Shown: piece by piece, positions 1-46,822 of the stretch
How the letters are laid out: each line of letters begins with the position of its first letter
Numbering within the stretch: position 1 is the first letter of the stretch
Assembly (NCBI GenBank): GCA_030041545.1
Contig: JASHNQ010000064.1
Location: forward strand, 1 to 46,822
DNA length: 46,822 nucleotides
Direction of reading: 5' to 3'
DNA from: a candidate division FCPU426 bacterium
GTDB taxonomy: Bacteria; Oederibacteriota; Muellerivitia; Muellerivitales; Muellerivitaceae
The notes under the pieces: generated by a model
What the model saw: only the letters and a program-made list of their open reading frames with translations
Database searches by the model: none
Told to the model about the DNA's origin: nothing
Translations under genes and position numbers: made by a program

Positions 1-33
1 TATTCCTTAAAAACAGGGTTTTGTTAGAGTCTC
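1..33. repeat. Right end of a MITE-like element (cut by window edge)
   Basis: The first 33 bases match, with one small indel, the right end of the MITE-like element at 41326-41480. They include the terminal inverted repeat GGTTTTGTTAGAGTCTC and are followed by TTA, the same trinucleotide that flanks the complete copy. Only the right end lies in the window, so the rest of this copy should lie just outside it. Confidence 0.7.
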
Positions 34-86
34 TTAGTTTTCAGTGTGTGTTTTTACTGACACCTGACCCCCGATACCCGCCTCTA

Positions 87-797
87 TTACTCATTCCCCC
101 AATAAGCCACCAAATCCCCCACGAAAACCCCCGGGCCGTTTTCCTTAGCGGTTTCAAGCCCCAAGTCCAATTCGATGAGTTGGCGCATGAGGTTGTGGTT
201 CAGCCGGAAATCCGCCTTCAGGTTCAGGGTGGCCCGGACCTCGAAGTCGATCTTGATCTTCGGCAGGTTGGGCTTGGGCGGATAGGGGAAGGTGGCGTGA
301 ACCGCCCGGCTTTCATCGGCCCTGGGCGGCTTGTTGGACTTGGAGGCGTCGGTGGCCGCCACGATGCGGTACACCTTGACCGCGTTGGGGTCCCTCAGGT
401 TTCCCTGGATGGCCTTGAACCAGGCGGGATATTGGTCGGGCCCAATGGGGCAATAAATCATATCCAGGGGCTGCACCAAGGCCTTGCCGCCCTGGGAATC
501 GTCGTTGACCAGGACGCCGCTCACGAAAACCGGCTTGCCCTGCATGCCCTGCGCGGCCTGGAGGAAGGCCTGCCGTCCTCCGGCGTCCAGTTTGACCTTC
601 AGATCCAGGAAACCGCCGGGGTTGGCCGTTTTGTTGCGGTTGAGGAGATATTGCTTGTCGTCCGGGATGAACCGCGCCGCGAAATCCCCCTCGCTGGTGG
701 CGCCCGGCGCTCCCGTCAGTTGTCCCGGCGCGTTGGAAAGATAGGCGTTGGTGTCCACCAATGGACTCTTCTTGCCGAACATGTCGAGAAGCCCCAT
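87..797 (-). CDS. Hypothetical protein, 236 aa
   Basis: I do not recognise this family. The start is supported by a good ribosome binding site, GGGGAGGGTGCC directly before ATG. The protein is soluble, with no signal peptide or membrane segment. The middle (about residues 85-150) has the sound of a small beta-rich domain (VFVSGVLVND, VKVYRIVAATD). The C-terminal third (about 175-236) reads as an amphipathic beta/helix region (IKIDFEVRATLNLKADFRL). It stands alone on the minus strand with a divergent aldo/keto reductase upstream. Base composition is GC-rich like the host genes. No function is proposed. Confidence 0.7.
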   Translation of the reverse strand: MGLLDMFGKKSPLVDTNAYLSNAPGQLTGAPGATSEGDFAARFIPDDKQYLLNRNKTANPGGFLDLKVKLDAGGRQAFLQAAQGMQGKPVFVSGVLVNDDSQGGKALVQPLDMIYCPIGPDQYPAWFKAIQGNLRDPNAVKVYRIVAATDASKSNKPPRADESRAVHATFPYPPKPNLPKIKIDFEVRATLNLKADFRLNHNLMRQLIELDLGLETAKENGPGVFVGDLVAYWGNE

Positions 798-979
798 GGC
801 ACCCTCCCCAGGCTGAATTTATTTCTATTTTACACCCGGTTTCCGGGGTTGGAGTTTCCGTTTAGATGTCGTTGCGAGGTTCTTTGACCATGTCGTAATA
901 ATTGCTGTCATCCGGAGCCCCAGTCCCAATCCTCCTCCGCTAAAGCTACGGGGGACAAGTCAGGGCTTTGGGCGCCTGT

Positions 980-1003
980 CCCCCGAAGCCTTGGCGAAGG
1001 GGG
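980..1003. repeat. Intergenic REP-like palindrome, FGGQ family
   Basis: The gap 798-1105 has no gene. It holds a near-perfect palindrome, CCCCCGAAGCCTTGG followed by CGAAGGGGG. The same unit occurs twice inside the SPOR-protein gene (40205-40230 and 40268-40293), where it encodes PLRQGFGGQA. A related sequence, CCTCCGCTAAAGCTACGG, sits just before it at about 935-952. It is read as a dispersed repeat of the genome. Confidence 0.75.
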
Positions 1004-1105
1004 ATGGCAATCTCAGGTTGTTGCTTTGCCTTCCGATTTCCAGTGGATATTTCTTTCTTGGGGCGCGGTGGTTAAGATGAGCCTCCTTAAAAAAGGAGGT
1101 CCATC

Positions 1106-2103
<998 letters not shown>

Positions 2104-2104
2104 T

Positions 2105-2312
2105 CAGGTGTCAGGGTTCAGGTGTCAGGTCTTTGCAAAGGATGAAAGCCAAACCAAAAAATGTAAGCCGTTAGAAAGCCTAAACTGATACCTGATCCCT
2201 GACGCCTGATACCTTTAGTTGGTTTTTTTCATCCTTAGCTGAGACCTGACCCCTGATGCCTGGCTTTTCAGCTTTTGCTGACACCTGAGACCTGACATCG
2301 GATGCCTGTCAG
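2105..2312. repeat. Cluster of CAGGTGTCAGG-type repeats between two convergent genes
   Basis: The spacer after the aldo/keto reductase contains CAGGTGTCAGG at 2105-2115 and 2119-2129. It then has several inverted relatives such as ACCTGATCCCTGACGCCTGA and GAGACCTGACCCCTGATGCC up to 2312. A further relative lies at 57-80 (CTGACACCTGACCCC). Because both orientations are present, the transcript could fold into alternative stems between the two convergent genes. No protein is encoded here. Confidence 0.6.
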
Positions 2313-2318
2313 TTGTCG

Positions 2319-3080
2319 TTAACTGCCCTTCACGAATTGCGTCGCGGCGTTGCCGTAAAAAGTCATCGAGCCCGTATGGGCCAGCTGGCTTCGGAGGTCC
2401 ACCCAGATTTCGCCGCCCAGGTCCCGCCACCTGCGGCAGAAGCTGTAATCCTCGCTTAAATAGACCCCCGTCTCCTTATCGATCATGCAGTTGAAAAGCG
2501 CGGAGCGCCACGGACTGCCCCTTAAGGGGTCCTCCGCCTGGTTCTCCCGCGTGTAGCGCAGTTCGGGGTAGGCTTCGATCATTTTGACGAGCACTTGCCG
2601 CTGGATCATCAGGAAACCCGTCCCCGCGTAGCGCACCCGGGCGAACCCGTTCTTGTTCTCAATCTTGGCCGGGTCCTCGAATTCCAGCACGTAGGACAAG
2701 GCGGAGGATTCCAGGTTGGGCACCCCGGCTTTCACCATCGAGGCCACCCTTTTCCAGTCGATGCGCTTGGTGGGGTAAACCCCCGCCGCCATGTCCACGT
2801 TGAAGTCCAGGAGCCGGAACACCTGGGCCGGGTCATAGGCGATGTCCGCGTCGACGAAGAGCAGGTGGGTCCCCAGCTTGTTTTCCAGGAAGTGTCCCAC
2901 GATGTTCTGCCGGGCGCGGGTGATGAGGGCGTCCCCGGAGAGCAGGTTGACGCTCAGGTCGATGTCGCCCCGCTGCAGGCAGGCGTTCTGCAGCTTTAGG
3001 AGGGAGGTGGTGAAAAATTTGGTGACCATCCCGCCATAGCAGGGCGTTCCGACGACCAGGTGGGTCCGGAGTTCGGGCAT
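2319..3080 (-). CDS. Glycosyltransferase-like protein (GT-A fold)
   Basis: 253 aa protein whose N-terminus looks like a GT-A nucleotide-sugar transferase: HLVVGTPCYGG at the start, then the acidic motif HLLFVDADIAYD with Asp-Ala-Asp at residues 77-79, the usual metal and nucleotide-sugar site. The later motif YLSEDYSFCRRWRDLGGEIWV fits the C-terminal acceptor or catalytic region of family-2-like enzymes. There is no membrane segment. Such proteins are found in phages and polysaccharide loci, and target and donor are unknown. The gene is alone on its strand, and downstream lies a repeat cluster. The start ATG at 3080 has only a weak upstream ribosome binding site. Confidence 0.65.
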   Translation of the reverse strand: MPELRTHLVVGTPCYGGMVTKFFTTSLLKLQNACLQRGDIDLSVNLLSGDALITRARQNIVGHFLENKLGTHLLFVDADIAYDPAQVFRLLDFNVDMAAGVYPTKRIDWKRVASMVKAGVPNLESSALSYVLEFEDPAKIENKNGFARVRYAGTGFLMIQRQVLVKMIEAYPELRYTRENQAEDPLRGSPWRSALFNCMIDKETGVYLSEDYSFCRRWRDLGGEIWVDLRSQLAHTGSMTFYGNAATQFVKGS

Positions 3081-3228
3081 GGGCGTTATCTTAGCTGATT
3101 GGGTATGGGAGGAATCGGGAAAAATGCCCTCCCGGTTATATTACCGCTGGAAAAGGCGGGAGTAATTTTAACGGCGGGAGGTGTCCGGGCCCCTTTTCCG
3201 TTTTTAACGGTGCTTTTTCCAGTTTTTA

Positions 3229-3262
3229 CTTGTAAGAAAAACTACCAAGCTTTTCTTACAAG
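3229..3262. terminator. Perfect 12-bp inverted repeat, possible terminator
   Basis: CTTGTAAGAAAA (3229-3240) and TTTTCTTACAAG (3251-3262) form a perfect 12-bp stem with a 10-nt loop, just downstream of the decayed minus-strand gene at 3284-3569. The stem is AT-rich and there is no long T-run on either strand, so intrinsic termination is possible but not certain. Confidence 0.5.
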
Positions 3263-3283
3263 GCCTTTTGCCTTAAAAAAGCT

Positions 3284-3569
3284 TCATTCATCCTTCACAA
3301 TGGGTTCATTTACCGTGTCGATAACGTCCGAATGGACTTCCAGGTAGAACCACTCATCGAACATTTTCTCATTGCGGTTCTTGGGTCAATGGTCCTCGTC
3401 GGTGTACCACGCTTCCAACGATTCCTCGAAGATGTCCATTTGGATATGCCTGACCTGCTTGCGGGCTTCCTCATTGGAGTCGAATTCAGGGACCAACAGG
3501 ATTCGAGTTGATCCAGTCCACGAAAGGCTGTTTGGCCTTAACGACCACAACTTGCCGGTTGATGTTCAT
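3284..3569 (-). pseudogene. Decayed small gene of a ~95-aa hypothetical family
   Basis: Reading the minus strand from ATG 3569 gives MNINRQVVVVKAKQPFVDW and continues for about 20 codons. It then needs a frameshift (near 3505-3510) to continue as LVPEFDSNEEARKQVRHIQ and EESLEAWYTDEDH. An in-frame TGA then stands where a Trp codon (TGG) would be expected before PKNRNEKMFDEWFYLEVHSDV. The pattern WYTDExxWPxNR fits a small conserved hypothetical family known to me from many bacteria; its function is unknown. Two independent lesions (a frameshift and a nonsense codon) make this a pseudogene. I infer the ancestral reading frame by eye. Confidence 0.7.
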
Positions 3570-3607
3570 AATGCGTTCCCCAAAGTCCTGGCCAAAAATC
3601 CCGTTAA

Positions 3608-3689
3608 CTGCCGATAAGATGCCGATAAACCGCCGATAAAATTTACCCGAAAATTCTGAGCTAATCTCATATAGGCCATATATGAGATT
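3608..3689. promoter_or_regulatory. Short direct repeats and an 11-bp inverted repeat upstream of the pseudogene
   Basis: Three near-tandem copies of GCCGATAA lie at about 3610-3638. They are followed by a perfect inverted repeat, AATCTCATATA (3663-3673) and TATATGAGATT (3679-3689), with a 5-nt centre. It lies upstream of the decayed small gene and downstream of the fic gene, so it may be an old operator or a fic terminator hairpin. No T-run follows it on the minus strand. Confidence 0.4.
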
Positions 3690-3780
3690 GTATTAGATTA
3701 GGTCTGCCTCACAGCCGATCCTTTAATGACGAAGTTCCTTATTAAAGGTTAAGGCCTTGACTTTTACTAAAAAAATTTCT

Positions 3781-4860
3781 TCAGTTGGACAGAATCTTTA
3801 TCAATCCCTGGTTGAGATACAACTTTTCCCGCCCGATTTTTTTCGGTTTTAGAAGACCTAGCTTGGCGAGCATCTGGAGATACTTGGAGGCCGTTTCACG
3901 CTTGGCGATCCCGCTCTTCACCAAGATATCGATCCGGCAATAGGGCTGTTTGAAGATGCTTTCCACCAACTCTATGGAATAAACCGATTTGGGAAGTTTA
4001 CCCTGGCATAAAACCCCGGCCTTGTCGAAAGCATCCTTTATTTCCCTTATCTTCTGCGTAGTCCAATGCGAGGTGTCCTTCACGGCATCCAGCATATAAA
4101 GGACCCATTCCTCCCATTCACCCCTCTGGGTCACCCCGGACAGGAGGGAATAATATTTCGATTTGTTCCTGACGATATACCGGCTCAAGTACAGGACGGG
4201 TAGGTCCAGCAGGCCCTTTTCAACCAGGTAGAGGATATTGATGATGCGGCCCGTCCTTCCATTCCCGTCCGAAAAGGGATGGATTGCCTCGAATTGGTAA
4301 TGGACCAGGGCCATCTTCACCAGTGGGTCCAAATTCTCTTCCTCGTGGATAAACCTTTCCAGGGATGACAAATGGCCAAGGATAACCTTCTCACCCTCCG
4401 GGGGCGTATAAAGCACCTCGCCCGTTCCAAGGTTCTTGATGGCCGTTCCCGGAATCCTCCGGACCTTCATATCCATGTCTTTAATGGTGCTGCAAATTTC
4501 CGTGAAAATATTAAGGCTCAAGGGCTTTGATTTGATCGCCTCAAAACCAGTCCACAAGGCATGCCTATACCGAAGAACTTCCTTGGTTTGCGGGTCCGCG
4601 CCTTTCTCGTTCAATTCCGCCTTGAAGAGGTTGTCTTGGGTGGTCACGATATTCTCGATCTCGGAACTAGCCTTGGCTTCCTGTAGAGGGATGGAATTGA
4701 CCATTAATTCCGGATTGGGAATCAATTCGCTGACACCTTTCAATTCCGCGAGGGACCGGTGGGCCCCCACCGTCGCCTTTAAAATGGCCTTGGTTTCCAA
4801 TTCCATCTTTGGAGGGAGTGGCGGAAGGTCGTTATAGGGTTTGGCTCGGTTGAACGGCAT
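3781..4860 (-). CDS. Fic family protein with C-terminal winged helix
   Basis: Fic enzymes transfer AMP (or another NMP) to hydroxyl side chains of target proteins. This 359-aa protein has an N-terminal Fic_N region (residues 1-80) carrying SSEIEN (65-70), which matches the inhibitory motif [S/T]xxxE[G/N] of self-inhibited class II Fic proteins. The catalytic loop HPFSDGNGRTGR (194-205) keeps the essential His and both phosphate-binding residues. The C-terminus (about 300-359, IDILVKSGIAKRETASKYL) is a winged-helix domain, as in the Shewanella SoFic type. The start is set by GGAGG eight bases before ATG. Two TGTCGA inverted repeats directly upstream (4881-4941) suggest autoregulation through the winged helix. 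It is a stand-alone gene in AT-richer DNA than the host. Confidence 0.9.
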   Translation of the reverse strand: MPFNRAKPYNDLPPLPPKMELETKAILKATVGAHRSLAELKGVSELIPNPELMVNSIPLQEAKASSEIENIVTTQDNLFKAELNEKGADPQTKEVLRYRHALWTGFEAIKSKPLSLNIFTEICSTIKDMDMKVRRIPGTAIKNLGTGEVLYTPPEGEKVILGHLSSLERFIHEEENLDPLVKMALVHYQFEAIHPFSDGNGRTGRIINILYLVEKGLLDLPVLYLSRYIVRNKSKYYSLLSGVTQRGEWEEWVLYMLDAVKDTSHWTTQKIREIKDAFDKAGVLCQGKLPKSVYSIELVESIFKQPYCRIDILVKSGIAKRETASKYLQMLAKLGLLKPKKIGREKLYLNQGLIKILSN

Positions 4861-4880
4861 GGTTCCTCCAAAAAGGAATA

Positions 4881-4941
4881 TGTCGATAGAATCGACAGGT
4901 CAGCCATTATATGTCGAAAATATTAAAAATAATCGACATAT
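4881..4941 (-). promoter_or_regulatory. Paired TGTCGA operators upstream of fic
   Basis: Two inverted repeats share the half-site TGTCGA. TGTCGAT-aga-ATCGACA lies at 4881-4897, and ATATGTCGA (4909-4917) pairs with TCGACATAT (4933-4941). A weaker TCGT/ACGA pair follows near 4949-4962. They lie 20-80 bp before the fic start, where a promoter is expected, so a repressor, plausibly the winged-helix domain of Fic itself, may bind here. The function is inference. Confidence 0.6.
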
Positions 4942-4974
4942 TAAAAAATCGTAAAAAACGACCTTCGAGGAGCG

Positions 4975-5468
<494 letters not shown>

Positions 5469-5488
5469 TCATTATTGCTGTTGATCTT

Positions 5489-6304
5489 TTATAAAACCAA
5501 GCCAAGAAAGGCGTTTATTTTTTCAAAAGCGTCCCGGCGGATTCTTTCCATTTCTTGTTGGTTCACATTATCCTTTTCATAAGACTTTGCGACTTGTCCA
5601 GGGCCGACGTGCTCTATGGTTAAAAAGGCTTTTCTTATTTTTTCCAATCCTTCACGCACCAGTTTATTACTCTTGAAATCTTCAAACTCCTTGGCCAGGC
5701 CCTCAAATCCCCCTGGATAATTTGAGACGCAATAATAAACGTCATAGGCGTCTTTATCTTTAATACGGTCGGCCAAGGCCATACCCTTCATGACCATAAA
5801 GGAAACGATTGAAGCGACACGAATGTTCACCTCGTCCTTATCCCCACTTGGGAGAATACCCCGCACTGTTATATTCAAGGGATTCTCAAAAGCCAAGTCC
5901 GAGCCCCTTGTCTTCCGGGCCTTTAAGTTTTGTATCTTTTGATGCCGGTGGCCTTTTCCCGTCCCGGAATATTCCCCGGCCAGGAGATCCACAAAAACGG
6001 TTATTTCTCCAATGGATTTTTCGAACCGAAACTCCGTCTTTTTATCCTTAACATAACCGCTATTCAAAAGAAGCTTTTCAATCTTTTGGTAGCCGGCTTT
6101 ATGAAGGTGCTTGTGATCCAGCGCCAGGTCAACATCAGTGCTTCCAATATGATGCTCTTTGGCCTTTGGCAAAATAAAAGTGGGAACCCATCCCCCAACC
6201 AAAACGATGCTTTCCCGGTATTCTCCGAGCAAATGGCAGACCTCGATCAGGACCGAACGGGCGGCCGCGACAGCCTCTTCGCTATAATCGTATTGCTTTA
6301 CCAT
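5489..6304 (-). CDS. AbiEii-like nucleotidyltransferase toxin
   Basis: Predicted toxin of a type IV (AbiE-like) toxin-antitoxin pair, 271 aa, of the DNA polymerase beta-like nucleotidyltransferase fold. Visible motifs are GGW at residues 37-39, GSTDVDLALD at 54-63 supplying the metal-binding Asp-x-Asp, and DKDAYDVYYC near residue 185, the K/D-Y-D motif of the AbiEii group. AbiEii/MenT-type enzymes add nucleotides, in studied cases to tRNA acceptor ends, and so stop growth during phage infection. The start codon overlaps the end of the preceding gene by 7 bases, so toxin and putative antitoxin are co-transcribed and coupled. The length fits the family. The exact substrate cannot be told. Confidence 0.83.
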   Translation of the reverse strand: MVKQYDYSEEAVAAARSVLIEVCHLLGEYRESIVLVGGWVPTFILPKAKEHHIGSTDVDLALDHKHLHKAGYQKIEKLLLNSGYVKDKKTEFRFEKSIGEITVFVDLLAGEYSGTGKGHRHQKIQNLKARKTRGSDLAFENPLNITVRGILPSGDKDEVNIRVASIVSFMVMKGMALADRIKDKDAYDVYYCVSNYPGGFEGLAKEFEDFKSNKLVREGLEKIRKAFLTIEHVGPGQVAKSYEKDNVNQQEMERIRRDAFEKINAFLGLVL

Positions 6305-7383
6305 TGCTTTATAATAACCTCGTTGAACAGCGCTTCTGCCCCGTCTTTTCCGCGTCCGCCCATTGTGATTAAATCCAAATACAATTGAATCGAAGAGACG
6401 ATCGGGACGTTTTTAAAATATTGGCAATTATAAAAAACCCCTTCGTCATAGGGCTTGACGAGAAACACGTTGTCGCCGCTTTCCACCCGTTTCAAGCCCA
6501 ATCGCGGTATCCAAAATTCGACATCATCGACATAGAGGCTAACCGTATGGCTTCTGACATACGGGAAAATAAAGTTCGCTCCGGCGTAACCCGTCAGCGC
6601 GAAACGATTATTAAACCCAAGAACTTTCGTTCCAACGGAATTCCCGGCCAGAACATTCATTTGTTCCTCAAACGACTTAAGCGAATAAAAGGGCTCGATG
6701 AAATTATCCCGTATATAGCTGTAATGACTCACCCATTCCGTTAACAACTCCTTAGGTTCGGTTAACTTAATCCCTTCCTTGGAAACCGAAATCCATTCGC
6801 GGTAATCCAACAAATTCTTAACGTTGGATACCTGCCCCATGCTTACGGACGCTTCCTTGGAAAGTTCTTGAACCGTCCATGTTTTTTTAGGTTGGTTTAA
6901 GAGGACGCGCAAAACACGGGAAGATTTTGGAGAAAACAAGGTCCGCAAGTCCCGCCGTATATTAAACGGATTGGGAACGCCTTTATATTCGATAAAAACC
7001 TCATCGAACGCCAACCGGCAATTCCCCGCTAAATCCAGAACGCCGATATTGGCTTTCTGGCATATTTCAGCCGCCCTATCCGAAATATATGGCGCTACCA
7101 GGACACCGTAAGAATTGGAGTAGTTTTTAAGGTAGTCTTGAATTTGGTGGATTGCTCTCAACGCCTCTCGAGGTTGGCCATTGTTTTTAACTTCAAAGAG
7201 GATTGTTTTAGGCCCATTCGGCCTTCGGAGCCTGAGAACGAAGTCAGGCCCCAGGGTATTGCCATCTGCCCTTTTCAAGAGAATGTGCGTATCGGGGATG
7301 CTTTGAAAACGCTCGCCAATCACTTTTTCGGCGTTTTTAAGCAAATCATCTAGATTTAACATCGGATTTATTAGTTTCAGCAT
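6298..7383 (-). CDS. AbiEi-like antitoxin with nuclease-fold N-terminus and winged helix
   Basis: 361 aa, upstream and overlapping partner of the AbiEii-like gene. The N-terminal ~140 residues look like a PD-(D/E)xK nuclease fold (Asp47 in GPDFVLRL, EVK at 64-66 in ILFEVKN). Next comes a winged helix (about 160-205: WTVQELSKEASVSMGQVSN) and a C-terminal domain as in AbiEi family antitoxins. AbiEi proteins repress their own operon by binding inverted repeats, and such a repeat overlaps the promoter here (7371-7414). The first ATG at 7383 lies only about two bases from the predicted transcription start, so the mRNA may be leaderless. The in-frame ATG at 7362 is the alternative. Codon use is AT-rich compared with the host flank. 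Confidence 0.78.
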   Translation of the reverse strand: MLKLINPMLNLDDLLKNAEKVIGERFQSIPDTHILLKRADGNTLGPDFVLRLRRPNGPKTILFEVKNNGQPREALRAIHQIQDYLKNYSNSYGVLVAPYISDRAAEICQKANIGVLDLAGNCRLAFDEVFIEYKGVPNPFNIRRDLRTLFSPKSSRVLRVLLNQPKKTWTVQELSKEASVSMGQVSNVKNLLDYREWISVSKEGIKLTEPKELLTEWVSHYSYIRDNFIEPFYSLKSFEEQMNVLAGNSVGTKVLGFNNRFALTGYAGANFIFPYVRSHTVSLYVDDVEFWIPRLGLKRVESGDNVFLVKPYDEGVFYNCQYFKNVPIVSSIQLYLDLITMGGRGKDGAEALFNEVIIKQW

Positions 7384-7420
7384 TTGTTGAAAGTATATTT
7401 TTTAGTGAAACTAAAGTCAA
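7371..7420 (-). promoter_or_regulatory. Promoter and operator of the first AbiE-type pair
   Basis: On the minus strand a near-consensus sigma-70 promoter is present: TTGACT (7420-7415), a 17-bp spacer, and TATACT (7397-7392). A perfect 9-bp inverted repeat, TTAGTTTCA (7371-7379) and TGAAACTAA (7406-7414), has one arm in the spacer and the other in the start of the gene. This is the arrangement expected for autorepression by AbiEi. Confidence 0.75.
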
Positions 7421-7524
7421 TAATCCTTATTTTTTACATATTTAAATTTATAAAACCTCAATATCTGCCAAGGAATCGGCTTCCGATATCGTGAACTTGC
7501 CAACCATGGAAAACCATGGGCACA

Positions 7525-7576
7525 AAAAAGAGCCTTTGCCTGCCGGGTTTATAAAACCCTTACAGGCAAAGGCTTT
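7525..7576 (-). terminator. Displaced host terminator of tRNA-Asp
   Basis: AGCCTTTGCCTG (7531-7542) and CAGGCAAAGGCT (7563-7574) form a 12-bp stem with an inner GGGTTT/AACCC extension. On the minus strand a T-run follows (complement of 7524-7529). The same design, with related sequence, stands beside the intact tRNA-Asp at 28357-28411. It is read as the original tRNA terminator, separated from its gene by the element. The rest of 7384-7751 has no gene apart from the att core. Confidence 0.75.
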
Positions 7577-7603
7577 TAAAATCATGCCAGTGGCATGAAT
7601 TTG

Positions 7604-7650
7604 AATGGCGGGGTTGACGGGGCTCGAACCCGCGACCTCCTGCGTGACAG
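7604..7650 (-). other. att core, distal copy: 3' half of tRNA-Asp
   Basis: These 47 bases are identical to 28442-28488. On the minus strand they run from the anticodon loop of tRNA-Asp(GTC) through the T-arm, acceptor and CCA end. Identity ends exactly at the anticodon stem, where the sequence turns into GGTCCG-N12-CGGACC, a small hairpin inside the element. It is not a functional tRNA. Confidence 0.93.
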
Positions 7651-7736
7651 CGGTCCGAAATTTTTCGAGCGGACCTTCTAAAACCATTACAGCACAACAC
7701 TAAACTTCACTCTCGACTTCCAACAACCAAGGCCAT

Positions 7737-7758
7737 CGTCCTATTCGTGTCCTATCCC
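7737..7758. other. Tandem TCCTAT motifs, candidate integrase arm sites (left)
   Basis: CGTCCTATTCGTGTCCTAT presents two direct copies of TCCTAT about 90-105 bp inside the left att core, overlapping the int stop codon. Two tandem copies (GTGTCCTATCGGTGTCCTA) occur at 28282-28300 inside the right core, and one more at 28125-28134. Paired direct repeats on both sides of a core are typical of arm-type sites of tyrosine integrases. The assignment is inference. Confidence 0.5.
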
Positions 7759-8870
7759 TTGGCCGGTGCGGTTTTCCTCTCCTCGGCGAGCGAGTTCGAG
7801 AATTTCTCCACCTGCTTCAAGGCGTCCACACGGTCCTTCCGGTCGATCCGGTTGTACCGTTTGAACATGGCGTAGGTCTTATGCCCCGATATGGACATGA
7901 TGACCGAGTCGTTCACCCCCGCCTTCCTCAGGTTCGTCACCGCGCAATGCCTCAGGTCGTGGAACCGGAAATTCTCGATCCCCGCCTCGCGCCTCGCGTT
8001 GTGGAAAGCGGTCTTAATATCGTCCATCAGCGTGCCCTTATGGGTGAACACATAGGGGCTTCCAAGGGTCTTGGGGATGCGTTTCAGGAGCTCCACCAGC
8101 GTATCCGTCAACGGCACTTCCCGCTTTTCCTCGGTCTTGGTGTCGGCGGCTTCCAGGTTGATCACCTTGTTCTGGAAGTCCACCTGCTCCCACCTTAAGC
8201 CAAGGATTTCGCCTTTGCGCATCCCCGTCCAATAAGCCATCTGGACGATGGTGCTGATCCGGGGGGAGCACTTCGACAAGAAAACCTCGTACTCCTCCTG
8301 GCTCAAGACGCGGTCACGGGATGATTCCTTGAAGGGCCGCACCCTCTGGATCGGGTTCTTCTCCAACAAACCGTTCATCACGGCCCGATTCAGGATGCAC
8401 TTGAGGACCCCCAGGTCCCGGTTGATGGTGCTGTTTGCCAGCGGCTTCCCATACCGGGTGAGGCCAGGGGCCTGGCTCCCCGCTTTCCTCCGATGGGACA
8501 ACCAGCCTTCCACGAGGTCCGGGGTGAAGGTCTTCAAGAGCCTGTTTCCGAAATAGGCCCTGAGCCGGTCCACCATCTGGATGTCGTTGTCGTAGGTCTT
8601 CCGCCTAGCCTCGGAATAACCCAGCCACGAATCCGTCGCCTCGAAAAAGGTCGCTTCCGGTTTGCCCTCGGCCAGGAACTTGCCCGTCACGATTTCTTGC
8701 ATGTGCTTGGCAAGGATCAACTTGGCCTGGGCAAAAGGTATCTGTCCCAACCGGACCCTTTTGCGCTTCCTGCCTCCTCCTGCTTCCGTCGCTAAATTGT
8801 AATCAAGGAAATACCCCTTATCGTCCTTGCGGAGGAATTGGGGCAATCCATTGACATTAGGTCTACTCAT
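7752..8870 (-). CDS. int: Tyrosine recombinase integrase
   Basis: 372 aa phage/ICE-type site-specific integrase that would cut and rejoin DNA at the tRNA-Asp att sites. The N-terminal ~60 residues resemble an arm-binding region, residues 75-170 a SAM-like core-binding domain (FFEATDSWLGYSEARRKT), and 185-355 the catalytic domain. All key residues are visible: Arg218 in TGMRKGE, His304 and Arg307 in HDLRH, His330 in SGHKT and Tyr339 in FKRYN. It lies 101 bp from the distal att core and reads towards it. It follows the excisionase-like gene with two bases between them, so it is the last gene of the mobility operon. It is GC-rich, unlike the cargo. Confidence 0.95.
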   Translation of the reverse strand: MSRPNVNGLPQFLRKDDKGYFLDYNLATEAGGGRKRKRVRLGQIPFAQAKLILAKHMQEIVTGKFLAEGKPEATFFEATDSWLGYSEARRKTYDNDIQMVDRLRAYFGNRLLKTFTPDLVEGWLSHRRKAGSQAPGLTRYGKPLANSTINRDLGVLKCILNRAVMNGLLEKNPIQRVRPFKESSRDRVLSQEEYEVFLSKCSPRISTIVQMAYWTGMRKGEILGLRWEQVDFQNKVINLEAADTKTEEKREVPLTDTLVELLKRIPKTLGSPYVFTHKGTLMDDIKTAFHNARREAGIENFRFHDLRHCAVTNLRKAGVNDSVIMSISGHKTYAMFKRYNRIDRKDRVDALKQVEKFSNSLAEERKTAPAKG

Positions 8871-8872
8871 AA

Positions 8873-9121
8873 CTACCTCCTAATGTCCCCAGCACCTGGC
8901 ATTGTATCAAAAGCCAAGGGAAGGGGTTTCTGGAAAACCCTCAGGAAAATGGAATGCCAAATCCTGGGGTGCCTGCCCACCTTCACGAAAGGAAGAATCC
9001 CCGTCTGCCGCCAGTAGCGGACGGTATTGGTCGGCACCTTGGCCAGCTCGGCCACCTGGCTATCCGACATCAGGTAATCCCGGCTCATATTCCTGCGGTC
9101 GCTTCTGCGGCGTTCCGTCAT
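8873..9121 (-). CDS. Excisionase/AlpA-like MerR-type HTH protein
   Basis: 82 aa small basic DNA-binding protein. Residues 17-50 (YLMSDSQVAELAKVPTNTVR, then YWRQTGILPFVKVGRHPRIW) are a MerR/Xis-type winged helix-turn-helix as in excisionases and AlpA. In integrative elements such proteins direct excision or control int. It starts inside the stop codon of the preceding ORF (ATGA overlap at 9118-9121) and ends two bases before int, which supports translational coupling with the integrase. The basic N-terminus (TERRRSDRRNMSRDY) could give a later start at the internal Met of MSRDY. Confidence 0.8.
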   Translation of the reverse strand: MTERRRSDRRNMSRDYLMSDSQVAELAKVPTNTVRYWRQTGILPFVKVGRHPRIWHSIFLRVFQKPLPLAFDTMPGAGDIRR

Positions 9122-9528
9122 GCCCTGCCTCCTTGCATATGGTTTGATAGATAAACATCCCCGAAGGGGACACCTTCGGGGAAAGGTGTGGAAAACCCCG
9201 CACCCAAAACCTGTTTCATTACCAACAGGTTGATCGGGGGGTTTTCCACGGTGTTGGTTTTGCCGTTGCCGTTGCCGTTGACTTTGACTTTCGCCTTAAT
9301 CCTTAAAAGACTTAAATCACTTACTTCCTTCACGCCCGCGCCCGCTCTGGTTTGGTTGTCCAAGAGGCCAGCCCCCACTACCGCTTTCCTGGTCATCATT
9401 ACTGATCCAGGGGGAGTGGGGGCTGGCGTCGCAGGACAACCAAACATCCCCCTTTCGCGGGCGTTTCCGCATTTTTCGGTGTGACTCTGTTTCACACCCC
9501 GGTTCACGTTTTTAAGGGTCCGGTTCAT
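9118..9528 (-). CDS. Possible small protein, 136 aa, over a highly structured DNA region
   Basis: I do not recognise this protein. Its ATG overlaps the stop of the replication-relaxation gene (ATGA at 9525-9528) and its stop overlaps the ATG of the excisionase-like gene (ATGA at 9118-9121). Two such overlaps favour a real, translationally coupled gene. Against this, the DNA beneath it is filled with four nested inverted repeats (9158-9498), so the protein reads as mirrored low-complexity segments (CPATPAPTPPGS, VKVNGNGNGK). It has no signal peptide or known domain. It may instead be a coupling reading frame across an oriT-like or RNA structure. Confidence 0.45.
   Translation of the reverse strand: MNRTLKNVNRGVKQSHTEKCGNARERGMFGCPATPAPTPPGSVMMTRKAVVGAGLLDNQTRAGAGVKEVSDLSLLRIKAKVKVNGNGNGKTNTVENPPINLLVMKQVLGAGFSTPFPEGVPFGDVYLSNHMQGGRA
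9158..9498. other. Four tandem inverted-repeat structures, candidate oriT or structured RNA
   Basis: Structure I is TCCCCGAAGG/CCTTCGGGGA at 9158-9167/9173-9182. Structure II is nested: GTGGAAAACCCC/GGGGTTTTCCAC (9188-9199/9238-9249) around AACCTGTT/AACAGGTT (9208-9215/9224-9231). Structure III is nested three deep: CGCCCGCG/CGCGGGCG (9333-9340/9456-9463), GTTTGGTTGTCC/GGACAACCAAAC (9350-9361/9434-9445) and GCCAGCCCCCACT/AGTGGGGGCTGGC (9367-9379/9415-9427). Structure IV is GGTGTGA/TCACACC (9478-9484/9492-9498). All stems are perfect. A triple GTTGCC-type hexamer repeat lies at about 9262-9280. The place, between the mobilization genes and xis/int, fits an oriT, a single-strand origin or a regulatory RNA. 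Which of these is unknown. Confidence 0.8.
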
Positions 9529-10433
9529 GCGGTCTCCTGGGCCGGTTGGTCCCCTGCCGGCGGGTCCGCCTTGACCGCCTTGAGGATGGGGTCCTTCACG
9601 AAGGGCAGATAGGCCCCGTCCAGGCGGACCCAAGGCACCCGGCTAAAGGGCAGGTGGGCCACCTTCTCGAAAAACGAAAAGGCCCAAAGGTCCCGGTGCC
9701 GGGGATCCCCCTTCAGGAAGGTTTCCAGGCCGTTCATCAGCCGGATGGCATGGGCCTTATCCCGGCTGACCACCAGCCGAAAGGCGGTGGGAAAGTCACG
9801 GGTCAGGTTCAGGATCATGGCGGCCATCTTGTCCCGGTTGTAGGGGGTGTGCTCGTACTCCAAGACGAAGGCGTAAACCCTGCCACCGATTCCGGCCTCA
9901 AAGAAACCGTCGGGGGTGCGCTGGTGGACCCGGTGAAGCTTTGCCCCGGCCAAGGGCCAACCCCGGCCCTCGTCCAGGGCCTTTTTCCAGTCCAGTTTCA
10001 AGCCGCAACGCATCTCGTAGTCCGAAAGCCAGGTCATCCCCGAAAGGCCGCCGTCCTCCTCGATCTGGATACGCATGGTCAAAACCCGCTTGTCATGCTC
10101 CCGCTCAAAGAGGTTGATATGGGGGGACCGGATTTCGGGTGAAATAAGGATTCGGCCTATCCCGGAGAGGTACCGGAGGGCCGGACGGGTCAGGCAGTAA
10201 AAAGCGTCCTCGTTGGGGAGGTTCCTAGCCTTGAACAGGTACCCCTTCTCCACCAAGGCCCTCAAGTGCCGACAGGCCGTCCAAAAGGCGTTTTGGGGGT
10301 AGAACTTCCGGTGGAAGAGCCGGGTGGTGATGAACTTGTTGGAATGGATATAGGCCAGGGTATCCACCCCCACAGGCTTTAAGGCCGGGGCTGGTTCGGG
10401 TTTGGGAAGGGTTGGCTCAAGCCGCATTTTCAT
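9525..10433 (-). CDS. Replication-relaxation family protein
   Basis: 302 aa. Residues 22-95 form a winged helix (DTLAYIHSNKFITTRLFHRK, LRALVEKGYLFKA), and the rest matches the replication-relaxation (Replic_Relax) pattern found with TraG-like proteins on plasmids and integrative elements. Conserved charged positions HDKRVLTMRIQIEE, RTPDGFFEAG and AFVLEYEHTPYNRDK suggest a PD-(D/E)xK-like nuclease core (P-D, then E-x-E). This is read by eye. The start overlaps the coupling-protein stop by 17 bases and has GGGGG directly upstream. As no standard relaxase is present, this protein is the best candidate for DNA processing at oriT. That role is inference. Confidence 0.75.
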   Translation of the reverse strand: MKMRLEPTLPKPEPAPALKPVGVDTLAYIHSNKFITTRLFHRKFYPQNAFWTACRHLRALVEKGYLFKARNLPNEDAFYCLTRPALRYLSGIGRILISPEIRSPHINLFEREHDKRVLTMRIQIEEDGGLSGMTWLSDYEMRCGLKLDWKKALDEGRGWPLAGAKLHRVHQRTPDGFFEAGIGGRVYAFVLEYEHTPYNRDKMAAMILNLTRDFPTAFRLVVSRDKAHAIRLMNGLETFLKGDPRHRDLWAFSFFEKVAHLPFSRVPWVRLDGAYLPFVKDPILKAVKADPPAGDQPAQETA

Positions 10434-12216
10434 CCCCCATTCCTTTCACCCGGTCCTTGCCTGGTTTGGAGCTGGGGCCTTCCGGGCTTGGGGTTGGTTC
10501 CGGGAGGGAGCTTTGGTTCTTCTCCTCCCTCCACTTCCTGTTTTTGATGTTCCACTGCGGGAGGTACTGGCCAAACGGCGTAGTGGCGGGTTTGAGGTTG
10601 GTTTGCAGGAGTTGGACTCCCCCTTCCCCCACTACCTTGACGATGGCCTGGCCTACTTTGAGTTCCTTGATCCGGTTGGGATGGAACCGGAACTTCTCGA
10701 CCGGGGGCTTGGAATAACCCAGGGCGCTTCCGTTGGCCGCGTAGCTTTCCACCTTGTAGTTGGTGTCCTGCTCGGTGCCGAATTGCCGGGCGAAGCTTTC
10801 CGCCGTGTCCGGGTCGTTCACCCGGAGCACGATCTTGTTGCTGGCGGTGTTCATGACCTGTTCAAGGAATTCCTGGGATACGCCCCTCAGGTCTCCCAGG
10901 GATTGGTGGGCCAAGAAGAGGTTCACCTGGGCCTCCCGGCACTTGTTGATGAAGTCGATGAACCGGGGATAGGCCAGGTTGTAGAACTCGTCCAGGAAGA
11001 CCCGGAAGGGTTTCTTCTTTAGTTCGGGGTTGTAACGGGCCGACAGCTTTTCGGCCATGTCCATCATGGCGAGGATGGAAATGCGCTTGGCGTCCTCCGG
11101 GTAACGGGCCGAGTCGGGGGAGAACAGGAGGATTTCACCGTAGTCCATGACCTGGTCCATGCGGATATCCGCCTCCCGCACGTTCAAGAGGTAAGACCAC
11201 TCGGAATTGCAGAACCGTTGGAGCTTGTTCACGAGGCCGGACAATTCGGCCCGACGGTCCTTGGGGGATTTGCCCATCCATTGGTCCCTGAAGTATTGCG
11301 CGTAATAGGTTCCCGGGTGCTTCGCACAAAGCCAGCCGATGGTCTTGAAGGTATCCGCTTCCTGGGTGGCCAAAAGAAGGTCTTGGAAGGTGATGGTCTT
11401 TATTTCCTTCTTCAGCAAGCCCACGAGGTTGTGCAGGAAGGCGTCGGCCAGTTCCACGTAATAGGGCTCGGTGTTCTTGTTGTCGTAATAGAGGGCCGTG
11501 AATACCCGGTTGGCGATGGCGTCCGCGTTGTTCCCATAAAGGGGGTTATAGCTGTGAGAGACTGAGGGTTCGGAAAGGTTGAAGTGGTAAATGAACCGGT
11601 CGCCTTTCATGCCGTAATAGGCGATATCCCTTTTCATGTTTGCTTTGACGTCGTAGATGAAGCATCCCAAGCCCTGCTTGATGGTTTGCTCCACAAGGGG
11701 CTTGATGACGAAGCTGGTTTTTCCGGTTCCGGTCCCGCCCACGATATGGACATTTTCATGGAGGGAGGAAGTTGGTATCTGGATGCGCCCCTTGGGGTCC
11801 AGGCTCAAGGGATATTCTCCCAAGTTCACTTTCTTTTTTTCAGCGGCCTTCCAGTAGAGGAAATACATGCCCATAAAGGCCAGGATAAAGACCATCGTGA
11901 AATAGGAGGCGTCGTATTCCCTGGCAACGGGGTCTATCAAGGCAATGGCCGATGATCCGCAAATGGCGATTTTGGTGATAAGGAAAATATTTTCGTTGGC
12001 CCGGTTGTAATAAAGGAGGGTGTAAGGAATGACAAAAACCCAAATGCCCATCCCTAAATAATGCTCCGCCTCAAAATCCGGGCTGGGCAGGTAATTGCTG
12101 AGCATGGCGTCGAACCCGATAAATGGGTGCACGATGTTGAGGATGAGGAGCAAATAGGGGGGAGAGACCAACAAAAGGATAATCTGGTTGATACTGCTCT
12201 TCGCTTCTTTCGACAT
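10417..12216 (-). CDS. VirD4/TraG-like type IV coupling protein
   Basis: 599 aa inner-membrane ATPase that would deliver the nicked element DNA to a conjugation channel. The N-terminus has four hydrophobic segments (about residues 10-32, 53-70, 77-96 and 104-122). Walker A is GGTGTGKTS at 160-168 and Walker B lies in FRVFLDEFYNL near 410. The C-terminal part has the TraG/TraM-recognition pattern (NLFLAHQSLGDLRGVS, TASNKIVLRVNDPDTAESFA). The last 30 residues are Pro-rich and acidic. Length fits the family. It lies downstream of the RHH gene and overlaps the replication-relaxation gene, forming one mobility operon. No other T4SS gene is present in the window. Confidence 0.9.
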   Translation of the reverse strand: MSKEAKSSINQIILLLVSPPYLLLILNIVHPFIGFDAMLSNYLPSPDFEAEHYLGMGIWVFVIPYTLLYYNRANENIFLITKIAICGSSAIALIDPVAREYDASYFTMVFILAFMGMYFLYWKAAEKKKVNLGEYPLSLDPKGRIQIPTSSLHENVHIVGGTGTGKTSFVIKPLVEQTIKQGLGCFIYDVKANMKRDIAYYGMKGDRFIYHFNLSEPSVSHSYNPLYGNNADAIANRVFTALYYDNKNTEPYYVELADAFLHNLVGLLKKEIKTITFQDLLLATQEADTFKTIGWLCAKHPGTYYAQYFRDQWMGKSPKDRRAELSGLVNKLQRFCNSEWSYLLNVREADIRMDQVMDYGEILLFSPDSARYPEDAKRISILAMMDMAEKLSARYNPELKKKPFRVFLDEFYNLAYPRFIDFINKCREAQVNLFLAHQSLGDLRGVSQEFLEQVMNTASNKIVLRVNDPDTAESFARQFGTEQDTNYKVESYAANGSALGYSKPPVEKFRFHPNRIKELKVGQAIVKVVGEGGVQLLQTNLKPATTPFGQYLPQWNIKNRKWREEKNQSSLPEPTPSPEGPSSKPGKDRVKGMGDENAA

Positions 12217-12253
12217 ACCGCACCAAGCTCTCCGGAACCTCCACGGAACAGCG

Positions 12254-12277
12254 AGCCTGGCGGGTCACCGCCAGGCT
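12254..12277 (-). other. Perfect 10-bp hairpin between RHH and coupling-protein genes
   Basis: AGCCTGGCGG (12254-12263), GTCA loop, CCGCCAGGCT (12268-12277). The stem reaches into the stop codon of the RHH gene. No T-run follows on the minus strand, so it is more likely an mRNA-processing or attenuation structure that sets the ratio of RHH to coupling protein than a full terminator. Confidence 0.6.
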
Positions 12278-12518
12278 ATTCCCTGGTGGGCTCCTTTTTA
12301 GGGTCGGCTTTCCTTCTTTTACCCGGCGGGTAGAAGTAAGCCGCGAGGGCATACCGAATAAGGTCGGCCCTCTTAATCTTCGGGTCCTTCAGCTTTTCGA
12401 ACCGCGCCTTTTCATCCATGGCTTCCAGCATTTCCTGGGTGACATGGACCATGAGCCTTATGCCACCTTTTCCTTCGAGTATTGGACGTCCCCGGCGCGG
12501 TTTGTTTTTCATGGACAT
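12276..12518 (-). CDS. Ribbon-helix-helix DNA-binding protein
   Basis: 80 aa from the chosen start (ATG 12518), which has AAGGAGGAA eight bases upstream. A longer frame starting at 12554 lacks this support. After a basic arm (KNKPRRGRPILEGKG) the core IRLMVHVTQEMLEAMDEKAR, then RADLIRYALAAYF, is a MetJ/Arc-type ribbon-helix-helix. Such proteins at the head of mobilization operons act as relaxosome accessory factors or autorepressors. A TGACGTT inverted repeat lies just upstream (12541-12577) as a possible operator. The tail is very basic. Confidence 0.75.
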   Translation of the reverse strand: MSMKNKPRRGRPILEGKGGIRLMVHVTQEMLEAMDEKARFEKLKDPKIKRADLIRYALAAYFYPPGKRRKADPKKEPTRE

Positions 12519-12540
12519 ATCTATATTCCTCCTTGCAAAA

Positions 12541-12577
12541 AACGTCAAAAACAATCAACCAATTAAGGTGTGACGTT
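12541..12577 (-). promoter_or_regulatory. AACGTCA/TGACGTT inverted repeat upstream of the mobility operon
   Basis: AACGTCA (12541-12547) and TGACGTT (12571-12577) form a perfect 7-bp inverted repeat in the AT-rich promoter region of the RHH gene. It is a candidate RHH operator. No clear -35/-10 pair could be fixed. The spacer up to 12679 has no gene. Confidence 0.45.
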
Positions 12578-12679
12578 TATTTTAAGTGCCATTATTTGGT
12601 TTTAGGGGATTTATTAAGTTTTAAAAGGGAGGAAGATTAAACAGCACACTTTAAAAAAATATTTTTTTGAAAATTTATT

Positions 12680-15600
12680 TCAGGCTGGTTTTTTTGCTGT
12701 GTTCTTACACTTGGGATATTTTGGACAACCCCAAAACAATCCCCATCTGCCTTTTCTCTCAACCATCGGCAATTGATGAATTTGGCAAATTGGGACGCCT
12801 TCTGAATTAGTTTCCTTTTTTTGTTTTCGTATTTTTTTTACTTGGTCTTTTTGTTTATTGATTTCCGATTCGGTTTTGGGCGGCTTTCCTGGTTTATGGT
12901 TTCCAATAAGGCAGTGTTTCCAAATCCCAAAACGTCCCATATCTGTCCAATACCATGCGCAAGGATCATCACAGAACTCGCATTTTTCGAGTTTGTTTTC
13001 TCCAAGCTTTCCAATATTCCGATCAATTTTAAGGAAATGAATTACTTGTTCTGCTGTTTCTTTACCTTTGAATCTCCTCATTATTTCGTGGCTGTCTTTT
13101 TGAGAAAGGATATTAAGACTGCCTTCCCACAATATTTCCCTATCAATGATCGCCAGTTTCCTATGTTGGAGTCCGAAGAAAGGCAAAACAACAATTCCCA
13201 TTTCAACGAATTTATCGATCTCTTTTTCTGCTTGATAACGCATTCCGGTTGTATGTTCTTTGGTCATCCTAGTAATTAAAATAATTCTTATACCTTTTTT
13301 TAAAAGATGTTCAAAAACCGGCAAGAAGGTTTTGGTCCGTTCTGTGGTTATGTATGGGCTATCAATAATCACCTCTTTTTTCGCCAATAAAAGATCGTTA
13401 ATAAACGTTTTGTAAAAGTCTTTTTGGTCGTAAAGTTCAGAATCTTTAGCTTCGGTTTTTAGTCTCTCAGGATCAAATATTTTGGAAAGCCATTTCTCCG
13501 AAGATTCGGTCACATTATATTTTTCTAGGATTTCACTTGTCGTATGGGTTGGGTGCTTATTTATGTCGCAGTACCCAATAAACTTTTTAACCAAAGAACT
13601 TGGGCTATGTTCTTTTTCAACCCTGTTCTTATCAACAATCATGATTAATTTTTGTTTCGCTCTGGAAAAGGCAACATTAACCAGTTTTGAATCGTCACCA
13701 CCCTCTTTATCATCGTCAAGTAATTTGTTTCGGTTGCCCGTTGTTGTATCAAATATTATTAATTCTCGCTCATACCCTTGGAATCGATGCACGGTATCGA
13801 CCATCACGTTTTTTTCAATGTTTTGATCTTTAACCATTCTGCGGATTAAGTTTGTCTGAGCCCTAAAGGGAGAGATGATCCCAATTTGATCGTAACCACT
13901 TTCAATGGCCTTTTGAGCTAATCGCAGTGAAAGAATTGCGTGAAATAAATTGTAATAAGAGCCGGAATCGGTTTGGACAGGGTAGGTTTTATTGTTACTG
14001 GTGTCATATATGCCAATATGTGCTTTTGGAAGGGGCTCTTTTTCCAAAAGCTCCACCCCGATTTTCTCCGTCGAAATATCAGAATCCAATGCAAACTTTC
14101 GGCTGTTCCTTCCATATACCAGGTAATTAACTACACTGGCAATATCAGGGTGCATACGATATTGGATTTTTAGTTGTTCAAGCCATTCGGGTTTTATTCC
14201 GGTTTCTACGGATCGAACAATTTCAACACGTTCAAAAATCTCTTTTTTTAACCATTGATTAACAAGCCTTTCCTCTTTTTCTACCTCCTCCTTGGATTTA
14301 GACGATGGATCCACTTTATGCTTTGCTATAGGTGGAAGCTGGTAAAAGTCTCCAACAATAACAACTTTATTTTTTGCTAAACCTGAAGCGCACCATAATG
14401 CTGGCAATGGTGCCATAGATGCCTCATCAACTATTACACAATCGTACTCTCTACTCGTTACTGGTTTTGAACTGTAACTTTTGGTCAATGTTGTAGCAAT
14501 TACATTAGCCCCCTTAATTAATTCCGCAGAAATTTCATTTAATTGTTTTTGTAATTCCGCCCGTTGGGTTCTCAAAGCTGAAAGACCTGCTTTTATCTTT
14601 TCCAGTTCTTCGACAAGTTCCTGTTTTTTATTTAGGTCCAAATTATTAAAATTATTATTAATGTGTTCCACATACCCGTTAATTTCTTCCCGAATTCCAT
14701 TCTTGGTATTTTCCAAACCAGCTAACTTATTTTCGTTTTCGCTTATTTCTTTATTGGCTTTTACTCTGGAAATGGTCAATTGATCAATATTCAAAGAAGT
14801 AAAAATTCTTTTAAACATTCCCATTTGATTATAGGTAGTTATTTTCTCCTCAACTTCAAAGAGCCATTTTCTTGAGTCAAAAACTTTTCGTTTTGCTTCC
14901 TCGATGGCCTTCAAAACTATGGAAAGTTTATTTTCCTTTTCATTTTTCGCTTTTATAAATCTCTCATATTCAACAAATGCCTTTAATTGAAATTCTATTT
15001 GCAACACACGACCATCAATGGCCGACAATTCGTTTTCTACCGTTTTTAATTTTTCCCGAATGGATTTACCGACTATCTCCTCAACGGCTTTAAGATCAAC
15101 CAAAGGATATTCGCTTTTCAAATTTCTATCTTGAATCTCACCTATTCTTAATATTTTTCCTTCCAGATAATGAGGCGACTTATTGAGTTGGTCTAATAAC
15201 TTGAGTAAAGCGCCATCCGTTGCAACGTTCGTATGTGACAAAAGTAAAACGCTTAGCTTTTTTTCCAGGAGAGCTTCGATAATGCAAGCAATTGTTTTTG
15301 TCTTGCCGGTTCCAGGGGGACCCCAAATAAAGGTCACTTCATTTCGAATTACCTTCTTTACCGCCCCAAGTTGGGACTCATTCAATGAAAAGAAATTACC
15401 ATTTGGCAATTCGTCATTGGATTCAGAGATCGTGGGCTTTATCCGAAAAGTTTTTTCCGATAGATCGGTTAATTTCGATTCACCTGTATCTACTGTTTTC
15501 AGTTTTTCCATTAATAATTTAAGCAGATGGTAATTAGAAACGATTAGTCTTGCTTCGGGAATATCCGCTCCAATGAATTTGTCTAATTCAAGTTGGATAA

Positions 15601-15844
15601 AATCATCAGCTAAAGCTACCGCTCTCCCGTTCGCGCTCACATCTCTTATTCGAATCTCAACTTCACTGTCAATCTCCAATGATTGGAACGCAGACAATGA
15701 AAACTGATAAACGAAAATTTCTCCTACACTTTCAATAAATGATCCATTTTTAAGAATTGCTTGCGAGCTTCCTGATTTTTGTAAGTAGGCAATATTTGCT
15801 TCCAATGCGCCTAACATTTCTTTGATTATTTCGTTGGATGTCAT
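12680..15844 (-). CDS. SF1 helicase-PLD nuclease-zinc ribbon fusion, type II Mokosh-like (MkoC)
   Basis: 1054 aa predicted anti-phage effector. After ~150 residues comes a UPF1-like (COG1112) helicase: Walker A GPPGTGKT at 175-182, DEAS in CVIVDEASMAPLPALW near 475, a long coiled segment (about 270-440), VHRFQGYERELIIFD and NVAFSRAKQKL as the later helicase motifs. Then a phospholipase-D domain (about 810-930) with a full HKD signature, HRKLAIID followed by EGSLN, near 894-910. The C-terminus has a CEFC...C cluster (about 955) and a topoisomerase-like zinc ribbon (CQIH, then WGCPKYPKCKNT, 1020-1050). Helicase plus PLD in one chain is the layout of type II Mokosh. The terminal zinc ribbon is an added feature. 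AAGGG precedes the ATG. AT-rich. Confidence 0.85.
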   Translation of the reverse strand: MTSNEIIKEMLGALEANIAYLQKSGSSQAILKNGSFIESVGEIFVYQFSLSAFQSLEIDSEVEIRIRDVSANGRAVALADDFIQLELDKFIGADIPEARLIVSNYHLLKLLMEKLKTVDTGESKLTDLSEKTFRIKPTISESNDELPNGNFFSLNESQLGAVKKVIRNEVTFIWGPPGTGKTKTIACIIEALLEKKLSVLLLSHTNVATDGALLKLLDQLNKSPHYLEGKILRIGEIQDRNLKSEYPLVDLKAVEEIVGKSIREKLKTVENELSAIDGRVLQIEFQLKAFVEYERFIKAKNEKENKLSIVLKAIEEAKRKVFDSRKWLFEVEEKITTYNQMGMFKRIFTSLNIDQLTISRVKANKEISENENKLAGLENTKNGIREEINGYVEHINNNFNNLDLNKKQELVEELEKIKAGLSALRTQRAELQKQLNEISAELIKGANVIATTLTKSYSSKPVTSREYDCVIVDEASMAPLPALWCASGLAKNKVVIVGDFYQLPPIAKHKVDPSSKSKEEVEKEERLVNQWLKKEIFERVEIVRSVETGIKPEWLEQLKIQYRMHPDIASVVNYLVYGRNSRKFALDSDISTEKIGVELLEKEPLPKAHIGIYDTSNNKTYPVQTDSGSYYNLFHAILSLRLAQKAIESGYDQIGIISPFRAQTNLIRRMVKDQNIEKNVMVDTVHRFQGYERELIIFDTTTGNRNKLLDDDKEGGDDSKLVNVAFSRAKQKLIMIVDKNRVEKEHSPSSLVKKFIGYCDINKHPTHTTSEILEKYNVTESSEKWLSKIFDPERLKTEAKDSELYDQKDFYKTFINDLLLAKKEVIIDSPYITTERTKTFLPVFEHLLKKGIRIILITRMTKEHTTGMRYQAEKEIDKFVEMGIVVLPFFGLQHRKLAIIDREILWEGSLNILSQKDSHEIMRRFKGKETAEQVIHFLKIDRNIGKLGENKLEKCEFCDDPCAWYWTDMGRFGIWKHCLIGNHKPGKPPKTESEINKQKDQVKKIRKQKKETNSEGVPICQIHQLPMVERKGRWGLFWGCPKYPKCKNTAKKPA

Positions 15845-16009
15845 CTGTGCCCTTAATTATTCGCTGAATTGATTACCATTATTGCACAGAGAAGAAGACA
15901 GGATTTTAGTGGTCTTAAATTATTGATTTAGACAAATGATGTAATCTGGATTTATAAGTCATGGGGTGGGGTGCAGGGGAGGGAACACCCTACCCTGCCG
16001 GACGCAAAA

Positions 16010-16031
16010 AGGCCCCTCTAGAAAGGGGCCT
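16010..16031 (-). terminator. Rho-independent terminator after the RadC-like gene
   Basis: AGGCCCCT (16010-16017) pairs with AGGGGCCT (16024-16031) around a 6-nt loop. On the minus strand the stem is followed by TTTTTG. It lies 7-28 bases after the RadC-like stop codon. On the plus strand a GGGTTTTTA tail also follows. The gap between it and the helicase gene at 15844 has no gene. Confidence 0.85.
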
Positions 16032-16037
16032 GGGTTT

Positions 16038-16526
16038 TTAGGACAAAAGCCCTGCTTGGCGGAAGGAAAAATAACCTTCATGGGTCACGATCAAATGGTC
16101 ATGGACCGTGATGCCCATAGCCCGTGCGGCGGTCAAAATCTGGCGGGTTAACTGCTTATCCCCTTCTGAAGGTTCCAGGCTTCCGGCTGGGTGGTTGTGG
16201 GAAAAGATTATGCCCGTTGCGTCCAATTCCAGGGCCTTCTTCAAGACCTCGCGTGGATAAACGGCGGTATGGTCAACGGTTCCTTCCTGGTTCAAAACCA
16301 CGTCTAAAACGTGGTTCCGGTGGTCAACATACATGGTCACAAAAGCCTCGTTTCGCTTCCCGCCGATATACTGCTTGAAATAGGCGGCCACGTCCTCAGG
16401 GCTTCCCATGACCGGCCCCCGCTGGTAGTCCGCCCTGGCTTCCGCCCAAGAAACCGGCGGCACGGTTGGCGGCGGCAACTCCCTCACATTGAACTTCAAC
16501 CCGTCCTTCTTCGCTTGGTCACTCAT
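16038..16526 (-). CDS. RadC family JAB-domain protein
   Basis: 162 aa JAB/MPN (JAMM) metalloprotease-fold protein of the RadC (YsxA, DUF2466) group. The metal site reads HNHPAGSLEPSEGD (about residues 110-123, H-x-H...S...D) with the upstream acidic residue in the region of EVLKKALELDATG. It lacks the N-terminal helix-hairpin-helix of chromosomal RadC, as do the short copies carried by integrative elements and plasmids. Their biochemical role is not established; a link to DNA processing or anti-restriction on mobile elements is often assumed. It is GC-rich like the mobility genes although it sits inside the AT-rich cargo, so it may have been part of the backbone before cargo entered. Confidence 0.88.
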   Translation of the reverse strand: MSDQAKKDGLKFNVRELPPPTVPPVSWAEARADYQRGPVMGSPEDVAAYFKQYIGGKRNEAFVTMYVDHRNHVLDVVLNQEGTVDHTAVYPREVLKKALELDATGIIFSHNHPAGSLEPSEGDKQLTRQILTAARAMGITVHDHLIVTHEGYFSFRQAGLLS

Positions 16527-16559
16527 GGCCTTGCTCCTTTAACAGGGAGCAGCCTCCGG

Positions 16560-16791
16560 GGCCGCCCCTCGAAGAGGAAAGGGGCGGCCATGGAGGAGAG
16601 GCCAAATAGGAAGCGCTAGCAGACTATTGGCCCAATAACGTTTTCGAGTTTTCCGACGGAGTGCGATAGCGAAGCGACAGCATCCGAGGCCTGGTGCCCC
16701 GGACACGGTTTATGGGTCCGAGGGCAAGCCACTGGTGGCTAAGGCTATTCGGGAAATGAGAAAACAAATTGAAGGTTTTGAAAAGTTTTAA
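16560..16791. other. Gene-free spacer with GC-rich hairpin and an open-frame remnant
   Basis: Upstream of the RadC-like gene, GGCCGCCCCT (16560-16569) and AGGGGCGGCC (16580-16589) form a perfect 10-bp stem. Further on, a plus-strand frame open from 16639 to the TAA at 16789-16791 ends in LVAKAIREMRKQIEGFEKF. It has no usual start codon, so it may be the tail of a lost gene. Composition changes from GC-rich to AT-rich at about 16760, marking a cargo junction. Confidence 0.4.
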
Positions 16792-18617
16792 CTTAAATTT
16801 TTCAGGAGTGATTTTTTCACTTCTAAAAGAAATTCTGAGGGCCCATTAAATTGACGCCCATATTTGCCATCAATCCAACCGGAATAAGTTAAATGAATCT
16901 CGCGCTTTGCACGAGTTAACCCGACATAGAACAACCTTCTCGGTTCCTTTTTCGTTTCAATAGTTTTTTCATAATAAGAGGGAATTTTCCCCTGATCCAA
17001 ACCCATCATTATTACCACCTCAAACTCCATGCCTTTAGCGCTATGCAGAGTCATTAAATTCAGATGGTCTTTATATCCTGTTTGGCCTGCGAAAGCGGCA
17101 ATATTGAACCCCTGTAAAACCCCATTGGCCATAGAAGCTGTAAATAATTTTTTAAATTCTTCTTGTTCGTATCCCAAAGTGGTTTCACACGCAAACGTCT
17201 TCTCCAAACATTCACTGTTAAATTTTTGAAGCCAACTATTTAACGAGGCCGATGGATTGCGGTTTGAAAATAAAAACTTGATAAAATCTTTTCTTTTTTC
17301 CATAACTAAATTTTTGGTTTTAACAGTTTGATTAAAAGATAACCATCTTTTCGTCAATTCCGTCAATTTAGGCTCACCTTTTTCCCATCCTCCGCTACAC
17401 CATAAGCCGCAGTCTTCCACCCACCGAGTCAAAGGAGTTTTGCTATACGGCCCTCCCTTATCAATCCTTATATGTTTCATTCCCAATTTTAGAACTTGTT
17501 TAGCAATTACATCGCCGTCGTACTTAGTTCGATATAACACGGCTATATCACCAAAATTAAACGTTGGATTATTTTTCAGAGTCTCAGGAATGATCTTGCC
17601 ACAAATCAGTTCCACTTGTTCCTGAAGACCATTTTGGCATTCATAAATTTCAATCGTTCCTTCATGTTCTTTTTTGGACACATAATTACGCTTTTCTCCA
17701 AGAACAGTTTCCGAAGCTCCAATAATGGTTTGTCCCGAACGATAGTTAAATCTCAACTTAATTGCTTCAACACCTTCTTTTAGTGATAAATCTCTCAGTA
17801 GTTCCGGCTTTGCCCCAGCAAAGCCATAAATAGATTGGTCTGCATCTCCCACGGCCAATAGTCTTATTTTTGCCTCAAAACATAATTTCAGAACTATTTC
17901 ATGAAGACCTTGACCTAAGTCTTGGTACTCATCAATCACCAAGATTGGAAATCGAGCCTTTAAGGCTCGCCTAATCCATTCATGATTACTTACCAAGTCA
18001 AAGCCGAATTGAACCATATCGTCAAAATCAATGAGTCCTTTTCGGTGGAGTGACTGTTCGTAAAATTCAACGAGTTCACAAAGGTCGCCATCATCGGTTT
18101 TCCAAGCGGCGGAAGTTCGATCCAAGTGAACGCGTCGATAATATTCAAATTTAGTCCGCCAACTGTTTGGATCAACGTCAGCGCTGATCACTTTTGCCAC
18201 CGAATTATTAAATAGTTTATTTTGTTCAGCCGGAGTTACAACTTGGATGGGTGAGGCTAATCTAAGATCAGCCGCTTGAGCGAACGGTAAGATAATATTG
18301 TTTAAACAAAAGGAATGAACTGTACCAATAAATATATTTTTTCCATATTCAACCCCTAATCCTTGAAGCTTTTTTTCTAGCGCGCGAGCACATTCCGAAT
18401 TATACGTAATGCACGCAATCCCTCGCGGAAACTTCACATCCTCTTTCAACATCTTGGCCATTTTGAGCGTTAACACTTTTGTTTTACCGCTCCCCGGCCC
18501 AGCCAAAACAACACAATTGCCTTTAGAATTAAAGACATCCCACTGTTCAGGGTTTTCCTTTAATTCTTCCGATTCGGTCAAATATCTCAATTCTAAATCA
18601 CTGTTGTTTAACAACAT
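16788..18617 (-). CDS. gajB: Gabija GajB, UvrD/PcrA-like helicase
   Basis: 609 aa from ATG 18617, which overlaps the end of gajA by 20 bases. A TTG start at 18659 would add 14 residues. It is an SF1A helicase-like NTPase: Walker A GPGSGKT at 40-46, Walker B DEYQD in LVIDEYQDLGQG, motif III in VGDADQSIYGFAGA, and motifs V-VI in TLHSAKGMEFEVVIMMGLDQ and FYVGLTRAKREIHL. In Gabija, GajB senses DNA ends and nucleotide loss and activates the GajA nuclease, which then destroys phage DNA. The direct pairing with an OLD-family nuclease gene upstream is what identifies it. It is longer than the ~500 aa of the first described GajB. AT-rich. Confidence 0.88.
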   Translation of the reverse strand: MLLNNSDLELRYLTESEELKENPEQWDVFNSKGNCVVLAGPGSGKTKVLTLKMAKMLKEDVKFPRGIACITYNSECARALEKKLQGLGVEYGKNIFIGTVHSFCLNNIILPFAQAADLRLASPIQVVTPAEQNKLFNNSVAKVISADVDPNSWRTKFEYYRRVHLDRTSAAWKTDDGDLCELVEFYEQSLHRKGLIDFDDMVQFGFDLVSNHEWIRRALKARFPILVIDEYQDLGQGLHEIVLKLCFEAKIRLLAVGDADQSIYGFAGAKPELLRDLSLKEGVEAIKLRFNYRSGQTIIGASETVLGEKRNYVSKKEHEGTIEIYECQNGLQEQVELICGKIIPETLKNNPTFNFGDIAVLYRTKYDGDVIAKQVLKLGMKHIRIDKGGPYSKTPLTRWVEDCGLWCSGGWEKGEPKLTELTKRWLSFNQTVKTKNLVMEKRKDFIKFLFSNRNPSASLNSWLQKFNSECLEKTFACETTLGYEQEEFKKLFTASMANGVLQGFNIAAFAGQTGYKDHLNLMTLHSAKGMEFEVVIMMGLDQGKIPSYYEKTIETKKEPRRLFYVGLTRAKREIHLTYSGWIDGKYGRQFNGPSEFLLEVKKSLLKNLS

Positions 18618-20400
18618 GCTTAATGGCCCTTTTAATATAAACGGGACAATCCTTCTCAACTAAATTCGCAGCTAATCTTTGTGCCAGTCGCCCCTTCCCA
18701 ATGGTTTTAATATCATTTAAAAATTGTTTAGCATCAAGGCTCCCTGGAGAACGACCGAATTCACGAGCCCTCTCTTTAATGGCATCGCTTTCTGTTAACT
18801 CAATAATTGTTTTGCAAATTTCTTTGTGGTGTCCGCTCTTAAATAAATCGACCTCAAAAGTATATTTATTAATAAACAAGCCGTTCTTTTTTGCTAACTT
18901 CAATTTATCGGGTTTAGAAAGTGCGCTCGCATTCGGTTGAATTGTAGATAACAGTTTTATCACTCTATCTTGTCCAAAACTCCCACCATCATGAGGATCA
19001 AAATCAGTGATAACTGCAAAAGGAATCTTTAACCCAGATTCGCCAATTAATTTGATATATGGCAAAAAATTTACTCCCGAAACTGAACAAACGGTAATAC
19101 CAAGCTCATCAAAATCATAACCAATCGCTCTGCCAAGAGCAGGCAGAAGGAACATTTCTGCGTCACCTTCTACAAGGAGAATTCCTTTTGAAAATAGTAT
19201 TTCTCCCCTCGTAACATCAATGTATCGTTCTAAATCAGCTATATCATTTTGGTTGAGGTCCAAATTTGCTGTGGAAATCACCTCTGTACTCCGCTCATCT
19301 AAATTCTTTTTCAGAAGTATTAAAGATTTGAGAGGAGAAACACTGACGATATGCGGAGAATGCGTAGTTAATAAAATCGTTGTTTTCTCTTTGCCTTGAC
19401 CGGTCGAAGGCAAATGATCTTTCGGGTTCAAAAACTCACGATAAATTAATCGCTGTAAATGTGGATGAAGGTGGGCTTCGGGCTCTTCGATACCAAGAAA
19501 TGTGTGGTCTCTGTTGCCCTGCTCAGATAATTCCAAAGCCTCCAATGATTTCAGAGTTAAGTAAAGTAAGTTCGAAGATCCCAAACTAGCTTCATTTAAA
19601 TTTCTCTTACCAGAATCAATAAAAAGTCTAAGAGCCTTTAATAAACGATTTGGAACTGTTGGCGAAAATCCAAAAGACATATCAAATGTATTTGATTTCC
19701 CGATAATATCTTCCAGCTTCGACGAGATAGTTGTTTCAAGGTTTTTAATTTCATCAATTTTTGCAACAGCTAATGTTGTTTTGGATATTTTTTTAGAAAT
19801 CTTCTCTAGCTTGTCTTGGTCAATTTTGCTTGCCGCTTCTTCCAATAAATATCTCAAAGGAGATTTTTTCCAATTAGACAAACTATCTTCGGTGTCACGC
19901 AATGCAGGCAAAACATCTATCGGAATGCGAGACCTGAATTCATATCCGCTAATATGTTTCTCGGCGTTTTTTCCACCAAAGAAGAAAAATTCATAGTCGG
20001 CATCCTTTTTTGGCCCGCCAGTTAGCCCCTCAATGGGTTGAAACACAAAAGTTAATTTTGACCGAATTGGATTTTTATCAACGATATAGTCCGCGAGGAT
20101 TGCAAACAAATTTTCATCACCTTCAAAGTCAGTAAGCTCAATAGAAATTATTATTCGGTCATCTTTTTTTAACGGTCTTTTTAATCCATCCCAAAAATCT
20201 TCATTTTTCAATTGCCTCGCGCTTTCTGGCAAAGTTGGATCAAGTATTAATCTGAGGGCATATAAAAGATTTGTTTTACCAATTTTATTCTCGCCAACAA
20301 AAACAGCATGATCGCTTAAATAAAAATCAGCGGCATGAAAGTTTCGAAAGTTTTGCAGTTGAATTCTAGAAATCCTCAATTTAATTTCCTCCTGCGCCAT
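18598..20400 (-). CDS. gajA: Gabija GajA, OLD-family ATPase-TOPRIM nuclease
   Basis: Up to 600 aa. The N-terminal ABC-type ATPase has Walker A GENKIGKT at 36-43 and FLGIEEPEAHLHPHLQR near residue 310. The C-terminal TOPRIM nuclease starts near 410 (ILLVEGDAEMFLLPALG) with the D-x-D of VITDFDPHDGG. This is the two-domain plan of GajA, which nicks DNA when nucleotides are depleted and assembles with GajB. Start choice: ATG 20400 has no ribosome binding site, while AGGAGGA within the first codons would serve a TTG at 20379, giving MRISRIQLQNFRNF, closer to the family's usual N-terminus. The gene is divergent from higB, and the shared 188-bp spacer holds a strong operator promoter. Confidence 0.88.
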   Translation of the reverse strand: MAQEEIKLRISRIQLQNFRNFHAADFYLSDHAVFVGENKIGKTNLLYALRLILDPTLPESARQLKNEDFWDGLKRPLKKDDRIIISIELTDFEGDENLFAILADYIVDKNPIRSKLTFVFQPIEGLTGGPKKDADYEFFFFGGKNAEKHISGYEFRSRIPIDVLPALRDTEDSLSNWKKSPLRYLLEEAASKIDQDKLEKISKKISKTTLAVAKIDEIKNLETTISSKLEDIIGKSNTFDMSFGFSPTVPNRLLKALRLFIDSGKRNLNEASLGSSNLLYLTLKSLEALELSEQGNRDHTFLGIEEPEAHLHPHLQRLIYREFLNPKDHLPSTGQGKEKTTILLTTHSPHIVSVSPLKSLILLKKNLDERSTEVISTANLDLNQNDIADLERYIDVTRGEILFSKGILLVEGDAEMFLLPALGRAIGYDFDELGITVCSVSGVNFLPYIKLIGESGLKIPFAVITDFDPHDGGSFGQDRVIKLLSTIQPNASALSKPDKLKLAKKNGLFINKYTFEVDLFKSGHHKEICKTIIELTESDAIKERAREFGRSPGSLDAKQFLNDIKTIGKGRLAQRLAANLVEKDCPVYIKRAIKHVVKQQ

Positions 20401-20506
20401 ACAACAATGTGAGGTCCGACGAGGGTTTTTCCGTTATCCACGGGAAGATGTAAAGCCATACTTGTCCCCTCTCTGTTTCAGAATGACTTTGAAAGATATT
20501 CGTACC

Positions 20507-20552
20507 TTGACACAAATAGATACTATCATTATACTTCCCATTATGGGAAGTA
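20507..20552 (+). promoter_or_regulatory. Sigma-70 promoter with palindromic operator for the HigBA-like operon
   Basis: TTGACA (20507-20512), exactly 17 bp, and TATACT (20530-20535) form a near-perfect promoter facing higB. A palindrome, TACTTCCCAT-T-ATGGGAAGTA (20532-20552), overlaps the -10 box. It is the likely binding site of the HigA-like HTH for autorepression. Its effect on the divergent gajA gene is unknown. Confidence 0.82.
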
Positions 20553-20588
20553 AATACAACGTACAAAGATCAACGGCTATAAACATCA

Positions 20589-20876
20589 ATGAAACTTATA
20601 GGCAAACCCGTCCTTCATGACTTCAAGGCAAAGCACGCTGATTCCCGATCAGACCTTGAGGCATTGGAAGCAGAAATCGACGAAGCTCAATGGAATACAC
20701 CTCAAGAGTTAAGCGCTAGATATCCAAAAGCAAGTCGATTGCGGAACCAACTGGTCGTTTTTGATGTCTGTTGGAATAAATACCGGGTACTGACCAAGGT
20801 TAACTACAAGAATAAGACCGTGCTGGTACTGAGGATAGGGACGCATAAAGAATACAATAGGTGGGATTTGGGTTAA
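20589..20876 (+). CDS. higB: HigB family mRNA interferase toxin
   Basis: 95 aa RelE-superfamily toxin expected to cut mRNA on the ribosome. The family pattern is clear: KPVLHDFKAKHADSRSDLEA at the start, FDVCWNKYRVLTKVNYKNKT in the middle and VLRIGTHKEYNRW at the end, with the basic and aromatic residues of HigB catalysis. As usual for hig loci the toxin gene comes first, followed after five bases by the antitoxin gene. The strong promoter with palindromic operator upstream supports autoregulation. It is in AT-rich cargo, divergent from Gabija. Confidence 0.9.
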   Translation: MKLIGKPVLHDFKAKHADSRSDLEALEAEIDEAQWNTPQELSARYPKASRLRNQLVVFDVCWNKYRVLTKVNYKNKTVLVLRIGTHKEYNRWDLG

Positions 20877-20881
20877 AAATT

Positions 20882-22111
20882 ATGAAAAACATCAAAGTCA
20901 TTAAAACCGACCAAGACTACAAAGAGGCCCTCAAATTCGTTGAGGCGCTTATGGATCAAGATCCAAATCCTGATTCAACCGAAGGAGAACAACTTAGTCT
21001 CCTCACAACCCTTATCCAGGATTACGAGGCTCGTGCTTTCCCCCAGTCTTTACCGACGCCTCTTGAAGCAATTAAATTCAGAATGGAACAAGCAGACCTC
21101 AAACCGGCCGATTTGGTTCCATATTTGGGAAGTCCAAGCAGAGTCTCAGAAATTCTTTCTGGCAAACGCCCGTTAACACTTGAAATGATTCGTGCGTTAG
21201 AAGCCGGACTTGGTATTCCTGCAAAAGTTTTAATTCAGAAAAATGAGGCCAATCCAAATACAAAATATGAACGCTGGGATACGCGTCTCGTGAAGTTAAT
21301 GGAAACCCGAAATTATTTCGGAAAGAAAACATTGGAACGGAATAGTAAAACCGAGCTATTGGAATCCTTCTTTGGGTCGCTCGGCTCTAGTTTGGAACCG
21401 GCGGCTTTACTTCGTAAAACAAGTTATCGATCAACACTGCTCACAGATAAAGATGCACTCTTGGCGTGGGAAATCCGAATTCTCCAAAAAGCGGATGAAA
21501 TAAAAGCGCCAGTGAAATACAAATCTGGTGTTATCGATCTTTCTTTTATGCGCAACCTGATGAAGTACAGCTCGGAACAAAAAGGACCGGTCAAAGCTAT
21601 AGAGCATTTAAAGAAGGTTGGCGTAAAGCTTATTGTTGAACCGCATCTTCCAAAAACACATCTTGATGGAGCAACCATCTTGACCGAAAGAGACAACCCG
21701 GTCATAGGATTAACATTAAGACATGATCGGCTAGATAATTTTTGGTTTACTCTGATGCATGAGATTTCCCATGTGGTTCGACATTTCGACAGCGGCTTCG
21801 ATTCCTTTTTCGATGAAAAGCTTCAAGAAAAGAATGGGATCGAGTTCAGTGCAGAAGAAAAGGAAAAAGAGGCTGATGAACTTGCCGAAGAAGCAATTTT
21901 GCCAAGGGAAATATGGGAAATCAGTCCCGCAAAAGTCATACCTTCCGCTATGGCTGCTCAAAGCTTGGCTAATGAATTGGGTGTGCATGTGGCAGTAATC
22001 GCAGGAATTATTAGATTCAAACACGCCAATTATTACTACCTAAACAAAATAGTTAATGATGAAACAGCACATGTCCGCCCGCTGTTTCCTGAGGTATTTC
22101 CGAGCAAATGA
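20882..22111 (+). CDS. HigA-like HTH antitoxin fused to ImmA/IrrE metallopeptidase
   Basis: 409 aa from ATG 20882, five bases after the higB stop. Residues 1-110 are a HigA-type XRE helix-turn-helix antitoxin (TPLEAIKFRMEQADLKPADL, GSPSRVSEILSGKRPLTLEM). The C-terminal half is an ImmA/IrrE (COG2856) zinc peptidase with FTLMHEISHVVRHF near residue 300 and EKEADELAEEAILP as the downstream Glu ligand region. ImmA-type peptidases cleave repressors or antitoxins, so one chain joins the antitoxin to a likely stress- or phage-sensing protease. The next gene overlaps its stop by four bases (ATGA), showing that the beta-family gene belongs to the same operon. Confidence 0.88.
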   Translation: MKNIKVIKTDQDYKEALKFVEALMDQDPNPDSTEGEQLSLLTTLIQDYEARAFPQSLPTPLEAIKFRMEQADLKPADLVPYLGSPSRVSEILSGKRPLTLEMIRALEAGLGIPAKVLIQKNEANPNTKYERWDTRLVKLMETRNYFGKKTLERNSKTELLESFFGSLGSSLEPAALLRKTSYRSTLLTDKDALLAWEIRILQKADEIKAPVKYKSGVIDLSFMRNLMKYSSEQKGPVKAIEHLKKVGVKLIVEPHLPKTHLDGATILTERDNPVIGLTLRHDRLDNFWFTLMHEISHVVRHFDSGFDSFFDEKLQEKNGIEFSAEEKEKEADELAEEAILPREIWEISPAKVIPSAMAAQSLANELGVHVAVIAGIIRFKHANYYYLNKIVNDETAHVRPLFPEVFPSK

Positions 22112-23235
22112 AAAACATGAGTAACATTGTGAAATCCTACGTTCCTATTATTCGGTGGCGACCTGGAGAGGTGCGAGCCATACGACATTTATTTCCAAAA
22201 GATCGGTCGAGAATCACTCCCCTTTTTGAGTTCATATTGCCTCCGCCTCGAACAGATAAGGACGATAGAAAAATAATTCTCGAGGACTCGAAAACAAAAT
22301 TTATGAGAGGTTTGTCAGGCATCACAGAAAGCATTCTCAAAAACTGGGGTACCGATCCGTTTTTCATCGACGTTCACTTGCTTGATGGAGATATTAGAGC
22401 CTCCGTTTTTGAGACGATCCTTTCTTCGGCCAATCAGCTTAATCTTTTTTCAATTCCGGTCACGTATGTCATTCCTACTATTAGTACAGAAGCTGATAAA
22501 GCAACTAGGAATGTTGCTGTTAAATTCGCAAAACTCGACAATAGAGGTTTGTGTATTCGCCTTGATGATTCTCATCTCAATGGTGAAATTCAAAATCAAA
22601 TCGATGACTTCCTTTCGAAGGAGAAACTGGACCCCGGACTAGTTGATGTGTTAATCGATCTGAAAATTGTCGATGAGCAGACTACAGTTAAAGGAGTGTT
22701 GGATAAGTTGTCCCATGTTCCCCACATGGATAAATGGCGCTCGGTTATTCTGACCGGAGGTTCGTTCCCGAAGGATTTATCAAAATTCGAAAAACATACA
22801 AATCCTGCGATCCCGAGATTTGATTGGCTAACTTGGCAGGGGTTAATACAAGATAAAACAGTAAAACGGAAACCGATTTATTCTGATTACACCATTCAAC
22901 ATCCGATTTTTTATGGTCATATTCCTGGCGCGAATACGAGTGCTAGTATTCGTTATACGGATGAAAAGGTCTGGCAGGTTTATAGAGGCGAGGGAATACA
23001 AAACAAGCAAGGTGCAGGCTATAAACAGTACCCCGCTCAAGCTAAATTATTAATTCAGCAAAGCTATTACAAACGAAATGGTGCCGATTTTAGTTTTGGG
23101 GATGCCTATATTGCCGAAAAAGCAAAATCTAAAGTAGGAAATACTACTGGAAGTCCTCAGTCATGGCTAACAGCAGGTATCAATCACCACATAACCCTAG
23201 TGGTTGATCAAGTCGCCAACCTTCCCGCGAAGTAA
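22108..23235 (+). CDS. Beta family protein (T4 beta protein-like)
   Basis: 375 aa, resembling the beta protein family (PF14350) known from phage T4 relatives and many bacterial defence regions. Recognisable features are YVPIIRWRPGEVRAIRHL at the start, ITPLFEF, VILTGGSFPKDL and the C-terminal WQVYRGEGIQNKQGAGYKQY. The biochemical role is not known to me. It starts within the stop codon of the HigA-ImmA gene (ATGA overlap) and its 3' end overlaps that of the convergent sce7726 gene by 56 bp. From general annotation experience, beta and sce7726 proteins often occur together, which suggests one functional module. Confidence 0.78.
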   Translation: MKNMSNIVKSYVPIIRWRPGEVRAIRHLFPKDRSRITPLFEFILPPPRTDKDDRKIILEDSKTKFMRGLSGITESILKNWGTDPFFIDVHLLDGDIRASVFETILSSANQLNLFSIPVTYVIPTISTEADKATRNVAVKFAKLDNRGLCIRLDDSHLNGEIQNQIDDFLSKEKLDPGLVDVLIDLKIVDEQTTVKGVLDKLSHVPHMDKWRSVILTGGSFPKDLSKFEKHTNPAIPRFDWLTWQGLIQDKTVKRKPIYSDYTIQHPIFYGHIPGANTSASIRYTDEKVWQVYRGEGIQNKQGAGYKQYPAQAKLLIQQSYYKRNGADFSFGDAYIAEKAKSKVGNTTGSPQSWLTAGINHHITLVVDQVANLPAK

Positions 23236-23797
23236 GTGCGGAACTGACGTATTTTTTCAAAGTTTTTAAGTCGGAAGAAAAAATATCTTCAAGTTTGGTA
23301 TAGATGTGTTCACGTGGCTTGTTACGCAATCCACAAACCTCATTCTGAGCTTCTAAGATTTTCAGAGCTTCCTTTCTCCATAATAAACGAGCAATTGATT
23401 TTGCATTCTGATGAATATTTTGTTGGGGTTCGCGCATACTTTGAAGTGTTACCCCGGCCGCGCTCTCTTTGGCAAGCAAAATACCCCACCATTCAGGAAT
23501 CTCATGGATGGCGTGGTATAGGTGCCGCTTGCCAACAACGAGTGTAAGTTTATCAAAAACTTCGCTGAATTCTCTTACTTGTCCGGGCAACCGATCCAAG
23601 GTGTCGCGGTCACTCTTAATTTCATAGCCACACATTATTCCGTTGATAATTGCGTAATCTATTCTTGTCGATCCGTGTTGTACTCCAAGCTCTTCGAAAA
23701 TTTCTACTTTATGTCCATTATTTTCATAGCTTTTCTTTTCGTTTTCCAAAAACGAACGCAGAGCAGATCGAATCATCAAATCATTTGTAGAAAACAT
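23180..23797 (-). CDS. sce7726 family protein
   Basis: 205 aa from ATG 23797, chosen because the family begins near MIRSALRSFL. The frame stays open to 23953, but the extra 52 residues derive from GC-rich palindromic DNA and look non-coding. The core fits the family: RIDYAIINGIMCGYEIKSDR, DTLDRLPGQVREFSEVFDK, LTLVVGKRHLYHAIHEIP and WWGILL. The D...E-x-K arrangement (IDYA..., GYEIKSD) suggests a PD-(D/E)xK nuclease fold, although the function is not established. It is convergent with the beta-family gene with overlapping 3' ends, which could allow antisense control between them. Confidence 0.82.
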   Translation of the reverse strand: MFSTNDLMIRSALRSFLENEKKSYENNGHKVEIFEELGVQHGSTRIDYAIINGIMCGYEIKSDRDTLDRLPGQVREFSEVFDKLTLVVGKRHLYHAIHEIPEWWGILLAKESAAGVTLQSMREPQQNIHQNAKSIARLLWRKEALKILEAQNEVCGLRNKPREHIYTKLEDIFSSDLKTLKKYVSSALTSREGWRLDQPLGLCGD

Positions 23798-23862
23798 TTG
23801 TTGAGATTTTTCTCCATTAAAATTATGAGTCCATCTTAGCACAAGTTCATCAATGTAAGGGG

Positions 23863-23942
23863 CTTGGGGCACAGCCCCAAGAGAAGGGGGTGTGCCGAGG
23901 ATCACCTGGAAGGAAGCCGAGGCCAGGGGGAAGGCCTTCCCC
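23863..23942. repeat. GC-rich palindromes upstream of the sce7726 gene
   Basis: CTTGGGGC-aca-GCCCCAAG (about 23863-23881) and the perfect 18-bp palindrome GGGGGAAGGCCTTCCCCC (about 23925-23942) interrupt otherwise AT-rich DNA. They break the leader of the sce7726 gene and mark a junction, perhaps a small inserted repeat. Confidence 0.55.
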
Positions 23943-23949
23943 CCAAATC

Positions 23950-24084
23950 TCATTTTTCAGAAGCTTTTATAGCGCCTTTGAGCAATAACAGTTCCAGTTT
24001 CTCTTGGCGGTCCTTCGCCTCCTCTTTCGGTAAAGCAATAAATCGTATTTCCACCGGCAATTTTTCCAAATCCTGTTTTTTCAA
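23950..24084 (-). CDS. Possible 44-aa peptide or gene remnant
   Basis: A minus-strand frame from TTG 24084 (AGAGG six bases upstream) encodes KKQDLEKLPVEIRFIALPKE and continues through EAKDRQEKLELLLLKGAIKA to a TGA at 23950. It is charged and helical, without a recognised domain. A TAA lies a few codons upstream, so it is complete only with a rare start codon. It could be the end of a lost gene or a true small protein. Confidence 0.35.
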   Translation of the reverse strand: MKKQDLEKLPVEIRFIALPKEEAKDRQEKLELLLLKGAIKASEK

Positions 24085-24145
24085 AGACACCTCTTTCAAA
24101 GTGACGTTTGCAAAGATGACCGTTTAAAGGTCAAAATTGAAAACG

Positions 24146-25048
24146 TTACTTTTTCGTTTCTTTTTTCTTTTCCGCCAAAGCAATCTCACTCTGCATCCGG
24201 TAAATTAGCTCTCGAAACGCCTGCTCGGCTTTCTTCAAATCCGCCTTAACCGGTCCATTTCCAATAGGCTTAGGAATCCCTAGTAATTCCCAAATTAACG
24301 ATTCGGCTAAAACGGGTTCTTCAACATTCCGATAGCGATGCACCTCCCAGCCATCTCGCACATCATTTTCATAGCATTGTTCTAATGTGCCGAGCGTAAG
24401 TTTGATTTCAATAAACCCAGGTTTGTCAGGGTGGACCAGCAAGAAGAGAACTCCTGGTTTTACCTTTTGAATAATTTCTTCTGGAGCCCTCTCGCCTATC
24501 CCACACTTAGGACATCCTGAACCTTCGGCTACCAATTCAGGTATCGTCCGCCATTCATGGCCATTGCTACATTGAAAGTTAGCTTTTCCAAACTTGCTTC
24601 GAACAAGACCCAAAAGTTTAATGTCACGTCCTTCAAGACGTTTTTTCATCCGTGCGGTATAGGCATAAACGTAATCGGGTATTGGGTCCGGGAGACGTAC
24701 TCCCGCCTTCTTTGCCGCTTCCAAACCAACCTCTACCGTTTTCCAGTCCATCTTTTCAATTTCAATACCACGCCGATACGGGATATCCGCAAGGCCTGTT
24801 GCCCCCCAAAAAACCGTTTCGGCCCAATAGGGATCGGGAACCTCAATGTATGTCTTGATTGTCCATTTTTGACCGGTCTCTTTAACGACTTTACCTGCAT
24901 ATTCTTTGTAGTTGCTGTTGTGCGCGGCTAATCGTTTCTTGGGGAGCTGGGTGGTAACTCCGATCTTATACAGGTCGGGATTTGATGGGTGGATCAGAAC
25001 GTATAGATAACCTGATTTTATTTTTTCTCTCAAACTAATGAACCTCAC
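24146..25048 (-). CDS. GIY-YIG nuclease family protein with zinc ribbon and second, degenerate domain
   Basis: 300 aa with an unusual layout. Residues 12-110 are a T5orf172/MUG113-like GIY-YIG domain (GYLYVLIHPSNPDLYKIGVT, then KKRLAAHN and AETVFWG). Residues 150-185 form a treble-clef zinc finger (QCSNGHEW, CPKCG). Residues 195-265 repeat the first domain in weakened form (GVLFLLVHPDKPGFIEIKLT, then VLAESLIWELLG) without the basic active-site residue. Such nucleases cut DNA, in defence or mobile-element contexts. It overlaps the 3' end of the nucleotidyltransferase gene by 14 bases, so both are one operon. The substrate and the reason for the duplication are unknown. Confidence 0.7.
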   Translation of the reverse strand: MRFISLREKIKSGYLYVLIHPSNPDLYKIGVTTQLPKKRLAAHNSNYKEYAGKVVKETGQKWTIKTYIEVPDPYWAETVFWGATGLADIPYRRGIEIEKMDWKTVEVGLEAAKKAGVRLPDPIPDYVYAYTARMKKRLEGRDIKLLGLVRSKFGKANFQCSNGHEWRTIPELVAEGSGCPKCGIGERAPEEIIQKVKPGVLFLLVHPDKPGFIEIKLTLGTLEQCYENDVRDGWEVHRYRNVEEPVLAESLIWELLGIPKPIGNGPVKADLKKAEQAFRELIYRMQSEIALAEKKKETKK

Positions 25049-25784
25049 GAAGCAGGCGCAAATAATACTTCAATAATGTGAATGACTGACTAGCGGTAAT
25101 TCTTATCGCCACTTCATCTGGCTTCTCATAGTCTTCCCTGATCTTATCGATCATTTCTTTGATTTCGGGATTCTCGTCAGAAAGCCACCGCAACGCCCCT
25201 CGCTTGGAATTACAGATATTCCCTTTTACGAGCATCAACACCCTAGCCACCTCGCTACTTATTGAAATAATCGGTGATAGCGGCATTCTAGCTTCGAGCG
25301 ATAAAGTTGAACGATACAGCAAAATGTTGATGTGTGGGATCAAATGTTCTTTTACATTCCTTATCGCCCAAACTTGTAATTCACCTTTACTGATCTCTCG
25401 AAAATATTGTTTCAAATCTTGGCCGAAAAGGGGTCTGGATAGGTTTTTGATATTCCATAAATCCATCATCCAAATGGATGTTGCTGGCAGTGCCGGTTTA
25501 TCGTATTCGTAGAGCCGCTTCACCATAGGTATTTGGCGGGACGAGAAAAGAGCATACCCATCCAAAACTGGATTCTTTTGATTTGATTTCCACTCCGTTA
25601 TTTTTCTCCCGAAGAGTTCTATTTTTTCCTCAGGAATCAATACCAGCAGGTCTAAATCACTTCTGCCTAGGACCCAATCGCCTGTAGCCGCAGATCCAAA
25701 AATGCAACCTGAAGTTTGGCGATCCATTTCGATGTGAAAAAGCTGATTTATAGTTTCTAAATATGGGGCTAGGGCATTTACCAA
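25035..25784 (-). CDS. Nucleotidyltransferase-fold protein (MNT/aminoglycoside adenylyltransferase-like)
   Basis: 249 aa from TTG 25784; no ATG start is available in frame. The catalytic motif is GSAATGDWVLGRSDLDLLVL (G-S then D-x-D) near residues 30-49. This is followed by a helical C-terminal half (about 130-249) as in DUF4111 or ANT-type nucleotidyltransferases. It could modify a small molecule, a protein or tRNA. It is coupled by a 14-bp overlap to the GIY-YIG gene. A pairing of nucleotidyltransferase with GIY-YIG nuclease is not one I know as a named system, so this may be a new defence or toxin-antitoxin pair. TTGACG/CGTCAA (about 25812-25835) is a short inverted repeat upstream. Confidence 0.7.
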   Translation of the reverse strand: MVNALAPYLETINQLFHIEMDRQTSGCIFGSAATGDWVLGRSDLDLLVLIPEEKIELFGRKITEWKSNQKNPVLDGYALFSSRQIPMVKRLYEYDKPALPATSIWMMDLWNIKNLSRPLFGQDLKQYFREISKGELQVWAIRNVKEHLIPHINILLYRSTLSLEARMPLSPIISISSEVARVLMLVKGNICNSKRGALRWLSDENPEIKEMIDKIREDYEKPDEVAIRITASQSFTLLKYYLRLLREVH

Positions 25785-25962
25785 AAATGACTTCCCTTTG
25801 TGTTTCCGAGTTTGACGGTGGATAGAAACGTCAATACATATTAAAAAGTATAGGCATTTCTATCCAAGCACGCCTCAAGAAGATGATGATCATGGACATG
25901 GACTTGGTGAGGAGTATGTCTGGTTTCGAATAGTGGTCTAAGGCGAGAATCACCATGATGGT

Positions 25963-25984
25963 CATCATCATGATCATGATGATG
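25963..25984. repeat. Perfect 22-bp ATG/CAT palindrome
   Basis: Bases 25963-25984 read identically on both strands, built from CATCATCATGA and its complement. More GATGATGATCATGG-type repeats lie at 25878-25898. On the minus strand they give a His/Asp-rich frame (HHHDHDDDHHGD) that runs out of the toxin gene region. No start or family supports it as a gene. The gap 25785-26006 is otherwise empty. Confidence 0.6.
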
Positions 25985-26006
25985 AAAGGGCCATAGAGGA
26001 TTTCCT

Positions 26007-26957
26007 TTAAAGAATCTTTCGTAGCTCCTCAAACCGGGAAACCACCTGGGCCCACTTGGGATACGGTCCATAGCAAAGCAAACTGCATTGGGTTTCATAT
26101 TCCTTGGATAGGGCTGTCGAAAGCTCTTTGCCCGGAAAGAGAGCTTCGCTGTTGGAAAACCTCATATCCTCCGGAAAGAAATAACTCTTGGGGAAATGCT
26201 TCTTGCTCACCTTGTCATAATCGGCCTTGATGGTGTCATATTCCGCCGACTTCAACATTTGGGTCACTTCATGCTGGGACGATAACTGAAAGAGATCGTA
26301 ATAATGCCGTGCGTAACCCCCGATAGGCTTTTTGTCCCGTTTGAACGATTCCACCTTTGAATGAATGGCGAACATCTTTTCGACGAATGTCCGCCTAAAA
26401 TGCAAAAGCCTCATGGGAAACGGACCCTCGTCCTGGGCCCCCAAAGAAGTGCCTTTCTCTTGTAGGAACTTCCCAATGTAGGATTGCAGGTTAACGGTAA
26501 CTGTCGGCTCCTTTCCGCTCGCCGTGCCAGCCTCCACGATCAAAATATTCGCCACTTCCCCGGATGCCGAAAACAGGGAATCATAATAAAACTTATCATT
26601 GCGGCCAAACCCACCGATTGTCTTGCTGTCATCCTTTAGGAATTCCAAGGCCGGATGCTCGCCAATAGCATCCTTAAGCTTTTTAAGCTCCCGGTCTAAC
26701 GCCCGCGTTCCCAATCCGGCTGGGTCCAGGAAAATATCAATGTCTTCCGAAAACCGTTGGATCAGGTTCCAACCCTTTGAAAGGCTTGTACCCCCTTTGA
26801 ATATGGTCTTGCCTGGGACGGTATCAGCAATGATCCGTAGGGCTTCGGTGATGTAATAGTCCTTCTCGATAAGGGCGGGACGCAATCCCTGGGCTTTGAA
26901 GTATTCGTTGGCTTGGAGGACTAGCTGGCCGAAATCCTTGTGTTCAAATAGGCGCAT
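26007..26957 (-). CDS. AbiEii/AbiGii-family nucleotidyltransferase toxin
   Basis: 316 aa from ATG 26957, which follows the antitoxin stop by one base. It is the toxin of the second type IV (AbiE-like) pair. Motifs: EKDYYITEALR near residues 27-37, the nucleotide-binding loop FKGGTSLSKGW and the catalytic SEDIDIFLD (about 54-80), FVEKMFAIHSKVESF and RHYYDLFQL further on. These are the four conserved motifs of the AbiEii group, so it is probably active. It would act on cytoplasmic targets, in known relatives nucleotides or tRNA. The composition is between that of the AT-rich cargo and the host. Confidence 0.9.
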   Translation of the reverse strand: MRLFEHKDFGQLVLQANEYFKAQGLRPALIEKDYYITEALRIIADTVPGKTIFKGGTSLSKGWNLIQRFSEDIDIFLDPAGLGTRALDRELKKLKDAIGEHPALEFLKDDSKTIGGFGRNDKFYYDSLFSASGEVANILIVEAGTASGKEPTVTVNLQSYIGKFLQEKGTSLGAQDEGPFPMRLLHFRRTFVEKMFAIHSKVESFKRDKKPIGGYARHYYDLFQLSSQHEVTQMLKSAEYDTIKADYDKVSKKHFPKSYFFPEDMRFSNSEALFPGKELSTALSKEYETQCSLLCYGPYPKWAQVVSRFEELRKIL

Positions 26958-26958
26958 G

Positions 26959-27702
26959 TCATTTCCCCGGCTTGGCTTGCCACTTGGCCGCCGTCTTGAG
27001 GGCCGCAAACAGCCCAAAATCGAATTTGGAGAGGGGGTTCAAATACCCCTTTAACATCTTTAAGGCAGAGGGGTTCTTCCCCATTTGTTCCCCTAAAGCC
27101 CCTAACAGGGCTTTCATCCGGGGGGGCTCAAAAGTAGCCACCTTCAACAAACGTTCAAAACGCCCTTCTTCGGAGAGCAATTTCAAGGTCTTACGGATCG
27201 TTTCCTCCGGCGACATCTCGCTGGCTTTACCGCCGTGCCGCAAGAAGTCTAAGAGGGCAGCATCCTCTTCCTTGAGAATGGACCATGCCTCCGGACGGCG
27301 TGTATGGATGATGGCATTGGACCCCACCAGCTTTCGCGGCAAGCTCAAGCCATTGGTCGCCATTTCCGGTTTATTGGCGTTCTGTGTGGTAAAGCCCAAT
27401 AAGTTTGCGGCGGCGATCCCGGATGGGAACACCCTTTTCCCGGAAATGAATTTTTGCATTGTGGAAAGGTTGGGACGGCTTTTTCCAAGGGCCGTTTGCC
27501 GGGCATGGTAATAGACACCCTTGTGGATCCTCTCGATGGTACCCGCCCTCATTAACCGCGAAAGGGCTTGGGCCACCGCTTGGAAGGAAAGGTCCTCGAA
27601 ATCCTTCAAACGCCACAAGCGCTCGCCTCCGTTCTCGATCCGTTTGCGGACCAGGCCGGTGATCTTGGAGGTATTAGGATGGGACTTGATGGCTGTACTC
27701 AT
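26959..27702 (-). CDS. AbiEi-like antitoxin (DUF6088 type)
   Basis: 247 aa from ATG 27702; a longer frame to 27762 would run into the operator and is not supported. The N-terminus is a winged helix (RLWRLKDFEDLSFQAVAQAL, SRLMRAGTIERIHKGVYYH) as in AbiEi and DUF6088 proteins. The rest is the C-terminal antitoxin domain. It stands directly before the AbiEii-like toxin with one base between stop and start. AbiEi antitoxins both neutralise the toxin and repress the operon by binding paired inverted repeats. A perfect 12-bp inverted repeat lies 30-60 bp upstream at 27731-27762. Confidence 0.85.
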   Translation of the reverse strand: MSTAIKSHPNTSKITGLVRKRIENGGERLWRLKDFEDLSFQAVAQALSRLMRAGTIERIHKGVYYHARQTALGKSRPNLSTMQKFISGKRVFPSGIAAANLLGFTTQNANKPEMATNGLSLPRKLVGSNAIIHTRRPEAWSILKEEDAALLDFLRHGGKASEMSPEETIRKTLKLLSEEGRFERLLKVATFEPPRMKALLGALGEQMGKNPSALKMLKGYLNPLSKFDFGLFAALKTAAKWQAKPGK

Positions 27703-27730
27703 GTCTTTAACATCACACCAAGGGTAAAAT

Positions 27731-27762
27731 ATGTCAAGTTTTTTTGCTATAAAACTTGACAT
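27731..27762 (-). promoter_or_regulatory. Perfect 12-bp inverted repeat, operator of the second AbiE-type pair
   Basis: ATGTCAAGTTTT (27731-27742) and AAAACTTGACAT (27751-27762) are perfect inverted repeats separated by 8 bp. Each arm carries TTGACA or its complement, so the arm at 27732-27737 can also be a -35 box for the minus strand. It fits an AbiEi autorepression site. The right arm ends two bases before the stop codon of the upstream HigA-like gene. Confidence 0.78.
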
Positions 27763-27764
27763 TA

Positions 27765-28055
27765 TTAGACATTAACAGACTTTCTTTGACGACCGGTCGG
27801 TTTGAACTCCAATCGCTTGCCGCCCAAACCTTTTAAGATTTTGGCGACATCGACCCAGAACTGGAACGCCCACCGGTCGGCCAAGGTCTTTTCAACCAAC
27901 CGGACCGGCATCCTTGCCCTCCTCGCTATCTTCTTCAGACCGCCCTGGCTTTCGACCACATCCGCAAAAGCTTCTTGGAACAATTCGGCCTTCCCTGAAT
28001 CCAAGCCAAGGGTCAAATGTTTAGCCACAAGTTTCCTGCATCCATGGTTTTTCAT
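27765..28055 (-). CDS. Orphan HigA-like HTH protein
   Basis: 96 aa from ATG 28055, preceded by AAAAGGAGGGTTGCCA, a strong ribosome binding site. The C-terminal half (FQEAFADVVESQGGLKKIAR, RARMPVRLVEKTL) is the helix-turn-helix of the COG3636 addiction-module antidote (HigA2-like) family. No toxin gene stands beside it: upstream is the repeat region at 28108-28302 and downstream the AbiE-type operon. It may be a regulator of the element's right end or the remaining half of a lost HigBA pair. It shares strand with the AbiE-type genes and its stop touches their operator. Confidence 0.7.
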   Translation of the reverse strand: MKNHGCRKLVAKHLTLGLDSGKAELFQEAFADVVESQGGLKKIARRARMPVRLVEKTLADRWAFQFWVDVAKILKGLGGKRLEFKPTGRQRKSVNV

Positions 28056-28107
28056 TGGCAACCCTCCTTTTCGACACGATCTATATACACCGAATAGCTT
28101 CAAAAGG

Positions 28108-28302
28108 TGCTGGTGTCATTGAGTGTCCTATCCCGGAGGAGGCCGTGGAGGCGGAAACCGGATGAAAGAGGCCGAACTCGGGAGGGAAAAGTTGGCAGGA
28201 GGTTCTCATGGCCTTTCGCTCATAAAAGCCAAGGGATTTTTCCGCCCTCCTGGTTTACCGGAGGAGCTCGTAAACCGGCTCCGTGTCCTATCGGTGTCCT
28301 AC
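28108..28302. repeat. Right-arm repeat of the element with GTGTCCTAT motifs
   Basis: This gene-free stretch is nearly the same as 4975-5145. It has the shared CCGGAGGAGGCCGT and CAGGAGG...CCCTCCTGG elements, which can fold into a stem. It ends with two tandem GTGTCCTAT-type motifs (28282-28300) about 150 bp from the att core, and one more lies at 28125-28134. The matching motifs at 7737-7758 on the integrase side suggest recombinase or excisionase binding. The remainder up to 28356 shows nothing else. Confidence 0.65.
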
Positions 28303-28356
28303 AGGACCATTTCTGATGGCCTTTTACCGCCTTTGACCGTCACTGACCGTCGAAAC

Positions 28357-28411
28357 AAAAAAAGGCCTTTGCCTGATCCAGGATGTGAAACCCTTACAGG
28401 CAAAGGCCTTT
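28357..28411 (-). terminator. Terminator of tRNA-Asp
   Basis: AAAGGCCTTTGCCTG (28361-28375) and CAGGCAAAGGCCTTT (28397-28411) form a perfect 15-bp stem with a 21-nt loop, followed on the minus strand by TTTT. It lies about 30 bases beyond the tRNA 3' end, inside the element, and resembles the displaced terminator at 7531-7574. Confidence 0.9.
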
Positions 28412-28441
28412 GGAAGACTGCTGGGGACAGTCTAAAATTGT

Positions 28442-28488
28442 AATGGCGGGGTTGACGGGGCTCGAACCCGCGACCTCCTGCGTGACAG
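28442..28488 (-). other. att core, tRNA-side copy
   Basis: 47 bases identical to 7604-7650. They cover the anticodon loop to the CCA end of the intact tRNA-Asp plus two bases. Integration here leaves a working tRNA because the element supplies the 3' half. Confidence 0.93.
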
Positions 28489-28521
28489 GCAGGCGCTCTA
28501 ACCAAGCTGAGCTACAACCCC
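28444..28521 (-). tRNA. tRNA-Asp(GTC)
   Basis: A full cloverleaf on the minus strand, 78 nt with encoded CCA. The acceptor is GGGGTTG/CAACCCC with discriminator G, the D-arm is GCTC...GAGC, and the anticodon arm CCTGC-CTGTCAC-GCAGG has anticodon GTC for aspartate. The T-arm GCGGG-TTCGAAC-CCCGT has the first pair as G-T. The 3' half is duplicated at 7604-7650 by element integration. Confidence 0.97.
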
Positions 28522-28706
28522 TCGCAGGAAATGGAAGAAAAAGCAGGAAGGAACATCCTTCGCTTTGTCACCCGGCCCGGAAGCCGTCCCCCAAGGGAAG
28601 CGAAACGAGGGTTATGGTATCGGGGAGACTCTGGTTAGTCAACCCTTCGATGCGCTCCGCTTACTCAGGGCTGAGCAGCTACCGGGGAAAAGGCTTATTT
28701 GAACTG

Positions 28707-28759
28707 GGGTTGCTTCGTCGCTAGCGAGGCCCTATTCGGGCCTCGCTCCTCGCAATGAC
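28707..28759. repeat. REP-like palindrome (GCGACGAAGCAACCC family)
   Basis: Just after the giant gene's stop, GCGAGGCCC (28724-28732) and GGGCCTCGC (28738-28746) pair. The flanks GTCATTGCGAGGAGCGAGGC and GCGACGAAGCAACCC on the minus strand match a dispersed repeat type familiar from many bacterial genomes. It may act as a transcription-end or mRNA-stabilising hairpin. Confidence 0.6.
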
Positions 28760-28761
28760 AG

Positions 28762-31700
28762 CTATGATATTGGCTGCGCTTCCAACATTTGCGCAGCCTT
28801 CTGAATTCGGAACTTCTTCACTGAGAACCGCGACATGGCGTTCTTGGTGACGCTCTTGGCCGAAAGCTTGTAAAGGTACTCCCCTTCCGGCTTGCCCGCC
28901 GCGTCCCAGAGGGTGACCGCGTAAGCGCCCCCTTCCTTCTTTTCCTCCACCTTGCCCGCCAGGGCGCCTGTGGAATCAAAGACCTCCAGGGTCACGTTGC
29001 AATCTTCCTTCAGGAAATAATAGAACCTCACCGGTCCGGGCACGGGGGGCGTGGGGAAAAGCCCGGCATCCTCCACAAAGATCGCCCCCGAGAGGCTTTC
29101 CTCCACGGTGACGGCGATGTCCTTCAGCCGCAGGACGGGGTACTGGTCGCTGTAAAGCCGGATCTCATACCGGCCCTCGGGCAGGCCCGGGAAGTTGAAG
29201 TTTCCTTGCGGTTCGGTGACAGCCGTGGCAACAACCTTTTCACCTTTCACCATTTCAACCTTGGTCCCTTGGACCGGCGTCACCCCGTCTTTGCGCAGGA
29301 AGGTGCCGCAAATCTTGCCCCCCCTTTGGATGCTCAGCCGCCGACGGGAGCTTAAAAGCCCGGGCTTGCCCTTTTTCCCCACGGCCGCGATGTGGAAATA
29401 CCAGGTCCCTTCGCCTACGTCCTTAAACCGCACGGACTTCTCGGTGGTGAAAGCGTCGTCCTCGGTGAGCGTTTCGATTTCCCTGGGGCTCAGTTTATAG
29501 ACGTAGCCCGCCGGCTTGAAGCTTCCGTCATGGCGGTCCTCCCAGGTGAAAAAGATGTCGGGGCCGCTGAGGGCCGCGTTGTCCATGGAGTGGGTGGGGC
29601 TGGACACCACGGGCGGCGGCATTTCACCGGATGCGACCAATACCGGGAAATGGGTGGGTTCGGAAAAGTTACCCGCCCGGTCCTTGACCACCACGTGCAG
29701 GTACCAGACGCCGGGTTCGGCGGCCTTGAGGGCGATAGCCTCTTCGGTGGTTCTCAAGGATTCGTTGGGGAGGGGCAGTGTGCGGGGTTCGTGGTCGAAG
29801 ACGTAATAATAAGCCTCCACGCCGGAGAGCTTGGCTGCCGAAGCCAGGGTGAATTCGGGCTTAGGGGAGGCGTACCACCGCTGGGGATCCGGGTGGCTGG
29901 GGGAGGTGACCTGGGGCGCGGAGGGCCTGGCCACGTCGATCTTGAGCGGGTAATGGGCCGCGGAATCGCTGATGTTGCCCGCCAGGTCCTTGGCGGCCAG
30001 GTGGAAATACCAGACGCCGCTCGTGAGGCCCGTTAGTTCCACGCGGCGGCTGTCGACGAAATGGCCCTGGCCGGGCGTTGGCCTGGAATTGGGGCTTTGG
30101 TCCAATAGGTAATAATATCCGGCGATGCCGGTGGCATCCGCGGGCGCGTCCCAAGTGAAGACCGCCGAGTTCTTGGAGCTCCAATCGTCGCTGGAATGGG
30201 TGGGGCTGGTGACCACCGGCGTGCCCACGCCGTGGTCCGAAAGCGCGGCCGCGGTGGCGTTGCCCTCGTGTTGTTCGTTGCCCATCTTGTCCACGGCTTG
30301 GACGCAGTAATAATAAACGGTGTTTTCCTTGAGCCCCGCGCCCTTGTCCGTGAAGGACGTTCCCCTGACTTCCCCGTCGCCGGAGATCTTGGCCCTGTTT
30401 TCTCCCTCAACCCAGCGATACACGCGGTAGTAATCCGTGCCCGAAATCCGGTCCTCCACCGGGCTCCATTTAAGCTCGATGTCCCCGCCGGCCTTCGGTG
30501 TGACCCGGACCTGGGTCACGGCCGGGGGCGCCGAAATGTCCACGGTGGTAAAGGCCATTTCCCCCTCGGGATAGGCCTCCTGGTTTCCCGCGCTGTCGCG
30601 GGACCTGACGCGGAAAGCGTAACGCCTTCCATCCAGGCCCGGGTAAACCCCCGAGGTGGCCGTGGTATTGGCGAGCCAATCGGCCCAGGGGCCGTTGTCG
30701 GCCCTCACCTGCGCGTCGTAGCCGGCCACTTCCGCGTGGGGGTCGGAGGCGCTCCACTCCACGTGGATTTGGGTCTTATCCAGGACCGGCGGCAGGGGTT
30801 TCATCTGGGACTTGGGGGGCGCAGTGTCGATGAGGGCGGGGTAATGGGCCGCTTCCTTGCTCAAGTTACCCACCAGGTCCTTGGTGACGAGGTGGAAGAA
30901 CCACCGGCCGTCCTTCAGGGCGGGCGCGGTCAGGGAAGTTTCCGTGAGCCATTTGCCGTTGCCGGGCCCCGGGACCGAGTGGGGATGGCTGTCCAGGAGG
31001 GCGTAGTAGCCTTCCACGCCCGATGATTCGGCCGGGACATCCCACATGAACTTGGGGGTGGAAAGCTTCACCCATTGCCGGGGCGGATGGGTGGGGCTTT
31101 TGATGACCGGCGCGGCGGCCTGGGAATCCACCTGTATGCGGAAATGGGAGCAGTGCCCCGTGTTGCCCGCCTTGTCCTTGGCGATCAGGTGGAAAAACCA
31201 GGCGCCGTCATCGGGCAAGGCCAGCACCGTGCCCCGGGCCGAGGTCCAGGACATTTCCTTGGGATCGGTGAACCCTGGGCCCTTCGATGGGGCTTCGCCC
31301 GCCTCAGGGTTCCGGCCACCGGGAGCCGGACCGGGCTTCCAGTTTTCTTCGGCGTTCAGGAGGTAATAATAACCTTCGATGCCGGAGAGGTCCGCCGGGT
31401 CCTTCCAGGTCAGCTCCACCCGGCGGGAGGCGTACCATTTTTGCGGGTCCGGGTGGCTGGGCGAGGCGACGACAGGGGCCCCCACGGTGGTGTCTAGCCG
31501 AACCTTAAAGAGGGCCGCTTCCTGGGAGGTGTTGCCCGCCGCGTCTTGGCAGAGGACGGCCAGGGTGTGCGCCCCGTCCCGGGGGATTTCCAGGGTGATT
31601 TCGTTTTTGTCCGTAAAAGGAGCGGTTTTGGGGTCGGGAACGGCCTTGGGGTCCTCGGAAAAGGTGTAGTGGAAGCCCGTGATGCCCGAAAGGTCGTCCG

Positions 31701-34596
31701 GGGCAACCAGCTTGAAGACCGCCTTGGGGTTCGAATACCAGTGTTCCGGGTCCGGGTGGGTGGGCGAGGAAACAAAGGGCTTGGCCGCCTCCGAATCCAC
31801 GCGCAGGGGGTAATGGACGGCCTTCCAGTCCACGTTGCCCGCCTTGTCCTTGGTGGTGATGTGGAAGTACCACAGTCCGTCGTCGGTCAGCTCGAAGGAA
31901 ACGGTGCGTTCGCGGGTGAACAGGGAGTTTTCCGCGTTGGGAACGGTGTCGGCCTTGCGGTCGATATTGTAGTAATAGCCCTCGATGCCCGAGTGCTCGA
32001 AGGGGTCCTCCCACTGCAGGACCACCCGGCGGTCGCGGTACCACTTGCCCCGTCCTGAGGCGGCTTGCGGTGAGCCTGTCGAAACCGTCGAAGGGCCGGA
32101 GGGTTCCGAAGCGCCCGACCTGTCCCCCGAACCGTCGGACGTAGCTTGAGCGAAGTCGGAAGCCTCGGCGGAGGGGGAGGCGACCTCCATGGGGTGGGTG
32201 GGCGAGGAAACCTTGGGCGGGCTCGCCAGCGTATCCACGCAGACCTTCAGGTGGCCAGCCTGGGGCGACAGGTTGCCCGCCTTGTCCTTGGTGCGGGCGT
32301 GCACGAACCACTGGCCGTCCTCGACTTCCTCGAAGACCACCTGGGCTTTGTCGGTAAAGAAGACCGAATCCGCGTTGGGGAGGGTGTTGGGTTCGTGGTC
32401 AATGGAATAGTAGTAACCCTCCACGCCGGAGAGATCGTGGGGCGCCTGGAAGTCCACCTCCACCCTTTTATTGGAATACCATTGGCCGGCCTGGGGATGG
32501 CTGGGTGAGGAAAGGACGGGTGCGAGGGCCTTCGTATCGATGCGGATGGCGGTATGGGTCGCTTCCCGGCCCACGTTGCCTGCCTCGTCCAGGGTGGAGA
32601 TGTGGACGTACCAGAGGCCGTCCTCCAGGGGGCCCAGGGTCAGGCGCGTTTCCTGGGTGAATTCCCCGTTTCCGGGGCCGGGCACGATCACGGGTTCGTG
32701 GTCGGCCTTCACGTAGTAGCCCTTGACCCCCGAGAGGTCCTTGGGCGGCTCCCAGGCGATTACCGGCGTGGGGTTGGCCACCCATTTTCCCGGATCCGGG
32801 TGGGAGGAACTGGTGGGCCGCATGGGCGGGGCCGCCACCGTATCCACGAGGATCTTAAAATGGGAGGCCTTGCTACCGATGTTGCCCGCTTCGTCCTCGC
32901 CCGCCACGTGAAAATACCAGGTTCCCTGGGAAACGCCCGAAAAGGCGATGCGTTTATCCTCCGTGAAGGAGGCTTCAGGCGGGGCCGGAACGGTCTCCGG
33001 GTAGTGGTTTAAAAGGTAATGGTAGCCTGCCATAGGCACGGACGGGTTCAGGAGGATCTCGATATTGCTAGATTTTTCCCATTTTCCCGGGTTCGGATGG
33101 GTGGGGGAGGCGATAGCCGGGGGCGGCACCGCCGGGGTTTGGAAAGCGGACGTTTCGGAAACCGAGGGGGAAGTGGCCCGGTAGGCGCTGACCACGCGGA
33201 AATCATAATCGGTTTCGGCCGTGAGGTCCGTCAGGTGCAGCCGGTGGTGGTATTTCGGGCCCTTGTCCATGGCCACCCGGGCCAGTTTCGCCTCGTCCTT
33301 TTCCCCGTAATGCACCTCGGAGGTGGCCGCGATGTCCGTGGTCCAAGTGATGAGGGCGTTGGAGGAGACGAGTTTTTCCACCCGGACCTCCGAGATCGCC
33401 GGCATCCGGGCCATGTCGAAGGTGGACCGGAGGATGGCGCCGTTGTTCTCCGCCGCCGCGTAAAGGTAGTCCCCGAAGATCGTGAAGGCCCGGACTCCTT
33501 CCTGGTCCCCGGCATAGGCGGTGATCCACTCGGTTCCGTCCAGGGTTTTCAGGATCCTGCCTGAATTGCCCGTTCCGGCGTAAAGGGCGTTCTCGAAAAC
33601 CTCCATACAGTAGAAATTGAGTTCCCGGGAGGACTCGTAGGCCAAGGCCCAGTCCACGCCGTTCTCGGTGCGGAAGACCTTGACTCCCTTGGGGCTGGAA
33701 GTGCCGGCGTAAAAGGCGCCGTTGAATTCCTTGAAACATTGGATGAAATTTTGGCCCGTGGCGCTCACTTCCTCCCAATTCAAGCCGTCGGGCGTGGAGA
33801 AGAGGAGCCCGCTGGGATAGGTGCCCGCGTAAAGCCGGCCGTTGAAGGCGCCCAGGCAGGTGACCGCCGCCTCGCTCAAGGAACCCACGGTGTTCCATTG
33901 GACGCCGTCAAAGGCGTAAACCCTGCCCCGGGAACTGGTGCCCGCGTAAAGGCGGCCCTTGAACTCGCACAGGGCGTGGATGCGGTCCTCGCCGGTGGAA
34001 AAGGCGTCGCGCCAGGTTTCGCCGTCGGAAGTCGCGTAAACCGCGCCGTTCAGGTTGGTGCCCGCGAAAAGGGAGGCTTCCTTGCCCGGGGGGGCGTAAG
34101 GGCAGAGGCAGTAAATTTGGGTGGTGTAATCCCCCGCGGCTTCCTTGCCGTTGGCACCGGGGTTGAAGAACTTGGAGGGGCTGCCGGTGACCTGGACTTT
34201 TTTCCAGGACCCTGGCGCGCCGCTGCTGGATTTAAGGACACAGTCCCGGCTGGTGGCCGCGTAGAGGTAACCCCTGAACTCCGCCAGGTCATAGACGCTG
34301 GGGATGTCCGGGAGCTGTTCCAGGCTTTCGAAAAAGGCGGGCGTGGCCGAGGTGAAGTAGAGGTCCAGGGTGTTCTTAAGCTGCTCCAGGGCTTCCTTGG
34401 CGGTCTTGCCCTGGGCCTGGCAGCCCGGCAGGAGCGGGCAGCGGGCCACCACGTTCCCATGGGCCCGGGTTTCCAGCTCCACCGGGAAGTCGTAGGGAAA
34501 ACTCTTTTTTTGGATTTTGTCGTCTTTTCTCAACAAGGCCCACCTGCGTTCAAGCGGTGTGGAGAGGCATGGTTCGGGGAATCGATATTGTGTCAT
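28762..34596 (-). CDS. Giant repeat protein: HicB-like domain, beta-propeller, FN3-like repeats, FlgD-like tail
   Basis: 1944 aa. Residues ~33-80 (ELETRAHGNVVARCPLLPGC, KTAKEALEQLKNTLDLYF) look like a HicB/UPF0150 domain. Residues ~90-395 hold about seven propeller-type repeats with LYAGT. Then comes an FN3-like domain (ITWTTDIAATSEVHYG), about ten ~100-aa repeats that begin SPTHPDP..WY and contain GVEGYYYLLD, DGxWYFHLxxKDxAGN and a VDT end, and two FN3 modules near 1300-1480. Last are a carboxypeptidase-regulatory-like domain (EPQGNFNFPGLPEGRYEIRL) and a FlgD-like Ig domain (DAAGKPEGEYLYKLSA). It looks like a surface or secreted adhesin-like protein, yet no signal peptide is visible. The ATG at 34596 lies in a REP-like repeat, so a start nearer the HicB-like domain (TTG) is possible. 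Confidence 0.8.
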   Translation of the reverse strand: MTQYRFPEPCLSTPLERRWALLRKDDKIQKKSFPYDFPVELETRAHGNVVARCPLLPGCQAQGKTAKEALEQLKNTLDLYFTSATPAFFESLEQLPDIPSVYDLAEFRGYLYAATSRDCVLKSSSGAPGSWKKVQVTGSPSKFFNPGANGKEAAGDYTTQIYCLCPYAPPGKEASLFAGTNLNGAVYATSDGETWRDAFSTGEDRIHALCEFKGRLYAGTSSRGRVYAFDGVQWNTVGSLSEAAVTCLGAFNGRLYAGTYPSGLLFSTPDGLNWEEVSATGQNFIQCFKEFNGAFYAGTSSPKGVKVFRTENGVDWALAYESSRELNFYCMEVFENALYAGTGNSGRILKTLDGTEWITAYAGDQEGVRAFTIFGDYLYAAAENNGAILRSTFDMARMPAISEVRVEKLVSSNALITWTTDIAATSEVHYGEKDEAKLARVAMDKGPKYHHRLHLTDLTAETDYDFRVVSAYRATSPSVSETSAFQTPAVPPPAIASPTHPNPGKWEKSSNIEILLNPSVPMAGYHYLLNHYPETVPAPPEASFTEDKRIAFSGVSQGTWYFHVAGEDEAGNIGSKASHFKILVDTVAAPPMRPTSSSHPDPGKWVANPTPVIAWEPPKDLSGVKGYYVKADHEPVIVPGPGNGEFTQETRLTLGPLEDGLWYVHISTLDEAGNVGREATHTAIRIDTKALAPVLSSPSHPQAGQWYSNKRVEVDFQAPHDLSGVEGYYYSIDHEPNTLPNADSVFFTDKAQVVFEEVEDGQWFVHARTKDKAGNLSPQAGHLKVCVDTLASPPKVSSPTHPMEVASPSAEASDFAQATSDGSGDRSGASEPSGPSTVSTGSPQAASGRGKWYRDRRVVLQWEDPFEHSGIEGYYYNIDRKADTVPNAENSLFTRERTVSFELTDDGLWYFHITTKDKAGNVDWKAVHYPLRVDSEAAKPFVSSPTHPDPEHWYSNPKAVFKLVAPDDLSGITGFHYTFSEDPKAVPDPKTAPFTDKNEITLEIPRDGAHTLAVLCQDAAGNTSQEAALFKVRLDTTVGAPVVASPSHPDPQKWYASRRVELTWKDPADLSGIEGYYYLLNAEENWKPGPAPGGRNPEAGEAPSKGPGFTDPKEMSWTSARGTVLALPDDGAWFFHLIAKDKAGNTGHCSHFRIQVDSQAAAPVIKSPTHPPRQWVKLSTPKFMWDVPAESSGVEGYYALLDSHPHSVPGPGNGKWLTETSLTAPALKDGRWFFHLVTKDLVGNLSKEAAHYPALIDTAPPKSQMKPLPPVLDKTQIHVEWSASDPHAEVAGYDAQVRADNGPWADWLANTTATSGVYPGLDGRRYAFRVRSRDSAGNQEAYPEGEMAFTTVDISAPPAVTQVRVTPKAGGDIELKWSPVEDRISGTDYYRVYRWVEGENRAKISGDGEVRGTSFTDKGAGLKENTVYYYCVQAVDKMGNEQHEGNATAAALSDHGVGTPVVTSPTHSSDDWSSKNSAVFTWDAPADATGIAGYYYLLDQSPNSRPTPGQGHFVDSRRVELTGLTSGVWYFHLAAKDLAGNISDSAAHYPLKIDVARPSAPQVTSPSHPDPQRWYASPKPEFTLASAAKLSGVEAYYYVFDHEPRTLPLPNESLRTTEEAIALKAAEPGVWYLHVVVKDRAGNFSEPTHFPVLVASGEMPPPVVSSPTHSMDNAALSGPDIFFTWEDRHDGSFKPAGYVYKLSPREIETLTEDDAFTTEKSVRFKDVGEGTWYFHIAAVGKKGKPGLLSSRRRLSIQRGGKICGTFLRKDGVTPVQGTKVEMVKGEKVVATAVTEPQGNFNFPGLPEGRYEIRLYSDQYPVLRLKDIAVTVEESLSGAIFVEDAGLFPTPPVPGPVRFYYFLKEDCNVTLEVFDSTGALAGKVEEKKEGGAYAVTLWDAAGKPEGEYLYKLSAKSVTKNAMSRFSVKKFRIQKAAQMLEAQPIS
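32056..32190. repeat. REP-like sequences inserted in frame in the giant gene
   Basis: One of the ten repeats is interrupted after SPTHPMEV by about 45 residues of low complexity (FAQATSDGSGDRSGASEPSG). The DNA consists of two repeat types: CTTCGCTCAAGCTACGTCCG and TTTCGACAGGCTCACCGCAA with GCCGCCTCAGGAC. The other repeat units lack this stretch. A smaller insert of the same kind is near 31279-31322. Confidence 0.65.
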
Positions 34597-34686
34597 TCTG
34601 AGCGGAGCGAAGAATCTATGTTTAAGGCAAACAAAGATCCTTCAGCCTGTCGGCTTCAGGATGAAACCCCTTAAATTCGGGGTTTC
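34594..34686. repeat. REP-like element and hairpin upstream of the giant gene
   Basis: CATTCTGAGCGGAGCGAAGAA starts at 34594 and is followed by ATCCTTCAGCC-tgtc-GGCTTCAGGAT, both known types of dispersed palindromic repeat. GAAACCCC (34663-34670) and GGGGTTTC (34679-34686) form an 8-bp hairpin between the rhomboid remnant and the giant gene that may end rhomboid transcription. Confidence 0.55.
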
Positions 34687-34755
34687 ATTTTAATCAAACG
34701 GGCGGGGGTTGACAGTAACATTATCAACTTGGGGACAAATAAAAATAAACCTTTT

Positions 34756-35362
34756 TTAGTTCGATTGAAGATAGTTTGATATAGCCAAGCAAAAAACCAC
34801 AAAATAAACAATTCCCCCTATACCTGCAAAAATAAAAGCAAAAATACTTCCTCTGGGTTCGGGCTCATCAACAGGCCAAAGCCTCAAAAGAAAACATCCT
34901 AATAGGATTCCACAAAGAGCACCACCACAATGACCCCAAAAATCCGTGCGGTAACGCGTAAATTGGCCAAGCGTAGAAATCACGGGCGCCCAAAGCTTTT
35001 CTTGAGCTTCCCGACGGCCTTGCAAACGGGGAAGCCGATAACAGATTATTGCTGCTGCAGTAAACATCCCCATCAAAGCCCCTGAAAATCCGATTGAAAT
35101 CAAAATTTTTGGGTTAAGGAAAGCCGAAAGAAGAGAGCCCGATAATCCATTTAAAAAGAAAATAATTTGTTCCTCCCAAGATGATAAGTGTTTTTATTCC
35201 GGGGGGGCCAACCGGACCCGAATCGATAGCAAGAGACTTTTCCAAAATAAAAATAAGAAAAAGAAACCCTAATAAAAAATAAGTGAGATATGGCGGACCA
35301 CTGGACGCCCCAAAAACCACCGGAGGATCATCCGGTATATCCTTCGTAAATGGGTTTTCCAA
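34756..35362 (-). pseudogene. Rhomboid intramembrane protease, broken
   Basis: Rhomboids cut transmembrane proteins with a Ser-His pair. The C-terminal part keeps both: Ser in GFSGALMGMF and His in DFWGHCGGALCGILLG, with later membrane segments intact. The N-terminal part (from MENPFTKDIPDDPPVVF) reads through one membrane segment to GIKTLIILGGTNYF. It then runs out of frame to a stop at 35114, while the downstream frame continues as EQIIFFLNGLSGSLLSAFLN and KILISIGFSGAL. The expected middle part (the WWRLxTxxFLHxGxxHLxxN segment) is missing. So there is an internal deletion with a frameshift near 35165-35180. No intact copy is present in the window. Confidence 0.8.
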
Positions 35363-35389
35363 GATACGGCATCTCCTGAAGACTGGGGG

Positions 35390-35507
35390 TTATTCTTCGA
35401 TTTTCTTTTTCCACTCGCCCAATAGATTCAACGCATCCCGGGGTGTCAAATCATCCACATCCAAGCCTTTCAATTTTTCCAGGATGGGGTGGGTGGTGCC
35501 GGTGCTA
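35390..35507 (-). pseudogene. Duplicated 3' end of mutS
   Basis: Read on the minus strand this fragment encodes THPILEKLKGLDVDDLTPRD, then ALNLLGEWKKKIEE and a stop. This is almost the same as the last 40 residues of the intact MutS (THPILEELKGLDVDGLTPRD). The DNA is about 80% identical by eye, so the copy is old or came from a related genome. It lies directly after the HEPN gene stop, 1.2 kb downstream of the true mutS end. Confidence 0.85.
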
Positions 35508-35523
35508 AAAACCTGGATGGCTC

Positions 35524-35916
35524 TTATTTCAAAGCTTTTTCGGCCCAATGGACAACCCGATCGGCCGCTTGGATCGCCTGCTCGTATTCCTCAGGCTGAA
35601 CATCGAAGAAATCCAATGGGTAACGCCCCTTCCGGATGTAGCCGCTCAAATTAGAAGCGTCTTTGACTTCTGGTGGAGGCGACACCGGCGAAGGAAGGAG
35701 GTTGAATAAATCCATCAAGTTATGGGTGGGTGGAAATTCAACCCGGTGGAAAAGTAAAACAGCTTTCAAGGCTTTTTCAGCGGCTTGCTGGCAATGGAAA
35801 CAAAGGACTCCCAACCGGACTTCAGGCATTCTCCCGGCTCGGGCTAAGGCAAGGTCGCTTTTCGCGAATTCCATCCAAATGGCAGGATCATTCAGGTCCC
35901 CCGCTTCACGCGGCAT
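35524..35916 (-). CDS. HEPN domain protein (HepT-like)
   Basis: 130 aa all-helical HEPN protein, the toxin or RNase half of an MNT-HEPN (type VII) toxin-antitoxin pair. Typical features are the N-terminal WMEFAKSDLALARAG, then CFHCQQAAEKALKAVL and the R-x6-H element in FHRVEFPPTHNLMDLF, which marks the RNase active site, and the C-terminal EYEQAIQAADRVVHWAEKAL. Its start overlaps the MNT gene by 11 bases. In studied systems the MNT enzyme silences HEPN by adding AMP to a tyrosine near the active site. Its stop stands only 17 bases from the duplicated mutS end. Confidence 0.88.
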   Translation of the reverse strand: MPREAGDLNDPAIWMEFAKSDLALARAGRMPEVRLGVLCFHCQQAAEKALKAVLLFHRVEFPPTHNLMDLFNLLPSPVSPPPEVKDASNLSGYIRKGRYPLDFFDVQPEEYEQAIQAADRVVHWAEKALK

Positions 35917-36223
35917 AAACTTCGCGGCCTTCTTGCAGGGCCCATTTATAAACTAACGCGCAATTATCCTTATATTTCTCAAGGATATCCGGGGTGGTCA
36001 CAATTAAGTCGTATCCAACATTAACCCCGCCGACATGATTGTAAAGTTCATGGGTAACTTTACCACTATCGGTTCCTTCCGGCATGACGATAAGTAAGTC
36101 AATATCACTGTCCGGCCGCATAGGCCCCCTGGCCGCGGATCCAAAAAGGATAACCCGAAGCGGGTGGGCCGTTTCTACGATTTGTTGAACCAATTTTTCC
36201 ACGACCGGCATGACGGTATTCAA
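35906..36223 (-). CDS. MNT nucleotidyltransferase antitoxin (MntA-like)
   Basis: 105 aa minimal nucleotidyltransferase. The active site is ILFGSAARGPMRPDSDIDLL (G-S, then D-x-D, residues ~25-44). In MNT-HEPN systems it AMPylates the HEPN toxin to block it. The C-terminal YDLIVTTPDILEKYKDN and ALQEGREVYAA are the family's usual end. It overlaps the HEPN gene by 11 bases. A second, frameshifted MNT gene lies just upstream (36322-36649), so this locus holds two successive modules. Confidence 0.9.
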   Translation of the reverse strand: MNTVMPVVEKLVQQIVETAHPLRVILFGSAARGPMRPDSDIDLLIVMPEGTDSGKVTHELYNHVGGVNVGYDLIVTTPDILEKYKDNCALVYKWALQEGREVYAA

Positions 36224-36275
36224 GAAAATCTCCCCAAAAGAATGGCTGATTATAGCAAACAGGGGAAAAGGCGGC

Positions 36276-36338
36276 TTATTCTTCTATCTTTTCAATCCAT
36301 TGGCGGACAATGGCGATTAGTTCAGGCGGCACGCTCAT
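36276..36338 (-). pseudogene. Truncated HEPN gene start joined to a mutS-like end
   Basis: A 20-codon frame starts inside the end of the broken MNT gene with MSVPPELIAIVRQW, the usual N-terminus of HEPN partners (PPELxxIVxxWxxKAExD). After the Trp it ends as IEKIEE and a stop. The last bases, AAGATAGAAGAATAAGC, resemble the end of mutS (AAGATAGAGGAATAAGC). The HEPN gene was thus probably cut and joined to a third copy of the mutS terminus. Confidence 0.55.
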
Positions 36339-36649
36339 ATAGGGCTTTCCCCTCTTGGACGGCCGTCTTGATAATGGTTCCAACGATATCACGGTACTTC
36401 CGGACTTCTTCCGGGGTCACCACGAAAACGTCTTTCGCCAAGCCCATGGCGTGTAGTTCCAGGCTGACTTCCAGGTTTTTTTCCTTGTGGGAGTTATCTA
36501 TCGGCATGGCCACCAGCAGGTCCACGTCGCTATCCGGCCCGGCCGTCCCGCGCGCAGGAGCCGAAAAGGATGATCTGAACCGGGTCGAACTTCGCGACGA
36601 TCCGCCAGACCATTTCCTGGATGATTTCTTGGGCGTTGATGGTTTGCAT
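36322..36649 (-). pseudogene. MNT nucleotidyltransferase, frameshifted
   Basis: From ATG 36649 the frame gives QTINAQEIIQEMVWRIVAKF and DPVQIILFGSCARDGRAG, then a stop. The other frame continues as ARGTAGPDSDVDLLVAMP to the normal C-terminus (VRKYRDIVGTIIKTAVQEG). One extra base at about 36556, inside the catalytic motif that should read GSARGTAGPDSD, explains the break. It is a single lesion, so the event may be recent or a sequencing error. Confidence 0.8.
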
Positions 36650-36697
36650 GAAAGTGGGTCCTTACACCTATTATACAAACAAGTTCGAAAAGACTGC

Positions 36698-39373
36698 TTA
36701 TTCCTCTATCTTCTTTTTCCATTCCCCCAATAGATTCAGCGCATCCCTTGGGGTTAGGCCATCCACATCTAACCCCTTCAACTCTTCAAGGATGGGGTGG
36801 GTGGCGCCGGTGCCAAAGAAAGACAGTTGAGGCATCGTGCCCTCTTCTGGAGCTTCAAGTTGGGGGGCGGGTTGAGCCTCGACTGTTTTTCCTAAAAAGG
36901 TTCCTGTTTCCAATCCCGCCAAAATCTTCTTAGCTCTCGCCACCACTTCCTTGGGGATTCCGGCCAGCCGGGCCACCTGGATGCCGTAGCTCTTGTCCGT
37001 GCCTCCCTCCACGATCTTGCGCAGGAACAGGATCTGTTCGTTCCATTCCCGAACCGCGATATTGAAGTTCTTGACGTTGGGAAAGGTGTTCGAGAGACGG
37101 GTCAACTCATGGTAATGGGTGGCGAAAAGGGTGCGGGCCTTGAGTTTGGTGGCGATGTATTCCACAACCGCCCAGGCAATGGAAACTCCATCGAAGGTGG
37201 AGGTTCCCCGCCCTACCTCATCCAGGATCAAAAGGCTTTTGCTGGTGGCGTGGTTGAGGATATTGGCGGTTTCCACCATTTCAACCATGAAAGTGCTCTG
37301 GCCCTGGGTGAGGGCATCCGAGGCCCCCACGCGGGAAAAGATGCGGTCCACAATGCCCGCCTTCATGCTCTTGGCCGGCACGTAAAAACCCACCTGGGCC
37401 ATGAGGGCCAGAAGGGCCACTTGGCGGATATAGGTGCTCTTGCCCGCCATGTTGGGGCCTGTGAGGACGATGATCTCAACGCCGTCCACCCCCAAATGGC
37501 TGTCGTTGGGCACGAACTGGTCGGAGGAGAGGATGCGGTCCAAGACCGGGTGCCGGCCATCCACGATGGAAAGCTCGGTGGTATCGTCCACCTCGGGCCG
37601 CACGTAGCGCCCCCGGTCCGCCACCGCCGCCATGCAGGAAAACACGTCCAGTTCCGCGATGGTGCGGGCCGCCCGCTGGAGCCGCGAAAGCTCCTTGGCC
37701 ACCTGGCCCCGGATGCCCTCGAAAATCTCGTATTCCATCCGGTCGGCCTTGTCCTGGGCGCCCAGGACCTTGTCCTCCATTTTCTTGAGTTCGGGCGTGA
37801 TGAACCGCTCGGCGTTCACCAGGGTCTGCTTGCGGTGGTAGTCGGCCGGCACCTTGTCCAGGTTGGCCTTGGAGACCTCGATGTAATAGCCGAACACCGA
37901 GGTGTAACGCACCTTGAGGGAGCCGATGCCGGTCCGGGCCTTTTCCTTCTCCTCTAGTTGGGCGATCCAGTTTTTGCCCTCCAAGGCGCCACTTTTAAGT
38001 TCGTCCAGTTCCTTGTGATAACCCGCCTTGATCAGGCCCCCTTCCTTGAGGGCCAGGGGCGGTTCGTCGTGGATGGCCTTTTCCAGCAAGTGGTGGACTT
38101 CCTTCAGGTTGTCCCAAACCTCCACCCTTTCCTTGATGGCCTGGGCCTTGAAGCCTGAGAGCACCTGGTGGATTTTGGGAAGAAGCGCGAGGGTCGCGCG
38201 AAGCGCCACCATGTCGCGGGCGTTGGCCGTGCCGCAGCCGATGCGGCCGGAAAGCCGCTCCAGGTCCGACACTTCCCTGAAGAAATCCCGCAGGGTTTCC
38301 CGGTCCTCCTTGCGGGCCAAAAGCTCCTCCACTGCGTCCTGCCGGCGCTTGATCTGGGAAACCGAGGTTAAGGGGGTCACCAGCCACTGCCTTAAAAGCC
38401 GCCCGCCCATGGAGGTGACGGTCTCATCCAGCACCGAAAGCAGGGTCCCCTCCTTGGCGTCGTCCCGCATGGGCTTGATAATTTCCAAATTTCTCTGGGT
38501 GGTGGCGTCCAGCACCATGCCCTCCCCCACCTGGAATGTCGAAAGGGTGACCAAGTGGGAAAGCACGCTGTGGGTGGTTTCCTTGAGATACTGTAAAATT
38601 GCGCCGGCCGCCCGGATGGCCTGGTCCTGGCCCGAGAGCCCGAAGCCGTCGAGGGATTTCACCTGGAAATGCTCCTGGAGGACTTCCTTGCCCTCGTCGG
38701 CCGAGAACTTCCAGTCCTCCATGTGGGACCGCTTGGCGCCGCCCGCGGTGAGCCCCGCCAGCCCTGAGGCTGTCGAATGGCTCGAACCGTTGGCGGATTT
38801 CAGCATTTGGGCCCAGGTTTCGTCGGTCGGCTGGGTCATGGGCATGAGGATTTCAGAGGGATTGAACTTGGAAAGCTCGTTGGTGGCCGTGGAAAACCGC
38901 TCGGGGCCGTGCAGTTCACAGGCCTTGAATTCGCCCGTGGTCACGTCCACCACGGCCAGTCCCAGGGCCTGGGGGGAATGCACAAGGGAAACCAGGTAAT
39001 TGTTGGCCTTTTCCTCCAACATGGCGGCGGAAAGCACCGTGCCGGGCGTGATCACGCGGGAGATTTCCCGCTTCACCAGCCCCTTGGCCGTGGCCGGGTC
39101 CTCGGCTTGCTCGCAGATGGCGATGGAATAGCCGTTTTTGACCAGCTTGGAAATATAGTTGTCCGCCGCGTGGAAAGGGATGCCCGCCATGGGGATCTTG
39201 CGGCCCTGGCCGCCTTCCCGGGCCGTGAGGGTCAAGTGGAGGACCCGCGCCGCGGTCTTGGCGTCGTCGAAGAACATCTCGTAGAAGTCGCCCAAACGGA
39301 AGAAGAGGATCTCATCCTTATGGATCCTCTTCATTTCCAGGTACTGCTTCATCATGGGCGTCAGGTCGTCCAT
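36698..39373 (-). CDS. mutS: DNA mismatch repair protein MutS
   Basis: 891 aa. MutS binds mismatches and signals repair. The N-terminal mismatch-binding domain begins TPMMKQYLEMK with the Phe-x-Glu reader in LGDFYEMFFDDA. The ATPase has Walker A VLTGPNMAGKSTYIRQ, followed by GASDALTQGQSTFMVEM and DEVGRGTSTFDG as signature and Walker B. The C-terminus ends in the short helix motif (THPILEELKGLDVDGLTPRD). An in-frame insertion of about 20 residues (SSHSTASGLAGLTAGGAKRS, near 193-212) derives from a REP-like repeat at 38746-38788. The 3' end is copied at 35390 and possibly 36276 beside the MNT-HEPN modules, so this gene end has been a recombination site. Confidence 0.97.
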   Translation of the reverse strand: MDDLTPMMKQYLEMKRIHKDEILFFRLGDFYEMFFDDAKTAARVLHLTLTAREGGQGRKIPMAGIPFHAADNYISKLVKNGYSIAICEQAEDPATAKGLVKREISRVITPGTVLSAAMLEEKANNYLVSLVHSPQALGLAVVDVTTGEFKACELHGPERFSTATNELSKFNPSEILMPMTQPTDETWAQMLKSANGSSHSTASGLAGLTAGGAKRSHMEDWKFSADEGKEVLQEHFQVKSLDGFGLSGQDQAIRAAGAILQYLKETTHSVLSHLVTLSTFQVGEGMVLDATTQRNLEIIKPMRDDAKEGTLLSVLDETVTSMGGRLLRQWLVTPLTSVSQIKRRQDAVEELLARKEDRETLRDFFREVSDLERLSGRIGCGTANARDMVALRATLALLPKIHQVLSGFKAQAIKERVEVWDNLKEVHHLLEKAIHDEPPLALKEGGLIKAGYHKELDELKSGALEGKNWIAQLEEKEKARTGIGSLKVRYTSVFGYYIEVSKANLDKVPADYHRKQTLVNAERFITPELKKMEDKVLGAQDKADRMEYEIFEGIRGQVAKELSRLQRAARTIAELDVFSCMAAVADRGRYVRPEVDDTTELSIVDGRHPVLDRILSSDQFVPNDSHLGVDGVEIIVLTGPNMAGKSTYIRQVALLALMAQVGFYVPAKSMKAGIVDRIFSRVGASDALTQGQSTFMVEMVETANILNHATSKSLLILDEVGRGTSTFDGVSIAWAVVEYIATKLKARTLFATHYHELTRLSNTFPNVKNFNIAVREWNEQILFLRKIVEGGTDKSYGIQVARLAGIPKEVVARAKKILAGLETGTFLGKTVEAQPAPQLEAPEEGTMPQLSFFGTGATHPILEELKGLDVDGLTPRDALNLLGEWKKKIEE
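38746..38788. repeat. REP-like insertion inside mutS
   Basis: On the minus strand GAGCCATTCGACAGCCTCAG and GGCTGGCGGGGCTCACC form a TTCGACAGCCTCAGG-type repeat related to the ones in the giant gene (near 32090). It keeps the mutS frame and adds a flexible low-complexity peptide in the connector region. Confidence 0.6.
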
Positions 39374-39381
39374 TCATGCAC

Positions 39382-39885
39382 CTAATTGCCATTGTTGCCG
39401 GCGGCGGTTTCCACGGTGGGAGCCGCCACCCCTTGGGCTGGAGACGGGGTTGGGGAGGCGAGTTGTTCCAACCGGCTCAAATCCGTCTGGGCGCTTTTGC
39501 AGCCATTTTGGAGGGCCTTTTGATACCAGCCCTTAGCCGCGCCCAAATCGGGGGGTACGCCCCATCCGTTTTCATAGATGCTCCCCAAGTATTTCTCGCT
39601 TTTCCCGTCCCCCTGGTCCGCGGCCTTGAGAAACCAGAACCGGGCCAGTTTGTCGTTCAAGGTCGTCCCTTGGCCCGTCAAATAACAGTACCCCAAGTGA
39701 TATTGCCCCTCGGCGTTACCTTCTTCCGCCGCCACTTTAAACCACTGGAACGCCTCCATGTCCCTCCCCAGCCTTTGCGCGTCCACCCCCCTTTGGAGGA
39801 TTCGATCGCTGTCGGTTTGGGCGGAAACCGAAGCCCCCGTAAAACCAACGAGGCTTGCGGCGCAAAACAAGAGAACCTTTTTCAT
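39382..39885 (-). CDS. Exported Sel1-repeat protein
   Basis: 167 aa from ATG 39885, chosen because GAGGAGGAATC stands directly upstream. It begins with a signal peptide (KKVLLFCAASLVGFTGASVS, cleavage near AQ). It has three to four Sel1-like (TPR-like) repeats, each with the A-xx-GxxxAxxxLGxxYxxGxG pattern (AEGQYHLGYCYLTGQGT, SEKYLGSIYENGWGVP). The C-terminal tail is Pro/Thr-rich. Sel1 proteins serve as protein-binding scaffolds in the cell envelope. It lies between the divergent-looking but same-strand mutS and TPR-SPOR genes, 20 bases after the latter, and may be co-transcribed with it. Confidence 0.88.
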   Translation of the reverse strand: MKKVLLFCAASLVGFTGASVSAQTDSDRILQRGVDAQRLGRDMEAFQWFKVAAEEGNAEGQYHLGYCYLTGQGTTLNDKLARFWFLKAADQGDGKSEKYLGSIYENGWGVPPDLGAAKGWYQKALQNGCKSAQTDLSRLEQLASPTPSPAQGVAAPTVETAAGNNGN

Positions 39886-39904
39886 GATTCCTCCTCGCGG
39901 ATGG

Positions 39905-41152
39905 CTAGTCCCCAATAACAATGACCTTTTCTTTCACCTTCCTCGCTAATTCCTTCGCCATCTTTTCCGCCTCCGCCCGGTCGGCGAAACTGCCGACGCG
40001 AACCTTGTAATAGGTGTAAGGCACGCCTTCCTGCTGGACCGTCACCACATAAGAGGAATATCCCGCCTTTTTGATGGCCTTGCGGGTCTTATCCACGTTG
40101 TACATCTTGGAATAAACGCCGACTTGGACATGGAAGGGTTTGGAAGCGGAAGAGACGGTTTGGTCGGTTTCTTCCGCGTCTTCCAAGGACGTTGGGGCCG
40201 CTTGCCCCCCGAAGCCTTGGCGAAGGGGGGTGGGTTCGGCCGCGACCGTAACCGGTGTGGCCGCCTGCCCCCCGAAGCCTTGGCGAAGGGGGGGCGGCTC
40301 CGGGGCCTGGGCTTCGGGCGCATGGGGCAAGTCCGGGTGCTGGCTTTCCAATGCTTGCAGGCGGTCCCGGGCCTCCGACACCTCGAAGGCCAGAGGATAT
40401 TGCTGGACCAGGGTCTGGTAGGCCGCGTGGGCTTCCTTCCATTTTTGTTCGGCCTCATAGGTTTGGCCCAGCCTCAGGTAAACCAGGTTCAGCTCGTCAT
40501 AGAGGTGGTATTGGTCCAGGATTCTCAAGTACCGGTTCTCGGCGTCACCGTACTTCTTCATCTTGAAATAAGCGTTTCCCATGCCCAAAAGCGCCTTGGG
40601 CGCCCAGGGGCTGTCCGGGGTTTTGTCCAAAACCTTCTTGAACTGTTCCAGCGCGTCCTTGTCGTCGTCCAGGGCCAAAAGCGACGAAGCGTACCAGTAA
40701 CGCACCTCGGGCAAGGACGCGCTTTTGGGGTAGTCGTCCAGGAACTCCTTATAACTGTCCGCCGCGTCCTGATACTTGTCCGCCAGGTAATACCGGGCTC
40801 CCAGTTCTTTTTGGGCTTCCTCCCCCTCAGGACGGTCGCTGTATTCAATGGCCAGGCTCTTGAACTGGGCCACGGAAGCGTCGAAATCCTCCTGCAGGTT
40901 GGCCAAAAGCAGGCGGGCCTGGGGGATGAAGCCTTCCATGGGGTACTTGGCCACCAATTGGTTCAAGGTGTCCTTGGCTTCTTTGTAGTTCTTTTCCCGC
41001 AAAAGTTTCTGGGCTTGCTCGAAAAGCGATTGGCCGTCGTCACCGGGGGTGGCCGCGGGCGTGGCATCGGCGGCCCACAACGGCAAGGACATTAAACAGC
41101 CGCAGAACAAAAAGAGGGCGAAAGGATAATTTTGAATGGTGGATTTTTTCAA
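39905..41152 (-). CDS. Exported TPR protein with C-terminal SPOR domain
   Basis: 415 aa. The N-terminal signal peptide (FALFLFCGCLMSLPLWAADA) is followed by YbgF/BamD-like tetratricopeptide repeats (about 40-270: SLFEQAQKLLREKNYKEAKD and so on). After a linker comes a SPOR domain at 335-412 (FHVQVGVYSKMYNVDKTRKA, YKVRVGSFADRAEAEKMAKE), which binds denuded septal peptidoglycan. It is probably a periplasmic envelope protein linked to division. The linker holds two in-frame palindromic repeat insertions encoding PPLRQGFGGQA and PTPLRQGFGGQA. The Cys in FCGC could be a lipobox, but the context (LFLFCG) is not typical. Confidence 0.9.
   Translation of the reverse strand: MKKSTIQNYPFALFLFCGCLMSLPLWAADATPAATPGDDGQSLFEQAQKLLREKNYKEAKDTLNQLVAKYPMEGFIPQARLLLANLQEDFDASVAQFKSLAIEYSDRPEGEEAQKELGARYYLADKYQDAADSYKEFLDDYPKSASLPEVRYWYASSLLALDDDKDALEQFKKVLDKTPDSPWAPKALLGMGNAYFKMKKYGDAENRYLRILDQYHLYDELNLVYLRLGQTYEAEQKWKEAHAAYQTLVQQYPLAFEVSEARDRLQALESQHPDLPHAPEAQAPEPPPLRQGFGGQAATPVTVAAEPTPLRQGFGGQAAPTSLEDAEETDQTVSSASKPFHVQVGVYSKMYNVDKTRKAIKKAGYSSYVVTVQQEGVPYTYYKVRVGSFADRAEAEKMAKELARKVKEKVIVIGD
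40205..40293. repeat. Two in-frame FGGQ palindromic repeats in the SPOR gene
   Basis: CCCCCCGAAGCCTTGGCGAA plus GGGGGG occurs at 40205-40230 and again at 40268-40293, with flanks GGCCGC(T/C)TG shared. They have the same orientation and the same reading frame. The intergenic copy at 980-1003 differs by a base or two. The frame-preserving insertion places the peptide in a flexible linker. Confidence 0.85.
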
Positions 41153-41206
41153 TCAAATACTCCGTTTATCTTTTATTTTCACGAAGTGAAAATTTCCAGT
41201 AGATAC

Positions 41207-41305
41207 CCACGGGCATAGCCCGTGGTACTAAATGCAAAATTCAAGCAAAGTACGCTTGCCGTGCCTTCGGCACGGTGGCCATTCACCCACGGGCGTAGCC
41301 CGTGG
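41207..41305. repeat. Twin CCACGGGC hairpins around a GC hairpin
   Basis: CCACGGGC-atA-GCCCGTGG (41207-41225) recurs at 41287-41305 with one base changed. CCGTGCC-ttc-GGCACGG (41259-41275) lies between them, and ATTTTCAC-gaa-GTGAAAAT just before at about 41175-41193. These occupy the gene-free stretch 41153-41325 and are dispersed-repeat hairpins, perhaps ending miaB transcription. Confidence 0.6.
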
Positions 41306-41325
41306 AACTCTAACCGGCTCGATTA

Positions 41326-41480
41326 GAGACTCCAACAAAACCTCCCAAGACCCTCGCCCCTTGCGGGAGAGGGTAGGGTGAGGGGTGTGGAAAATCCTGC
41401 AGTTGCCACCCTCACCCCGTCCCTCTCCCCTCAAGGGAGAGGGGGATATTTCTTAAAAAACAGGGTTTTGTTAGAGTCTC
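41326..41480. mobile_element. MITE-like element, 155 bp
   Basis: The terminal inverted repeats GAGACTCCAACAAAACC (from 41326) and GGTTTTGTTAGAGTCTC (to 41480) differ at one position. TTA flanks both ends as a likely target duplication. The interior folds back on itself through CCCTCTCCCGCAAGGGGCGA-type and CCCTCTCCCCTCAAGGGAGA-type palindromes, and no ORF is present. A second copy's right end is at 1-33. It is a non-autonomous, transposase-mobilised repeat by its shape. Confidence 0.75.
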
Positions 41481-41499
41481 TTAATTCAAAACTAAAAAT

Positions 41500-42948
41500 T
41501 CATAATTCACAATTGGTTTTTAAAACCGTGCCGTAGAGGTTCGCGACTTTGTGGCTTTCGACCTTGACCTTCACCAGGTCCCCCGCCCGGTAGCCGGTTC
41601 CGGGGAAAACCACCGTGCGGTTCTGGCGGCTCTTTCCGTAGAAGGCGCCGGGGGTCTTGTCCGCCGGGCCGTCCACCAGCACTTCCTCCACCAACCCTAA
41701 GCGGGCCTGGCAGGACTCCGAAGCGTGATTCCAGGCCTTCTCATTCAGGCGGGCCAAGCGTTGGTCCTGGACCTCTTCCGGCACCCGGTTCAACATGCGG
41801 GCCGCCGGCGTGCCGAGGCGGGGCGAAAACTTGAAGCTGTAAACCGCGTCGTACCGCACCTCCTCCAACAGGTCGAGCGTCCCCTGGAAGTCCTCCTCCG
41901 CCTCACCGGGGAAACCCACGATGAGGTCGGTGGTGATGAACAAATCCCGCATAGCGGACCGGAGCTTCCGCACCCGCCCCAGGTAATGGGCGACGTCGTA
42001 CTTACGGCCCATGCGCTTCAAGACCCTGTCCGAACCGCATTGGACGGGAAGGTGGATGGATTGGCAAACCGTGGGCATTTCCGCCATGACTTCCACAAGT
42101 TCATCGGACAGGTCCAGCGGGTGGGAGGTCATGAACCTCACGCGTCCAATCCCGGGCACCTGGCCCACTTCCCTTAAAAGCTGGGGAAATGGGAGGGTTC
42201 CCCCCCGCGACTTCAAGCCCAGCCCTGTTTCCTTATCCATCGGTATAGGAGAACTGGGCTCGCCTAGTTGTCCATTATTGAATTTTCGGACAGGAAAGCT
42301 AGGCAGCCCGTAGGAATTGACGTTCTGGCCCAGGAGCATGACTTCCTTCACGCCGGCCTGGGCCAGGCGGTTCACTTCCTCCAGGACGCTCTCCGCCGGG
42401 CGGGAAACCTCACGGCCCCGGGTGAAGGGCACCACGCAAAAGGTGCAGAACTTGTCGCAGCCCTTCATGATTTCGATGAAAGCCTTGTGGGGTTGGGAAA
42501 GGCGGTTCGGGTCGTTCTCGGGGAAATAAACCGGGTCGAAGTCCGCCAGGACCTGGCTTTGGCCCGTTCGGGAGGCCTGCCGGATCACTTCGGGGACCTT
42601 TAAATACTGGTCCGGCCCCACCACCATGTCCAGGTGGGGCGCCCGCTCCATCAGTTGGTCCTTATAGCTGGTGGCCATGCAGCCTAAAACGCCGATGACC
42701 CGGCCTTCCTTGTCCCTCTTCCAGTCGGCCAGCTGCCCCAGGCGGGAAAAGACCTTGTCTTCCGCGTGCTGCCGGATGGAACAGGTATTGAAAAGGATGA
42801 CATCGGCCTCTTCGGCCCTAGGGGCCAGGGAGAAGTGGTCCTTTAAAAGGAGGGAGGCCACGTGGCCCGATTCCAGGGCGTTGGACTGGCACCCGAAGGT
42901 CTCCAGGAAGACCTTTTGGCCGGTGGTTTGAGGGGATGAAGTTTCCAA
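41500..42948 (-). CDS. miaB: MiaB, tRNA methylthiotransferase
   Basis: 482 aa radical-SAM enzyme that adds a methylthio group to N6-isopentenyladenosine-37 of tRNAs. The N-terminal domain (UPF0004) has the three cluster cysteines in ETFGCQSN, LFNTCSIR and VLGCMA. The radical-SAM motif is GCDKFCTFCVVPFTRGRE near residue 155. The C-terminal TRAM domain (about 415-478) binds tRNA. An unusual insertion after NVNSYGL (about 35 residues, including RKFNNGQLGEPSSPIPMD) derives from a palindromic sequence at 42256-42309 and keeps the frame. The catalytic parts are unchanged, so activity is likely. It is a stand-alone host gene. Confidence 0.95.
   Translation of the reverse strand: METSSPQTTGQKVFLETFGCQSNALESGHVASLLLKDHFSLAPRAEEADVILFNTCSIRQHAEDKVFSRLGQLADWKRDKEGRVIGVLGCMATSYKDQLMERAPHLDMVVGPDQYLKVPEVIRQASRTGQSQVLADFDPVYFPENDPNRLSQPHKAFIEIMKGCDKFCTFCVVPFTRGREVSRPAESVLEEVNRLAQAGVKEVMLLGQNVNSYGLPSFPVRKFNNGQLGEPSSPIPMDKETGLGLKSRGGTLPFPQLLREVGQVPGIGRVRFMTSHPLDLSDELVEVMAEMPTVCQSIHLPVQCGSDRVLKRMGRKYDVAHYLGRVRKLRSAMRDLFITTDLIVGFPGEAEEDFQGTLDLLEEVRYDAVYSFKFSPRLGTPAARMLNRVPEEVQDQRLARLNEKAWNHASESCQARLGLVEEVLVDGPADKTPGAFYGKSRQNRTVVFPGTGYRAGDLVKVKVESHKVANLYGTVLKTNCEL
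42256..42309. repeat. Palindromic repeat inserted in frame in miaB
   Basis: GGGCTCGCCTAGTTGTCC (42256-42273) pairs with GGACAGGAAAGCTAGGCAGC and following bases (to 42309), leaving an AT-rich loop (attattgaattttc). It adds the KFNNGQLGEPS peptide to MiaB. It differs from the FGGQ family, so it is another repeat type. Confidence 0.6.
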
Positions 42949-43128
42949 GGAAATAGCCTGTCTATTTGAAATGGAGAGAGATTTTAGTGCGTTTTGGGGT
43001 CCGAGGCAACAGAAGGCAACTCACAAAAGGCGGCTCGCAGCTGACAGCTCACAGTCCACAGCGAGACTAAAGAAACCGTTGTTTTAAGCCGTTCCTGCCA
43101 ACTGTCACCTGTCAACCGTGAGCTGCCT

Positions 43129-43419
43129 TTATCGGTGCCTCATGATGCACAACGCCACCAGGAAGGCGGCCAAAAGGATGAGAAAGCGCAGCAGCCACCG
43201 CACCTGGTCGGGCCTTTTGGCCGTATCCGGGGCCTTTCGTTTGAGAATATCCCCCAAGTAGGAGTCTTTTTCCCAACTAAAGACCTTGCCTTCCGAGTCA
43301 TACACGAGGGGAAGGCTGGCGCCGCAACGGCCGCAGATCTTGTTCTCGGGGATGTTCATGGCCCCGCAGCGCAGGCACTTCACGTCGAGGTTTTGGGGGT
43401 AATGAGCCGGCTCTGACAT
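43129..43419 (-). CDS. Zinc-ribbon single-pass membrane protein
   Basis: 96 aa. The N-terminus has a zinc ribbon of two CxxC knuckles (VKCLRCGAMN, KICGRCGASLP). The middle is charged and soluble. The C-terminus is one membrane helix (LLRFLILLAAFLVALCIM) with a basic end. The family is unknown to me; such proteins are often called zinc-ribbon domain proteins. It lies alone between miaB and a TPR gene. The spacer on the miaB side (42949-43128) has only short repeats such as CAACTGTCACCTGTCAAC. Confidence 0.75.
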   Translation of the reverse strand: MSEPAHYPQNLDVKCLRCGAMNIPENKICGRCGASLPLVYDSEGKVFSWEKDSYLGDILKRKAPDTAKRPDQVRWLLRFLILLAAFLVALCIMRHR

Positions 43420-43505
43420 CTTAAATTCCAGTTATGAGTTTTGAGTTAATGTATGTTTTTGAACCTTTGGTTCAAAAACTTCCGAAACTCAAAACTTCTT
43501 TTGAA

Positions 43506-44762
43506 TTATTTGAGTCCCGCGAGCTTGGTGAGGATCAGGCCCACCCGCTTGGCTTCCTCGGCCATTTTTTTCTGGGTGAAGACAGCTTGCAGTTTCTTGT
43601 AAGTGTCGATGACTTCCTGCTTCTTTCCCATCTTCAAGTAAAATTCCGCCTTCTTCTTGAGAGCCTCGATGTTATCGGGTTCCAGGGCCAAGATGGTGTC
43701 GAAATAGCTGAAGGCCGCGTCCACCCTGTTTTCCTTTAAGGCGCCCAAGGCGAGGTTCATGTAGATTTGCAGGGCCTCCGACCTTTTACCCACCTGCAGC
43801 AAGACGCGGGCCAGGCGGGGCTGGAGTTTGGGGTCGTCCGGCCTCACCTGCATCAGGGATTGGATATGGGTATAGGCTCCGTTCCAGTCCTTGGTCTCCT
43901 CCGAAATGGCCAAGAGTTGTTCCAGCAGGGCTTCGTCACCGGGAAAATCCCTCAACAAGGATTCCAAGGTTTGCCTGGCCTCGGCGTGCTTCTTCAGGGC
44001 CAAAAGGACCTTCGCCAAAAGGGGTTTCAAATCCCCCCGGCCCGCTTGGACCGCCTCCTCGATGGCGCCCCTCGCTTCTTCGTAGCGGCCCGCGTCAAAG
44101 GCCGATTGGGCAAGCTTTCCGTACTGCTTGGCCGCCCCTTCCATGTCCCCCTTTTTCTTCGCCAGGATGGACATGAGGCGGATGGTGTCAATACCCTCCG
44201 GGTCGATGAGGGATATCTTGCCGGCGTATTCCTGGGCAGCGTCCGCCCGGCCCTCCGCGAGGTGGATGTCCGCGATGGCCTTCAGTTGGGCCACGGCGTC
44301 CGAGACGTGGGCGTTTTCCAGGAAAAGGTTGGCCAGCTTCTCGCGGTAAGTGAAATTGATGGGTTCTGCGGCGATGAGCTGCTGGTAGTGGGCGACAGCC
44401 TCGTCCAAATTGCCGGCCGCGGCCAGCCGTTCCGCCTCCTGGCTCTTGGTGATGGTGAGGAAAAGCCGCTTGGACTGGGAGTCCATCCGGTCCGGGGACA
44501 GTTTGGCGATTTTCTTGTCGATGGCGGATACCTTGGCCGTGTTGCCCAGCTTGGCGTAAAGCTCGCGGGATTCCTGGTAGGACTCGAAGGCTTCCTTATC
44601 ATCCTTCTTCTTGGCGTAGGCGTCACCCATCATGTTGTAGATGTGGGGATCATAATGGTCCATTTGAAGGAGTTTTTTATACTCCTCGATGGCCTTGTAC
44701 CATTCCTCACTTTGCACGTAAAGGAAAGCCATCTTGACGATCATTGCTTTGTCATCGGCCAT
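43506..44762 (-). CDS. Tetratricopeptide repeat protein
   Basis: 418 aa, soluble, without a signal peptide. It is built of about ten TPR-like units from residue 8 onwards (WYKAIEEYKKLLQMDHYDPH, AVAHYQQLIAAEPINFTYRE, AAFSYFDTILALEPDNIEAL). TPR arrays hold protein complexes together. The nearest neighbours are a zinc-ribbon membrane protein and a cyclase, and some TPR proteins work with such signalling genes, but no direct link can be shown. The function is undefined. Confidence 0.88.
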   Translation of the reverse strand: MADDKAMIVKMAFLYVQSEEWYKAIEEYKKLLQMDHYDPHIYNMMGDAYAKKKDDKEAFESYQESRELYAKLGNTAKVSAIDKKIAKLSPDRMDSQSKRLFLTITKSQEAERLAAAGNLDEAVAHYQQLIAAEPINFTYREKLANLFLENAHVSDAVAQLKAIADIHLAEGRADAAQEYAGKISLIDPEGIDTIRLMSILAKKKGDMEGAAKQYGKLAQSAFDAGRYEEARGAIEEAVQAGRGDLKPLLAKVLLALKKHAEARQTLESLLRDFPGDEALLEQLLAISEETKDWNGAYTHIQSLMQVRPDDPKLQPRLARVLLQVGKRSEALQIYMNLALGALKENRVDAAFSYFDTILALEPDNIEALKKKAEFYLKMGKKQEVIDTYKKLQAVFTQKKMAEEAKRVGLILTKLAGLK

Positions 44763-44914
44763 GAAAAACCCTTCTTAAACCGCGAAAACGCGGAATGCGT
44801 GAGAAAGTCATCAAAAAAACGGCCAATGCCTAAGTCGTCGTTCTAGGCCAACTGCCGTAAACAATGGAGGCGCCTTGGCTTTCTTCGCGTTCTTCGCGCC
44901 TTCGCGGTTCATTT

Positions 44915-46573
44915 TTACGCTTTGAGTCCTTGCACGCTGTAGGCCACGACCTTCTCCGCCTTCCCCTTGACCTTGATGGGGTCCAACATCTGGGCGTTCA
45001 CCTTGTGCTTGACCCGCTCATAAGTGGCGGCGGAGATGAGGATCTGGCCCTTTTCCGCCACCGACTCCAGGCGCTGGGTCAAGTTGACGTTGTCCCCGAT
45101 GGCCGTGTATTCCAGCCGTTCATTGGAGCCGATGTTGCCCACGACCACTTCGCCGCTGTTGATGCCGATGCCGATGTTGACCTCCCTTTTCCCTTCCATG
45201 CGCCATTTGGACTGAAGCTCCTTCATCGTCTCGCCCATCTCAATGGAGGCCAGGACAGCCCGTTCGGCGTGGTCCGGCATCTCGATGGGCGCCCCCCAGA
45301 TGGCCATGATGGCGTCCCCCATGTACTTGTCGAGGGTGCCTTCGTACTTGAAGATGATGGCGGTCATGGCCGTGAAGTATTCGTTGAGGATATGGACGAC
45401 CTCTTCCGCCGAAAGGGCCTCGGACATGGGGGTGAAACCCCGGATATCGGAAAAGAAGACCGTGACCGTCTTTTTCTCTCCCCCCAATTTCAGGCCATCG
45501 GGGTGCTGGATCAAGTGGTCCATGACGCTCTTGGTGACAACTTTGGAGAAGGCGCCCCGCATGACCTCCTTTTCCTTGAGGCTCTTGGCCATCTCGTTGA
45601 AGGCCTGGGTGAGGTCCCCCAGTTCATCGCCGCGCTTGATGTTGATCTTTTGGTCGAAGTTGCCGGCCGCGATGGCCGTCACGCCGTTAACCAGGAGGCG
45701 GACGGGTTTGATCATGACCGTCACGAAGATGGTCATGAAAAGGATGCCCAAGAGAAGCACCATGCCGGTGGTCAGGATGATGGCCACGGCCACGTAGCGC
45801 ACCACGCGCGTGATGCTGTTCTGGTTCATCCCGATATGCACCTCGCCGATCTTGCTTTTCTGGCCCTCGACGACTTCTTGCAGGGGCGCCGAGATGTCGT
45901 AAAGGGTGCGGTTCTTATCCCGGTAGGCCTGGGTGAGAACGGCTTGGTCCCCCAGTGGCTGGGTTCCGGGGGGCGGCTGATAGGTCACGTGTTCACTCAC
46001 ATTTTGGAGGTTGGTGTCCGCCACGATCTTTCCGGTCTTGTCCACGATCTTCACATATTCCATGTCGGAATTCTTACCGGCGTTTTCGTTGGGCCAAATG
46101 TAACCCTGGACCATATCGTTGAGGATGTTGCTCGATTGGATCAATTGCTGCTGCCAGGAGGCCAGTCCGGAGGGAATGTTCGTGGCTGGGGAGGCCGACC
46201 CGGTTTCCATGGCGTCGTGGACCGTTTGCTCAAGGGTCATATCGATGTCCTCACCCAGGCCTCCCGCCTGGGCGGTCTGGGTGGTCGCATTGCCTAAATC
46301 ATTTAGGACCTGGTCTTTGGTGTTGGAAGCCAGGCTGTTCGCCTGGGCCTCGCCGCGGCTGATGACCTGCTGGGTAAGGGTCTGCTGGAGTTGGGTCAAA
46401 ATCAGCCCGGTCACCGCTACCATGACCGCGCAGATAAGGAAGGCCAGCACCAGGATGAATTTGACCCGGAGGGAAAAAAGATGGTGTTTTCGGACATGCT
46501 TGTATCCCACGGGTGGCGGGGGAGGAGGTGTGGATTTGCTCAAGGACGGCTCCCATGGGGATTTGAAGGCCAA
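44915..46573 (-). CDS. Class III adenylate/guanylate cyclase with HAMP domain
   Basis: 552 aa membrane sensor. The N-terminus is Pro-rich (STPPPPPPVGYK), followed by a first membrane helix (VKFILVLAFLICAVMVAVTG), a periplasmic domain of about 190 residues, a second membrane helix (AIILTTGMVLLLGILFMTIF), a HAMP linker (VMIKPVRLLVNGVTAIAAGN) and a CHD catalytic domain. The domain has both metal Asp residues (VFFSDIRGFT and KYMGDAIMAIWG) and the transition-state Asn/Arg region TAIGDNVNLTQRLE. It makes cAMP, or cGMP, from an outside signal. No ATG is in frame; TTG 46573 gives the longest frame and a GTG within PPVGYKHV is an alternative. Confidence 0.9.
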   Translation of the reverse strand: MAFKSPWEPSLSKSTPPPPPPVGYKHVRKHHLFSLRVKFILVLAFLICAVMVAVTGLILTQLQQTLTQQVISRGEAQANSLASNTKDQVLNDLGNATTQTAQAGGLGEDIDMTLEQTVHDAMETGSASPATNIPSGLASWQQQLIQSSNILNDMVQGYIWPNENAGKNSDMEYVKIVDKTGKIVADTNLQNVSEHVTYQPPPGTQPLGDQAVLTQAYRDKNRTLYDISAPLQEVVEGQKSKIGEVHIGMNQNSITRVVRYVAVAIILTTGMVLLLGILFMTIFVTVMIKPVRLLVNGVTAIAAGNFDQKINIKRGDELGDLTQAFNEMAKSLKEKEVMRGAFSKVVTKSVMDHLIQHPDGLKLGGEKKTVTVFFSDIRGFTPMSEALSAEEVVHILNEYFTAMTAIIFKYEGTLDKYMGDAIMAIWGAPIEMPDHAERAVLASIEMGETMKELQSKWRMEGKREVNIGIGINSGEVVVGNIGSNERLEYTAIGDNVNLTQRLESVAEKGQILISAATYERVKHKVNAQMLDPIKVKGKAEKVVAYSVQGLKA

Positions 46574-46742
46574 AACAAGCCTAATATAAACCCAAAAAGG
46601 ACGATTAGCGGCAATTTTGCGCGCAAGGGGGCGGGTTTAAACACCAGACCCTCCCCTTGAGTCCCTTAACCCGGACGAGCCGGAACCAAACAGGGCTGCA
46701 TCCGCTACTTTCACGGATGAATCCACTGTAAAAGTGCCCGAT

Positions 46743-46794
46743 CCCTTAGGTCGGGAAATTTTCGGCTTTTTGTATAAAATTTCACGACTAAGGG
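46743..46794. other. Long imperfect hairpin upstream of the cyclase gene
   Basis: CCCTTAGGTCG (46743-46753) pairs, with one bulge, with CGACTAAGGG (46785-46794). Inside, AAATTTT (46756-46762) pairs with AAAATTT (46776-46782). It lies 170-220 bp upstream of the cyclase start. It may be a leader structure or an upstream gene's terminator. No known riboswitch consensus was recognised, and the rest of 46574-46822 shows no gene. Confidence 0.45.
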
Positions 46795-46822
46795 ACTAAA
46801 AAGCCCTTTCCCGCTCGGCTTA

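Follow-up and report, generated by a model that had tools for sequence, protein, structure and literature searches.

The 46,822-nucleotide stretch analysed here (the window) was placed in the candidate phylum FCPU426 by a genome search over a phylum set of about 45 species, and relatives found by protein pattern bear the name candidate division FCPU426. The window holds a 20.8-kb island inserted in tRNA-Asp, with genes that read leftward in the order coupling protein, RR (a relaxase-like gene), structured region, Xis and Int, such that the structured region lies between the relaxase-like gene and xis-int (Table 1). Possessing an integrase, att repeats in a tRNA gene and mobilization genes, and lacking mating-channel genes, the island has the make-up of an integrative and mobilizable element (IME). 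VirB4 was not detectable in the window's own genome, so no helper is present there now. The candidate ribbon-helix-helix gene has syntenic homologues in two of the related elements described below (L018 and L019).

The island cargo (12680-27762) forms a defence island. A second AbiE-like pair lies just beyond the left att repeat, at 5489-7383.

Table 1. Features of the island and its structured region, in window coordinates.
Feature	Position	Strand	Remarks
att repeat, left end of island	7604..7650	.	3' part of tRNA-Asp; ~47-bp exact direct repeat with 28442-28488
Tyrosine integrase (Int), 372 aa	7752..8870	-	PF00589, E 9e-32
Excisionase-like helix-turn-helix protein (Xis), 82 aa	8873..9121	-	PF12728, MerR_1; TIGR01764 'excise' below its cut-off
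10-bp stem	9158-9167/9173-9182	.	perfect pairing in the window
12-bp stem enclosing 8-bp stem	9188-9199/9238-9249 around 9208-9215/9224-9231	.	perfect
H1, triple-nested imperfect hairpin (9+12+13 bp plus apical stem)	9331..9466	+	proposed oriT core
H1 stems, outer to inner	9332-9340/9456-9464 (9 bp) > 9350-9361/9434-9445 (12 bp) > 9367-9379/9415-9427 (13 bp)
H4, 7-bp inverted site pair	9478..9498 (arms 9478-9484/9492-9498)	+	proposed protein-binding sites; strong covariation
Direct repeat TTCAC-7-TTCAC, period 12	9491..9507	+	shares an H4 arm; possible analogue of pAD1-type 12-bp bind-site repeats
RR, proposed relaxase	9525..10433	-	N-terminal winged helix + nuclease-like domain; invariant D175, E192, E194
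VirD4/TraG-type coupling protein (T4CP)	10417..12216	-	PF12696, PF10412, PF02534
Possible ribbon-helix-helix protein	12276..12554	-	weak match only, PF01402 E 0.11
Mokosh-like helicase-PLD	12680-15844		defence cargo
Gabija GajB/GajA	16788-20400		defence cargo
PD-Lambda-2 B and C	20861-23235		defence cargo
AbiEii/AbiEi	26007-27762		defence cargo
att repeat, right end, inside intact tRNA-Asp gene	28442..28488	.	direct repeat; tRNA-Asp at 28444-28521

Folding and covariation of the hairpins

A sequence-only reading of the window had picked out four perfect inverted repeats at 9158-9498, with stems of 10, 12+8, a nested triple and 7 bp. All of these stems are present and perfect; within the nested triple, the 12- and 13-bp stems are as first described, whereas the outermost stem measures 9 bp and not 8. 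The impression that such packing goes beyond chance was borne out. Folded as single-stranded DNA, positions 9150-9520 reach -90.3 kcal/mol, compared with -52.8 +/- 4.2 in dinucleotide shuffles (z = -8.9, 0/100), while the opposite strand folded as RNA gives z = -5.6. In coverage by perfect inverted-repeat arms (94 bases), the region tops 930 segments of 350 bp drawn from the 46.8-kb window.

Comparison of DNA and proteins revealed nine further elements in the same bacterial family, making ten with the window, all of which carry Int, whole or partial. Five of these (L014, L017, L018, L019 and L020) possess Int, Xis, the hairpins, RR and the coupling protein, and four (L015, L016, L021 and L022) possess Int, whole or partial, together with H1, with RR and the coupling protein absent near by. 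Searching the 45 genomes of the phylum with an H1 covariance model returned these ten elements and no other strong match, and the strong matches, found in 4 of the 45 genomes, all lie upstream of this Int.

Across these elements the four hairpins did not behave as one unit. The 10-bp stem is imperfectly paired or lost in several relatives and lies outside the conserved unit. The arms of the 12+8 stem (GTGGAAAACCCC/GGGGTTTTCCAC) hardly vary among the six elements that bear a relaxase (the window, L014 and L017-L020), its loop varies in length and reading frame, and it found no match in the relaxase-less elements; it is a separate conserved element of the RR-bearing islands, perhaps an operator or a second protein site.

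H1 and H4, by comparison, keep their pairing through compensatory change, which is what the sequence-only reading had asked of homologous elements. For H1, 97.6% of the cells are paired when 34 pairs are scored across ten sequences, with double changes at 11 pairs (26 cells), a level that none of 500 shuffles reached, and sliding the partner by one base drops the pairing to about half. H4 differs in sequence in nearly every element and is retained wherever it is readable: its pairing stands at 92.6% against 67.6% in shuffled sequences, and its covariation score at 0.69 against 0.23 (0/500), both over nine elements. These comparisons, made at the level of sequence, show that the structure of H1 and H4 is under selection.

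The relaxase-like gene and its inverted repeats

RR had no family match in Pfam, NCBIfam or PHROG, and the sequence profile of PF13814 (Replic_Relax) gave none at E values up to 10. Its AF2 model, built from a 14-sequence alignment (pLDDT 83.7) in place of a poor six-sequence run (pLDDT 52), predicts a winged helix followed by a mixed alpha-beta domain, and over the full length of the protein Foldseek returned Gp146 of Bacillus phage G as the best viral match (E 2.6e-11). Gp146 is itself a strong PF13814 match (E 4e-25) and carries the PHROG annotation 'replication initiation by nicking'. The Replic_Relax label that the gene had received therefore fails by sequence HMM and holds by fold, as the modelled RR has the Replic_Relax fold without a match to the sequence family. 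The searched viral contigs held no relative of RR. Gp146 (L121 10060-10884), as a phage Replic_Relax protein with the fold of RR, may make the use of such nickases by phages of interest.

Residues D175, F178, F189, E192 and E194 are invariant across the 14 RRs, and their counterparts in TraX are D152, F155, F169, E170 and E172, giving a similar D..E-x-E pattern. D175, E192 and E194 are candidate catalytic residues of PD-(D/E)XK type: a PDB match of RR to FokI was not significant, and the spacing of D175/E192/E194 resembles that of D152/E170/E172 in TraX; direct profile comparison of RR with TraX aligned the winged helix alone, and weakly. The TraX of pTEF1 belongs to Replic_Relax, and pTEF1 is typed MOBC by PLSDB.

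A profile search with RR yielded 18 matches in 7 of the 45 genomes, with homologues at 26-41% identity in T4CP-RR order and three cases of VirB4 on the same contig. The coupling protein is next to or near RR at all six close loci and at nearly all distant ones, with none seen at L091 in the short stretch covered. Looking beside Replic_Relax genes for the same structure had been suggested from the sequence alone, and this structure was indeed found beside Replic_Relax-fold relaxases in distant relatives: 10 of the 13 assessable loci have, within 300 bp downstream of the RR stop, an inverted repeat whose arms measure 12 bp or more, against a background of 0.034 per locus (P 4.5e-13; by lineage 4/6, P 1.8e-5). 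The remaining three (L089, L093 and L094) have no such repeat adjoining RR. At two other loci, L090 (2289-2340) and L095 (16670-16721), 25-bp perfect palindromes after RR have assembly NN at their centre, as if the assembler had stopped at the hairpin, and their loops are uncertain.

In two genomes (G006 and G004), the repeat after RR is of a second type, H2 (GGCGAACCCC...), which goes with a second RR clade. All four members of this clade have H2 on the same contig, adjacent to RR in two and 18-29 kb off in the other two, which are among L089, L093 and L094. The H2 model also detects several H1s (E 1e-6 to 6e-11), so the two hairpins are built alike. Both are followed by a trio of short sites, two in inverted orientation and a third that repeats directly, which vary in concert from one element to the next; H2 examples are AGTTCC/GGAACT/AGTTCC, ATTTCC/GGAAAT/ATTTCC and ACTTCC/GGAAGT/ACTTCC. 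We infer from these sequences that each hairpin class would be cognate to one relaxase clade. In two contigs (C50 and C34; L119 and L120), ArdC antirestriction genes are found within a few kb of H2, and umuDC is near H2 in C81 and C61. Genes of the ArdC and umuDC type occur in the leading regions of conjugative elements.

These two hairpin classes bear on whether H1 could be a single-strand origin, or single-stranded DNA promoter, at which synthesis of the second strand starts after transfer while the nick lies at another place. Sites of this type occur in mobile elements, and a long imperfect hairpin with strand asymmetry that all mobile elements of the family retain would suit one. However, were H1 a general single-strand origin, neither two hairpin classes matched to two relaxase clades nor the co-varying repeat trio would be expected, and we regard this as a very improbable account of H1, although single-strand origin and oriT functions could coexist in it.

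The position of H1 relative to int, always close by, and the fact that Int is the sole protein common to all H1 elements raise a further idea, in which H1 is an accessory integrase site (an attP arm or a folded recombination site). The crossover, however, sits in the tRNA genes, 1.7 kb away and on the other side of int, on which ground an attP function was rejected, and H1-type repeats are found beside RR genes with no match to this Int in the stretches examined, leaving the idea scarcely credible.

Several small elements carry the hairpins and lack the transfer genes. Two in genome G000 are bounded by att repeats, one of 5.3 kb (C69, 6115-11433) and one of 5.0 kb (C49, 47033-52100); in each, H1 adjoins int, H2 lies some way off, and there are toxin-antitoxin genes and cargo, with relaxase and coupling protein absent, such that they would class as oriT-only integrative elements if H1 and H2 are taken as oriT. 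On other contigs, G000 also has RR genes of both clades (C106, C114; C50), and these ~5-kb elements apparently hitch rides on two different transfer enzymes. In the C49 element the integrase is internally deleted (L016 7568-7987, without about residues 109-322), so that this element probably cannot now move by itself. G001 holds a similar small element (C119) with H1 only, bordered on the right by the 3' end of a tRNA-Asp. Another contig of G001 (C73; L118 8287-13119) holds an Int element with H2 and IrrE/DUF4411 genes, with no H1 or relaxase near by, whose ends were not found.

Strand, overlapping frame and transcript alternatives

The sequence-only reading had noted a 136-aa frame running across the hairpins and overlapping its neighbours at both ends, and had supposed that protein and structure may coexist. 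The frame exists: this leader frame (window 9118-9525) begins at the RR stop in all six RR elements, and because the anchor distances agree modulo 3, translation through the structured region is possible. A conserved protein is unlikely, and coexistence of protein and structure is not supported. Counts by codon position are distributed 169:161:189 in the leader frame, with no bias of the kind seen in RR (338:240:609), so that the frame as a conserved protein was rejected on this test; three relatives lack one loop base, a 1-nt deletion that breaks the frame; and in the inner stem, a pair that covaries from C-G to A-T alters the encoded amino acids of the overlapping frame on both sides.

Evaluating the two strands revealed that wobble pairs in H1 number 20 G.T versus 1 A.C on the plus strand (10 versus 1 without one invariant pair), a count somewhat biased because the structure had been predicted on that strand. 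The plus strand also folds better than the minus strand in all ten elements. This favoured strand is opposite to the operon transcript. A scan for sigma-70-like promoters upstream of H1 found none, and Rfam, at gathering and relaxed thresholds, returned only tRNA and microRNA look-alikes at chance level.

These observations bear on two ways in which H1 might act as RNA. As a leader or attenuator in the minus-strand operon transcript, it would control translation of xis and int with help from the leader frame, which is consistent with its position upstream of xis or int in 10/10 elements, with the constant start and phase of the frame and with a minus strand that folds well too (z -5.6). The absence of codon-position bias, the frame-breaking loop deletion and the plus-strand wobbles count against this, as do the inverted repeats that follow RR in distant relatives and the distance of H2 from int in the small elements, and we consider such a leader improbable. 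H1 may have some part in int control, given that it is always upstream of int across the elements, a point that counts against the oriT reading.

If H1 were instead a plus-strand RNA, serving either to terminate transcription in both directions or as antisense to the mobility transcript, the better folding of that strand would be accounted for, as would the GC stems with short runs of T after them (e.g., the terminator-like site at 9457-9470). The missing promoter and Rfam family speak against it, the conserved stem sequence and the H4 site trio indicate recognition by protein, and the pairing with relaxase clades would be left unexplained, so that a plus-strand RNA seems distinctly improbable. 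Between the functions first proposed for the region, an oriT is well supported for the H1 and H4 hairpins, whereas a structured RNA in the mobility transcript is the weaker choice because the wobbles favour the strand opposite to that transcript and no promoter was found.

A putative oriT and the elements that may share it

We consider it likely that H1 together with the H4 repeat sites (9478-9507) is a MOBC-type oriT of an IME and that the small elements are dual-oriT hitchers. This reading draws on evidence within the sequences: the nested structure and the covariation within it, its adjacency to the relaxase-like gene and the rule that holds at RR loci, the predicted Replic_Relax fold, and att-bounded elements that keep H1 without a relaxase. 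Under such a mechanism, Int and Xis would excise the element from tRNA-Asp, RR would bind the repeat sites through its winged helix and nick one strand inside the nested inverted repeat or next to it, and the element's own VirD4-type coupling protein would pass that strand to a mating channel supplied by a conjugative element in the same cell. The small elements, with int and toxin-antitoxin genes or cargo, would keep H1 and often H2 in place of a relaxase and be moved in trans.

The closest known arrangement is oriT2/TraX of the pAD1 type, in which a relaxase with a winged helix and a D..E-x-E motif similarly adjoins a VirD4/TraG coupling protein, and a nested inverted repeat beside the relaxase gene is followed by period-12 repeats. 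In pTEF1, an 18-bp inverted repeat between TraX and the coupling protein encloses a 25-bp one, and five 12-bp direct repeats follow (19658-19729), a nested layout that also appears in four related plasmids, one of which, from Carnobacterium, differs in sequence. According to PMC12857230, TraX binds five direct repeats 70-120 bp from nic, and PMC2262945 reports nic inside an inverted repeat for CloDF13-type elements. The two systems differ in that no DNA sequence homology is detectable and protein homology consists of the fold and a weak winged-helix alignment. Here, moreover, the repeat lies between relaxase and xis, the array is weaker, with two or three short copies (two in the window, compared with five in pTEF1), and the element is integrative and belongs to an uncultured phylum.

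Other mobilization systems share parts of this organization. The MobB-MobC sets of CloDF13, HPI-ECOR31 and pMET1 likewise pair a coupling protein with a MOBC relaxase and have ArdC near by, as does H2, but their order is oriT-mobB-mobC and no sequence relation was shown. Streptococcal IMEs are integrative and carry their own VirD4 coupling protein with a MobC relaxase (PMC5704250), a likeness in gene content that spans different phyla. Small oriT-only elements are also known, such as relaxase-less islands of the MGIVflInd1 type and staphylococcal oriT mimics, and a staphylococcal plasmid may carry two or three oriT subtypes (PMC5704250, PMC8136818); the hitchers described here differ as ~5-kb integrative elements with two hairpins matching two clades of a Replic_Relax-fold relaxase.

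More tentatively, and with the balance somewhat against it, FCPU426 might have its own conjugation network, built on a divergent family of Replic_Relax-fold relaxases and on long-hairpin oriTs, with the hairpin possibly recognised as a folded single strand and the co-varying trio setting specificity. Such a network, held with the same reserve, would possess three tiers, namely conjugative elements bearing VirB4, defence islands with relaxase and coupling protein, and ~5-kb integrative hitchers with two different hairpin oriTs, such that either relaxase clade could move them.

MOBC is poorly studied, and a recent review (PMC12857230) reports that no covalent intermediate has been seen and treats DNA recruitment, transfer and religation as open. 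The relaxases of the present set come naturally aligned with matching hairpins, and as two hairpin classes accompany two relaxase clades and some hitchers hold both classes, specificity becomes testable by swaps. If the oriT reading is true, MOBC-type mobilization would extend to an uncultured phylum whose relaxase escapes sequence profiles, and a route would be seen along which defence islands (Gabija and others) spread.
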